From the NCBI RefSeq assembly GCF_048771995.1, contig NC_133043.1, positions 11,151,001 through 11,215,000 of the forward strand: DNA of 64,000 nt, read 5' to 3'. The notes under the pieces were generated by a model. It saw nothing but the letters and a program-made list of their open reading frames with translations, was not told where the DNA came from and searched no databases. Positions within the stretch are counted from its first letter, which is position 1; each line of letters opens with the position of its first letter. Of the stretch, positions 1 to 64,000 are shown piece after piece. A program made the position numbers and the translations under genes. The DNA is from Taeniopygia guttata (taxonomy: Eukaryota > Chordata > Aves > Passeriformes > Estrildidae).

Positions 1-3000
1 AAAGTACCATGGAAGGATAGCAACAAGTCCTTACTACCTAAAAAACAGCAAATGTGGGCATAAACAGGCATCATTATTATGTATCATTCCCAGCTACAAC
101 TGTCCCATAACTGTAAAAGCCTTTCCATTAACTTCAAGCACCTCCCTCCTCCTCTGCATGCCCGAGCTCTCATTTGCCCAGGACTGGATGTATTTCTTCA
201 TTTTATTGCATATCCAGTGTCTAGAGAGATGAGAGGCAGATAACTCACTAGAGACTACTCATGCTCAAACCCAACAAAAACACATTTAGCATTTGCCCTT
301 GGCCAGCCAAGCAGGGTCACGGTCAACCTGAGCATTCTGAATGTGCTCAGAAAGGTGTATCCCACACAGCCACAGTGCTGGCACATCTCTGAAAGTGACT
401 CACCCGAGTTCTTAGAAACACCCATCTCAGTAAAAGACAATAACAATTATGTTCCTAAGGTCCAAACACTCTAAGCTGTACTTTTAAAAAGTCAATGTCT
501 AATGATTCATGTCCATAAGTCATTTCACTGGGTCATATCCAACCAACAGCAAATGGCAGGCACAGAGAGTGGGTCCTGGCAAATCTGGCCTGAAGCACCT
601 CCTCTGAAAATGGGTCTTGGTCTCCTCAATCCCCAAGCTGTTAACTAATAAATACATTATTCGATTCTGGGGCAAAAAAAAAAAAAAAAGACTATATGGC
701 TGAAAAATTAATGGGTTTGTGCAGAGGCATTTGAAGAGACATAGCACAATTCACCAAACAAGATTTACTGAGGCTCCTGCTCTGCTTACAAACCAATCCT
801 CTTTACTAGATGAAGTCATTAACCTCATCAGATGGAGCCCCCCCCCCATCCAGCCCTGAAGGACAAAATTAGGCAATTTTACTAAAAATCTTTCAGATTC
901 AGATTTCATTTACACCTCTCCATCAGTTCAAAATCAGGGACCCTTCTCACTGTCTGAACATACTCTGGCCACAGAAACAAAAACCTTTACATTTCTACAA
1001 GAAGCCTAACAGCTTTTTCACTTCAAAAGTAAAATCCATAGATATTGAACATTTCTTCATGTGCTGAGATGCCTGTTGTTACTGCTGAAATTTAACCTGT
1101 CAGGGTAGGCATTGAAGGAGACCATCAACAGTCTGTGGTTAAATCCTCAAGGGGAGGTAAGGACCTGAACACCTGTGAAAGCCTGGATTTATCAGCAGAA
1201 TCTCTCTCTGCCCACAGTACTTCAGCATAAACATGAGCTGTATGAAAAGGCCCTGAACAGCCAACCCTGCACCTTTTTCATAACACAGCTTTCTCCTTTT
1301 GTCCTCCCTGCCTGCATGGGAGGTTTTTCAGGGGAATCTGGCCAATAATACTGTGAGCTAGCAACAGCTTATTTTGGACACAATATTAGCAAGGAAAAAA
1401 AATCAAAATTAAGAAAAGCACATGTAATTAGGCTAGGATGTGATGTCATCAGTGATACAAAGAATCATTAAATATACTTGACCCAGCTAATGAATTGCAG
1501 GCTAGTTTTACAGACATGGATAATCCTGACATAACTAAATAGTTCAAAAATCGCTGGCATTAATTCTTAAGAGTGTCAGTGAGTTTCCACACGAAACAGG
1601 AAAAAAAGGATGTTGCAAGAAGATCAGCAGGATGATTTAGGAGCCTGCTGTCTTGATTGATTTTCAAGCAGAGTTTTGCAATTAGGCAAGAGGATGCCCT
1701 GTTCCATGTAGATTTAATGTGCAGGCTCAGTGGTTGAGAAATAACACGTCCCAGAAGCAGAGGCTGAACTCCCCGTGTGCAGATGGGAGAGAGCCCCCAC
1801 TGCTGCTCCCTCACAGGACAAAGCAGCCACATTCCCATCACGCACACAGGGAGCTCCTCCTGTGGCCCTGAGCACTTGCCAGGCTCCCATTTCCACAGCA
1901 TCTAAGCCCTACTAAGCCTTGCAATTCACTCTGGGTGCACTGATCCTCATGATAGTGCTGCAGGGTGGAAAATACTTTCACAGCAATTTTACAGATATTA
2001 AAGGGCGGCATCAAGAAATTAACTCACCAAAACTCACAGAAGAAACCTGTGGAATAGAAGGGAACTGAACAGAGGTTTTCTACATTTCAGATCACTGTCA
2101 AGAGTTTGTACCTCTCTTCAGAGCTATTTCTTGAAAGATGTCTTGGCTGTAGCTGTAAAATTCTCTCCTTATCATAACAACTGATTTGTTTGTAGAGAGA
2201 TGATGCATGTGTGTAAAATGTGCCCATAAACCATGATGAGGTTATTTCATTTTCAAACAGACCCTCCAAACATTCCACAGTTAAAAATAAAAGTAGCATT
2301 TAGCTCTACAGGGCATGTTTTCTGTTCCAGACAAGGTTATTTCTGCTCTTGTTTAAGAAAGTAATAATTTTTTATCATTCATATACCAGGTGTTTCTAGG
2401 GGTCTGCTTGGCCCCAGATCAGCTCTGGATGAAGCAGCAACACTGCACATCCTTGCTGGCAAATTAATCTCTACACAGTTGGGAGCTACAGACTGCATGA
2501 GCCATAAATCTCCTTCAGTGTGAGTGCCTGGACTCTTCTCCAGGTCTGTTACAAAGCAGATAACAAGTGGGGTCACTGAACAGCACAGAATAAAAGCTTG
2601 TATGGGGCTGGAATATGTCAAGCTTTACACTGTGACATTAGGATTTGTTCTTCCAGTGCACTTGGGCTCTTCTCAAAGCATCAGCCAAGAGACAAAGCAA
2701 GGAGAAGGCTCAGCACCTGCCTCCAGGCAGGTAAAGCCGCAAGACTGGGTGAGCAGAGGGATGCAGGATATTCCATGTTACAGCCACATACATGGACAAG
2801 CTCCCAGGGCTGTCAGCAGTTGGGCACAACCATTCCCAGCCACTGTGTGCCCCATCCTCTTTGCTGAGTATTTTGCTTTTCTCAAGGAAGGATCCACACA
2901 AACTTGAAACAATGCAAAACAGCTCAGAGAGGAAAGGCAGGAGTGCAACTGATGATTCCCAGCTCTACCATTCCACTCTGTTTCAGATCCTGAATAAGGA

Positions 3001-6000
3001 TCCCAAGAAGAAACCAAAACCATCTCTAACACAGGCAGTATTTTAAAACCTCATTGCAATCCATGCAAATTTACAGAAAAAGATAAATCTGCTTTACACT
3101 GACATTCCTTTTTCAACAAAGCTTCTTGAAGTAAACTGGACGTGTTTCTTAGTATGTATTATCTGGCCAATGTAACAGTACTATTCATTGCTTTTCAAGG
3201 CACGTAGTGGGTATTATATCAAATGCCTCCATAAGGCATTGTGAAGAGAGTTTTTCTTTCCACATCTGAAACTCCCTGTACAGGGCAGGTCTTTAGAAAA
3301 GAAAACATCAGTGAGAAACAAAATACTTGTCAGAGGGAAAAGAATCACACACTGAGACTTTACTAAACCAGCTTTTATCAGAGCAAACTTTCTTCTACAA
3401 AGAAATATTCACGGCTCTGAGAAAGGAAACACACTTATCAGATCAGTGCTGTTTGCATAGGAAATGAAAAACGGTGACTGTTTATAACTTAAAGTGCTTT
3501 TAATGAACTTAACTGCTGTATTTTAGTCTGGGAGGAAGAGTAAAAGTGCTTAGGAAAACAAGCAGTACAACCAAGATTATGAGATCCGGTCGCTCCTGTG
3601 GAACCACTGTGTGGAGCTGGGATCCTTCACCACCTTTGCCAGTCCTGTTTTATGGCATGTGGGATAATTGCAGCCTGGCAGAGAAGGAACATGCCTTCTG
3701 CCAAATGTGAAAGTGAGCTGCTGGTACCTGTGTGACCACCCTGTGGGATTCAGTAAAACTCCTGACTGTTCACTGGTTGCCTTTCCAGTGGGTTTCTTAC
3801 ATGACAATCTCTGAAGACAGCAAAGCAGAAAAGTTCCCACTTTCCTGCTTCTGTGGCTACAGCTGGGGTGTGCTGCAGGTAACACTGCAGACAAATCCAA
3901 GTTTGAAACCACTTAAAGACAGCGAGTTAGAACAAGAATCTGGGAGTGTAACAATTTCATTAATCATCTTCATTATCTTAGCACACATCAGGAACTTATT
4001 AGGATAACTCAGGAGCTAAGCAAAGGGGTATGAATACTCAAAAAACTGCAATTAAAAGAGGACAACACACACCCAAAGGAAGATCAAATGAACACTAATC
4101 TGTTCAAAAAGGAAAGAATAATACGGAATATTGGAGAATAGGTCCTTATCACCAGTATATACCACGCAGCCAGATCCTTCTTCCTCTACAGAGCCCAAAC
4201 AGGTTTCACTGCTCCCCAACAGCTGCAGGGCTGGAGCTGGAATGCTTTGGGAATCAGGTGCACAGCCAGTGACTGACCAGCCTGACCACGAGGTAGTGTA
4301 ATCCAGGCAAAGAGTTAAACACAGAGAGAGCAGCTGGGTCCACCTGTAGTGAGCTTGCTGTCAAGTCTGGGGCCTTAGCATGTTCCCAGGTTGCCAACAT
4401 GTCCTTAAACACTGGCCTCTATAATAAATGCACTTACAGATTGCAGGGAAAGTCTGGTCCCTCCTCAAAGTGACTGACAGTTGGAAATGGATTCAAGAAT
4501 TCTCCAAGAGGATTTTCTGGAAAGGGAAGTTCCTAGATGTGTTAGGAAAGAGATTTCTCACACAGGACATAAAATCCTTCAAATTTGGACAAGGTAGAAA
4601 AAACAACCACTTGGGGACTTTCATTAGGGTTTTTTTTCAAGATGCAGTTTCAAACACTGTTCTTGGTAAATTTCACAAGCGGAGAAAAAGTCAGAGTATA
4701 AGCCTAGCTTTAGCAAAGGGAAACCAAGACCTATCTGGATTTACATGGACAAACTGAGACTTAATAGAATGCTGACCTCTGAGGAGTCTCAAGGTATTTC
4801 AATGACAGACACTGAACTTTGGGCAGCCCATTTTGTTGTGAAAACACCAGGCAACAATTTTGGCTGACACAAGCTACATCTGGCATGTCTAAACATTGTA
4901 AAAATATCCTTTGAATGCCAAGTGACTGGTGTTGCAAGAACTTTTGAAAGCCCATAGCAAAAAGACCCCTTAACCTTTCATATGACAGTACAACTGGAGA
5001 ATGGAAAGGTGCCTCCCCACAATATACTGAAATAAAAATGGAACAGGGATATTCCCAGCAACACAAGCTGAGACACAAAGCAGTCTCATACTGGGATTTC
5101 AAGCACAGGCCATAATCTGCTTTTTGGAAAATAACAGGGTTCCCATTCAGTTCAAAATGGGGAGAGCGGGCACTCCTCAAAATGTGTTCCTTAACCACAA
5201 CTGCTGAAAATTGCACACTCTAAAAAAAACTTTAAGGCACCAATTGGGCTGCTTCTGATTAAGATAAATCCAGACCTCCAAAGTGAAAATAAAACAGCAG
5301 AGGACATCTCATACATAGAGACAATTAAACTCCCATTCTGCCTCCCCCTCCTCCAAGCACCCAACAAGTGAAATGCTTAAACAGTTCAAATCTAACCTCA
5401 TATTTAAACTCCCACCAGTTTACACCACCTTGGGGGTATGTAAAATGGCCTAAATATGAGTATAAATAATTATGTATAATCAAGAATTCAGGCTCCCTTT
5501 GCCTGAGGTGGAAAAAACCCCATGTTCATTCCAAATACAAATTCATTTTGGAAATGAATTTTCATGACTGATCAGCGTATCTGTTAATCAACATATCTAC
5601 AGTCTAGCCTCATAGCATGAATGCCAAGAACAGACGGTACTGATGACAAAAGATGATACAATTTGCATGTTCGTTGAATTTATCAGAGTATGACGGATAC
5701 CCTGTGCCCCAGGCAGATAATTAGATGTGATTGGTTTGAGTTGGAATGGACCAAGCGGAAATCCATTTCAGAAATGTGCTTTTTCTCCAAAGGAATAGCA
5801 GAGAGCAGTGACCAAGTCTCTGACACACAATCTTTTCATTCATTGCAGAATTTCAAGGTTGTTCTGTTCAGTCAGAGAGCCACAGGACCACCTGTTCTGC
5901 CTGAAAACAGCAGGTCATGACTGTGGATGTCAGCTCTGAAGATGCAGTTGCAGAGCATCCTTTGGAAATTATCACAACACCTGTCACCACTGGCTCTGAC

Positions 6001-9000
6001 CTCTGACCAACCCTGCCATGACAAGGCCACCTGACAGACTTCTGACTCAGCTCCTGGAATCTCTTTGCCTCATGCTGGAGTAAAACTGGTGTCTTTTCAG
6101 AACACAATGAGTAAGCCATACAGACCTTCATTGCTGCAGTAGCCCTGATCTCCCTCAATCCCTGATCTCACCATCATGCCAACAGGGTTTAATTATTGCA
6201 TTTAAAACTCCTAGCACACATCCTTCAGAGCCTTTTACCCTAAACCCTTGGCAGAGAACTGTTTAGAGTGAGGTGACGGCTGTAAGGAGGGCCTGGATGT
6301 GCCTTAGTTTCCCCAACAGCATTAGGACAGGGATAACCTGCAACAGGTTGGTGGTTCTGTCAGAACCACCGTTTGTCCATCCATTAAATCACTGGAATTG
6401 TCAGCCCATGGAAGCACACGAGTGTTTTGTACAACTAAAAGGACTAAGTAAGGAAGCAGGCAGGTTTCTAAATACAGTCAGAGCTTGCAACCAAGGAAGC
6501 ATAAAGGCAGCTACCTCAAATATCTCTATCATCAATATTAGCAATTTTGCATAAGCATATAGAATCATCAGCAGTTGCCAGAAGCATCTGATGAATTCTC
6601 ATGTAGCCACTATCAGTGATTAATTAGGTTTTAGAATCTAGCCTTTCTTACTACTTCCTAGTCCAATTATCTGCTTGTTAAAATGGACTGCTTCACAGCT
6701 GGAAAGTTCTTGTTACACAGTAGACTTTGGGATCTGCTATTTTCTAGACATTGAGGATGAGGAATAGCTGGAGAGAGAATATATAGATCAACTTTTGTGT
6801 TGCTACCCAGCCATTACTTTTTGCAGCCTCACTGAAGAAAAATCAAAATCTCAAACATGAGACAACATTTCAAGAGTGACTTAGTTATTTACTGTAGGTT
6901 TGGATCCTTCACATTCCTGGCATCCAGCATTTGCAACTGTGTACATGAAAACCGGCTCACAGAAACATGGATTATTTTTTCCATAGCACTTCAAAATAAG
7001 ATAAAGACTGAATATGGCCTAGAAATTCAACACTGGATGAATCCTTCTATCTGCAATCTTCAGGCTGTAAACAGGAAAATTATTGTTTCAAGGGAAGAAA
7101 TAACCCAACTGAGGTGATCTGCTGTATGTGCCTGTGTTTGCATCCAGTTCAAGACAATTGCAGAAGTAAATTAACACCTACTAATTATTTAGATCTAGAA
7201 ATGGAACAGCAGCATCTACTGGCCTAATTTCCATGTCTGTGTACTCCCTGGAAATATTATACTGTGAACTTCAGCATCAGCAGCAGCAAACTCTCACAGC
7301 AAAACCAAATGCTGATCTGTACCTGATCTGTAATGGGTGCTCAAATATGGCTCTGGCTACTTAGCTTGTTATGGAAAGTACTGAGACGTGACAAACCTTT
7401 TCTGGCTCTTCATTCCCATCCACTGACCTCAGATCTTGTAACATATTTGCTACGTAAAGTCACCCGTTATTCAGTAGCAAGGATTAGCAGCTGCAGCGAA
7501 AACCTGTGGGCCCTGATGTCAGAGCTGAGTGCAGAGACACTGAGCTCGGAAACTAAAAATTCCCAGTTCAATTTACAATAGAGATGATTTAAACAATCAC
7601 CCAAGATTTGAAAACCCCAAGTGGACAGGAGGAGCAGGCTCAGCACATCCACCTTACACCAAATTGCCTGGCCACTACCACAGCCCTACCAGCACATCAA
7701 GGCAGCTGCACACGTGTCCTTTAAATTGGTAATTCTAAGAAATAAAAACTCTCTCCAACAATCCTGGCTCTGCACAGAATCTGCTGTTGGCTTCTCTAGC
7801 TTAGCCTGCTGCTGCATATCCACTTGGCACAGCCAAAGGAAAGTGCACTTTATCCTGCATCCGTCAGCATCACTGACAAGCAGATTCCACATAAGGGCAT
7901 GAAATACCACATATCAGGGACAAGGTACTCGTAAGAAATGTGAGAAATTTAAACAAGAATTTCCATCTTTGCACTTCTACCCTGGGAGAATGCACTTGAG
8001 GTACTGCTCAGGAAGAGGAAAGATTTTTCCAGAACTGCCAAAGAAACTTCTACAGAGTGGCAGCAAATTTTCCTCTCTTTGCACAGTTTTTAACACACTT
8101 GGAACTGCTGTGAGCAGTGCTGAGTCTTCTGCATCTCATCTGAGCTCTCATTCACATCAGAAATCCCTGCAAAGAAATGCAAGCTCCCCTTTTCCCAAAG
8201 TAAGAAGTTCAAATCTAACAGCAGCACCTTAAGCTGAAGAGGAAGTTTTAAAAGGCCAAGGTCCTGTACAGACTATGCAAAGTCGACAGCCAGGGTCTGG
8301 GTTCTGGGACAGTGCTTGAGTTGTGCTCCTGGGCTCTGGTGCCAGAATGTAAGGTCTGAAGCAGCTCAGCCTGGGTAACAGGTCTCCCAACACTGTTCTG
8401 AGAATCAAATCCACATTGCTGTAAAGCCCTTAAGGCTGTCATACAGAAATCTCTTTGAAACAGCAGATAATTATTAAAAAATAGTGCAAAAGCCAATAGT
8501 TACTTTTTCGCAGCTCACTTCTCCCTGTATAGATAATAGGCAAAAAAAAAAAAAAAAAAACCAAAACCCAAAAAAACAACTAAAATACCTGACTGATTAA
8601 TTTCACATATTTGCAAAGGTATGTGCGTCTGTGCACATACATGAGCGCTGCTGCCTGCCTTGCCTTTCAATGCCCAGGCAATTCCACAAGTTCTTAAATC
8701 CCCTTTGGCTAATCAGTTCAGACTATATATGGGCAGCCCATTTCTGGAGTAACAGATGCTCCTAATTTAACCTTCAACATCACGCATAGAAATTGTCCCA
8801 TTTGGATGCCAGAGTCTCTAATTTGGAGCAGTGCCTGTCAGGACAGGGATGGTCACAGAGCGAGCTTCAGAGCTGCTCTGCCATTCAGAACAATGTGAAC
8901 TATTAAAAAGGAAAAATAAAATAATCATGCCAGAATCAGTGCTCAGTAACACATGCTGCAGAGAGAGGGCAAAGCTGCAACAACTCAGCAAGAGTTGAAA

Positions 9001-12000
9001 TTCAGGCAGGGGAGAAGAATCAAAAATAGTTTATTAGTGAATCAGACATAGTGAGCAATGGAACAGCACATGGAGGAGGAGCTCTGCTGGAAAATAAATG
9101 CACACATTATCACAGACAGAAAATAGAAGAAGTCTGAAATAGACCTAGTCCAAAACAAATATTTCTGTAAATAGAAATGTTTTAAAATAATTTTCTTCCA
9201 ACTGAGTCCACAGGGTTCTTTTGTATTTGCAATATGTGACAATTATAGCAAATAATGTTGTAAGTAGGAATGTTGTAAACAAGAGCATATTAATCATATG
9301 TTGACATACACGCAAAGAATTCACAGCACAAAAGCATTTTCACTGAAATCCGAGAGTTACTCTCATCCAATTCAAACAGAGAAATAAAATCACACATGTA
9401 AAGTGAAACAGCAGATTATTTGAATTTAAAATACAGCATTGGCAGCTCCAGCCATTCAGATGTCATCAATGAAAACCTCTTCTTCCTAGTTTTCTCATGG
9501 AAGCTGATATTGATGAATTGAAAGAGCAAATTCACTAAACAGTGAGGCACAGACAAACGTAGTAAAAAACTTGTGTGTCTTTTTCCAGCAATTATACCAG
9601 TAGGTTTCTCCCAACAAAATCATCTGCCACCCCAGTGAGGTAGGTGGAGAAAAGAAGAATGAACTTGCCTAAAAAGATATGCTAGAAATATAATTTACAA
9701 ATCACAGATGAGTTTAGCAACAGCTGGAGCCCAGTAACTGGAAAGCAAATGAAGATCTTGGATGAGATATTCCTTGAGACAGTTTGAATCACTTTCCCAG
9801 TATCTGATCCCAGTGGTCTTCAGAAAATGTGGAATTGATATCACATTGTCTTTAATGTAAGTCAGTGGCAGCCAGGCAGTTAAAATTAGGGACGTATTAA
9901 TTAGAGACATAAAATTAGAGATGGAGGGGACACCATGTGTCCCCTAATGAACATGAAGAAAACATTTTTGAAGCAATTTGCAGGTTATTCCAGGTGGGAA
10001 TTGAAATGAAAACATTGATTTGCTTTACAAGGAATCACTGAATTATGCACTAGTCTCAAGATATCAAGGTGCAGTAATTAAAGATTTTACACCTGCAGTA
10101 ATTCCATCTTGGAAAGGCTCACTTTAACTGAGAGCAGGTGTGTTTCTCAGCGTATTCTAAAACAAAGAGTTGATCCAGAGGTAGGGAAAATACAGGCCTT
10201 TTTTGGAACAAAGTCTGTTTAAAAAAGAAATAAAAACCAGCAATGTTCAGTCTAAACCTTTACTCAGATCTGGCTCTTTTTGGAGTTCTCTGTCACTCGG
10301 GTCCAGTCCCAGCTGAGGCTCTTTGGAGAGGCACTCTCATCTCCTTGGGGTACATAAACTAACAGGAGCTGAATGCAGCTGAACTCCTCCTGTGCACATT
10401 GCCAGTGAAACCCCTTGAAAAGGGGAAGAATGTGTTTATTAATTTGTTGATTAAGTTTGTTTTGATTTCCTCAGATTATTTCTTTCACATTTAATAGGAG
10501 TGGTGGAGACTTGAAAATATTAAGTGAGTCATATACTGCAGGTTTTATTTGCTTCTACATTTTTATATATAAATAGTAAAAAAAGCAATTTTTAGTATTT
10601 ATTTCTCAACACAGATAAGGGGGTTACCATGGCTACCAGTCTCCAGTAACATGGTTTAAAAGGACAAAAAAAGGAAAGCAGACTGGAGCTTGAAATAATC
10701 AGGTTGTTCTGCCCAAAACATATACCATGCATGTTATGGTAGGAACCGGGGACTAAAATCAGACAGGCTAGAAAAATACAACACTGAAAACAAAAACAAG
10801 GAAAAGAAGTCAAAAAGGTATGTGAGCCATGCACGCAACTTCAGATTCAATATATTTTCAAGTACACAGAACACCTCAGCAGGACGTAAGCAGCTCTGAC
10901 TTTGAAGCAAACACTATAAAGTCCCTGAAAAAAAAATAGCGAAAACTGCTTCCTAAGGAGGTTAATGCAGCTCCACACACACAGGACAGCCCAGTCCCTG
11001 GGATGAATGTCCATTTAATGAATGTCCATTTTAATGCCCAGCTACAGAGATTAAACAATGCCCAGCTCCTGACCTGTCATGAGTGACATGGAAAATTCCT
11101 CATCATGTCCTTCTTCCTCCCGCCTCGCAAGGAAAAACACAGATAAAACCCATTTCCCAGTGCCCTAAACACAGGCTGGAAGTTCTTGGTACTGCTCTGC
11201 CCAGATACCCTGTCAAAGAAGACAAGGAGCATGACTTGTTCCTTCCAGAGTTTTTTCAGCCTTCCGTTTTTATTACAGAGAAGAGTTTAATGGTCTTCAA
11301 ATATGGAAATCTGATGCTTCAACACTTGAGTTTCTGATCTACTGAAGGCTTTACACAGATGTTTGAACTATTTTATTGATACAGTACAAAGGATTCTTTA
11401 CATACCAGACTTTCACTAAGAACAGGCAGATATATTTCAAAAGCTGAGCAAAGGATGCATTAAATAAAGGCCTGAGAAGAATGTGTGAGGGTGATTAATT
11501 TTACATTGATACACACACTGTTCACAAAACTGTAGACTCATCTAAACTGTGTAATATATTTAGAGGAGGAAAAAATTACTTGGCTGCACAGGATGACACA
11601 CTTTCCAATTCATTCTCATATGAACAAGCTGAGTGTAGTGATAATTTATTGAGAAAAAGTAATTTATGCATATACAATTGGGACTTTAAATCATAAATAT
11701 GGCTGTGGTACTCAGATTTTTTCAAAATTATCTTTTTTCCTCCCCCCGCTCTTAGCTCCACTAATATCATCCTTATATTCCCTTACTACTGATACCAAGT
11801 GTTTAGAACACACTGGCCCATCCAGCAACAGGCCCCTTTGTGTACACTTTGTCTGAACACTGCTCAGTGGCAGTGGGGAAGGCCTGGTCCTTTCACAAGA
11901 TCTGCCTCCTAATTTGTCTCATTCTGAATTTTCTCATTACTTTAAATCACATGAACAAAAAACAATATGCCCCCTAGGCAATGCCAGCAGCATCAGCAAC
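1..12000. other. intergenic, no gene recognised
   Basis: I see no exon with a recognisable protein, no tRNA or rRNA and no interspersed repeat that I can name. Open frames are all short (under about 150 codons), overlap one another on both strands and lack family features. Small items: a 16-A run at 674-689, a C run near 839-849, a 19-A run at 8,542-8,560, a short hairpin with 8-bp arms GTATGTGC/GCACATAC at 8,619-8,640, another with arms GGGGACAC/GTGTCCCC near 9,927-9,945, and a duplicated GAATGTCCATTT motif near 11,015-11,035. By comparison with human 17q11.2 this side of COPRS should lead toward RAB11FIP4, but no exon of it was recognised. Confidence 0.6.
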
Positions 12001-15000
12001 TTTTAACAATAGTTTGTGAGCTTTTCAACCTCATCATGGCCTCTGAGTGTTTGACTCAAAAGCTTGATATTAGTTGGAAATTCTGTAGTGCCAGAAGCAT
12101 ATTCTTTGTGGAACGCTTTGTGGAAGAGTTAGAAGTACGAGTTGTTTGCAAAAGTAACACAAAAACATCTCTCTGAAGATGAGGGGACAGGTTTTTTTGT
12201 ATATTTAAATTTTAAAAGGTCCTAATTATACAAGTAAAATATATTTTTCTGCCCCTCATTAATTTATCCCCACATGCCCCTCAGGCACAGCCCAATGAAC
12301 TGCAGCAGCATTGAAGCAATTTTTCCTCCTGCTCCAGAAGCAGTGCCTTGTGCAGAGATGTGACAGTTCAAAGTGTGCATGTTATTTTAATGAAATATCA
12401 TGATAGCTCATTAAAGAGGATAGCAACAGAATTAAGGGTTCTCTCCCGTTCCCAAGTTATATATACAAATGAGTGCTCACTTTCCTTCACAAGGTACAGG
12501 CAGAGTTCAGCTGAGACAGACGTCTGCTGCATCAATTGTGCTAACAACCCCCTCTGACAGGCAGCCCCAGGATAAAGCTCTGATTACCACAGCTAGACTC
12601 AGCTTATGGGTCACTGAGGAATTATGATTAGACCATATACATTTTTCTTAGAATGCAGAAAAACAGGATAGGATGAGTAAGTTCTGGCTCACTATAAGCT
12701 TTTTTTTTTTTTTTCCTCAGGATGGAGATGCTCAAGCTTGTAATGAATAATACTTTGTGAATGGCTTAACATGGATGGAAGAAGGGGGAGGGACAAAAAA
12801 CAGCAAACAAGAAAAGCAGGTAATGCAGACTTGTAGACTGCATTCTGCAAAGCTTTCAGGAAAACAACATGGGGATTGGCTTCAGAATGAGCCACACAGA
12901 CAAAGCACCTGAACAACCCACAAGTCAACCTGAACAGATGCAGAGATGTGCAAACACTCCACAGGAACGTTTTCAGAATACAAGTCCTGGTAGTTGGCAA
13001 CTCAGTTCTTGCAGTTCCTTGTGCTGCTCTGGAGAGCTTCTCCAGGAAGGGTGCTTGCAGGAACAAGAAGTTGGATTGCCAGGGCTGAAAGACTGAGCTC
13101 ACAGGGAACTACCCTCCTCCACTGCTGTTCCTCTGCAGATTTGCAGCAAGGCTAACAACAAATTCCCAGTGAGGACACAGTGCTCCTCTGCACTGTGTCA
13201 CTGAGCCCCTGGGTGCTTTGGCCTCGCTCCTGATGAGCCACCTGACCTAAGGATTAAAATCCAAAATTGGGAAGGACAGATCAAGCCCTTCACTTCTTGA
13301 AGTGCAAAAAAAGGGGAAAACAATCTCTGCTGCAGCTCTGTGAGGCGTTTCTCTGCCTAGAAAGGTCTATGAGACTTTCCTTAGCTGAAAAAACTGCAGA
13401 TTTCAATAATTATTTTGTAGGCATCACAGTGGGCCAGAGAGGACAAACATATGCATTGGTTTATTCTTTGCTATATTACCAACTTCATGTGGGATCTTAG
13501 CACCTCATCAGCCTCTCCTGGACCTCATTGCCCAACTCACATTTTAAAAGGTCTGTGATATCTACAGACAGGCAAAATCAAATGACAGAACTTTACCATT
13601 TTGAAGTTCCTCAACTCTCTTTTACATCAGCAATGAATTTGGTTCAGCATTTCTGCTGGAATAAATAGTTCACTGTTGTTTCAAACAAAATAGTGGTAAA
13701 AGAGAGTGAAGTTAAGAGAGTAAGACCTTTTAAATGACACCTTTAAATATGGGACGTTCAAATGCTAAGACACGGTTTAACTTTTTGCTCAAGGAGGTAC
13801 CTAGGAAAAGCCTCCACAACCTAAAGGAAATGGCCTGACAGGAGAAAATACCAGCAAAAGTGCCTGAGGTCAGTTGTGTCTTTTAGAAGCCCCTTGGTCA
13901 TCTATTTTTCCATCCCCAACAGAGCAAAGGAAAAGCTTGAAGGGGAAAGATCACAGTTGTTCACCAGATTTACCGTAAGAGACGTAACCCAGCTGAAGAT
14001 AAATCACCACTGTCCTTATCACACAGATCAAGAAAAGCATTTGACAGCCTGCAGCAGGTTGATTCTGGAATACCTTGAAGCTTTCTGCCTGCCAAAGAGA
14101 ATCAGGAATGTCCTCCAGGTTTCCTGTGGAGATGCAGCATGTGCAGTTCTGCAGCAGAGGCTGGAGCACTGGGGTGATCTCCTGCCTGCCTGGCACTGCC
14201 CTGTGGCTCCCCAAGGAAGCAGAGCAGAGACAAACACAGCTGGCACCACACACCTGCCCTGCTCTGCTGGAGCTTTGTCAGAGGTGCTGTCCTGCCCTCA
14301 GGGTCAATTTGAAGTGTCCCCTCTGTCTCCTCTGGGATTTAAGGGTTCTCCTCACCTGTGGCATAAGGAGCAAACCTGTCTGTACACTCATTCATTCCTT
14401 ACAACTGGAGCCTTCTCATGTATGAATCCAGCACTTGGTGTGCTCGTTCACCATGGTGAGTTTGTGCTAACCTTGCCATTGATGCTGTAGGACTTAGGAC
14501 TTAACACAGATTTAATGCAGTGGCATTATTATTTAAAAAGAAAAAAGGAAAAAAAAAATAAAAGGTATATTAGCATTTCAAGCATTTCATACCCATTCAG
14601 TTTTATACCCATTTCAGTTTTTGTAAAGTTTCTCTTTAAATCAACCAAATGAGTCAATATACAACACTACTCTCTCTGCAGGTTACATTTAGCTGCAAAC
14701 AAAATAGAAACCATTATAGAAAATGCAGAGACCATGCAGGAAGGGAAAGAGCAAAGGAAGGGATGAGAGGAGTAAATTTTCAGGGTTTTGGTTTTTGTAA
14801 CCTGCCATTTTCCAGTCAGGCCAACTATGATGGAGAGTGCACCAATCATCCAGTTGGGTGCAACCCAGTCATTTGTGGAACAATCTTTTTCTGGCTTTAT
14901 TTGGACATATCCTTCCACTTTCCTGCTGAGTCTCTTCCCTCCTCTGAGTTTCTTCTTTGGCTAGTAGAAGCTAGTTGGCTTCTACAGCCTACATCAGAAA

Positions 15001-18000
15001 ATAGAAAAAAACCCAAACTTTTCTACAATACTGGATGAATACTAGAAAAAGTGTTTGCTTCACTAAATTCTCAAAAGTCAACATTTTGCTTAGAAATTAC
15101 ATGTTTTAAAATATAGCTAATTGTTTTTCTGGGCAAAACTAAAAATAAAAATTGGATTGCTAAAATAAAGCACTTTATGAATTAGTTTATTTCAGTAGAA
15201 AAAATAGGGAGGGGAGCTGAATCCCAGATTTCTTTGCTTGTTTGTTTGAGCACTAATACACATCAACCTCCACCAGTACACTCTTGTGCTGGCTGAATAA
15301 AAGTGGCTTTCAGATGAGTCTCAAGAAAAGCTCCTGCTCACCACTCTGCTAAAATATACCAAATTACTCCTCACTGCATCTGTGGCTCTCCAGTTTCTTC
15401 GGCTTCTTTGCACTGCAGAGCTACAAAACCCAGATGTCTCTAGCCCATGTTACAGGCGTGAAGCACAGAAAGATTCAGGACTCACCTACAGTCACACGAA
15501 AGTTGTGACACAGAACAAGAACCCAAACAGAGATTCCCTGTGCCAAGGCTCATATTTAGAAAGGGGCTGAGCTCCAAATTCACACAGGCACTTAATAAAA
15601 TACAGAAAGTGTTTTTGAGAGGAGTGCCTTGGAGATAACATGGTACTGGGGTTATTACCTAGGCCTGACAGACATTTTTATATTTACTCAGGTGATCAAA
15701 TTAACAGCCCTGCCTAATTTCCCATGTACAGCATCTCTAATACAGCTCACCTTCCGAGCTGAATTTAAGGCTAAAAATAAATGGGTCTTTTGGAATATCC
15801 TGAATAAAGTTCTGGCAGTTACTTCTACAATAGGAGTTTTCTGTATGAAATATGAATAACAATATGGATACCCAATTCAAAAAAAGAAAGAAAAGCCACT
15901 GAAAAGATTTTATTATTAGGATTTATGGCTCTCCCAATTTTAATACTAATTATTGTAGAATCTCATATTCATATTGGGAGTTTATTACAAAATCTTATCA
16001 AATTCAGAAATATATTCCTGGTTAAAACCTGTACTTCAATACAGTCCCACAAAAAGCCACCAGCATAATGAGAAGAAACACTGCCAACATTAACAATCTT
16101 CTTCTCTTCCAAGTCATTAATTTCCAGTATTACTGAGAATGAATTTCTGAGAGCATCCTTCTGGGTCAAGGTATACAGATCATTGATTCATGTATAAACT
16201 AATTTAAAAGAAATTGAATCTACCTACATAAATAAAGGTTATAAAATAGTGATTCCCAAAGACTTTTTATTCTGTTAATCCAATAATGCATTTTCCTTTT
16301 ATTTTTTTGCTTTACTTGATGTTTCTTCCACCCATATTTTAAGGCAATTTCATGACAAGTAAATCCAGGCAATAAATATTTTTGCTGGGTCTGATCTGCG
16401 AATTATCAAATCTAATGACACACTGACGCAGCGCCTTCTTCCTGCCATGAAAAATTTATCACATGCAACTCGAGCACCTCTGAGCAGGAAGAGTCCAACG
16501 CTCCTGATTTATGCTGCTCAAAAGGAAACGGACACATTTTCAAGTTGCAAAGCTGTAATACCATTTTTTCTTCTGCTGGGTGTGTTTGATCAAATCAGAG
16601 CTTGCAAACCAAGCTCTCTGCTGCGGTCTACATCTGAGAAGGGAGAGAGTTGTTTTAGTGGGAATGATCTAGCTCGGGAAAAATGCCGAGGTTAGCACAC
16701 CCTTGTGTAAAACACATTGCCGGCATTACTTGGCACTGCTGCCTGCAGGTCAAGCTTTTGCTCATGTCAGCAGTCTTGGCTCTTTTGGAGGAAGCTTGGC
16801 AGGATGATGGAAAAAAAAATCATACATCCCTCCTCAATGAATCCTCCCCTCTTTTCCTCACCCTTTGGACACTGGCAGCAGCACCAGTGAAGTTGGATGG
16901 TTCTACTCACCTCGGCTAGGACATCTAGTGCTAATTTCAATCATGGTTTTCCTCCCAGGAATAAAAGATTTATTCCAAGTTTCCTTGACTTCTCTCAAAA
17001 AGTTGCAAGGAATGGGAGAGAAGAAATAAAGCAAGTCCTACTCACCCCAGAAAAAGCAAAGGCAGAGGGAGACAGGTTAAAATGACTTGGTTAAGTGGCT
17101 GATTAGAATTGAAAATAAATCCTATCAATATGCTGTGATCACACACAAGTGTACATTGGCAAACTGGTACATATCACTGCAAATTCAGCACACCTGAACA
17201 GTGACACATCCACAGGTTTCAACATCACCTCTTCTAAACAATGTTCAGTATCCCACCAGCTCGGAGAAACTGCTTCCCAGAAGGAAAGGCTGGCTAGGTG
17301 TGACCATGTCCCCCTTCAGGGGACATGGGGAAGGAAAAAAAAAAGAAAATGGGAGCAAGACTCAGGAAAGGAACAGGCTCCAGCAAACCACAATGTTGTC
17401 CTGAGTTTTCATGCTGCAGAGACGAAGTGCTTAACATCAGAGAAAACCAGGATTCAGATTCTCTTGCCCCATAAAGCAGACTCTTGACTGAAAACATTCC
17501 TGGCATCATCAGAGCTGGAAGTGTGCATGCAGCTGAGTTCTCCTTCTACCCACAGGAGGGCAGGGCTGCTCTCACACATATGACACATTTTTACATAATA
17601 TTAAGATGTCTGTAACTTCAGTACCAAATACCCCTTACACAGTTTCAGACAGCTCTGGTTAGAGGAAACAAAGCTTGTCTCTTTCAGACAGCCAGAGAAA
17701 TAAATACACAATGTGGTTCTTAGGGAAGAACTGTAAAAGAGAATTCAATTGAGCTCTATAAACTGCAGTTGCAGTCCCATAGCCAGGACTAGGAAATTCC
17801 AAAACCAGATGACTGAGGTGGCAATGAGATGGCAGGAAGAGCATTTACCCAGGAGAGGAAGAAAAAACTATTTAAACAATGGTGTTAGGATTCTTCTTAA
17901 GTACAGTCATAAAGGTTTTAATAAAATGAAAGGACAAGTACAGAGCTCCCCCAGTTAAGATGATACACAGCAAATAGGATTTCAGAAAATGCAATTTATC

Positions 18001-21000
18001 ATCTTTGCTTTAATAGAAATGGAGTGACTAATACTTGTCTGTATAAAGATGGAACTAACTATCAATCTTTGCATATACAAAGCTTCAGAATAAGGATCTA
18101 ACATAGCTGAAGTATTTATTTTAAGTATTTACTAAAATTATTTATTTTAATTCTTTATTATCTGCTACTTTAAAGCAATCAGAGGCTAAATGGAGGTCTC
18201 AGTAACCACAGTGATTTCAGCTCATATTACTCCTGTCACTGATGGAATGGAGAAGACTCAAACTACAAACCATATGTACACTGCTTCTCATCCTTACAAA
18301 TAACATGTCATATCTCTTTTGACTTAAAGATTTTACCATCTTTTACTCCATATGGAATAAAAATTTTAACCTATTTATTCACATTATCAGATCCAGCAAT
18401 TCCAACTCAGACAAGAAAATGAAAGACATCACGCAGGCCACTGCACAAATACAAAGCATGAATCTTCCTCCAGCCAAAAGAGAAGAATGTCCTTTTTATA
18501 GGGCCGTTACATTTGTTTATATTACTTTCATAGAGCAGATCCAAGTTCTGCATTTGGCACACATTACTCAGCAGCCAACAGAAGAATTAAATTAATCAAT
18601 ATAGCTGGCAGTGTGCAGGCCCAAACAGCTGGCCAGAGCAGTTGTGTATGCAAACATGCACTGTGTGCTCTGCTAATCCATGCACACATGCAAATGCACA
18701 GCAGGAAAGTTTAAATTAAGCCATGTCGGTTTAGAATACCTTAGGTATCAGAACCTAATACTCCTGCATGGAGCATTTAAAGGAGGCAAAATATTTATTT
18801 GGCAGCTCCAGTTTTTGTTCTTTGGCACTTCCCACCTGCCAGGCCATAAGGGTCCATTTATCTGAACTGAGATTTCTCTTCTACTTGAAAGGCAGCTGCC
18901 CAGGAATCAGCACACCGCAGAGCTAGGGTTGGCAAATAAGATGAGGTAAGCCTTCCCAGGCTTTGCTATAGAGAAAGCAGAAGTAAAATACAGCACATGA
19001 AAGAATCTCCAGACTTCCTGAAGGTCTTTGTCCTGTGTCACACAAGGACAGGTAGAGGAAGAGTCCTCCTTTGCTCACACATTCCCCTCGAAGGGCCAAT
19101 ATCCACTGTGCTCCCAATAGCTCTTTGCCTTTCTTTAACACACCCACATGATGCCCATTCACTGGTCCTCTCCCCGTTGTGCCTTCGTGACTGAGACCAT
19201 CTGTGCTGAACACCTGTGATCCTGAATGCTCTGGTGAGGATGTGGGTGCACAAAGTGGCAGTCTCCAGGCTGAATGCATTTTTGTTCAGTGGCTGCAGGA
19301 ATGGACAACTGAAGAGAGAGCGAAAGAATGCACAGAATTCAAGTGACCATGGGTGGGTTACCCTATCACCTCCTGAAATACAGAAACTACAGCAGGAAAG
19401 CACCTGTAGCTCTGAGTGCTGCAGAGAAACCAACTACGTGCTCCATGGGAACAGATGGGAAGTTGTTCACCTCACACCTCTGCCACTGCTTTGGAAAAGC
19501 AGACCAAACCTGCCAACTGTTATGATGGGAATTAAAGAGAATTAGGGAAGGGTGGAGGAAATGAAGAACCAGTTTGCACTGACACTGAGGTGCAGTGCTC
19601 TGGGATCAGTGTGATAATCCCAGACAGGTTTTCCTCAGGTCCCTGATGCTGCTGAGATGGTCACTGCTAACCTCAGGCCAACAGGGATGGATGGCACCTT
19701 GCTTTCCCAGGTACCAATTGTTAGATATAACACCCTGTGTCTTGTCAGTATGATGGTTCAGGACACCATAAAAAAGAATTAGTAATGTCTAAGCAAGCCC
19801 CTCTGTGGCAGTCTCTTATTCTACAGTTTGTTCTTCTGCAGCATGTTTTAATATTCCTTGTTCTACAGTTTTTAATGGTTCATTCTATGCACCCCATTTG
19901 GTTTCCCTAATGGTTCAGTCCTGAGTTGCTTACCACAGTTTTCCCTGCCAAAATGTATGTCAATCCACATGTCAGTCTCCCTGTATACCTCCCCTCTTCC
20001 CTTGTCTTACCCCTGTCTGTCAAAGATAGCACGCTCCTTTGCTTCTGGAGTGTTCCCTGTCTTTCCATCCCTTCCTCAAAGCAGAATTGGATTGTGAGGT
20101 TTGCTCCCTCCCCATGCTGGCTTCTATTGTGGAGCCCTTACCCTGCACCTCTCCCCTAATGCCCTCCTATTGCTCAAAGGTTGTGTCCTCCCCGTGTTCC
20201 CTCTATCTTTTAAAAGTAGCCCCTTCAGGTTCAGATTTGCTCTGCCCGCCTTCAAGATTAAATCTTTGGAGATTCAGACAAGTGTCCTTCCCTCATTCCT
20301 GTGCCTCGGTTTCCTCGTGCTCTGTGCCCTGCTGCGCTCCCCACGCCGCAGCAATCACCGCCACCCGCGGCAGGCTCGGCAGAGACTCAGGAACGGCCAC
20401 TCCCGTGTCTGCCCTGTGGCCACCGGTGGGACAGGTGGCCAGTGAACCTCCATCCTGTGGCCACTGAGAGCCAGGCACACCCTTCTCCTCTCCAAGCCCA
20501 CCATGTCCCAGCCAATGGACAAGCTACCACCCAGGGACAGATGAAGTCAGTGACAGGCAATGCTAAACTACTCCTAAAGAAATCTGAGCTTGAGCCAATA
20601 CCCACAGAAGACACTGTGAAACGTTCTTCTTCAGTAGGTGTTGGACAGGAGTTATCACTCGTCACTCATTACTACATTAAATGGAGAGGAATAAAAATTC
20701 CAAAACTAGCACCCTTGGGGATACAACACTTTACGTGGAGACAGAAGGTTTAGCATTAGAGTCCTGATTTAACATTCACAGACAAGTATTAACCAGGAGC
20801 AAAGCCATTGAAGTCAGTGGACTTACTCCAGTAAAACCTGCACAACTGAAAGAAGAGACAGGGTCAGCATCAAATGGGGATAGCAGAGGCAGAGATTTTG
20901 AGAACCGCCTGTGGAAAAATGTTCACACATACTTTGCACACATCATTGTTATGATTAATTTCTTGTGCATGCATGAAGTACCCAAAATGTGGGCTTGAAC

Positions 21001-24000
21001 TTGCTAACTCCAGCAGCAGGAGAATAGACTCACAGAGCAGACCCTCAGCTGCAGTAAATCAACATAACCCTATCAAAACCAAGAGAACTACATTGATTTA
21101 TAGCACGAAAAGATCTGGTCTAGAGGCATTCAAAAACTGTATATGGAAAATAAACCCATCAAAAAACAAAACCAAGAGGAAAAACACTGCTTCTCTGTCT
21201 TACAAGGCAACTTTGGTTTTCTTTCCCTTACTCATCACACTCCTCTGGGAGTTGCTCACAACGCTTTTTTACATTGCTATCCATTTAGTATCAGGTTTCA
21301 CTCTCACCAGCCTTTCAGTTTAGGGGTTCCCTTGCTGATTAAGTGACCTAGAGTGTCTTGGTTTGAAAAGACAGGTGTCTGTCCCTGTGTGCGATGCTGG
21401 GCAGTCTCTCTCTGTGCTGCTCCTCTCCAAACTGAAGATGATTTTCAGATGACACTGGTGATTCTGAGTGTCCCTTGGAATACTCCCATCCTAGCAAACA
21501 CTCTGGGGACTGACTAGCAATCACTAAAAGGAAGAACTGTGACACATTTGAGAAGTTTCAGGCCACAATGAACATTTCTAACTGCCTTCTTACATTATTA
21601 TAATAATGCTAAATGCAACATGCAGTAGCCAAAAACTCACAAACACTTTCATCCCTAACACTTTGGACAGGTATGAAAAGAAAACAGACCATGTCTTTGG
21701 GTCTCTGTGCTGCAACTGAAAATGGAAGAGCAACTAAACAAAGAGCAGTGGATGTTGATTCATACAGCAAATCCAACTGAGAAATAGCATTAGCAGCTGA
21801 CACTGGGGGGTTTGTTCTGTTTTGGGGGGTTTCAGTAAACATCTGAGCAAGGAGTCTGAACTGTACTGATGATGCCCAGGGGACAGCAGAGGCTCTGTTT
21901 AAGAATCCTGGATCCAGGACTAACCCAATACTTCCTAGTGTGCATAGCAAAAAATCCAAATGTGCACAAGAGGAAACAACCCCACAAAGAGAACAAGGGA
22001 AAGCTTGAAAGTGATGTCCCTTCTAAATGAACTGGAAATAAAATGCACTTACCGCTTTGACAGCAAATCACCAGGTAATTGTTTCTTGCCACAGATATTA
22101 TTGTAACATAGACAAAAATTGGTCACCATTAAACAAAGTTTACTCAGTGGCATTTTTACTGTTCTGCTGATGGGCCAGTTAAGAAAACACTGAATAAATT
22201 ATGAAACAATAGAAGGAAGATGGCTCTTTATAAGCTGTGTTCGATATAACAATTTTAAAAGGCTATAACACAAGCTTATTGAATTTGGCAGGGCTTATAA
22301 ATCCTAACTCCCATTACTGTGCTGCAACTTAAAAGAAGTATTCTTCACTTTGTCATTGGAAATTTCAGGTTTAAGTGGTCCCAGTGCAAAATGATAACCT
22401 ACTCACATGCTTGAATGTTTCCATGCATAGACCACAGGTCAAACATCTTGGTTAAATGCAGCACTCAGTACTCCATCCTGTCATGTTCATGCATATGTGA
22501 ATTTGGTTTCTACATACCTATCAGGCCAAATTTTTCTCTCATTTGAGATTTCATTGGCAGTGCTGTTTTGGTGGAGTTTTTTAATGGTTTGGGTCAGGTT
22601 TTTTTTAGGAATTCTGACCCTCTTGAGCAGGTTTCTATGATTTGGTGATGTGAAAGCTCAAAGGAGTACCAGAGCATCTCAGTTAGGATGCCCATGGGCA
22701 CACACAGCCAGTTTAGTGGCAAACAAGCCACCAGAGGGTGTTTGGGGAACCTTTGATGCTGTTTCAGGAACTGAAGCAGTTGCCTACAGAGCCTTTGTGG
22801 CATTGAATAATCTTGTTTTGTGGAGTAATGCTCCCAGTAAATAACCTGGCCTTGACAGATGTTCTCCTCTTCCAAAGATCATGGGATCTTTAGAGCTCTG
22901 ATCTGCAGCAGGCAACAGCTGAGACCCAAAATGCATTTGGCCACAAGGCCATATTGCAGATATAAGCCTGTAGAATTTCAAAGGGAAGAAGGGTCTTTCC
23001 CCCTTTCCCTACATAACAAGCATGCTAATAGGAAGCTGCTCCAAGCAGACAGCTCTTCTAGAATATTCTCTTACAGTTAGATACAAGTCGTTTAGAGCAG
23101 AACAGGACTGGATAATTTAACATTGATTTTGAAAGTAATACAAATTTTTAAAATGTTAGAGGCTTAACCAGTGGTAGCTGCTAGAAATGCAGCTGCTCCA
23201 AACCTGAAATGTCAAATTGTGACTAGAAATAAATTACTCCAAAATTTGCCAAAAAAGCCTGAAGATTTCTACTTTGCTTTCATCCTCTGAAAGATATACA
23301 GCTCTGGACAGACTTCAAATGAAAAGATACAAATATTTTGTAGTAAGAAATTCACATGATCCTACTGTATTTTTCAATTAATTTCTTCTTTGAATTTGCT
23401 GCTGCGAAACTGAAACAAAAATCCATGTTGCAAGGATTGTGAATAAGATCTTCCTATAGAACAATATTAACTTGAAAAGACTTAAACAGAGAAGGGCATG
23501 AACAAAAGACCAACAGGATGTGATAAAAAAAAATCTGCACATCTTTAACAGTTTCTGAATCAAGTCAATATAACTTTTAAATGCTTCAGTTATGGATATT
23601 TATATGCATATAGCTTTGTATAACTGCACAAAGGATAAACTGTGCTTTCACTGTGGCTGATAAATGCAGACTTTTACAGGGACTAGGATGAGGCATCTAT
23701 TTTTAAATCTCAATAAAGCTTTCCAGAGTTCTGTATTCTAGATCTACCTTGAACAAAATGCAGCACCATTTAAAAAGAGGGATTAGAATATCCATAAAAC
23801 AGTCAAATCTGTTTCTCCAGTGACACAAATAGTTAAACTGGAAACCAGAAGTTCAATACTTGTACTTGTGTGAAAGCACACTAAGTCAACTGACATTCCA
23901 GGTTTACAGCAGAAGATCAGTGATACTGTGATGACTCCTGGGGTGGACTGGCTTCTGAACACCAGCCTTCAGTTAAGAGCTTTCTTTCAATACACACAAT

Positions 24001-27000
24001 AATATTTGGACAGCTCCAATAGAGCAGGATTTACTGCTCTGCTCCTACAGCCCCCTCCCTCTCTAGGATGAGTGCTTTCGAAATACTAATGATTTTATAA
24101 GCCTCCTTCTTTTGGTGAGGCACAGAGAGAGTAACAGCTTTGCTCAAAGTCAAGTGAAGTGAGAGAAAGTGATATTTTTCCAGGTCACATTGAAAAACCA
24201 AGACAGCGAAAGAGCTGCATTCAGACCACGAATCTCAGCTCTGATCCAGGAGCTGCTGAAGCTGATGCAAGGCTCTCTGCTGACTTTAATGGGCAACAGA
24301 CCAGGGTCTTCTGGCCTTAACCCATGGGTTAATCCTTGGCACAAGCCTGAAGATAAGTAATTGCAGAGCAACCACAGTTCTTACAAAGCAGCACATCACG
24401 ACAACAGCCAAATTTGCTTCACATGAACTGCGAACGTGCGGTGCACTGAAAAACACAGTTCTCATTGTTATCACGTCCTTTTAACCCTTAGCAGTTTGAC
24501 ATTGCAGTCTGCTGCTTTGAAAAACAACCTCCCTGTGGACATGCCCTGTCACACACCCTTTGTTGTTACAGGGTCAGATACTGCCCATGATCCATAAGCT
24601 CTGTTGTTGCTCAGGTTTAATAGACAAGTGAAGGACACTCAAGTCCCTGCCACCTTCTCACACAAATGTACTGAAACTTTTTAAAATTCAGGTAGACTGA
24701 CAAGGACTGCAAGTTTTTATATGAAACCAGACTAAAGTCATGTACAAACTTTAAAGAGGGAGATTTTGCTCTAAGCTTTCATTTTGTTTATTTCAAAACG
24801 AATATTCCCTATAAAGAATACTGAATTCCTATACATCTCAGAGTCCAGCTGTATTTTCGTTTAAGGTAACCACATTAGCCCAAACACTGACAGGATGCTA
24901 ACAAAGCTTTTTTTTTGAAATGTGCTCTAAATAACACATTTTGAGACGTTGTTAGACTAAATGCAAACAGAACTTGAGCCCTGATGCGCTCCACACATTA
25001 AAAAAAAGGATTCCTAGAAGTTGCACTTTATGGGACATATCACACACTGCTGACGTCCTTGGATGCTCTGCCAGAGCCAAGATTAACAGCCCTTTTGAAA
25101 GCCTGAAAATGTTTAAGAATTGAAAGGCTTGTGCTGATGGCTGAGCTCCCTCATGTTCCACTGAGATCAATGAATTTGAAAGCATTTGGCATCTTACATG
25201 ATGGGTGAGCTCTGCTCCAGCTACCAAATCTTGATTAGTCCAAAATAGAAGAACTTTGAACACAGTCTTGGAAGAACACAGAGGAAAATGTGAGCTGTCA
25301 TGGAAGAGAAGTAAATCTCTTCCCTGTCAGCCACAGCAAATCTTTCTCTCTCACATCAGCTTTCCCTTCCCCCCATGACCCCAAGGAGGAATAAAAAGAG
25401 CAAAAATAATTTTTTTTTAAATCTATTTTAATGGACAAGCTGGGACCACCTGATAGTGTATTTCTGACTAGCTATTCCCACCTCCTGGGAATTTCAACAA
25501 ACATCATAAACAAAACCAGGTGGGAAACTGGTTTAATTTATTTTCATTTTACAAAGAAGTTCAGACTGAAACTGAGTTGTTTACAAAACTACAGGACTTT
25601 GAGGGGCCAGAAGAAAAAACGATGTCAATCTGAGATCCACAGTCCACATCTCACTAAAAGCAGGAGTATATTTATGTAACATGCCCAGAATTAGCAATAA
25701 ATAAAGAAACTCTGTTAAGATGCAGAGGCAAAAATCCTAGTTTACACAGCTGCACCAAGCCAAAGCATTTTATAAAACTATGCAGTACCTGAAAAAGTTG
25801 AATAGCAGCCTCCTACAAAGTTGAGTTTCACAGCAGCTTACAGCAGGATGTGAGGGTGAATGATACACAGTTGTAACTGCAAAATCATTTAGAAAGAGGT
25901 GGAAGTAAGAAGGTGGAGTTTAGCCTGAATAGAGGGATAACTTGGAACATGAGTTCAAGTGATTTGAAATAAATGTTTCATCTCCCTGAGGAGATGGAGA
26001 GAACCATTTGCATTATGTGAACCAGGCCTCAGACTGAAAACAGGAACATCAGCTAACTGGTCATCCTAATTATTCCACAGAAATCTCTCTCCAAAGCCTG
26101 TCTCAAAGTATTGAAACTATAGGTAGGAAATACAGAATGAAAAAACTCACCTCAGAGGTTAAGACCCATCTGTGACAGCTCTGTACCAACACCAGCTGGG
26201 TCACAGCACACTTGAGCACAGGCAGGAGCACGAGAGGCTCCACAACCTCCCCAAGTTCTCTGCTTATGAATGGGTGAATCATAACTGCAGAGCCCTTAAC
26301 CACAGGGCAGAGACTTCAGTGGGTTTCCATTTTCTTGACATGACAGTAAGTGCATGTCAAAGAGAAAATGGCAACAGTCCTTTAATCAAAGCAAGGAGCA
26401 AGTTTTCACCAGCCAAAAACACAGATTAAGACTTAACTCTGACGAAGCTGCTGTCAGACCAGTAAGATTGAAAAAAGATTCACATCCTTGCAGAAATAGC
26501 CTAGAAAATGTCATTTGAGAGGAAAAATAGTTTGCCAGCACAAGCTGATCTGTGTGCAGCTCCTCTGCCATTTTTCATGCAGATTCAGAAAATGCAATTT
26601 CATAAGAAAACGAAAAATTACCACTTCGTAAGAGATGCAAAATTCAAAACAGCCCCTTTGCATCATTTAGCTGAGCAAAGGAGCCTAAAAAATACATTAA
26701 ATTTAAATTTACTTTAATATCCTGGCAGATTGCTGGGGTGGTACAGACGGTCTTTCACGCAATTCAAAATCAAATCACACTGCAAGTTGCAGGGTGTCCT
26801 GAATACCCTATTTTATTAGCACATAGAAAAGCAACACTCAGTACCAAATAGCTTTCCCTTGAGCTCTTCAGACAGCGATGTGCAGATCCCACCAATGCAG
26901 CTGCAAACATTCGTCTTTTTGTTATTTCATTTTCAGGAGAAAATGCGCAGACTGGGCAGAAAATGGACAGACTTCCCACAGTCAAAAACTGACCACTGAC

Positions 27001-28000
27001 TAAAGAATATGGCTGTTGATGGATGAAGGTAATGTTGGGCTTTGTGTTTCCCCATATCAGGCAATGCAGGAATGAAAGGGGCAATATTTGTCTGAACAGC
27101 TCTACCATCACCCTCCCACCACTACTCCCTGCAGAACTCCGGTGTTATTTCTCCTTTTGTGGCAATAAATTAATCCCCAAGTTTCAGTCATAGGAAAGGT
27201 TCTCCATAAAGACTGTATGAGTGTATCAACTCCAAATGTTTGCAGGTCATATAACAGAGATAAAAACAGAAAAGAAAGGAAGATTGGAATAAGAATCAAC
27301 AGGAAAGTGCAGTGAATGGCTCAAGGTGTCCCCAGCATGTGCCAGCACTCCAGGTCTTCCCCCAGCACTGCTGAGTTCTGGCAGCTTCCTTCAGGGTCAA
27401 CCTGGTGGCCATGCAGCCACCAGAGCAGGAGGAATTTTAAATTTAAAAGCAGCACTGCATTAAGGAGTGACCTTGGCCAGCTGCCACGGCCCCAGCTTTG
27501 CCAGAAGCTGCCTTCCTCAATCATGCAGCACCTCCCAGCTAGATTACCTAAAGGCAGCTGTGAACAGACACAAGACACAGGAAGCTGACAGAAAATAATA
27601 ATATGAAAAACCTAACCCATTTACACCAATGTCACAAGGAACATGTAGCACTGAAAGCACCAGGTAAATTCTAGCATTTCTTAGGCTTTGCAAGATGAGA
27701 ATGTACAAGATGAGGAGAGGACCAAGAGCAGTAGATTGAAGGCTGTGTTGGAAGAAAGGCAGATGGACTGGTCTGTCCTAATATGCAAAATATTTCTGGT
27801 TGATCTCTGCTTTGGTGTGAATGTTCTGAAATGAGACTGAAAATAAACTTCACAAAGATTACCTGGTTTCCCTGTGCCTCAGTTCTCTGCCTACAGTTCC
27901 CTAAGCAGCAGGGTATGATACACATGCTAAATATAATGATGCAGTTCTATTCAAAAGTAAGATCCACACAGGGACTTCATAACCCCCAGAGAAACTATAC
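12001..28000. other. intergenic, no gene recognised
   Basis: Single-copy-looking AT-rich DNA without supported genes. The longest open frame (13,876-14,490 plus, about 204 codons) has no domain, no signal peptide and no family resemblance, and is overlapped by open frames on the other strand; I treat it as chance. Low-complexity items are a 15-T run at 12,700-12,714 and an AT-rich TATTTATTTTAA-like stretch at about 18,110-18,165. Nothing else stands out. Confidence 0.6.
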
Positions 28001-31000
28001 TCAGCAGCTCCTCTCTCTGAGATTTTTAAATAGACATGCCAAGGGTTCATGCAGATCCCAAGAAATTCTATAATTTTCAGCAATGAAGATTAACCAATTA
28101 TTTCTTGTGAAGTATTCTGGGTACATGCTCAGATTTTAACTTGAATAGATTTTTCAGCACAATGTGATAGTACACAATCGGTTGTAACAATTTATGCCAG
28201 CTGAAGTTCTAATCATGGACAGAATTAACCCTGGAGATATTACTTAAAAAAAAAAAAAATCAAACAAAATAAAACCCAAATCCATCACAATCCCCATAAT
28301 CTCAAGACAAACAAATTTAAAGAAGAAAACAGGTACCACCCCAGGTGTGCGTTTAAGGCCCCCGTCTGCAAGTCTTCAATAAATCTGTCCTCAAAGTTCT
28401 GGCAGCAAGTTAGCTCACACCAGAGGTGTTATGAGGGAAGGAGCATAGCTTCAAAAATAAATCATTAATGAGTTGGGGTGTATTGTTATGCAAATTAAGA
28501 GCATATGGTACACCTGGTATCCACCTTAGAATGAGATGGCAGAGATGTTTGTTACTGCACCAAACAAAGCCTCCCTCTGCCATATTTTCCAATTTCTGGT
28601 CTTTTATTTTTTTAATATGCTTTGAGTGGGGCATTTCCATGTAGCTACTTGTCCAGATGTCACCCATGCAATCTCCCAGGCAGGTGCAGCACTGACCAAC
28701 ACCTGAGCAGTGCATTCCCTGGAGAGGCAGTGCAGCTGCACTGCTGCTATGCTGCAGCTCCTGCCAGCTCCCCCAGCCTGTCCTGCTCCCTTGACTTCTG
28801 CAGGGCAATAAAGAAAAAAATATTACATTACATCTTCACAGTAAACATCATCCACACAGGCTGAGGCAACTGTGTCCTATGGATCTCACTTCAGAAGAAG
28901 GAAGGGATTTACAGCAAATGTTTGCCATCACTCCAACACTCCTCTTTGATCCTGTTGTTCATTTATCTTCAGAGAACAAGAAGTTAATTCATAAGCAGTT
29001 TCAAAGCAACATCTCCTAAGTGATGCTTATCTTTGTCTGAAGTTTTGACAGTGATCTGAGGATCACTGTCATCAAGCTGGACAATCCCATTAACAGGAAC
29101 AATCAGTGATTCAAGATCCAAGGATCTCAAAGTACTTTACAGAAAATAATAAAATGGAAAACATCCATAGGAGGTTAAGTATCAATATTATAGCATATTT
29201 TACAGCAGGGTAGAAATTAACATAGGATAACAGAATTACCAAGAATATCACCAGAGCAAGGCAGGAATAAAACGAAAATTTGATCTTCATTTTCCAGCAG
29301 TGTTTGAGCAATGCTGCTTTCCCTGCTGTGCAATTACTGCAGAATCCTTCCCATCTTCACTGTTGCAGAAACTGAGGAGAGCTGCTTAGAAGCACAGCTC
29401 ATAAGAGATAAACAGGAAGGCATTTCTGGTGAAAATTCAAAATGCCAACAAACCAAAAAAATCCCATTTGGCAGAAGAGATATTTTCATTTGGAAACATT
29501 GTGGATCTTAAGGGAGTTGTAGGCTGGGCCCATGGAAGCTGAGCATCTGCTATTAATGGCTGCATTCTTACCCTGCCACAGCTTTTCTTGCTTAAGATTG
29601 CAGGACCAGAATCTTCAGAGATGGGAGACAGGACAAAAATAGGCATTCTGGGGAGCCCAGGCACAGAGAATATAACATCTAATATCTCAGAAAGCAATTT
29701 GACATTTCACAAAGGAAGCACACTCTGTTTCTGAAAGTACTTCGGACCTCAGAAATAAGGATTTTATTTTTTAAAATCTGACAAAATTTTTGCAGAAAGC
29801 AAATTTTTGCCCCCCCCCCCCCAAAAAAAAAGATAATGATTGCAAGGAAATATAAATTTATTTCCTTGAGAGTATTGTTTTGACCTTTTAAGCATCATTC
29901 TGAGCATTTAAGCTAATGCTTGGTGAAAAAAATGGAAGTTCTACACCTTTAAAAAGCCATCATTTTTTATATGACATGAAAGGATAACAGAGTTCACTGT
30001 TTTTCTCATGAATTCTATTCCTTTTTTGTCCCCCAGCCCTTCCAGTAGCCCGAGTCTCTTTGACTGTTGTGTCCACATCCTGCAGCTTCATGTCTAAACT
30101 AAACCCTGGGCACAATGACAGCACAATGAAGCCTTGATCAAGCCCTTTGAGCTCTACTGTAAATACATGAGATGGGAAGATCTCGTCCTATGTGCCCTCT
30201 ATAAGCTCTGGATCAAGTTCAGGACAAAGAGAAGTTTATTAATGCACACACATTTCTACTGGCCTTTAAGCTCTTTGGTAAAAATTGTTTTAAACAGGCC
30301 CCTGTAGAGACCAAATGAGCAGTATTCAAATATTTACATCGAACAACAGAGTTAATTACACTTCAAGACATCAGTAAGATTCACTCTGCTGCAACCTCAG
30401 CAACATACCCCAGTAAAGCAGCAACATAAACCATTTTCTGCAATCGAGGCGGGCAGCTTTCCATCTGGGTTTCAGCTAAGGCAGGAATGTTTCTGTCGAC
30501 AATAGAACCTCACTAATCAGCACTTCACTAATCCACACATTTTATTAACTTCGCCAAAAAACTCACAGCCTCTCCCTGCCCCTCAGCACACACTTAATAG
30601 CAGAGACCTCAAGCAAAGTCTTTCACTCCCCGAACACATTTTTCAGGCAAATGTTACATGCATTTGAGCCAGACATTACAAAGCAGTTTGATAAATAATT
30701 TGCGCAAAACTAGTTATCTCAGAGCCACATCTTATGCGTATCTGGAGAAGTAAACCCAAGGCAACTTGAAGTTGAATCTACAAAAGACTATTTTATCAAA
30801 AAAATTTAATCCTTAGTATCTCTCAGGATTTGGCCCTCTGTGAACAAAACAATATGCTCAAATGAAATTTACTTCCTTCCAAGTTAACACTGCATTTGCC
30901 CACTTATTTACTGGCTCACAAATTCAGTAACTTTCAAAGAAGTCTCCCTCCAGCCACTTTCGACACTTCATTCTTCCTTTCACAGAGCAGTCTGCATCCT

Positions 31001-34000
31001 ATAGATGTAAGCCAACAGGAACAGCAAAGCCAAAACAAACATTAGGCTATGCTCTGGAATGAAAAGCTCTGTCCATGCCAGTGTCTTACCTCTGTGTTTA
31101 GAACTTTTCGCACCTCTCTGCCCCAGCCATTAGCACTGAATGTCTGCAGCTATGGCAGCTTCATTTTTCAAGCCCACCAGAGATTATCCACATGCCACCA
31201 CCTTAAAAATCAAACTAACAGACAGCACAACATTCATTATCCTTCCACTTCCAAGGGCATTTTTAAACAAGTGTGGAGATAACTAAACAGACTAACTTGC
31301 TGGGGTTTTTTTCTTCCTCATCAATTATCCTTGCAATTGATAGAGAATATTAATAACACTATGTATAAATTATATACAGGCATTTGTAGAAGAAAATAAG
31401 AGAAACTCATCTACAGAAAAACAGTAAACTGGATGGCATTTATAATGATCTATTTCTACATTTTTGTGTGGAATATCTAACAACACATAGGTAAGAATAT
31501 AATTTAAATTCCACAAATGTTATTTCCTTAGTTGTGATTTCTGTCAAGACAAAAGGGAAGATGATGGAGTACTCAAAGGAGCGAAGGAAGCTGTAGTCTC
31601 ACATGTTCAGTCCAAAAGCTACAGACATCCCTGCTCCATGGAACATCCTCTGCATTGCCCCAGCACAGAGGAGCACAGACCTGGGCACTCCTACACAAGT
31701 TCACTTAGGGAGCACATCCTTTATTAGCATCTGGTGCTCAAAGAGAAGATGCAGGTAGATACAGCCAGAGAATGAACCCTTAGTCTGACCATCTCCATCT
31801 GGCTCTGGGCTCCTCAAAATCTTATTTCCTCAGCCTAGCAAAGTTCAGATGGACACATCAAAAGCACGGTTCCTCCAGAGCCCTCAGGCCTGGCAGCACT
31901 CCTAGCTGAAGATGCATAGTGCTGAATTTACAGTGAATAGTGCTGCAAACCTCAGGAATATAACAGTTTATGTCTATTAATGACCTAATGAATTTATTAA
32001 ATAGATCTGGATATTTTAAATTAAATCACACTCTTAGAGTAAGGGAGCATAGAAGAAGCTCAGATGAATCATAACTCTGAGACCAACAGAAGTAACTCTT
32101 GCCAAGCAGTAACATTGACTGCACATTCCCTCACTATCATCATCTCTACTCCAAATCAGGATTTCTGTTCAGTCCTTGCAATTAGCTCAGTAGGTCAAAA
32201 CTAGAAAATACCATGTTGTGGTTGAAGAGCTGAATGTCCTTGAGAGTTAAAGTGATGTTGGGATATTTACAGTTTCTGCCTATACTTGAATGACACTGGA
32301 AAGACAGGCTCTGTGCATCACTAGAGGCAAGATCCACACACCCACCTGTATGTCATTCTCAGCTTCCCACTGATGTTTACAGAAGGATATTTTGATTTAT
32401 CGAAAGAGATGCCCTGCAAAACACCCACCTTACCAGAAGAGACATGATACTGTGGCAGGCACTGACTCTGCACATCTTTATCACTTACCCCCAAACCGTG
32501 TGTTGTCTTAATTTTGGAAAACTTCTCTGCTCCTTGCCTCTTCATTTGAACTGTATTTAATAATAACCTCCATTTTTACTTTCTGTAGCATATACTGCCT
32601 ACGAGTGAAAAATCAGAGGTACACAACTCTTCCATACAAGAGGGAGATTTTGTCAGGATTTCAGTGAAATTAATTGTCCCATACACAGAAAGCTACTTGG
32701 CATAATAAGGAAGTGAACAGACAACAATTCATTCTGCTGTTTAAACTTAATCCCAGGTATTCCTTTTCAGATAACAAACCTTCTCCCCTCAGTGGTGGAC
32801 AAGGAACAGAGGTACTTGATAACAACCCTTCTCAAATTTTTTGATACAGCAAAAAATCCCTTCTTTAAGGTTTGCCTGAATGCCTCCTAAGTTCAGGTAT
32901 CAGATCTTCTCCTGACATGCTGGGTCCTCTCTTCTCTTCTATCCTCCTTACTGGATAAAACTCCGTTTTTCATTATTGAATCTATGATGTCACAAACACA
33001 CCTCACTAGGTGAACTCTCTGTTTTAAGAACCACAGAAACTTTGATCAGACCAGTCTGAGATCAATGAAAGAGGGACTTGTACCATGATCTGCTGGAATC
33101 ACAGGGCTTTGTCATATTGCAGACTTAGCTGAACACAAGAACAGATTTGACAAAACCACCTCTCTTAAGGTAACCTGCTTGGCATCCAAAATAATGGGAA
33201 ACTTACCCTGAACTGTCATACTATTGGTAATCCTTCTCTAGGATGACTATTTCTGTCAACTTCAGTACACACAGCATCATGCATATGGCAGAGACTTCCT
33301 CAATTATAGAGGATAAACAGCCTAGTGTAAATGATATTAAGGAGAAGATTAAAATAAAAATGTATCTGCAGGTGACTTGAAATAGTCAACTAATGGATTT
33401 GAGAAATTTGCAAACTCCATCTTACCTCTGAAAAGTGAATAAAACCACCTCTTCTACTTTATGTATTACACCCCATTTGTTCACAATACTTCACATTACA
33501 TTGTAAGTTTTCAGGTAAATTGAGGCAGAATGCCAAGGCCATATTCTGTGTGCAGCCACACATGCTGTAAGCACGTAAACACCCACCTATAAACAGGCAC
33601 TGGATTTATATAAACATACACATATAAATTCACTTTATAAACAGAGGCAGACCACACCTCAATCTTCCAGTCTGCACAGAACTCCAACTCCCACACCACT
33701 GGGAATTTCAAGATACGTTCAAACTTGAAGTCTGTCCTGGGCGTGCTTTGACCTCTGAATTTTTGGGCCTAACAGAGGTCTGAACTTGAACAGAAAGGTT
33801 TCACAGATCAACCTCCAAATCGCCCCTCATATTTGAAAGAGCCAACATATCAAAAATAGCCAGAAAAATAATTACAGAATTAATATGAATACAAATTAAA
33901 AACCTTTAGAAAAAAAATTGTTTGATAGTTGTTATTTTTATAAGAAATTTAATAAACCAAAAATCAGGAAAACCCAAGCATAGCTAATAAAATCAGTGTG

Positions 34001-37000
34001 TGGAGACATGATAAAATTCATGAGGTCTTTGTCTCCACCTACTGTATGGAGGAATAATAATTGTAACTCCCAGAAGGATACAGAGGAAATTAATTTATAC
34101 CTTTCTCAATAAAAAAATCCCAACATCTATTCCACACAGGACTTCAGCCTTTACCAGTTACAACAGTTGCTGTTACAAACTTGAGAGATGATCACAATGG
34201 CTTCCTTTACTGAGAACTGAGGTGCCCATAATTACTGCAAAGTGGCAACTCTTATGGTTTTATGGTTCACTCTTCCTTTACAACAAGAAGCTTTGAAATA
34301 CAAGAAACTGTTTTAAATAGCTTATGTAAGCCTAAGAGGGGATCTGGGAACTTCCTGAGCAGGAATGAAAATTAAAAGCCTTCATAACATTTAGTTCAAT
34401 CTTTTTAATGACCAACAATTATATTAAAAAAAAAAAAAAAAAAGAACCTGCAGAATTGCAGTCCAAACCTGCACAGGCCTGTGTACACTCTCAGGTGTAA
34501 AAGCAAAACAAATTATACAAAACACTCTTAATTAAAGCTGCCAATCTGTCAAAATCTGGAAAAGATTACAGAGAAGTTTGATCTATGGTTGCCCTATACT
34601 TTGCACTTCCTAATTTGACAAAATAAAATGTAGGTTATGAATTCTTTCTAAAGACAGCTCTTTCCTGCTATTCTGGCACTCATCCAACCAGTTCATTTCT
34701 TTCCTACTGTCACTAAATTTCTGTACAATCAAAAGCTAAAATAAAGCTTTTCATTGCTATGGTCTTGGGGAGACTGGTGCCAAATTCTGCTTGAACAGAA
34801 ACTGGGGGAGCCCCAGGAGTCCATTAAAAACTTGATTGAAAATGTCAGACTGATGGCAGAGAACCAGCCAGCCTGCACAGCAAGGGGCACAGATGCACCC
34901 CAGGCAATTTGGTGTTTTTATTTATACAAACCACATGATGTTTCCAACCCTCAGAATGTGTTCAGGGAGCAGATTCAAAAGTGCAAGAAAATTAAACTTT
35001 TGAACACACTGGTATTGGTAAACAAGCTCTTTCTAGAAATATGTCCTGACTGGATGCAAGTATATTCTTGTAAACGTGCATATTATGGGAAGCATTTTGT
35101 TTTCACAACAATCTATCTAGAGTGCATGTTGCAGATCTGTGAGGGCTTTTGGCTATTTACAAAATTTACAAAAATGCTTGTAGAATTTAAATAAGCAGTT
35201 CCTGATTCATTTAATGTGAAAAAGAGGATATGGCTACTGTGGAAATTTCAAAATTTGATCCCTTTCCTCTCTTTGTACAAAATTAAATGGGTTTTTCTTA
35301 CTTCAACTCAAGAACACACAACTCCAACTCTTACAGAGCAGATGGACATAAGGATAGCAAAGAACTATCCTTCAGCTTGTAAAAGTATCTTACATTCAAC
35401 TAATAAACCTTGGGAAGATTGGTACAGTAACCACCCTGAAATAACCAAGTTTGATATAAGGACTAGAAGATTTTATGTACGTGTCAGAGCTGCACCAGCA
35501 GTCACAGCTGGTGTTACTTCATCTCTTGGTTCTCACCTTCACTTCAGGCACTCCTAGAGCTTGCTCAAGTCAACAATCAATCAGGCATTAGAGACCCTCA
35601 CCCTCCTCCTCACCTCTGTGGATGCAGCAGGGAGAAAGGCATCACTGCACTCTCCTCCAGCTGCATCAGCCACATCTGAGAGGGCAGCAAGGAAGGGAAT
35701 AGGAAATAGTGTCACCAGAAATGCCTTGCCTTGGCCAGATGTGCATGATCACAGCAGACAGCTGAATGCTTTCATGTCTCCTGACAGATTGTTTTCCTGA
35801 GGGACAAAGCCTTGCAGCTCTAAAGGGACTTAATTCAGCATATTGTTCTCCTCTGTTATTTATTTACACAGACACTAATGTACACGTTAAAACCGTAAGC
35901 AGAAGTTCCACATGGGATAAAAAACTGTTTGATAATATATGGCCACAAGAAGAGAGTGAACTTTACATTATAACCATAGAGGGCACAACGGGAAACGCCT
36001 CAACACAGGCTCTTTTGTGCTCCAGAAAAAGGGAACAATCCCTGAGAGAAGTAAGCAGTGTCAGAAGAACTTGGACTTTGACCTTTGCTGGGCAGATGTG
36101 CTGGTGATGAGGGGCAGATTCCAGGACAACAGAGCAAAAATTCCTTGATTTTATTTCCTCTACTTCACTCTGTATTGTTTTTGCAACCTTGCTAATATTA
36201 TTTAATAATACCATTTACTGAGTTTTGCAAGGAAAGCTGCACAGGTATTGTCTAACAAGATCTCACCACAGGGCTTATGATCATCTCTCCACATTACAAG
36301 TAACAGGTTGCATTTTCCAAAAACTCATGAATTGACCACAATGACATGGTGGCAGCACCTGCAGCTTCAGAGGAAACAAGCCTTAATGGAACAAAAATGG
36401 CAGAGATTGACCATAAAGTTCATTCCTCTTTAGCCTTTCTCATTTACTACCCAGAGTATGTTACAGCAAAAATATTCAAAACTGCAAAACCAATTTGAAG
36501 AATAACAGGACATCACCCACTCATACACACAGGACACCCCAAATAGCATTTGTTAGAGTTTTATGCACACTCTTTTTTTTTTTATGCTTGCGGAGAGTCT
36601 CAGTGTCCTCCTAGCCAAAGGATGGTCACTTCTGCTCTATAGTTCAGAACCACAGAATACAATTTGATGAGATTTAATTCAAAGATGCTGTGGAATAGAA
36701 GTATATGTTTTGGAAACAGCTGTATTTCTGGGGGTTTGCTTCTCTGTGGCAACAAGTTTCACTAATTAAAGCATGCAAATTGAAAGCACTTCTGAAAGTT
36801 CTATTTGATTATACTTAAAGAAGTGGGGTGAAAGGGATTCTTCTTTGAAGTAAAATGCACTGCAGTCTTGGAACCCGGAAAGCTTTGGTAACCATAGCAG
36901 CACTAGTTTTCAATATACATTTTCATTTAATTTGTCAAATTGCAGACTGGCATTCAAACCATTTTTTCCAGCAGACCCTTGCTTTTCAATGCATGAAGTT

Positions 37001-40000
37001 ATTCACATTTGCTAGCAGTAGCCTCTCAGGTGCTTTACAACATCGTTCTCTTCCAAATATAATTATTGTATCAGCCTTGACAAAAAGACTTGCTACATGG
37101 TTTCTATTTCTGCTGTCACTGTCCTTGACAATTTCGTTTTTTAATAAACCAAGTGAAATGTTTGCCAATGTTCAATTTTTTAGAAGACAGAGCAGGCAAT
37201 GTTCTGTAGTGACTAAATCATAAGTGTTAAGAGTAGCTGAAATACTTTGTCTTCCAAATCCTATTAAATATCCAAGTTACTTTAAAAGTATGCAACTCTA
37301 TGGATAGAAAGTTAATTAATAAACCTGGCACTGAAATATGGTTGAATGTTACACCAGAATGAGATCCACCTGCAAAAGGCTTTCTTAAATTCACTGCTGA
37401 AGATAAGACTGCTGAGCAAGAAAAACATGCTATGCACTACAAATGAATTTGATGAAGCATTTAGGTAGTAGAATAAGTTTCCAGGCCTAAGAATAAACTG
37501 CATTCTTCTGTTGTATACTGCTGACTGTGAAAAGCTTGAAAGCAAGCAACTATTTCACAAATCCAGAACTTCTTTAGGATGATTATGGTAACTCTTAAAC
37601 ATGAGAGACTCCACTGAAAACTATCTCTGACAGATCTTAAAATCAGCACAGAAAACAAGTCGTCATAAGGAATTTGGGATAGGTGCCATTATCACAGTTC
37701 TGGTCTCTCAAGATATTCCAATACTGCCATAATTCACAGGTTTTTGTCCTCGTTTTCTAGTAGAATTCTAGTTCAGGCTACTCTGCTTTGGGAGGGACCA
37801 TGGAGTTGAGAGGACACCATTGCCAGTAGTGCAGGTCCCACATTTTGTCAGATAATATCACTGAGAGACCTCCTGTAAAAGTTGACAATTGCTATATAGT
37901 ATCAATTTTGTAACAGGAAACAGGCAACAAAAAGGATGAGAAAAAAATATGTAGGAAAAAAAATCCCAAAATAAGAATCAGTAAACAGTACCATTAAAAC
38001 ACAGTTAATAGAAGTGTTAATGAAAACAGAAATTAGTCTAATTAAATAATCCCTACAGCATCTGATAGCAAAGCAGATTGGTATACTCATTATTTTACCA
38101 AAGCAACAAGACAACAGTTAAAACTACTGAGCTGTTAAAAATATTAGCCCTGCCATCCTAAGTGTAACAACAGGATCCATATAAAATGGATATTAAATCC
38201 TCAATCATACTTACTTGTTTAAAGCAGAACCTGCCTATCCAGCCACAAGTACCTATTCCTAGACTGCAGTCCCCATGAAAAGGTACAATGAGATCCCTTG
38301 GATGGAAATTCAGACTAGCCAAAAATAAAGAAACCTCTTTGTTATTATGTTATGTTAGAACATGGAGGATATTTGATAAGACACGGAGAAAACAGCTGTT
38401 GCCTACATCATCAAAATAGCATTGAACCGTCAAGCAGAACCTGCACGGATTAATCATGGGAAGAAGTGCTAAAAATAAATATTCCTCTCACATCAGTGTC
38501 ATGTCTAAGGTAAAACAGCAAATAAAGAAAAAAAGGACACAGAGCACTCTGAACTAGAGAAGGGAAAGCTCTCAGCTCAATTAGGCAAGGCTTCAATTAA
38601 AGAGGAAGCAATCAAATGAAACTTGAAGCACACTCCCATTGTACAAATGAGCACAGTAACTGCACCCTCTGTGTTCTCCCATATTTGCCTCCTTGCTGCC
38701 TCCTCCCACACTCACTGCTGACACAGTCCTCGAGTTGTTACACCATAACAGAAAATATTTTTCTTTCCTTTACCTGGCACCAGTTGCTGGGTCTTTGTAC
38801 TTCAGGCAAGAACAAAAACTAAAGTTAACCCCAGGCAGAAGCAAACAATAGGTATAAAATTGTGTAAAAAATTTGAGAACCCTTCCAAAATAGAAAAATT
38901 CAAGCAGAAAGTGAATTCAAGCAGAAAGCCCTGAAACCAGAGAAATCCTATTGCCAAGCCTGGAAGACTGAACTGTGGTGGAAGCTGGCATTAAAGCCTT
39001 AGCAATATCCAATACCTAGGTAAGCTGAATGGGAATAAACCATACTTGACAGGATATGTAGCAAAAGAGGCCATTTCCCAAATACCTGGAGTCTCAATCA
39101 TGGAACAGTTAAGTCCGTTAGCAGGCACTGAACTTTGCCCTTTTGTTTGGAGGCAGTCAGGATCACAAAGGCTGAGTGTTACCAACTTCCCTGGTCCTCT
39201 AACACTCATCAGTCATCCAGCTACAGGCTGGACAAATGCTCACATCTACCCCCTTGTTGGAGGGGGGAGAAAAATGACATTAAAGGTAAATGACAATAAT
39301 GTAACCCATGACAAAGACATGGCTCATTTAAGAAGCTAAGACATCCTTTAATCAGAGTTGCATGCTGTGGAGGGATGGAAGGTGCAGCCTAAGAAACCCT
39401 TCCCGAGAAAAACTTCCCCTTGCTGCAACCATCAGGTGCCAGTTTAAGGCATTTAGTCCCCTGCACAACAGAAACCCTGCTGGATTTAGTGGGACAGACG
39501 ATGAAACTCCCCATTCTTTCGTCTGAGAATTCACCTCTGTACATAATTAGAAGCACAATCATTAAAAAGTTCCAAATTGCTGTCAGGAACTGGCCACACA
39601 AAGTATTCCTACAGGGCTACAAGGCACCTTACAGACCACATCACAGAGCCTGTCCTTACACCAAACCCCAGATCTGTCTGGAGAACAGTTTGCCCGCTTC
39701 TCTCCAAAGGACCAAATTAAACCTAATCCACTTACTTACACAAGTGCAGATAATAGAACTGAATGTAGCTCTTATCTAGCAGACAGGCAGTCTCAGCCTG
39801 AGAAATATTTATCTGTCTTGATATTGTCTGACCAATCCCACTAAAAGGACCAGAGATCTGGCAAGCTGCAGAGCTGGAGGCCCAATCAAACAAATCAAGC
39901 CTGAATGATACAGATAAGCTTCAATTAAACAAAACAGAAGGTAAAAGGTGTTTTAGACCAGGAAAATAATGACGTGTTTGAAGAACATGGAGCTGAAGGT

Positions 40001-43000
40001 ACTGATAAAAATAACACTGAAAACAGAGGGGGGGTTTGGTATTCCAGCAAATCCTGCAGGGTCAGTAGACAAGACAATTATGATTGCTGACTCAGCATGT
40101 GCTATTTGCACACTCCACCTTGGTGCATGCATTTCAGATTACTTGTCCTGCTTCAGTTTGTGATTTAAGGAGTTAACTACAGTTGAAACAGAATTTGCAA
40201 ACTTCCCTTATGTGTTCTTCTCTGAGGAGAATGCAGCAATTTAGATTCCTGTACTGAATTATTTTTATTAGTTGCCCATGCTTCTGGTGGAACTATCAGT
40301 TTCTCCTCTGGCCTTGTTATTCTAATTCTACCATACTATTGTCAGAAACACTGTGAAGACCTGCTCAGCTAGAAGACTCTCCTTGCTATCTGGATCTCCA
40401 GTTGCATAGTAAGAGGTTGTACTGTCTGCTGTGGTGTATAAGTCCTGTTTTTAATCTCAGACACAGCTATTTACTTCCTCAGAAACATTTGGGCATGTAA
40501 CATGGGACAGGGAGTTACACAATTCCCAACCAACTGTAGCCAGCCAGAACTATTACAATGTGGCATATTTACTCTGGTGTCTGGATGAAGATTACAAATG
40601 AAATTATATTACTTTATCTGAGGTAAAATAATTTTCATATTTCCCAGAACGTGTGACGCAAATGAAGGAATTCCTCAATGAGAACAGGAATGTTTTGGAG
40701 TAGTTCCTGAGGTAGATGTAGAAATACTAAATAACTTGTTTAATGTTGGAATAGGAGTCCACAGTAGCTGCACTGATTAAAATTGCAAAGCAGCACAACA
40801 AGAACTTGGCACCCTCTGCTACCCCAGATGTCACAGAAAATGTGTTGCTCAATGTAAGTCTTACTAAGGACCAATAGCTCAAAGAGGACTCAGCACTATT
40901 TCCCTTTGAGGGCAATAAAACAATACACTGAGATCTCAGACTCACAAATACATAAAATTTATGTATACAACTCACTCTTAAACCCCTGCATCATACAAAG
41001 AAAAGCCTTTCAAGGTCTTAAATGCAGAAGTTGCAGGCCAATCAGAAAACATTTGATTAAAATAATTCAGGCCAAACAATCAAGACTTGCTGAATCACAA
41101 AAGTAAACTTTCCAAGGCTGATTTCATCAACATGTCCTGAAATTAGCAATTGTCAGTGTGGAAAAAACCCCACCTGATACAACCTGCTAAGAAATAAATG
41201 CAGCCATTGAACCACATTCACAGGTTTTGCTCAGTAAAGGTCAAGAGAGCTAAAAGTAACATAAAGAAAGCCCACTGTATTAAGAACACAGCAATAATGA
41301 AACACAGCAGTAATGAAACACTGAACATGAGCTTTCTCTGGGAGATGATACAGTCATTGCATAGGGGCACATACAGGGACAGAGGTTCTCCCTGAGTAAT
41401 GAGCTGCCAAAGTTTGTACCAGCTGAAGAGCTACACTAAATGTTTAAAGAAAGTGGTTCCATCACTAAACCAAATTCTTGGGATTGTGTGCTTTGCTGCT
41501 TGTTTTAGCAGGCTCTAGTTTCTCCTGCCAAGCTAGGAAGCTATGCTATGAGCAGCTGGTACTCCAGGACTAACAACCCCACCACTAATTTATCCTCTAA
41601 TACTCAAGCTTCCGATGTCTCTGTTTGTAACACAGACCCATAGAGGGTAAAGTATCACAAGTTCCTTCCCCATTCCTACAGATACTCAGCATTTTTCCTT
41701 TCGTCTGAGAAATTATTCATAGTCCCCCCAAAAGTAGACGTGTTCTCTCAGTTTAAAAGTGAAAGAAAACAGACCAGTTAAAAGATGGGACAAAACAACA
41801 AGTCAAGCAGCAGTGTCTTTAAAAGACACTGAAATGGGCTGGATTTTGTGGTTATATAAAAGCAAGAAACACTGTCTCAATCTGATGTATGAATTAAGTG
41901 CTCAACCTTATCAACAGGAAATATGAACACATTTCCTACAATTATTTCCCCTTGCAAATCATTCCCTGTAGGTCTCAAAGGAAACAACAGATGCACCCAA
42001 AGCAAGTTTTCATTTCTTTGCTGGCTGTTCAAAGAAAATGCAAAACTCTGTTTTGTTTTCATTTCTTAGCACCTCACTGTTTAGACTAAATCACTTCCTC
42101 AGCAAATTTGAAGTACTTTACTGGCTGGTGTCATTAACTTTACCTACAAAGTGAGGTAATGAGAAGAAAAGCAAGGGCAGCTTCAAAGTTGTGCCCTATT
42201 CTCATGAGCCACCATATTATGCCATACTCCTAAGCCACCCCCACAACATAAACCCAGCAAACCTATTAACCTGTAGCAGGGACTGTTATTTAAATGGTAC
42301 CTTACACTGTTGGTATAGAAAGGGGAAATCTTGTTACAGATGTATGAGCATTTAACCGAGTGATCTTTAACAGTTCTAAGTTTTCCAACTGATGTACTGC
42401 CAATGTGTTTCTTGTGTTCATCCAAGATTTATGATCTTGATCCTGTGACAGGCATGCTGTTCCCTCTAATAATTTGAGCAGGCTGAAGGGTTGACTGTTA
42501 GTGTGAACTGCTGGCTCATGTGTTACCTTATGTTGTTTTTAACTGCAAGTATTCCTGCCTAGAATGACACGCTTGTGTCAACACAAAACAGGCTTGGTGC
42601 AAGACTCACAATGGAATTTGAAACACTCTGTAGTGCAGAAATATTGGAATCCGTGAGCTTGGTTTCAAATCCTTCCAGGCAGATGCTTTCTGAGAAACCT
42701 GTATCTGGTTTTCTAATCCCCTGGAAGCCCTGAAGTTTGAGAGTGTTCAGATCAAGCTTTATTTCAAGCCCCTGCCCTAATAAGGAGGGCTAGATTGAAC
42801 AAAGTTGTATTTGCCAATATATCCCTGAAGAGAACATTGCACCTCTGCTGCAAAGTCCTGTTTTTCCAAAGCTGGAGGGGGTGGTGTCAGTTTTAACCTT
42901 AAATGGAATCGGAAAACAAATCTTTAAAGTTACAGTCATTTAAAATACAGACAGCTTAGCAAGGCAGCCATTCAGCACAATTTCTCCTCAAATAGTAAGA

Positions 43001-45100
43001 CCTTTGAGACAACAAGACAAATTGCAATTAACGATAGAGGGTAAAAAACCACCATGATTTATAAAGTGCTTAGAAAATGGCTTGAAGATTCAGGAATGAT
43101 GGAATTTCAGAACTGTACAGGAAGAAAAATCATCCTAATCAGTGCTATAAAGACTTTTTGGTTATCCTTATAAAACAATTCTACAGAAGATGGGTTTGCT
43201 TCCACAGAATTCTATTAGTTTCATCTTTATTGAATACGGTGGGATATCTCCCACAAGCATAGTAAAAAAAATATATATTAAGCCTGAAGTCAAGTGATTT
43301 TCTTCACTCAGCCATGGGAGAAATTTTTCAGTCCACTAAGTATAACTTCAGAGTGAAATAAAACAAAATGAGAAACTAATCAGGACCATGAATCAGCCTC
43401 ACTGGGGAACAACGGGGCTATGCAGAACTCTGATCTAAATTGCTATCAGCGTTAGAAATCCAGCCCGGGGAGCTCACACTGCTGAGCGCACACCGAGGAG
43501 GGCAGACAATTTTTTGCTGCCCTCTGCAGGGAAGCCTTGGGCTTGTCATCCACAGCCGGGCCTGCACAGAATAAACAGGCTCACAAAAGAACCAGGGAGT
43601 TTTCAGAAGAATTTTTACAATTTACTGGTGTATAGTTACTTCAACAGTAATCTGCACTCAATTTATCGCTATGAATACTGCACTTATAATTGCAAATAAA
43701 CTTTTTTCACCTGAAATGATGAGACAGTTATTGGCATAACTGAGGAAGTTTTGATGGAAATATTAATCCCTAGATCACTCCATCATTTTGGAATAAAAGA
43801 CCAAGCCCTCTTTTTTTGCAATCTCAACAGTATGCTTCCACTCTGCTTTGACTGCTAGGTACCAAAACATAACCAGGAATGGAAAGGTACCCAAAGAAAA
43901 GCTCTTGTCTCACAAGCTCTTGTTCTTCTGTACTCTCTAGGAAGATATTAAGGAAATATCACTGTGTTGTTCACTTCTTCCTTCTAAACTAGTGCATGAA
44001 TTATATTGGTCTCATACACTGGATGATTTAAAGAAAAAACAAAGAAACAGAAAAAAAAACCAAACCACTGTACAGTGCTTCTGTTCAGTGAGTATCTAAA
44101 ACACACAGCCATGAAAATGTTTTTGAGATATAAGTGTTGAATGAAACATGAGCACATCAAAAGTTATTGTTACTCAGGTGACCAGCCACTCAATCACTTA
44201 TATACTTCATTTGAGAACACTTCCTTTAACTCCAGAGCAAAGGTGACAAGGATATGGCTCTAGTTCCATCTATTTTCTTAGGGACTCTGTGGAGGTATTT
44301 TGTGGTCCCATCTCCTCATTTGCCACAACACAAACAGCAGAACAACATCAGGAACCTTAATTCACCACTGTCTGCAGGACACTGAGTTGATATACTGAAA
44401 AATATATATATAAGCAGAGATATTTTGTCATTGCACATCTGATGTTGCATGAGAATATAATAAAGACAACTGTAGGACTCTAGGGGAATATGCCCATACA
44501 CAAGAAGGTCTGATGTGGAGAAATCTTTGTTGGGAGGCAGCCTTAAGCACCCAGCATTCCTAGTGGATGGAGTATGCCCCTCTATATATCAGCACATGTA
44601 TTTGCAAAACATGTATCATGTATTTGTAATTCCTTTCTGATGAAATACATAAACATAAACACAAAACAACTTGTTCTGTATTCACCACAGATGATTTTGT
44701 TAAACACCAGTATAAGAATCACAAATGGACTTTAGAACCATATGGAAATACAAAAGATAACCTTGAAGGAGGGAGAGTTTTTACAGCTATCTAAACCAAT
44801 CTGACAGCATCAAATTAAAAGGAAAGAAAAACAAAACACAGGGATCAGCATGTCAAAACTGACAGAAGCCTGGCAAACAAGCTGAAGTTTAGAAATTAAA
44901 TACTTCTCCTCAAGCAATTAATTAGCAACATATATCTACATATACAAACAAAACCTCCAGAAATGCACTGACTCCTTACACCCAGCACCTGCACTCTTGT
45001 CTCCAGGGCAAGGGTGGGCAGTCTGTGAACAGCTCAGAAACAGCCTAAGCAAAACTCTGGAGATAGTGCTGCATTTCTGGCCTCAGCCCAACTCTGCAAA
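28001..45100. other. intergenic, no gene recognised
   Basis: No supported gene. Items seen: a C13 run followed by an A run at 29,810-29,830; an 18-A run at 34,426-34,443; a 17-bp local tandem duplication near 38,898-38,930; a 16-bp one at 41,287-41,318; a perfect palindrome at 41,811-41,831; a hairpin with arms GAGGGCAG/CTGCCCTC at 43,498-43,524; and a short TA run near 44,402-44,413. The open frames at 34,754-35,194 and 35,216-35,557 (plus) lie close together but encode nothing I recognise and have no splice or promoter context. The lowest-numbered part next to 45,185 should contain the COPRS 3' UTR; a minus-strand AATAAA is seen only near 43,226, so its end is not placed. Confidence 0.55.
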
Positions 45101-45184
45101 AAAGTCATGGGACTTGGCACAGCTCAGTCGCTGAAGAACATAACCCAACACAGAAGACAAACTTATTTCTGACCAGACTCAGCC

Positions 45185-48100
45185 TCATTCATCAGCATCA
45201 TCAAACTGGCCCTTCTCAACTGTTCTAACTCGTGGTGGAAAAACAAAGCAAGGTGCGTGGTGACAGCCTGGGTTGTAAAACCAATCCTCCTTCCATACAT
45301 ACGAGCCAAAAAGATTATTTTCCTCAAAGCTTCCACAGGAGAGATCGTCAGCATCTAAAGAAGATAAAATAAAAGGTTTAAACCATGGGACATACTCAGG
45401 AAAGTAGTGGAAATAGTGTAGCAGGTTATTATGGAGGTCTATGGCATCTTCCCGTTCACTATTTTAATTTGATCTGACAGCACTCATGAATTAGACCTTA
45501 AAAAAAGCCAAACAGAAAACTGAATTTGGCAATGTCTTCATTTTAAGGAAGGTTCATGCCACACAAACAAAACAGTTTTTCAGAAAGCTCACTGATATTC
45601 CTGGGACTTAGAACGTCTGGCACCAGCTCTTACAAGACATACAATTTTTTCCCATCTTCCCTGAGAATAAAAGACTCATTAAACTATCAATTTTATTTGC
45701 CTTCCCCCTTCCTGCTGCTTTTATAACACCATCCCAATGAGGAGTCCTCCAAACACTCTAAGAACTGGGTTGCTGGACAGAATGGGAGGGTGGGGTCCTG
45801 TAAAAGTTGTCTTAGAACAGTATTTCCACTAGGCTAGAATTAAGACTAATGGGCCTGTGTTTAACCAATCTAGCACAAAAACAGGGCAAAGTATTTTAAC
45901 AGAAGCATAAAGATTTGCCAGCAGACACTGAGCAAAGAAAAAGCCCAGAGCATGGAAGAGCAGAGGACCCAACACAATATCCCACATGTCAGCCTTCCAG
46001 GAGCACTGCCAAACAAGTCATCACAGCAAGAACTTAAGACACTTAAAAAGCCAAGAAGCGACCAACCAAGCACATTTTTGTATTTGTAGCAGGTAACAAC
46101 TCAGATGCTCGTATTCAGTATCCTTCAGAAGGACTTGAATCCAATAAACACAGCTGCCTTAGTTTATGAGGATTTAAAGAGCTACAGGTGGGATGAGCAA
46201 GTTAAATAAAGGGGAAAAAGAAGAACAGTTCCAGTACAAAATTCAAAACATTCCATAAATTTGACCATATAAGTGATTAAAATGAAAGCTCAGAATAGAA
46301 GGAAAAACTCCAAAAAGGGAACAATCTTTTTCTCAGATTACCCACTGTGAAAAACCAATACGATATTTCCATTTTAAAATCAGAGTGGTTTTACAAAGAG
46401 GCTGAAAATCTTTCTCACTTTCTTCCATTACCAAACAATGGTAATGGAAATAGATGGAATTTAAATGGAAATAAATGGAATTTAAATACAAGAGTTTATT
46501 TTAATTATGAGATTAAAATGAACATATTTCCTAAGCAAAGAAAATTATCTTAATTACAAAAAGATACACATTAATGAGAAGAAAAAATGGCAATGGTGCT
46601 ATTCTGCATCAACAAAGACACAGCAGGTTACCAGCCACTGCTGGCTAAACCCCATCCATCCATTCTGTGCTAAGAACCAGCCTGGCCAATGAAGACTGTT
46701 CAATATGTGAATCACCATAAAAACAAGTTACAAACTGGAGGAATAATTCAATTCTAAAGGTGTGAGTGACTCTTATTCGTTGCACTTTTGTCCATGGGAC
46801 TGATCATGTGCACAACCACTCAGGAGGATCAAGCTTCAACAAAACCAAAGTCAAACAAACAAACAAACAAAAAACCACCAAAAAAATATCAAAAAAACTA
46901 CAGTAAACACAACAAACCATACTCAGAGACTGGGCACCGTTCCAAATAACTCCGTGCTCTAGAGAGACATTATAACAAACAGTCTTGAATTTTCTTGAAG
47001 AATTTTAATACAAAAAAAAGTTAGTTCCTGCATGCCATGTACCTTTCTCTTCTGCTTCAGAGTAACAAAGATACACCACGGAAAACTTGCTTCACCAGAA
47101 AAACTCAACACAAACATGGAATTCACCTCCTTACCATGCCACTCCCTAGGAGTTCAATTGCTCAAGCAAGAGTCTCATGTGAACTGCACAACACCACCTT
47201 TAAATCCTGTATTTGACAACAAAATTGTGCATTACACATACAGGAGTTCAACATAACAAGAAATTGCTTCCCAAAATAGAACATGGAGTTACTTAAACAC
47301 ATTCTCCTGCAAAGCACCTACCTCCAACTATCCAAAACTCAAATGAAGCACAAGTAAACGTGTACTCACCATAAGGACCACATGTAGACTCCTCCAATTC
47401 TTTATCCCAGTCCTCCACCTCATGCTCAGATGCATCTTGCTGCCCTGAAGACTCGGGCACATTAGAAACTTCACTATCCCACACATCCAGGTCAGCATAT
47501 ATATTGTACCAGCCCTCATCAGTGGAGCCACTGACATCATCTTCATTGGGGGCGGTAGAAGTGGATTCACTTTCTTCAGACTTGCCATCAGGAACATTTG
47601 GAATATTCTGCAGAAAACATTCTAAAACCAGCAGAAAGCACTAACAGATACACTCAGAAGTTAAACAAGAACAATTAAGTGTTCCAAGAGGTACAAAAAT
47701 GCACTTTGTGACTACTACTCTTATTGTAATACACACAGTTTCCCAGATATGTAATATCACTACAGAGCTGTTTCACATTTCAGATGCTTGGAAAGAGTGG
47801 ACATAGCCTTGCACCACAACACCAGCACAAATCAGGATTTTCCACAGACTCTTGTTGGAAAATAACTCTGTAAACTAGGGCAAAGGACACAGCAGTCTTG
47901 TTTCATCACATTCACCTGTAGGTATTTAAAAAAAAAAGTTCTGGTTTAAAAAAAATCATATTGATTAATTACTCATGTACCAAATAGCTACATGGAAATA
48001 ATTTAGTACGGTCAGTAAAGAGCATTTCCCATGCATCACCAAAAGGTTTTCAGTAAATTTCTCAAGTAGTGCACAAGTTTCAATATTCACGACCTCCTTT

Positions 48101-48197
48101 GTTTTGTCCTACCTTTTCTGGGCTTCCAGACCATGGTTTCTCTCTTACTAGGAAGCTGTTTCCCTTCAGAGGTTGCAGTCCCAGAGGCGGCAGCCAT
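45185..48197 (-). CDS. COPRS: COPRS, coordinator of PRMT5 and differentiation stimulator (3 coding exons)
   Basis: Nuclear adaptor that binds the arginine methyltransferase PRMT5 and histone H4 and directs PRMT5 methylation toward chromatin (family knowledge). Coding exons on the minus strand are 48,197-48,113, 47,621-47,370 and 45,354-45,185, giving 507 nt, about 168 residues against 184 in human. The start is the ATG at 48,197 (MAAASG...). Exon 2 is acidic and carries DEGWYNIYADLDVWD and EVEDWDKELEES, matching the human EDWDSELK block. Exon 3 starts with DADDL and ends KGQFDDADE before TGA, matching human YDADD and GQFDDAED. Phases agree only if exon 2 begins after ...GGTTTTAG at 47,622; the TTCTGCAG 14 nt further in would shift the frame. 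UTP6 lies just upstream on the same strand, as in human. The reading frame looks functional. Confidence 0.93.
46444..46485. repeat. 21-bp tandem duplication
   Basis: ATGGAAATAGATGGAATTT and its near copy follow directly, period 21 bp, with one change. It lies in the COPRS intron between exons 3 and 2. Confidence 0.85.
46852..46870. repeat. (AAAC)n microsatellite
   Basis: About five AAAC units, intronic to COPRS. Confidence 0.85.
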
Positions 48198-48539
48198 CAC
48201 CTATGAGACATTTTTAAAGAATGCAGTAGCAGCTCTGATTAGTCAGCAAACTGCTACCCCATGTGCTCCCGAGCGTCTCCATTTGTTCCCTTGATGAATC
48301 ACAGGTTTAACAACAAACAAACTGGCTTTCACTTCAGAAGGTGAATCTGCAGAGCTACAGCTAATTCTGCTGCTGCCATCGCTCACCCTTAACATCAGCC
48401 AACACAACAGCCCGTCTCCTCACGCACAACCCCGACCCACATCGTGCCCCTCTGGGAGAGCAGCACCGGGTGAAAGCACCAGAGGTAATTAACACACAAG
48501 GAGTGGAGAAAGCTCCAACACTGAACCAGCCGCTCTGTG

Positions 48540-49015
48540 GGGCCCGCGGGCCGAGCCTCCAACAGCCCTGAGGGGCTGGACGCAGATGTGTGGAGAGCGG
48601 GAGGAAACCCTCAGCTGCTGTGCGGGGCACGGAGGGAAGGGGACAGCGAGCTCTCCTCACACTCCCAGCGCGACAAGGAGGAGCCGGCGGCGGGTGCCGG
48701 GGCCCGCCGGCGGCCAAGGGCAGGGCGCGGATTCCGGACGAGCCCTCACGGCGGCCCCGCCGCCCCCTCACACTCCCCGGGACCCCCGAACCTTCGGAGC
48801 TGGGCTCGCGGCCCGGCCCCAGGGCTCCATCGGCCGCCCCTGTGCAGCGCCAGCCGGGCGGGCCCGCGGCCGTGCCCCAGGGACGCGGTGCGGCACCGGG
48901 AGGAGGCTGCAGGGACGGCGCGACCGCTTCCGCCCACGGCAGGCCGTGCCTGCAACGCCGCCCAGAGCGCCCTGGCTGCGGAGCTTCGGAATCACAGAAA
49001 CGAATTCAGATGGAA
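48540..49015 (-). promoter_or_regulatory. CpG island, probable COPRS promoter
   Basis: A G+C-rich stretch with dense CpG, densest at 48,660-48,990, unlike the AT-rich DNA on both sides. It lies 350-800 bp upstream of the COPRS start codon, so it probably holds the transcription start and a non-coding first exon. A TCATAG acceptor immediately before the start codon (around 48,201) would accept such an exon. No TATA box is seen. Open frames through the island (for example 48,590-49,354 plus) are expected in GC-rich DNA and are not called as genes. Confidence 0.7.
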
Positions 49016-49075
49016 AGTCCTCCGAGATCGTCGAGTGCAACCATGACCCAACACCGCCATGTAACCGAGACACAT
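48990..49075 (-). mobile_element. CR1-type LINE, 3' tail fragment
   Basis: The plus strand here reads AATCACAGAA..., then GAGATCGTCGAGTGCAACC and ACCCAACACCGCCATG, which is the reverse complement of the well-known CR1 3' end (GGTTGGACTNGATGATCTT ... TGATTCT). Only the tail remains, and several CpG changes suggest an old copy. It lies at the upstream edge of the COPRS CpG island, between COPRS and the UTP6 exons. CR1 is the dominant LINE of birds and other sauropsids, which is one reason for calling the host a bird. Confidence 0.65.
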
Positions 49076-49422
49076 ACAGGCGTAAGAGCTCTAAGAAGGC
49101 ACCTTTTTACTCCTGAAGTTGTAAATAAAGTATCGATGTCTCTCATGGCTGGGTGGAGTTTCTCCCGTGTTGAAAAATACCCATTTCCTTCCGGCCTCGT
49201 GGTAGCAGCATGCTCAGAACATGAAGAGACTGGAAGCACCTTGGCTGAACAGCTGTGGCAGGCTTCAAGCACGTGTCCTACTCTTAATGGCACAGAAGAA
49301 ATAAGCTCCACTCTGCATGACAGCAAGCACAAGAGCAGAACAGATACCTTTTAAAATGTGTGGGAATTAAACAGGCAGCAGTGAATGAATAAATAAATAC
49401 TAAAAACCAGAATCCCCCTCAC
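49076..49422. other. gap between UTP6 exons and COPRS promoter, no exon found
   Basis: The terminal UTP6 exon is expected in this interval by comparison with human. All three minus-strand frames were read and none shows the conserved end (human DLWMDYMKEEL, then HPLGRPENCG and MHQTGHL). A frame across 49,006-49,332 is open but unlike UTP6. Part may be more diverged CR1 or other repeat sequence. Confidence 0.5.
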
Positions 49423-50863
49423 CAGTATTTGTTGAGCCAAACTCCCTCAAGGCACATTCAAAGTATTCTCTCAGATGAAGCATTCTGCAGGATTCCTAAA
49501 AAAGGAAGGTATTAAAAGGCCAATTATTTTGTACAGAAGTGAATCTGCAGCATGATTCGACTGTGACAAAGGAAGAGAGTCATGGCAATTACATGCACAC
49601 ACTGCTGAAGATTAGTTACCATGGAACTCGGGTTTGTATCACATCCTGTGAATCAAGTGCAGAGGACAAACATGAACTGATCACAGACTAACGCCACTAC
49701 TCTGCTTCCTATTTAATCCCAGGTTAGAACTGTATTTTACAAATACAAAGCATTAATTGGATAGTCAACAACTTACTTGGTCCTTTTCTATTTGGATCAT
49801 CTTCCTGAAGAAGTCAAGTGAAAATGGACGATTTTCACACAAGCTGAAATAAAATAAGCGACTTTAGATTTAAGGACTTCTAACATATACCCTAGAATAA
49901 TCAGGTTTGAAGGTATTTTTTTTACCTGGTAAAGAGTCTTTTAACTTTCTTATAGCCACTATTTCTGTAAATCCAGTCAAGGTACCTTTCTTTCATAGTC
50001 ACAGATTCAGCAGGTGTTGTTGCACGTAAGGATCTCTGCAAGTTTAAAAGGAAAAAAAACCAAAATAAACAAAAAGTAAACCTATCACATAACCTAATTA
50101 AACCTAATTAAACCTATCACATAACCTAATTAAATAGCTCAATTAGTGCTTCTCCCTAGTTAGGCATCTGACACAAAGGAGATCTCCTAAGTCTAAAACA
50201 CATTTCTCCTCCAGTATTCTATATGGCTGGAACTGGCATTTCCTTAAACCCCTTATTGCAAAGGGCTTCACAGTACTCTACAAACAGCTGAATTCAAGCT
50301 TCCACCTGAAGTACATTTTTTATGTGGTAACTGGGAGGAAAAAACACAACCCAATAAGCCAGGCAAAGAGAAAATGTTTTGTCCTACACTACTGAGGAAA
50401 TCCATAGAGAGATTAAAGTCCTCATTCTGATCTTGACTTTTCTGTAACAAGATTGATGTTTTCACACTAATTGGAAAATTATCTTTTCTGTGCTCAGATA
50501 GGTATCTGAAAACAGAGCAAATATTCTAGACCACAAAGTAGGAGTCTATCATTGGCTGTGCTTACAAACATTGATATTCCTTAGGACATGGGAATGACAT
50601 TTGTGCCTGTAAGTTTATGTCCAACTGTTTTTTTTAATGCACATAGTTTTGCTTGAAATTCTTTGATGTCAATATACACATGAACAAACTTCAGGAGAAA
50701 GCATTTGTTGCATGTTCCATCCACACACATTGTTCCATGTTATTGACACAGACATAAAAGTAGATTTTGATTAGCTAAGTACCTGGTAGAGAGCTTCGGT
50801 GTCTTCCTTGCTGTTTGTGCCCTCACTCCACTCCACCCAGAGGGTCCACAATGGCAAAGTGCC
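49423..50863 (-). CDS. UTP6: UTP6, small-subunit processome component (4 exons only, partial)
   Basis: UTP6 is a HAT-repeat protein of the U3 snoRNP/SSU processome needed for 18S pre-rRNA cleavage in the nucleolus. Four minus-strand exons are clear: 50,863-50,783 (LPLWTLWVEWSEGTNSKEDT; human LPLWISWAEWSEGAKSQEDT), 50,035-49,926 (ERYLDWIYRNSGYKK), 49,843-49,777 (NRPFSLDFFRKMIQIEKDQ) and 49,495-49,423 (REYFECALREFGS). All have GT/AG borders, joined phases (0, 2, 0, ending in 1) and no stops. They cover about 110 residues near the C-terminus of a roughly 597-residue protein. The last exon, which should begin with the second base of a codon for Asp, is not found before COPRS, and the many upstream exons are not found between 50,864 and 64,000. 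Either the gene is truncated here or it is split by rearrangement or misassembly. Confidence 0.88.
50077..50143. repeat. local tandem duplication, 32-bp period
   Basis: The phrase CCTATCACATAACCTAATTA appears at 50,081 and again at 50,113, so a 32-bp segment is present about twice. It lies in the UTP6 intron between 50,036 and 50,782 and looks like simple replication slippage. Confidence 0.8.
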
Positions 50864-51480
50864 CTACAAGGTCAGCAAACAATCAAATAGCAGAAATACA
50901 GTGACTGACTTACAGAGACAGCAACACAGCCATCAGGTCCTGTACTACCTGCCATAAAAAATACCCTTTGGACACAGCTCTTGGAAAGACAACTTTGAAC
51001 TGCACACTGAAATCACTTCTCATTTCCTTCCTCACTTACAGGATAAACCATCCAGTGCAGCAGGACCGCGCCAAACCCCGGTCCCCAAAGGGGACAGCTA
51101 GCCAGAGGGGTCCCGGGGGGTGGAGGAGGGATGGGGGACAGCCGCAACTGACCCCCGAAAGCTGCACTCTACCATTAGTCTCATGTTGAGTACAACTTAG
51201 TAGTCACTGAGGAATAATTATAGAAGTTAACAGCAAATTACCCAACTTATCTAGATATGCTGCCTAAAAACAAAGTTTTATTTCTTACCAGTTTTCTTAA
51301 CCTTTTGCTCCAAGTAGATGCAGCAAAAAAGAAAGCACTATCATTTCCCTGAAGAGTTTTCTTCTATATCCAGCCCTTTATTCCCCTTGAATTCAAATCA
51401 GAGGAGCCAAACAGCCAGAGCTGCTCTGAAGGCTTTTATACCTGGTGGGGTTTGCCCCCTCCCTTTTCCTGGGTGTCATG
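50864..51480. other. junction zone between UTP6 and the plus-strand gene
   Basis: To the left is single-copy UTP6; to the right are tandem and subtelomere-like sequences. A short G-rich stretch lies at 51,090-51,150. I looked on the minus strand for the UTP6 exon that should come before 50,863 and did not find it. A minus-strand stretch ending in ...AAAACTG|GTAAGA near 51,287 resembles a splice donor but its peptide does not match UTP6. Confidence 0.45.
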
Positions 51481-51489
51481 GGAATGAGA

Positions 51490-51545
51490 GGCGGGCCCAA
51501 TCAGGGGTATATTAACCCCAGGCTTTGCCAAGGGGCTTCATTCCC
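51490..51545 (+). promoter_or_regulatory. CCAAT/TATA core promoter of the plus-strand cassette gene
   Basis: GCCCAATCAG (CCAAT at 497-501 of the 51-kb block) is followed by a TATA-like TATATTAA at 51,508-51,515, inside the small palindrome GGGGTATATTAACCCC. About 28 bp downstream GCTTCATTCC offers an initiator near 51,538-51,542. A splice donor GGGGTAAGAG then follows with GT at 51,564-51,565. The combination of CCAAT, TATA, initiator and donor in proper order supports a regulated RNA polymerase II promoter reading to the right. No CpG island is present here. Confidence 0.6.
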
Positions 51546-51906
51546 TCTCTGGGATCAGCTGGGGTAAGAGCTCTCCTCTCATTTTGGTGAAGAGGCTCTT
51601 TCAGCTTAGCTTGTTCTCTTCAGGTGCTTTTGGGCTTCTAATGCAACAGAGGCTTTGAAGATACTGTGAAGAAAACTGTGCTGAACACAGGGAGTATTTA
51701 ATTTCATGATTTGGAGTTGTGCATTCAGGGGTGGTGAAGTGCTTTTGTAATCTCTGATTTTTTTTTTTTTTTTTTTTTTTTTTAGGAGGAGTGCAACTTC
51801 CTGTACTTCCAGGTTGTGTCGAGTACAACATTTTTACAGCAGATTCATCATGTCACAGAAGGGATCTGCCCTGTGTCAAAGATGATGTCTGAGATTGAGG
51901 CTTCAG
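51538..51906 (+). other. 5' exons of the cassette gene (non-coding exon 1 and start exon 2)
   Basis: Exon 1 would run from about 51,538 to 51,563. Exon 2 is 51,786-51,906, with a 26-T tract ending in TTTAG before it and GCTTCAG|GTGAGT after it, both strong. Exon 2 contains an ATG at 51,850 that opens a frame of only 11 codons, then tandem ATGs at 51,882 and 51,885 starting MMSEIEAS and leaving one base of the next codon. The later tandem start is preferred because its end phase fits the following cassette exons; the first ATG would be a short upstream frame. Confidence 0.55.
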
Positions 51907-54900
51907 GTGAGTTGAAGATTGTGACTAGGACTGGGAGAGTGAGCAGGGTACCGAGTTAAGAGTTATCATGGTGGGGGTTTGCAGGCAGTAGGGTGAGAAA
52001 TGGTGTCTGTTTGCAAGGCTTTTCACAAGCATAGGGGAGGCATCCATGTGTCATACAGTGCACAAGCTCATCCACTGAACTCACAGAAATGCCCTGTACC
52101 TTTGCCTCTCTAAACCAGGTGCCACTCATAATAATAGCCAAACCTTAGACTAGGGATGGAGCTGGAGACTTGAGCACCCAAGCACACTCAGGAGACAATA
52201 AGTATCTGACTTGCTGGGATTTGGCCTACATAACACTAAACTCAACCATTGATTTTCCTGTTCTTTATTCTAGCTGACTAAGAGGCGGACAGGTGATCTC
52301 CTCTGAGGCAGACTCATTTCAGGTCCAACGTGGATTTGCATTTCCAGTCATCCAAAAGATAAGTCAGGGCCATGGCCTGAGGATGGGAACAGTGGCCTCC
52401 TTCTGCACCAATGGGGATTTGCATCCCCAGATATGTGCAAGATGAGTTAAGGGCTACAACCTACAGAGGGGAAGGAAGAGAGGTACCAGGTTGGGGCTCC
52501 CCCGGAGGGGATTTTGAGTCAGGTTTGGAGATGGGGATGTCCAAAAAGCGTCCTCTTAGGCCAGCTAAATGCAAAGTGTCTTTTTTGATCTCAGTGCTGA
52601 GGTGCGCAGGGCAGAGCAGTTCCGGTGTGCGTTCTGTCACTTGTCTCTGGTGCACTCTGTGTTCTTTGGGTCTCTCGGTCCTTTCTTCTCATCAAAAGCT
52701 CTCTCCCCCTGTTCTGTCTCCTGGTTTGTCATGTCCTGTCCTGTGTCACGGGTGTCTGCACATATTTGTACCGGACCTGCTCTGCCCTGCTGCATAGCCT
52801 GTAACAGCAAAAGTCCCAGGGACTTGAAATTGGTAATGCAGGGTGTAGTTGGGCTCAGATTTTATTAGGAGATTGACATAACATGTTTGGTACTGTTAAG
52901 TTGTCCTGCAGCGGTTTGACATTAGTCCTAACTTCCTTTCAGATGCAGACATTTCAAGTCAGTGGGGGAGGGCCCCAGTCCTTGGTGAGGAACTTCCCAT
53001 GAGCAGGTCAGTCATTGCATTTACAGGGGAAGTCTAAATGGTGACTCTGTTTCAGCACTGTTCTGTGCCTTTATTTTTAGGAGGTCCAGTCAGATAACAG
53101 CAGTCAAAGCCCAGTGTGCCAGGTGAGCAGTGGACAGAAGCTGTTGTTCTTGCTAAGGTTTCAGTTTTTGGTGCAGCTGTAAGCATCCATTCTTGTTTTT
53201 GTGCTTTAGGGAATCCACTGGGAGTATGCCAAGCCCCTGTCACCAGCTGGCTGATGGACTGGGTTTCCTGCACTTATGAGCCCTCTGGAAGTATTACAGG
53301 ACCCTGTGATGAAGCCTTCCGATTTTGCATTTCAAGGTCCCATCCTGGTAGCCCAGAGCAGTGGCCAAGGAGTTGTGGTGAGTCGGGGAGGTAGGCAGGG
53401 GGAGTGAGAGTCCTCTTGAGTTTCAGCATTGTGTCCCCTTAACCTAGGTGTACCCAGCAATGATGGTGTCAGAATCCAGCCACACCCGGAGCGTGCAGGC
53501 CAAGAACCTGGGCATTCTGAGGAGGATGGTGAGTAGCAAAATTATCAGGTTTTGGCCAATGTGCTGTTAAGGCTGTGCACCGATGTTTGGTTTTCTTTCT
53601 CTTGGCAGGCCAAGAGGTGACAGCTGGAACTTACCAGACAGGCAGATGGCCTTCTTCTGCAGCCAACAGGGATTTGCATCCCTAGATATGTGCAAGATAA
53701 GTCAAGGGCTACAACCCACAGAGAGGATGGAAGAGAGGTGCCAGGTTGGGACTCCCCAGGAGGGGTTTTGGAATCAGTTTTAGAGATGAGGATGTTGAAG
53801 AAGAGTCTCCTAAGCCCACCTAAATGCAAAGTGTCTGTTTTGATCTCAGTGCTGAGGTGCGCAGGGCAGAGCAGTTCCGGTGTATGTTCTGTCACTTGTC
53901 TCTGGTGCACTCTGTTCTTTGGGTCTCTTGGTCCTTTCTTCTCATCAAAAGCTCTCTCCCCCTGTTCTGTCTCCTGGTTTGTCATGTCCTGTCCTGTGTC
54001 ACGGGTGTCTGCACATATTTGTACCGGAGCTGCTCTGCCCTGCTGCATAGCCTGTAACAGCAAAAGTCCCAGGGACTTGAAATTGGTAATGCAGGGTGTA
54101 GTTGGGCTCAGATTTTATTAGGAGATTGACATAACATGTTTGGTACTGTTAAGTTGTCCTGCAGCAGTTTGACATTAGTCCTAACTTCCTTTCAGATGCA
54201 GACATTTCAAGTCAGTGGGGGAGGGCCCCAGTCCTTGGTGAGGAACTTCCCATGAGCAGGTCAGTCATTGCATTTACAGGGGAAGTCTAAATGGTGACTC
54301 TGTTTCAGCACTGTTCTGTGCCTTTATTTTTAGCAGGTCCAGACAGATAGCAGCAGTCAAAGCCCAGTGTGCCAGGTGAGCAGTGGACAGAAGCTGTTGT
54401 TCTTGCTAAGGTTTCAGTTTTTGGTGCAGCTGTAAGCATCCATCCTCATTTTTGTGCTTTAGGGAATCGGCTCGGAGTACGCATACCTCTGTTACCACCT
54501 GGCTGATGGACCAGTTTTCATCCACTTGTGATCTCGCTGGAAGTATTACAGGACCCTGTGACGGAGCCTTCCAATTTTGCATTTCAAGGTCTCATCTGGG
54601 TAGTCCCGAGGAATGGCTGAGGAATTGCAGTGAGTCGGGGAGGTAGGGAAGGGGAGTGAGAGTCCACTTGAGTTACAGCAATGCCATGTCACCTTGTCTC
54701 CATTTAACCTAGGTGTACCCTGCAATGATGGCATCAGAATCCAAGCAGACCTGAAGCATGCAGGTCAAGAACCCGGGCATTCTGAGGAGAATGGTGAGTA
54801 GCAGAACTATCATGTTTTGTCCGATGTGCTGTTAAGACTGTGCACTGATGTTTGGTTTTCTTCCTGTTGGCAGACCAAGAGGTGACAGCTGGAACTTACC

Positions 54901-57415
54901 AGACAGGCATACGGCGTCCTTTTGCAGCCAACAGGGATTTGCGTCCCCAGAATGCATGCAAGATAAGTTGAGGGTTACGACCCACAGAGGGGATGGAAGT
55001 GGGGTGGTGGGTTGGGACTTTCTAGAAGGGGTTTTTGAGTCTGTTTTAGAGATGGGGATGTCCAAGAAGCGTCTCCTATAGTCCACCTAAAGGGAAAGTG
55101 TTTCTTTTGATCTCAGTGCTGAGGTGCACAGGGCAGAGCAGTTCCGGTGTGTGTCCTGTCACTTGTGTCTGGTGCACTCTGTGTTTGGGTCTCTTGTTCC
55201 TTGCAGGCATTCTTGTCAAAAGCTCTCTCTCTCCCTGTTATGTCCTGTTGTGTGTCACGGGTGTCTGCAGATATTTGTCCCGCAGCTGCTCTGCCCTGCT
55301 GCGTAGCCTGTAATAGCACAAGTCCTGGGGCCTTGAAATTTGTAATGCAGGGTGTAGCTGGGCTCCAGAATGTATTAAGAGATTGACATAACATGTCTGG
55401 TGCCGTTGAATTGTCTTGCAGCTATTTGACACTAATTCTAACAACCTTTCTGTTGCAGACAGTTGAAATCTGTGGCAGAGGGCCCCAGTCCTGGGTGACG
55501 GTGTTGCCATGAGCAGGTCAGTCATTGTTTGCATTTGCAGGGGAAGTTTAAATGGTGGCTATGTTACAGCAGTGTTCTTTGCCTTTATTTCTAGGAGGTC
55601 CAGGCAGATAGCAGCAGTGAAGGCCCAGTGTGCCAGGTGAGCAGTGGACAGGAGCAGCTGTTCTTGCTAAGGTTTCAGTTTTTGGTGCAGCTGTAAGCAT
55701 TCTTTATCATTCTTGTGCTTTAGGGAGTCAACTCGGAGTATGCATACCTCTGTCACCACCTGGCTGATGGACCAGGTTTCATGCACTTGTGATCTCGCTG
55801 GAAGTATTACAGGACCCTGTGATGGAGCCTTACAATTTTGCATTTCAAGGTCTCATCTGGGTAGTCCCGAGGAATGGCCGAGGAATTGCAGTGAGTCAGG
55901 GAGGTAGGGAGGAGGAGTGAGAGTCCACTCATGTTTCAGCAATACCATATTGCCTTGTCTCCACTTAACCTAGGTGTACCCTGCAATGACGGTGTCAGAA
56001 TCCAAGCTCGCCCAAAGTGTGCAGGCCCAGAACCCGGTCATTCTGAGGAGGATGGTGAGTAGGAGAATTATCAGGTTTTGTCTGATGTGCTGTTAAGACT
56101 GTGCACTGATGTTTGGTTTTCTCTTGGCAGACCAAGAGGTGACAGCTGGAACTTACCAGACCGGCAGACGGCCTTCTTCTGCACCCAGCAGGGATTTGCA
56201 ACCCCAGTTGCATGCCAGATGAGTTGAGAGTTATGCCCAAGGAGGGGAGGAAAGCGGGGTGCTGGGCTGGGACTTTCTAGAAGGGATTTTTGAGTCTGTT
56301 TTAGAGATGGGGATGTCCAAGAAGTGTCCCCTTAGGCCACCTAATGGGAAAGTGTCCCTTTTGATCACAGTGCTGAGGTGCGCAGGGCAGAGCAGTTCTG
56401 GTGTGTGTCCTGTCACTTGTCTCTGGTTTTCTCTGTGTTCTTTGGGTCTCTCGGTCCTTGCACACATTTTTCTCGTTGAAATCTCTCTCCCCCTGTCGTG
56501 TCCCCTTGTTTGTCTCCTCCTGGGTCCTGTGTCACAGGTGTCTGCACATATTTGTCCTGGCGCTGCTCTGCCCTGCTTCATAGCCTGGTGTAATTGCACC
56601 AGTCCCGTAGATTTGCGATTTGGCATGGGGCATGTCGTTGCGTTCTAAGTAGTATTCCCAGTGTCGCACCAGATGTTTTGACCTGTTAAGTTTTCCTGCA
56701 GCTGTTTGAATTTTCTCCCAACTTTCTTTCAGATGCAGATGGATTAACTCTGTGGCAGAGTGCCCCTTGTGGTCAGGGGGTTTCTGTGAGAAGGTCAGTC
56801 ATTGTTTGTGTTTGCAGGGGAAGCCTACATGGTCACTCTCTGTTACAGCATTTTTCTTTGTCTTTAGTTTTAGGAAGTCCAGGTGGCTAGGAGCAGTCAA
56901 GGCCCAGTGTGTCAGGTGAGCAGTGGACAGAAGCTGTTGTTCTGGCTCTTGTCTCAATTTCTGGTGCAAGTCTAAGCATCCACTCTGGGTTACTTTGTTT
57001 TATTGTAGGCAGTCCTTTTGCAAGATGTCTCTGGTCCGGATGTCTGAAGCCAGGTGGGTGCAAGCTTAAGGTCTGTGTGGGTGTACTTTTCGAGTCAGGG
57101 GGTGGTGTTTTCACAGTATCTCAGTGTGGGTTTGGTTTTTTTGCTTTGTTTTTTTGCAGATGCTGTCACTGCCCTAGGTGTGTGAAGGAACAGAGGCGAG
57201 CGGGTGAGTTGGCATTTAGGCATGGTCACTCATAGGTGACCGTTATGCAGCAGCATGTTAAGCGTGTACCTTTTCATTTTGCAGGTGTCCTCCAGGCAGC
57301 CTGTGGAGTCAAATCGAGTTTTCTGGTGAGCTGGGGCAGCGGTGTGTCGGAGTTCTGGGGATTCTTCCTTTGGTGGGCACTAATTGCATTTTCCGTTTTG
57401 TCTTAGGTACCCTGA
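51882..57415 (+). CDS. unrecognised multi-exon gene with tandemly repeated exon cassettes
   Basis: Not a family I recognise. After exon 2 come small exons with GT/AG borders and compatible phases. Repeated exons: A (52,943-53,006; 54,196-54,259; 56,733-56,793), B (53,081-53,122; 54,334-54,375; 55,595-55,636; 56,874-56,915), C (53,210-53,377; 54,463-54,629; 55,724-55,890) and D (53,448-53,528; 54,713-54,793; 55,974-56,054). Unique 3' exons are 57,009-57,053, 57,160-57,203, 57,285-57,325 and 57,407 onward, where GTA CCC TGA ends the frame. The shortest chain (exon 2, A4, B4, unique exons) gives about 88 residues and is open throughout. Adding copy 2 A-B-C-D stays in frame. Exon C is cysteine-rich (SGSITGPCDGA, FCISRSH); the end has CCHCPRC. 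No signal peptide or membrane segment is seen. Expression is unproven; it could be a decaying duplicate or a long non-coding RNA. Confidence 0.45.
52274..53608 (+). repeat. cassette copy 1 of the ~1.26-kb tandem array
   Basis: The first unit starts raggedly: 52,274-52,440 only partly resembles the unit start in later copies, but the anchor GGGATTTGCAT at 52,414 is shared. Exons A1 52,943-53,006, B1 53,081-53,122, C1 53,210-53,377 and D1 53,448-53,528 follow. C1 is 168 nt against 167 in copies 2 and 3; the extra base changes its phase, so C1 joined to B1 meets a stop. From about 52,570 to 53,200 it is nearly identical to copy 2, pointing to recent duplication or gene conversion. Confidence 0.85.
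53609..54873 (+). repeat. cassette copy 2 of the ~1.26-kb tandem array
   Basis: Anchor GGGATTTGCAT at 53,669, 1,255 bp after that of copy 1. A2 54,196-54,259, B2 54,334-54,375, C2 54,463-54,629 and D2 54,713-54,793 all have usable borders and one continuous phase, so this is the best-kept full cassette, adding about 118 residues. The unit opens with a further exon-like block E (acceptor TTGGCAG before 53,609, frame QEVTAGTYQTG..., stop at 53,683-53,685). Confidence 0.85.
54874..56130 (+). repeat. cassette copy 3 of the ~1.26-kb tandem array
   Basis: Anchor GGGATTTGC at 54,934, 1,265 bp after copy 2. Block E is at 54,874 (stop 54,969-54,971). The position matching exon A is damaged: the CTTTCAG acceptor of the other copies reads CTTTCTG at about 55,445-55,451, and no open phase crosses the exon. 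B3 55,595-55,636, C3 55,724-55,890 and D3 55,974-56,054 are intact. C3 shows the cysteine set best, with TCDLAG, TGPCDGA, QFCIS and RNCS. Confidence 0.85.
56131..57000 (+). repeat. partial cassette copy 4 joined to unique 3' exons
   Basis: Block E at 56,131 (stop 56,220-56,222), anchor GGGATTTGCA at 56,191 (1,257 bp after copy 3). A4 56,733-56,793 (ADGLTLWQSAPCGQG) and B4 56,874-56,915 (RWLGAVKAQCV) are intact, but resemblance ends at about 56,960, where exon C should come. Instead four new exons follow, so the array merges into a different 3' end. Confidence 0.8.
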
Positions 57416-57915
57416 GGAGGTGCGTAGCTGAAGTTTGGAACTGGCAGCACTGAAGCGGATGTAGAGAACATCTCACTGTCCACATCCAACTGACATTGAA
57501 TTATGTCTGGTTGTCTTGCAAAAGCTAAGTGCTGGGACCAGTTGGTGGGAGATGGGGGAAAAACCTTTACTATCACAGGACGCAATTTGATATTAACTTA
57601 GAGGAGAGGCCCATAGTGGAACGGGCCCCTCGGGGGCAAAGGGAGAGGGTTTCTCCTCAGCCTCACCAGAGTCTTTGCCAGCCAGGGCAGTTCCGATCCG
57701 TCTCCGCATTCCCGTGAGGTTCGCATCAGCGGTCTTCTACGACTCTGGATGTCATCATGGATATTTTCACTCGAGGAGCCTGCCTGCATGTCTGGAGCTA
57801 TAGCCATGGTCGCCCCGTAGTCATTGCTTCTTTCTCTGGACTTACTGATCTTCTTAGGCTTCCTCTTAAGTGCTTTGGCACTAACATCTTGAGAGGAGTT
57901 ACCTTTCATCATCAT
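57403..57915 (-). other. unidentified minus-strand open frames, possibly a viral-element relic
   Basis: Two open stretches (57,598-57,915 and 57,403-57,585) lie antisense to the 3' end of the cassette gene. The first is strongly basic (KALKRKPKKISKSRERS), the second proline-rich. The composition is somewhat like the leader of a betaretrovirus-type envelope, but I cannot confirm this; a broken fossil or chance are both possible. No partner region (gag, pol) is seen. Confidence 0.2.
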
Positions 57916-58370
57916 GTGGTATTGCCCTAGTTCTTTCTGTCCTTTGGCATCATCAGCCCATGGCTCATCTTGGGCTAGGAATCTTGGGGTCCATAAGGTG
58001 GAACTGCCAGGCAGTTTCCACTTGTGTCAGTGTCATGGTGTCTGTGTCCGGTGTCATGTTTTCTGTGTCCACTGATTTCTGTGTCGTCGGCCTTTGTTAC
58101 ATCTCCATGCTTTAGCAGCATCATTCTGTGCTGTATTTGCTGTATTTTACTCGTGTACCTTCTTGGATATCACTTATTCTGGCATCTTTACATATTTACT
58201 TTTTGGGACAGGAAGATGTACACAAAATGTTCTCATCCATCTTTCTTCTCACCTTTGGTAGCGCCTTCTCTTCCCGTGCCATTCTCTTGGACTTCTATAT
58301 GGAGCATATTAGACGCTCATCACGTGGCCGCTGTAATTCTGTAGCTTCCGCCTCCTCAAAGGGTATAGGG
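57916..58370. other. no gene recognised; TGTGTC-rich stretch
   Basis: Around 58,020-58,090 the words TGTCAGTGTC, TGTCTGTGTCC and CTGTGTC recur, giving weak internal repetition. Plus-strand open frames at 58,024-58,344 and 58,128-58,631 run through low-complexity sequence and have no family features. Confidence 0.45.
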
Positions 58371-58379
58371 TTAAGAATT

Positions 58380-58640
58380 AATCTTCTGGAGAGTTATGTC
58401 AGCTCCTCACTTATATTGTATCTCTGTTGGCTTATATTATATGTGCTTATGTTGTGCCTACCTATGTTGGCTTATAATGTATGTATAAGCCAATATACTT
58501 ACATTGGATGTACTTATGTTGTATGTACCTCTGTCAGTTTATATTGTAAGTACCTATACTGTATGTACCTATGTTGGCTTATATTATGTGCACTCATATT
58601 GTATGTACCTACCTTGCCTTATGTTGTATGAGCCTCTGTT
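58380..58640. repeat. TATG/TACC-rich minisatellite
   Basis: The words TTATATTGTATGTACCT, TATGTTGGCTTATA and TGTACCTATGTTG recur about every 20-45 bp with variation. Part is inverted (TATAAGCCAATATACTTAC near 58,481-58,500), so it can also fold. This is non-coding. Confidence 0.75.
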
Positions 58641-59640
58641 GTGCCAATTACGATCGGAGCTGCCCTGCCCCAGCATGTAGTGACGCCTAGGTAGAGCAGT
58701 TGTAAAACTCTGCAGTTCATCTGTCTTCTATGGGGTTTTGGGTACAACACTGATGGGCCCAGAGTGGGAATAGCTCCTAGCTGTCAGATAGTCAGTCGTT
58801 GACTGCCTCCCATTGTCTTGTAGGTCGCCGGGTCCCTACAGAATTTCCTGGAATCTACCATTTGATGTTGAGGAGCGGCAGTCAGAAGATGTGTCAAAGC
58901 ATATTCTTCAGCGTAGTGTTTCACATAAGGGTGGCATTCAGCATGTCAGCAGAAGCATGTGTGAGTGTGATTGTCTGTGTCTGTCTGTGAGAAGTTTGTG
59001 TGTGCTCCTGTCTGCAGGTCTGAGCGTATGCTGACCGGTTTTAACCCTGTGTGTATGGCCTTTGCCTTTCAGGTTTTTCAACTCATTTTTGAATTTAGAA
59101 TAAAAAATCCCCAGCTGGGGTTTTTATCCCCCCCACCCCCTGGGCTGGGTTGTTTCCTCTGTCCTGGCCGGTCTGTGAGGCGACGGTCATCACTAAGGTT
59201 TTGCCACAGACCATCCCCAGACCAGGGTTTTTGTCAAGGAGGATTTTATGGAGCCTCCGGGGAGCCACGTTCCTGAGGAATAATGATTTCTGGGGTGTAA
59301 TGGAGCAGTTGAGATGAGAGCGATAGTGAGTTTGTCTGTAACGTGAAGGAGGTGCTCATGGTGGATGAGTGTTGTTTTGTGTGTGTAATCTTTGTTTTGT
59401 GTTTCCTCTCACAATAAAACAAAATGTAATTAAAATAGAAAAAAGGATCATATTGTGTTGATATGTGTTTGGTTTCTATTGCCCTGTGCTGTTCTGTATT
59501 TGCATTTGCTGCTGCTCTGTATCTATGCATGTCTATGGATTGTATCTGTACTTGCATTTGTATCTGTTGTTTCCATGTGTTTTGCTGAAGTGTAAATAAA
59601 AAAATTCATTCAGTAAAGTTGAATCAACCCTAGTAATGAT
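58641..59640 (+). other. possible downstream exons and poly(A) signals, unassigned
   Basis: At 58,660-58,720 the sequence GAGCTGCCCTGCCCCAGCAT resembles a part of the 1.26-kb unit (GAGCTGCTCTGCCCTGCTGCA), suggesting a decayed further piece of the array. At 58,824 an exon-like stretch follows TGTCTTGTAG. AATAAA occurs at 59,413-59,418 and 59,595-59,600 on the plus strand; since no AATAAA was found just after the stop at 57,415, one of these may end the cassette-gene transcript. All of this is tentative. Confidence 0.3.
59595..59600 (+). terminator. candidate poly(A) signal AATAAA
   Basis: AATAAA followed by an A run and TTCATTCAGTAAAG. It is one of two plus-strand hexamers downstream of the cassette gene (the other at 59,413-59,418). 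Assignment to that transcript is an inference. Confidence 0.3.
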
Positions 59641-59689
59641 GCCCCTGCTCCCTCACCTTCCAGCTTTGGCTCCTGTCTTTCTTTGGTGT

Positions 59690-60115
59690 GGTTCAGTGAT
59701 TTTTTTTCACTGTATTTCTTCCTTTGCTTCTCATCTTACTTTTCTATTTCTGACTTCATTTCTGTGTGTCCCTAACTCAGTGTTTCTATTTCTAACTCTC
59801 TCTGCTTCTCTATTTCCCACTATTTCTTTTTTTTTTCTTTCTTTCTCTGTTTTCAACTATTTATTTTTATCTCTATAGTTTATACTTTACTCTTTCTTTT
59901 TCTCTCTAGCTTTAACTCTTTTTTCCTCTTTTTTACTCTCACTTTCTTTTTCACTCTAACCCTGCTAATTTTTCACTCTTTTTGTTTTCACTGTTTGCCA
60001 CTGTTTTCATAGTTCTTTTTTTTCTGTCTCTCTTTTTCTCTCCAACTTTTTTTAACCCTTTGTTTCTCTCTATTTCTACCTTTATTTCTAACTCTGCTTT
60101 CCTTTCTAGCTTAAA
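59690..60115. repeat. pyrimidine-rich low-complexity tract
   Basis: About 420 bp of almost pure C/T on the plus strand with TTTCT, CTATTTC and TAACTC words, ending in an A run at 60,113-60,124. Such tracts are common near chromosome ends; no coding content. Confidence 0.8.
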
Positions 60116-60124
60116 AAAAAAAAA

Positions 60125-60245
60125 CAGCAGTAAAAACTTTCAGGCTCCCTGGGAGTAGAAAAAAAAAAAAAAAAAAGCCAAACCTTTAAATAATTATCTA
60201 AAGAAAATTATTTAATCTCTGGGAGCCTGAAATTTTCTACTGCTG
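60125..60245. repeat. long inverted repeat (25-bp arms)
   Basis: Left arm 60,125-60,149 begins CAGCAGTA and ends CAGGCTCCC; right arm 60,221-60,245 begins GGGAGCCTG and ends TACTGCTG. The arms match at 23 of 25 positions when one is reverse-complemented, around a 71-bp A/T-rich spacer with an 18-A run. It could be a small terminal-inverted-repeat element or a hairpin; I see no convincing target duplication. Confidence 0.8.
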
Positions 60246-60401
60246 CACTAGACATATAGTTTTTCTTCTTTTTCCTAATAGATATAGGGCCCCTAATTAG
60301 CGATCCAGCTGGCAGGTAGCAGTAGCAACACACAGCAACCAGTACTCCCATCAACCCCACCAGACGAATAATGATTACGACCAAGAGTTCATCATGTTGA
60401 A

Positions 60402-61000
60402 ACATAAATTTTAAGGGATTTAGAGATTTTAGAAGAGCTAAGATTTTAGTTAAAGACAAGCCTTACTAGAGTTAATTAAAATAAATGAGTAGGCCTTGAT
60501 AAAGTTAAGAGTGAGTTAGTTAACTAGTAATTGATTGCCTGTCAGCACAATGTTTAGTTAGCTGGGTTTATAATGAAGAATACAGAAACTGATAAAGTGC
60601 TTTCAGGAGCATAAGACAACTGAAGACAAGGAATGGGAGTTCTACCAAGAGTTCATTTGTCATACTTGCACTGAAACGGTAGAAAGGCCAGAACGAGGAA
60701 GACATCATTTACTTCCACATTTTGTGACTCATCCCCATGAAAGGGACCACCGACCCATTTCAGGGAACAAACCTCATGCTTAATAGCATTTGAAATGATT
60801 AGCATATGAAGCAAGGAATAGGATGTACCAAAATGAATAGGTATTTGTATTTTCGGTATTCAGTACTTGTATGGATAAAAGGGCTCTTTAATCACTTGGA
60901 AAGTGCGGTGTGTATTTGGGAACTATCCCACATGCTGCTGGGCATCGAATAAACATACACTGTCTAACTTCAAACTGTTAGAGAGTTTTTGTCTGTCACA
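60402..61000 (+). mobile_element. solo-LTR-like element, probably endogenous retrovirus (class II type)
   Basis: A roughly 600-bp AT-rich block with promoter and poly(A) features in LTR order: a TATA-like GATAAAAGG at 60,874-60,882, AATAAA at 60,949-60,954, then a short T/G-rich part ending CTGTCACA at 61,000. The same 6 bp, GTTGAA, lies at 60,396-60,401 and 61,001-61,006, the duplication length usual for class II elements. The left end does not read TG, so the exact border is uncertain. No primer-binding site or internal genes follow, so it looks solo and fossil. Age cannot be judged from one LTR. Confidence 0.5.
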
Positions 61001-61079
61001 GTTGAATATCGGTAGTAGATCAATATCCATATTTTTATTGTAATAAATCAACATCACAATGATAGAATTGCACAAACAG

Positions 61080-61440
61080 GCGCTCCACCTCCACAGCCGG
61101 CAGCGCGCCCACCCCTCGGTCTCGCAGCGCCACCTGCCGTTGCAATTCGCGCACTGCACCCACGCCTCCCTCTGGCCCGCCCCTGCGTCGCGTCACCGCG
61201 TGACGTCACCGCGTCGGTGCCCCGACCCCTCCCCTCGCACCGCCCCCAGCGCCTCAGAAAAGCCCCCAAGAATTAGCCGCCCCGACAGCCGCCTGTCCGA
61301 AATTCCGACACCAATCCCGCACTCCAAAAACAATCTCGCGAGACGTCCTCCGGTGCGGGTGCACCGGAACAGCACTACGGCACGCAGGGCGTGCGGAGGG
61401 CACACAAAAAACCGCCAAAAACCGCCAAAATCAACCCCGA
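61080..61440. promoter_or_regulatory. CpG-rich block with CRE-type sites
   Basis: An abrupt rise in G+C and CpG begins at about 61,080. A full cAMP-response element TGACGTCA lies at 61,201-61,208 within a set of CGTCACCGCG words, and ACCGCCAAAA is repeated near 61,410-61,430. It leads directly into the 36-bp array and probably forms one island with it. Open frames on both strands here are expected from base composition and are not called. Confidence 0.6.
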
Positions 61441-61820
61441 CCCGAAAGTCGCCATCTTTGCCCGATCACGTGATTTTTCTGGGCGCGGCCACGTTTGATC
61501 AGTCACGTGATGCAGAGGGCGCCGCCATTTAAAACCTCATATCATGACTAACTGGGCGCCGCCATATTTGTCCCATCACGTGGTGTAGTAGACGCCGCCA
61601 TATTTGTTCCCGCCACGTGATGCAATTTGCCGCCATCTTTGCAACGTCACGTGATGCCGTGGGCGCTGCCATCTTTACCCGGTGATGTACTACCCTGAGC
61701 GCCGCCATCTTTGCCCCTTACGTCATGTCGTGTGCGCCGCCATCTTTGCCCCGCCACGTCATGCCGCGGGCGCCGCCATCTTTGCCCCGCCACGTCATGC
61801 CGCGGGCGCCGCCATTTTCT
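61441..61820 (+). repeat. 36-bp tandem array of YY1-type and E-box/CRE-type sites
   Basis: The 13-mer GCCGCCATCTTTG or close variants starts at 61,521, 61,558, 61,594, 61,629, 61,665, 61,701, 61,736, 61,772 and 61,808, a spacing of 35-37 bp, with further copies at 61,450 (full core) and about 61,485 (decayed). Between them lie TCACGTGA (61,466; 61,503; 61,647), TCACGTGG (61,576), CCACGTGA (61,613) and, toward the right, ACGTCA forms (61,719; 61,754; 61,790). GCCGCCATNTT is the YY1 core; CACGTG is the USF/MITF/MAX E-box; ACGTCA is a CREB/ATF half-site. The right-hand units are nearly identical, so the array has expanded recently. Confidence 0.9.
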
Positions 61821-61885
61821 AGGGTAATTCTTATTTTTAAGTTTAATTTTCGAGGTATTATTATTATTATTAGATTTATTTGAGG

Positions 61886-61956
61886 TTAGGGTTAGGTTAG
61901 GATTAGGGTTAGGGTTTGCGTTTCGGTTAGGATTTAGGGTTCAGTTTAGGGTAAGG
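61886..61956 (+). repeat. degenerate interstitial telomeric repeats (TTAGGG)
   Basis: Exact TTAGGG occurs at 61,886, 61,903, 61,909, 61,934 and 61,946, mixed with TTAGG, GTTAGGA and GGGTAAGG variants. A (TTA)n run lies just before (61,856-61,872). The G-rich strand runs 5'->3' to the right, so the chromosome end would lie to the right if this is a true subtelomere. It is too short and too varied to be a live telomere. Confidence 0.85.
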
Positions 61957-62140
61957 CTTTGAGTCAGGGGCAGCTTGGGTCTGGGACACATCCTTCGACA
62001 TTCGGATTTTTTGCAGGCAGCTGCCACCTCAGGGTCACAGGCCCCTCAGCACGAACAGCGGCCCTTTTCCCCGGGTTTCTTATGTCAGTTTGCAGCAGGT
62101 GTTTGGCATTGCCTCAGCAAACAGAATTTTATTCTGCTGC
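61957..62140. other. subtelomeric unique-looking segment, no gene recognised
   Basis: A short segment of mixed composition between the TTAGGG repeats and the C-rich tract. Plus-strand open frames starting at 61,959 and 61,975 continue into C-rich low-complexity sequence and are not supported as genes. Confidence 0.5.
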
Positions 62141-62149
62141 AGCTTTTGT

Positions 62150-62340
62150 CTGTCAGATATGTGATGCCCCCTGCTACCCTCACCTTCTCCCTCACCCCTG
62201 TTCTTCTCTGTCCCTGTCTCCCCCCCCTCACCCCTATCTGTACTTCCAGCCCCCCCCATCCTACTCTCTCTTCGCCCTTCACCCCTCTCCATCCTGCCCC
62301 ATCCCTCACTCCCCCCACCACCCACCTGTGACTCCTAGCA
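62150..62340. repeat. C-rich pyrimidine tract
   Basis: Plus strand rich in CCCCTC, CCTCACCC and CCCCCC words. The strand bias flips to G-rich soon after 62,340. The minus strand of this tract has many G runs and could form G-quadruplexes. Confidence 0.75.
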
Positions 62341-62454
62341 GCACCACATGGGAGCCCAAACTTGTGGGGATAGTGCAGCCCTCACAGCAGGACAACACCA
62401 AAATAAAACAGGCAGGGATGACATCTGTGGGCTGCACCGTGTCACAAACAGACC

Positions 62455-62830
62455 TGGGGCTGAGGGCAGGGGGCTGGAGGGTGGCACAGAGGGTGGGGGC
62501 AGCTGAGAGGCAGAAGGTGTCTGTAGGAGTAAAAAGGGGGGCACAGAGATGCTGAGAGGCTGCGGTGGGGGGCTGGAGGGTGGCACAGAGGGTGGGGGCA
62601 GCTGAGAGGCACAGGGGGGCACAGAGATGCTGACAGACTGCGGTGGGGATCTGGAGGGTGACACAAGGAGGCTGAGGGGCAGAAGGGGTCTGTAGGAGTA
62701 AAAAGGGGGGCTCCAGGGTGGCACAGAGACACTGAGAGGTTGCAGTGGGGGAATGGAGGGTGACACAAGGAGGTTGAGAGGCAGGGGGTGCCTTGAGGAC
62801 AAAGTGGGGGGTACCTGAGGGTGACAGGTG
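62455..62830. repeat. ~100-bp G-rich minisatellite, about 4 units
   Basis: The word CTGGAGGGTGGCACAGAGGG appears at about 62,473 and again 100 bp later at about 62,573; related words (GGAGGGTGACACAAGGAGG) follow at about 62,652 and 62,754. Each unit also carries GCTGAGAGGCAG-type and GTCTGTAGGAGT-type words. Minus-strand proline/serine-rich open frames here are a by-product of the repeat. Confidence 0.8.
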
Positions 62831-63270
62831 AACCAGCCCTCACACCACCCTTAACCTCACCCTAAAAACCACCCCTCCCTGGGTGGGGAGTGCACAGTGG
62901 AGGTTAGGGGGCCAAGGGACAGTGTCGGGGGCTTGGGGTGTCACACAGACATTGCGGGCTGAGGGGCAAATAGGGAGGACTTGACAAGTGGAGAGCTGAC
63001 ACTGAGGGTTAAGGGTACAAAGGACAGGACATAGGGTACCAGGAAGGCTTAGGGTACAGAAGCAGCCCTCACCCCAGCCCTAAGCTCACCCCAATCAGCA
63101 TCCCTAGAACACCAGTTTTCCCCAACAGCAGCTACAGGCAGTGACCCTAATGCTGGGACAGCCCCGGAACCCCCCCAGCAGCTGCAGGCAGTGACTTTAA
63201 TTAAAAGGTAGGGATGATGTTTGCTGGCTAGAGATCGACTGGTAGAGCCTGGTGACTGAGCACTTTTTTT
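62831..63270. other. subtelomeric G/C-rich sequence with short repeats
   Basis: Contains CCCTAA-like words (CACCCTAAAAACC near 62,860), AGGGTACAG-type words and two copies of CAGCAGCTRCAGGCAGTGAC (about 63,126 and 63,176). No gene recognised. Confidence 0.5.
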
Positions 63271-63277
63271 AGTGGTT

Positions 63278-63312
63278 TGTTTTGGTTTGGTTTGGTTTGG
63301 TTTGGTTTGGTT
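63278..63312. repeat. (TTTGG)n microsatellite
   Basis: About six uninterrupted TTTGG units, followed by a T run. Confidence 0.9.
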
Positions 63313-63860
63313 TTTTTTAGTGTTTTTAAAGGATATTTGAGGGTTTTCTCACAGGAGCTTTTTAGGAACTTTCTGGGAACATTTAGGATGCCTTTAGGAC
63401 TTTTTCAGGGCTTTAAAAAGATTTTTTTAAGGTATTTTAAGGGCTTTCTTAGTACTAATTAGAATTTTAAGTGGGTTTTTTGGGGGGGGGCTGTTCTTGG
63501 GGTTTTTTTAGGACTATTTAAAATTGTTTAGGGCTTTTTTAGGACTATTGGGGGTATGTGGAGGGCTCCTAGGACTCGGGTCTTTTTAGGTTTCTTGAGG
63601 GAAGTTTAATGGATTTTAAGGTCTTATCAGTGTGTTTTAAGGATTTTGGGGCTGCTTTTAGAGCTCTTTTAAGAATATTTAGCCTTTTTTTAAAGGTTCT
63701 TTGGGGATTTTTAGGGGTGTTTTAGGGGTTTTTTTAAGTAGGGTATTTTTATTGTATTTTAAGGGTATTCTGAGGCTATTTTTATGTTTTTGTGGGGGTT
63801 TTAAGACATTTTGAAGATAAGGTTTTTTTGGGGTGTTTTTATGGGTTTTTAGGGTCTTTT
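63313..63860. repeat. T/G-rich degenerate repeat with TTTTTAGG words
   Basis: TTTTTAGG, TTTAGGGCTTTT, TTTTAGGGGT and GGATTTTTAGGGG words recur every 15-40 bp on the plus strand for about 550 bp. It looks like low-complexity sequence possibly derived from telomere-type repeats with extra T. There are many G runs, and no coding content. Confidence 0.65.
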
Positions 63861-64000
63861 CATGGCATAGAGGCTGAAGGGCAGCTTGAGGGGCACTGTG
63901 TGGGCTTGAGGGTGACAGAGGCTGGGAGCTGAAGGAAGAACAGGGGGAGGGGACAGTGGGTAACACAGAGAGATGCTGAGGGGGGCAGGGGCAGCTGGAG
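63861..64000. repeat. return of the G-rich minisatellite at window end
   Basis: GAGGCTGAAGGGCAGCTTGAG, GGGTGACAGAGG and ACAGAGAGATGCTGAGG words match the 62.4-62.8 kb minisatellite, so the same family continues past the window edge. Confidence 0.65.

What the first reader, a model, noticed from the sequence alone, without database searches (positions are those of the whole stretch)
61441..61820. Regular 36-bp array alternating YY1-type and CACGTG/ACGTCA sites
About eleven units with near-constant 35-37 bp spacing each pair GCCGCCATCTTTG with a CACGTG or ACGTCA site. 36 bp is about 3.5 helical turns, so neighbouring sites of one kind alternate faces. Such a dense, ordered array is not a usual gene promoter; it may nucleate a transcription or chromatin hub. 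Site drift is directional: CACGTG on the left, ACGTCA on the right.
Basis: partly seen in the sequence, partly recalled or inferred. Interest (0 to 1): 0.85.

Follow-up and report, generated by a model that had tools for sequence, protein, structure and literature searches.

The report
Songbird chromosome-end CpG-island array
Near many chromosome ends of this bird genome a short CpG-rich island carries a regular row of paired docking sites for gene-control proteins, always pointing toward the telomere, and it is probably a promoter for non-coding RNA made at chromosome ends.

Summary
The array is real: 11 YY1-type cores spaced 35-37 bp at about 61,450-61,818. It is not private to this window. 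A whole-genome search finds the element at 28 places; 25 lie within 150 kb of a contig end (24 ends), and these 25 all have the same orientation toward the end. The usual partner site is TCACGTGAT, starting 16-17 bp after the YY1 core; the ACGTCA variant and its left-to-right drift belong to one subfamily (5 arrays).

The array is the telomere-side half of a ~760-bp CpG island (61,060-61,820) in CpG-poor flanks, with a CTCF-like site on the other side and degenerate TTAGGG repeats just beyond it. Two diverged copies inside chromosomes are still CpG islands with most boxes intact. Units of one array conserve the two boxes much more than the spacers.

I read it as an autonomous, factor-bound CpG-island promoter/boundary of subtelomeric non-coding RNA. 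It resembles a human TERRA promoter but is not filed as one: at the one end measured it lies ~17.5 kb from the telomere tract, at least 19 similar ends show no copy, and transcription could not be tested. A recombination-prone CpG island is the main rival.

The parts
61060..61440 (.). Non-repeated half of the CpG island (CTCF-like site, CRE-like palindrome, doubled ACCGCCAAAA at about 61410-61431)
   Evidence: CpG o/e mean 1.16, GC 0.68 over 23 copies; 1.19-1.28 in 300-bp steps here; homologous at all 28 places (the C23 1.55-Mb copy over a part of it)
61126..61140 (-). CTCF-like site (matrix recalled from memory)
   Evidence: 12.0 bits here, just under the 95th percentile (12.4) of maxima in 500 shuffles of the island, so not significant alone; a hit at this place in 11 of 12 other copies scored (12.0-18.3 bits), none above 9 bits in C10L 26-kb copy
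61200..61209 (.). CRE-like palindrome GTGACGTCAC
   Evidence: read from the sequence; GTGACGTCA also in C2L and C23 1.55-Mb copy
61450..61818 (+). 36/37-bp array, 11 YY1-type cores (GCCATNTTT) with TCACGTGAT-type partner sites
61884..61956 (+). Degenerate TTAGGG-like stretch just telomere-side of the array
   Evidence: 3-5 TTAGGG per 350 bp telomere-side of the array in 12 of 12 end loci checked, against 0.09 by chance
60160..64000 (.). Subtelomeric module Y that carries the island (runs to the contig end)
   Evidence: aligned at about 90% with C2L and other ends
51052..60150 (.). Subtelomeric module X with a 1.25-kb tandem repeat; also lies between array and telomere at C2L

Best explanation
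An autonomous, factor-bound CpG-island regulatory element of this bird's subtelomeres. A CTCF-like site on the centromere side and a tandem array of YY1 sites paired with CACGTG sites (bHLH-zip factors of USF, TFE/MITF, MAX or MGA type) keep a ~760-bp island free of methylation in the germline. The island most likely works as a promoter, possibly in both directions, of subtelomeric non-coding RNA, and as a boundary between chromosome arm and subtelomere. Shown here: copy number, position, orientation, CpG retention, conservation of both boxes and of their spacing. Inferred: absence of germline methylation, which proteins bind, that it is transcribed, and in which direction.
For: 28 genomic places, 25 of them within 150 kb of a contig end and all 25 in one orientation relative to that end. 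CpG o/e 1.16/1.30 against 0.34/0.14 in flanks (23 copies); 0.93-1.49 in each of 28 arrays. Two internal copies whose islands are 85% and 75% identical to this one are still CpG-rich within CpG-poor flanks. Within-array unit comparison in 7 arrays (66 units): mean column identity 0.80 in the E-box against 0.45 and 0.42 in spacer and tail; with the same best-of-two-offset freedom at every position the peak at the E-box (0.80) stays, against minima of 0.52 (spacer) and 0.32 (tail). E-box starts 16 or 17 bp after GCCAT in 152 of 159 cases. CGCCATCTT, shared with the units here, is the core of YY1 sites that act as orientation-dependent activators in the Peg3 CpG island (PMC2615030, passages).
Against: No RNA, methylation or binding data were available. 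Copies at different ends are close relatives, so counts over copies are not independent. The YY1 core was the alignment anchor, so its inner positions are conserved by construction. The non-repeated half of the island does not evolve clearly more slowly than the flanks once a misaligned row is removed (p 0.017 and 0.57 against the two flanks; neither significant after dropping C15L). A mutation strand signal that might show transcription was not robust.
Confidence: 0.55

Rival explanations
1. A TERRA promoter in the strict sense: RNA polymerase II starts in the island and runs telomere-ward into TTAGGG, as from human 61-29-37 islands, with an unrelated set of motifs.
For: Chromosome-end CpG island with a tandem array, a CTCF-like site, and TTAGGG-like sequence directly beyond the array at 12 of 12 end loci checked; 12 TTAGGG in the 350 bp beyond it in the old C20 copy, so the array may once have abutted a telomere. 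In human, 37 of 46 ends have 61-29-37 promoters, with CTCF at the 61-bp and CAGE tags at the 37-bp repeats (PMC12242772, passages).
Against: At C2L the telomere tract ends at about 7.3 kb and the array lies at about 24.8 kb. C2L has other CpG-rich sequence nearer the telomere (9.8-11 and 12.6-13 kb, o/e 0.8-1.0). 19 of 42 ends with module X show no array. The C23 internal copy has no TTAGGG beyond its array. The YY1 sites point so that the orientation usual in promoters (AAGATGGCGGC on the sense strand; recalled) would send RNA away from the telomere. Where CTCF lies in the human element is told differently by the two papers seen (61-bp repeat; about 300 bp downstream of the 29-bp repeats, PMC6600276), so 'same order' is loose.
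Confidence: 0.2
2. A recombination-prone CpG island: in PRDM9-less birds unmethylated CpG islands attract meiotic breaks, so the element is spread and homogenised between ends by recombination, and biased gene conversion keeps it CpG-rich; RNA is incidental.
For: [quoted passage not shown] Arrays at different ends are similar, and unit number varies.
Against: Conversion acts on all positions of a unit alike and does not explain why the E-box is kept and spacer and tail are not, nor the fixed offset between boxes. The two readings are compatible: a factor-bound island could be both.
Confidence: 0.12
3. The promoter of a multi-copy protein gene in the subtelomere, such as the 142-codon frame at 57,601-58,026 (minus) of module X.
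For: The frame is open in the window and has 60 matches in the genome.
Against: 52 of the 60 matched rows hold an in-frame stop; no homologue at E <= 0.001 among 18 candidates; no Pfam family; at C2L a copy of the frame lies on the telomere side of the array.
Confidence: 0.03
4. An inert subtelomeric satellite without function.
For: It lies in a duplicated subtelomeric module, and many end copies are recent relatives (C2L against C3L differ by 0.6-1.9% per partition).
Against: CpG retention in internal copies and box-specific conservation are not expected of an inert methylated repeat.
Confidence: 0.05

Closest known systems
Human TERRA promoters (subtelomeric 61-29-37 bp repeat CpG islands; PMC12242772 and PMC6600276, passages)
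   Same: CpG island at many chromosome ends, built partly of short tandem repeats with factor sites, CTCF involved, near TTAGGG repeats
   Different: Other unit (36 bp) and other motifs (YY1 and CACGTG here; NRF1, CTCF and others in human); about 17.5 kb from the telomere tract at C2L; no transcript shown
YY1-site cluster in the Peg3 CpG island (PMC2615030, passages)
   Same: Several CGCCATCTT-type YY1 sites in one CpG island; there six sites act as an orientation-dependent activator
   Different: Single imprinted bidirectional gene promoter; no 36-bp pairing with E-boxes described in the passages seen, not subtelomeric
CTCF-binding macrosatellites DXZ4 and D4Z4 (search listings and abstract starts only; a YY1 link is recalled)
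   Same: Tandem arrays described as CTCF-bound; D4Z4 is subtelomeric and called an insulator
   Different: Kilobase units in long arrays (3.3 kb for D4Z4); here 36-bp units in about 370 bp
PO41, 41-bp subtelomeric repeat of chicken and quail (PMC4301066, passages)
   Same: Avian subtelomeric tandem repeat with a short unit; known to be transcribed in oocytes and somatic cells
   Different: 41-bp unit, present as repeat arrays rather than as part of a single-copy CpG island; sequences were not compared here

Membership tests
Human-type TERRA promoter | CpG island with short tandem repeats at many chromosome ends | tested here: met
   24 ends; CpG o/e 1.16 and 1.30
Human-type TERRA promoter | CTCF site in the promoter | tested here: inconclusive
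   motif only, with a recalled matrix; 11 of 12 other copies have a hit at the place, the window's own hit is within shuffle range
Human-type TERRA promoter | lies next to the telomere repeat tract | tested here: not met
   about 17.5 kb away at C2L, the one array-bearing end whose tract was read; only degenerate TTAGGG is adjacent
Human-type TERRA promoter | drives telomere-ward RNA containing UUAGGG | not testable with these tools
   no RNA data
Human-type TERRA promoter | sequence homology to the 61-29-37 repeats | not tested
   no human sequence was compared
YY1-cluster CpG island (Peg3 type) | several YY1 sites inside one CpG island | tested here: met
   11 cores in this array, 4-13 in the other arrays at unit spacing
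YY1-cluster CpG island (Peg3 type) | promoter of a protein gene | tested here: inconclusive
   only one candidate frame was followed (module X): mostly interrupted, no homologue or Pfam family; spliced genes were not predicted
Inert methylated satellite | CpG depletion and even divergence along the unit | tested here: not met
PO41 subtelomeric repeat | 41-bp unit | tested here: not met
   unit is 36 or 37 bp in 172 of 187 spacings kept, of 196 in all

The most novel reading that the evidence does not exclude
Songbirds evolved, independently of mammals, a TERRA-type chromosome-end promoter: CTCF site, CpG island, a 36-bp array of paired YY1 and E-box sites, then TTAGGG. The array keeps itself unmethylated in the germline wherever it lands, drives RNA from chromosome ends in germ cells, and, because birds lack PRDM9, also serves as an entry point for recombination at chromosome ends.
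Probability: 0.18. Interest if true: 0.82.

Novelty: new variant of a known kind. Interest (0 to 1): 0.62.

Why it matters
My paper searches listed no described promoter of telomeric or subtelomeric RNA in birds (openly licensed papers only, mostly seen as listings and abstract starts), although an avian subtelomeric repeat is known to be transcribed (PMC4301066, passages). This element is a sequence-defined candidate at 24 contig ends of one genome. It makes three questions directly testable: where avian subtelomeric transcription starts, how parts of chromosome ends escape germline methylation, and whether terminal crossovers in PRDM9-less birds use such islands. If it is transcribed toward the telomere it would be a convergent counterpart of the human TERRA promoter built from other factors.

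Tried and rejected
Gene promoter for the module-X frame: rejected because 52 of 60 matched rows have stops and no homologue or Pfam family was found. Known structured RNA: no Rfam family at gathering score in the window. Slower evolution of the non-repeated island: looked strong at first, but the row C29L gave 177 of 308 changes in the telomere-side flank and is probably misaligned; without it the effect is not robust, so I do not use it. Mutation strand asymmetry as a pointer to transcription direction: the telomere-side signal vanished and only a weak centromere-side one (p 0.03-0.04, several tests made) was left; not used. Four other 13-mer clusters or sites in the genome (L008, L023, L024, L026) were inspected and are not this element; the remaining single sites were not inspected. 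Rows dropped: C37 from the partition statistics because its CTCF-like anchor did not match my pattern; C6L, C9R and the two internal copies are not because they were fetched later; 9 of 196 core spacings (24, 48, 73 bp) lie outside 30-40 bp and were left out of the unit set. The rough retention test on internal copies (9 of 11 CACGTG partners intact, p 0.009-0.017) used one identity of 75-77% for both, whereas the C20 copy's island is 85% identical, so it overstates the case.

Full report
What is there. The window is the right end of contig C20 (contig length 11,215,000) of a 1.14-Gb genome in 41 contigs. The contig sizes fit a songbird karyotype (recalled). The array at 61,450-61,818 has 11 YY1-type cores spaced 35-37 bp. 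Five units carry CACGTG, three CACGTCAT or TACGTCAT, two neither, and the last core is a half unit (read). The exact 13-mer of the finding occurs 99 times in the genome against 4 for the reversed control.

It is a chromosome-end element. A whole-genome search with 61,050-61,850 gave 29 rows at 28 places (two rows are one array on C15; the tool calls such counts lower bounds). Twenty-two places, at 21 ends, lie within 60 kb of a contig end: C1R, C2L, C2R, C3L, C3R, C4L, C4R, C5L, C5R, C6L, C7R, C8R, C9R, C10L (two), C11R, C12R, C14L, C15L, C16L, C19R and C20R. Three more (C23L, C25L, C29L) lie 114-150 kb in. C37 (780 kb), C20 (4.27 Mb) and C23 (1.55 Mb) are internal and more diverged, 73-81% (contig lengths). 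All 25 end copies read GCCGCCATCTTTG toward the end. At C2L the telomere tract runs to about 7.3 kb and the array lies at about 24.8 kb. The C19R and C20R copies lie 0.4 and 2.2 kb from contig ends that are cut short, with no telomere tract in the sequence held.

It is not at every end. A frame in the neighbouring module X has 60 matches and marks about 42 contig ends (the length of C31 was not fetched); 23 of these 42 have the array, 19 do not, and C19R has the array without an X match. Of 20 contig starts probed, 15 read N over the 200 bases asked for and five held telomere repeats (C7, C21, C24, C27, C40); none of those five ends has an array. Withheld or missing sequence may hide copies.

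Anatomy. The subtelomere is built of at least two modules. X (window about 51.05-60.15 kb) includes a 1.25-kb tandem repeat. Y (from 60.16 kb) carries the island. In the window X lies on the centromere side of Y; at C2L a copy of X lies between Y and the telomere. The island has a non-repeated half with a CTCF-like site on the centromere-ward strand and a CRE-like palindrome, then the array, then about 65 bp further a degenerate TTAGGG stretch.

Evidence for function. First, CpG: observed/expected averages 1.16 (island) and 1.30 (array) against 0.34 and 0.14 in flanks over 23 copies, and is 0.93-1.49 in each of the 28 arrays read. The two internal copies, with islands 85% and 75% identical to this one, are still CpG islands in CpG-poor surroundings. 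I infer absence of germline methylation independent of location; biased gene conversion could contribute. Second, box conservation: between units of one array (7 arrays, 66 units) the E-box averages 0.80 identity against 0.45 in the spacer and 0.42 in the tail; with equal offset freedom at every position the E-box peak stays at 0.80 and the minima are 0.52 (spacer) and 0.32 (tail). The YY1 core was the anchor, so the E-box is the independent evidence. Third, spacing: the E-box starts 16 or 17 bp after GCCAT in 152 of 159 cases, and units are 36 or 37 bp in 172 of 187 spacings kept, of 196 in all; many arrays are close relatives, so these counts are not independent. Fourth, and weakly, the internal copies keep 9 of 11 CACGTG partners.

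What did not hold. Slower evolution of the non-repeated island and a transcription strand signal dissolved once a misaligned row and a fast lineage were removed. The window's own CTCF-like site (12.0 bits) is inside the range of shuffles (95th percentile 12.4); its support is that 11 of 12 other copies scored have a hit at that place, up to 18.3 bits, while the C10L 26-kb copy has none above 9 bits. The CACGTG-to-ACGTCA drift is a subfamily trait of 5 arrays.

How it most likely works. YY1, CACGTG-binding bHLH-zip factors and CTCF would occupy the island in germ cells, keep it unmethylated and start non-coding transcription, with CTCF also marking a boundary between arm and subtelomere. Only the DNA side of this is shown. 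A TERRA promoter in the strict sense is attractive because the human element also joins a CpG island, tandem repeats, CTCF and TTAGGG (passages) and because TTAGGG-like sequence directly follows the array. Distance to the telomere at C2L, other CpG-rich sequence nearer to it, ends without the array, and the recalled polarity of YY1 promoters argue for caution. Recombination at CpG islands in PRDM9-less birds (PMC12047795, passages) is a rival and also a compatible further role.

Known or new. Ten literature searches listed nothing that describes this element; only openly licensed papers are held, most were seen only as listings and abstract starts, and passages were read in five. It works like, but is not filed as, a human-type TERRA promoter, because adjacency to the telomere tract was tested and not met at the one end where it could be read.

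Noticed in passing
window about 60115-60250; also C2L at about 7.9-8.1 kb (L011): An imperfect palindrome with CTACTGCTG/CAGCAGTAG ends and TCCC(T)GGGA arms sits between modules X and Y and again next to the telomere tract of C2L (74.6% over 193 bp); it looks like a foldback element at module joints.
   Followed up: partly
window 52394-56990: A 1.25-kb tandem repeat, four or so copies, part of subtelomeric module X and found at other ends, on either side of the array.
   Followed up: partly
L060 (C2:10001-20000), about 1-3000, and L011 end: Nearer the C2L telomere, a ~359-bp tandem repeat with CpG o/e 0.75-1.0 and, telomere-ward, a CTTTCAG-like acceptor followed by AATAAA; a further CpG-rich stretch at 12.6-13 kb. 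Copies of this module farther from the end are CpG-poor.
   Followed up: partly
L025 (C37:776001-786000), about 500-2520: About ten repeats at ~191-bp steps, each holding 109 bp similar to window 61967-62075, beside the diverged C37 copy of the array.
   Followed up: no
window 48400-49100 and 47293-47640 (minus): A separate CpG island (o/e up to 0.94) beside an acidic 115-codon minus-strand frame without a Pfam match; looks like the 5' part of an ordinary gene outside the subtelomeric modules.
   Followed up: no
starts of L011, L040, L042, L046: Telomere tracts at contig starts are interrupted by a poly-T run within the first 40 bases or so; probably a sequencing or assembly artefact.
   Followed up: no
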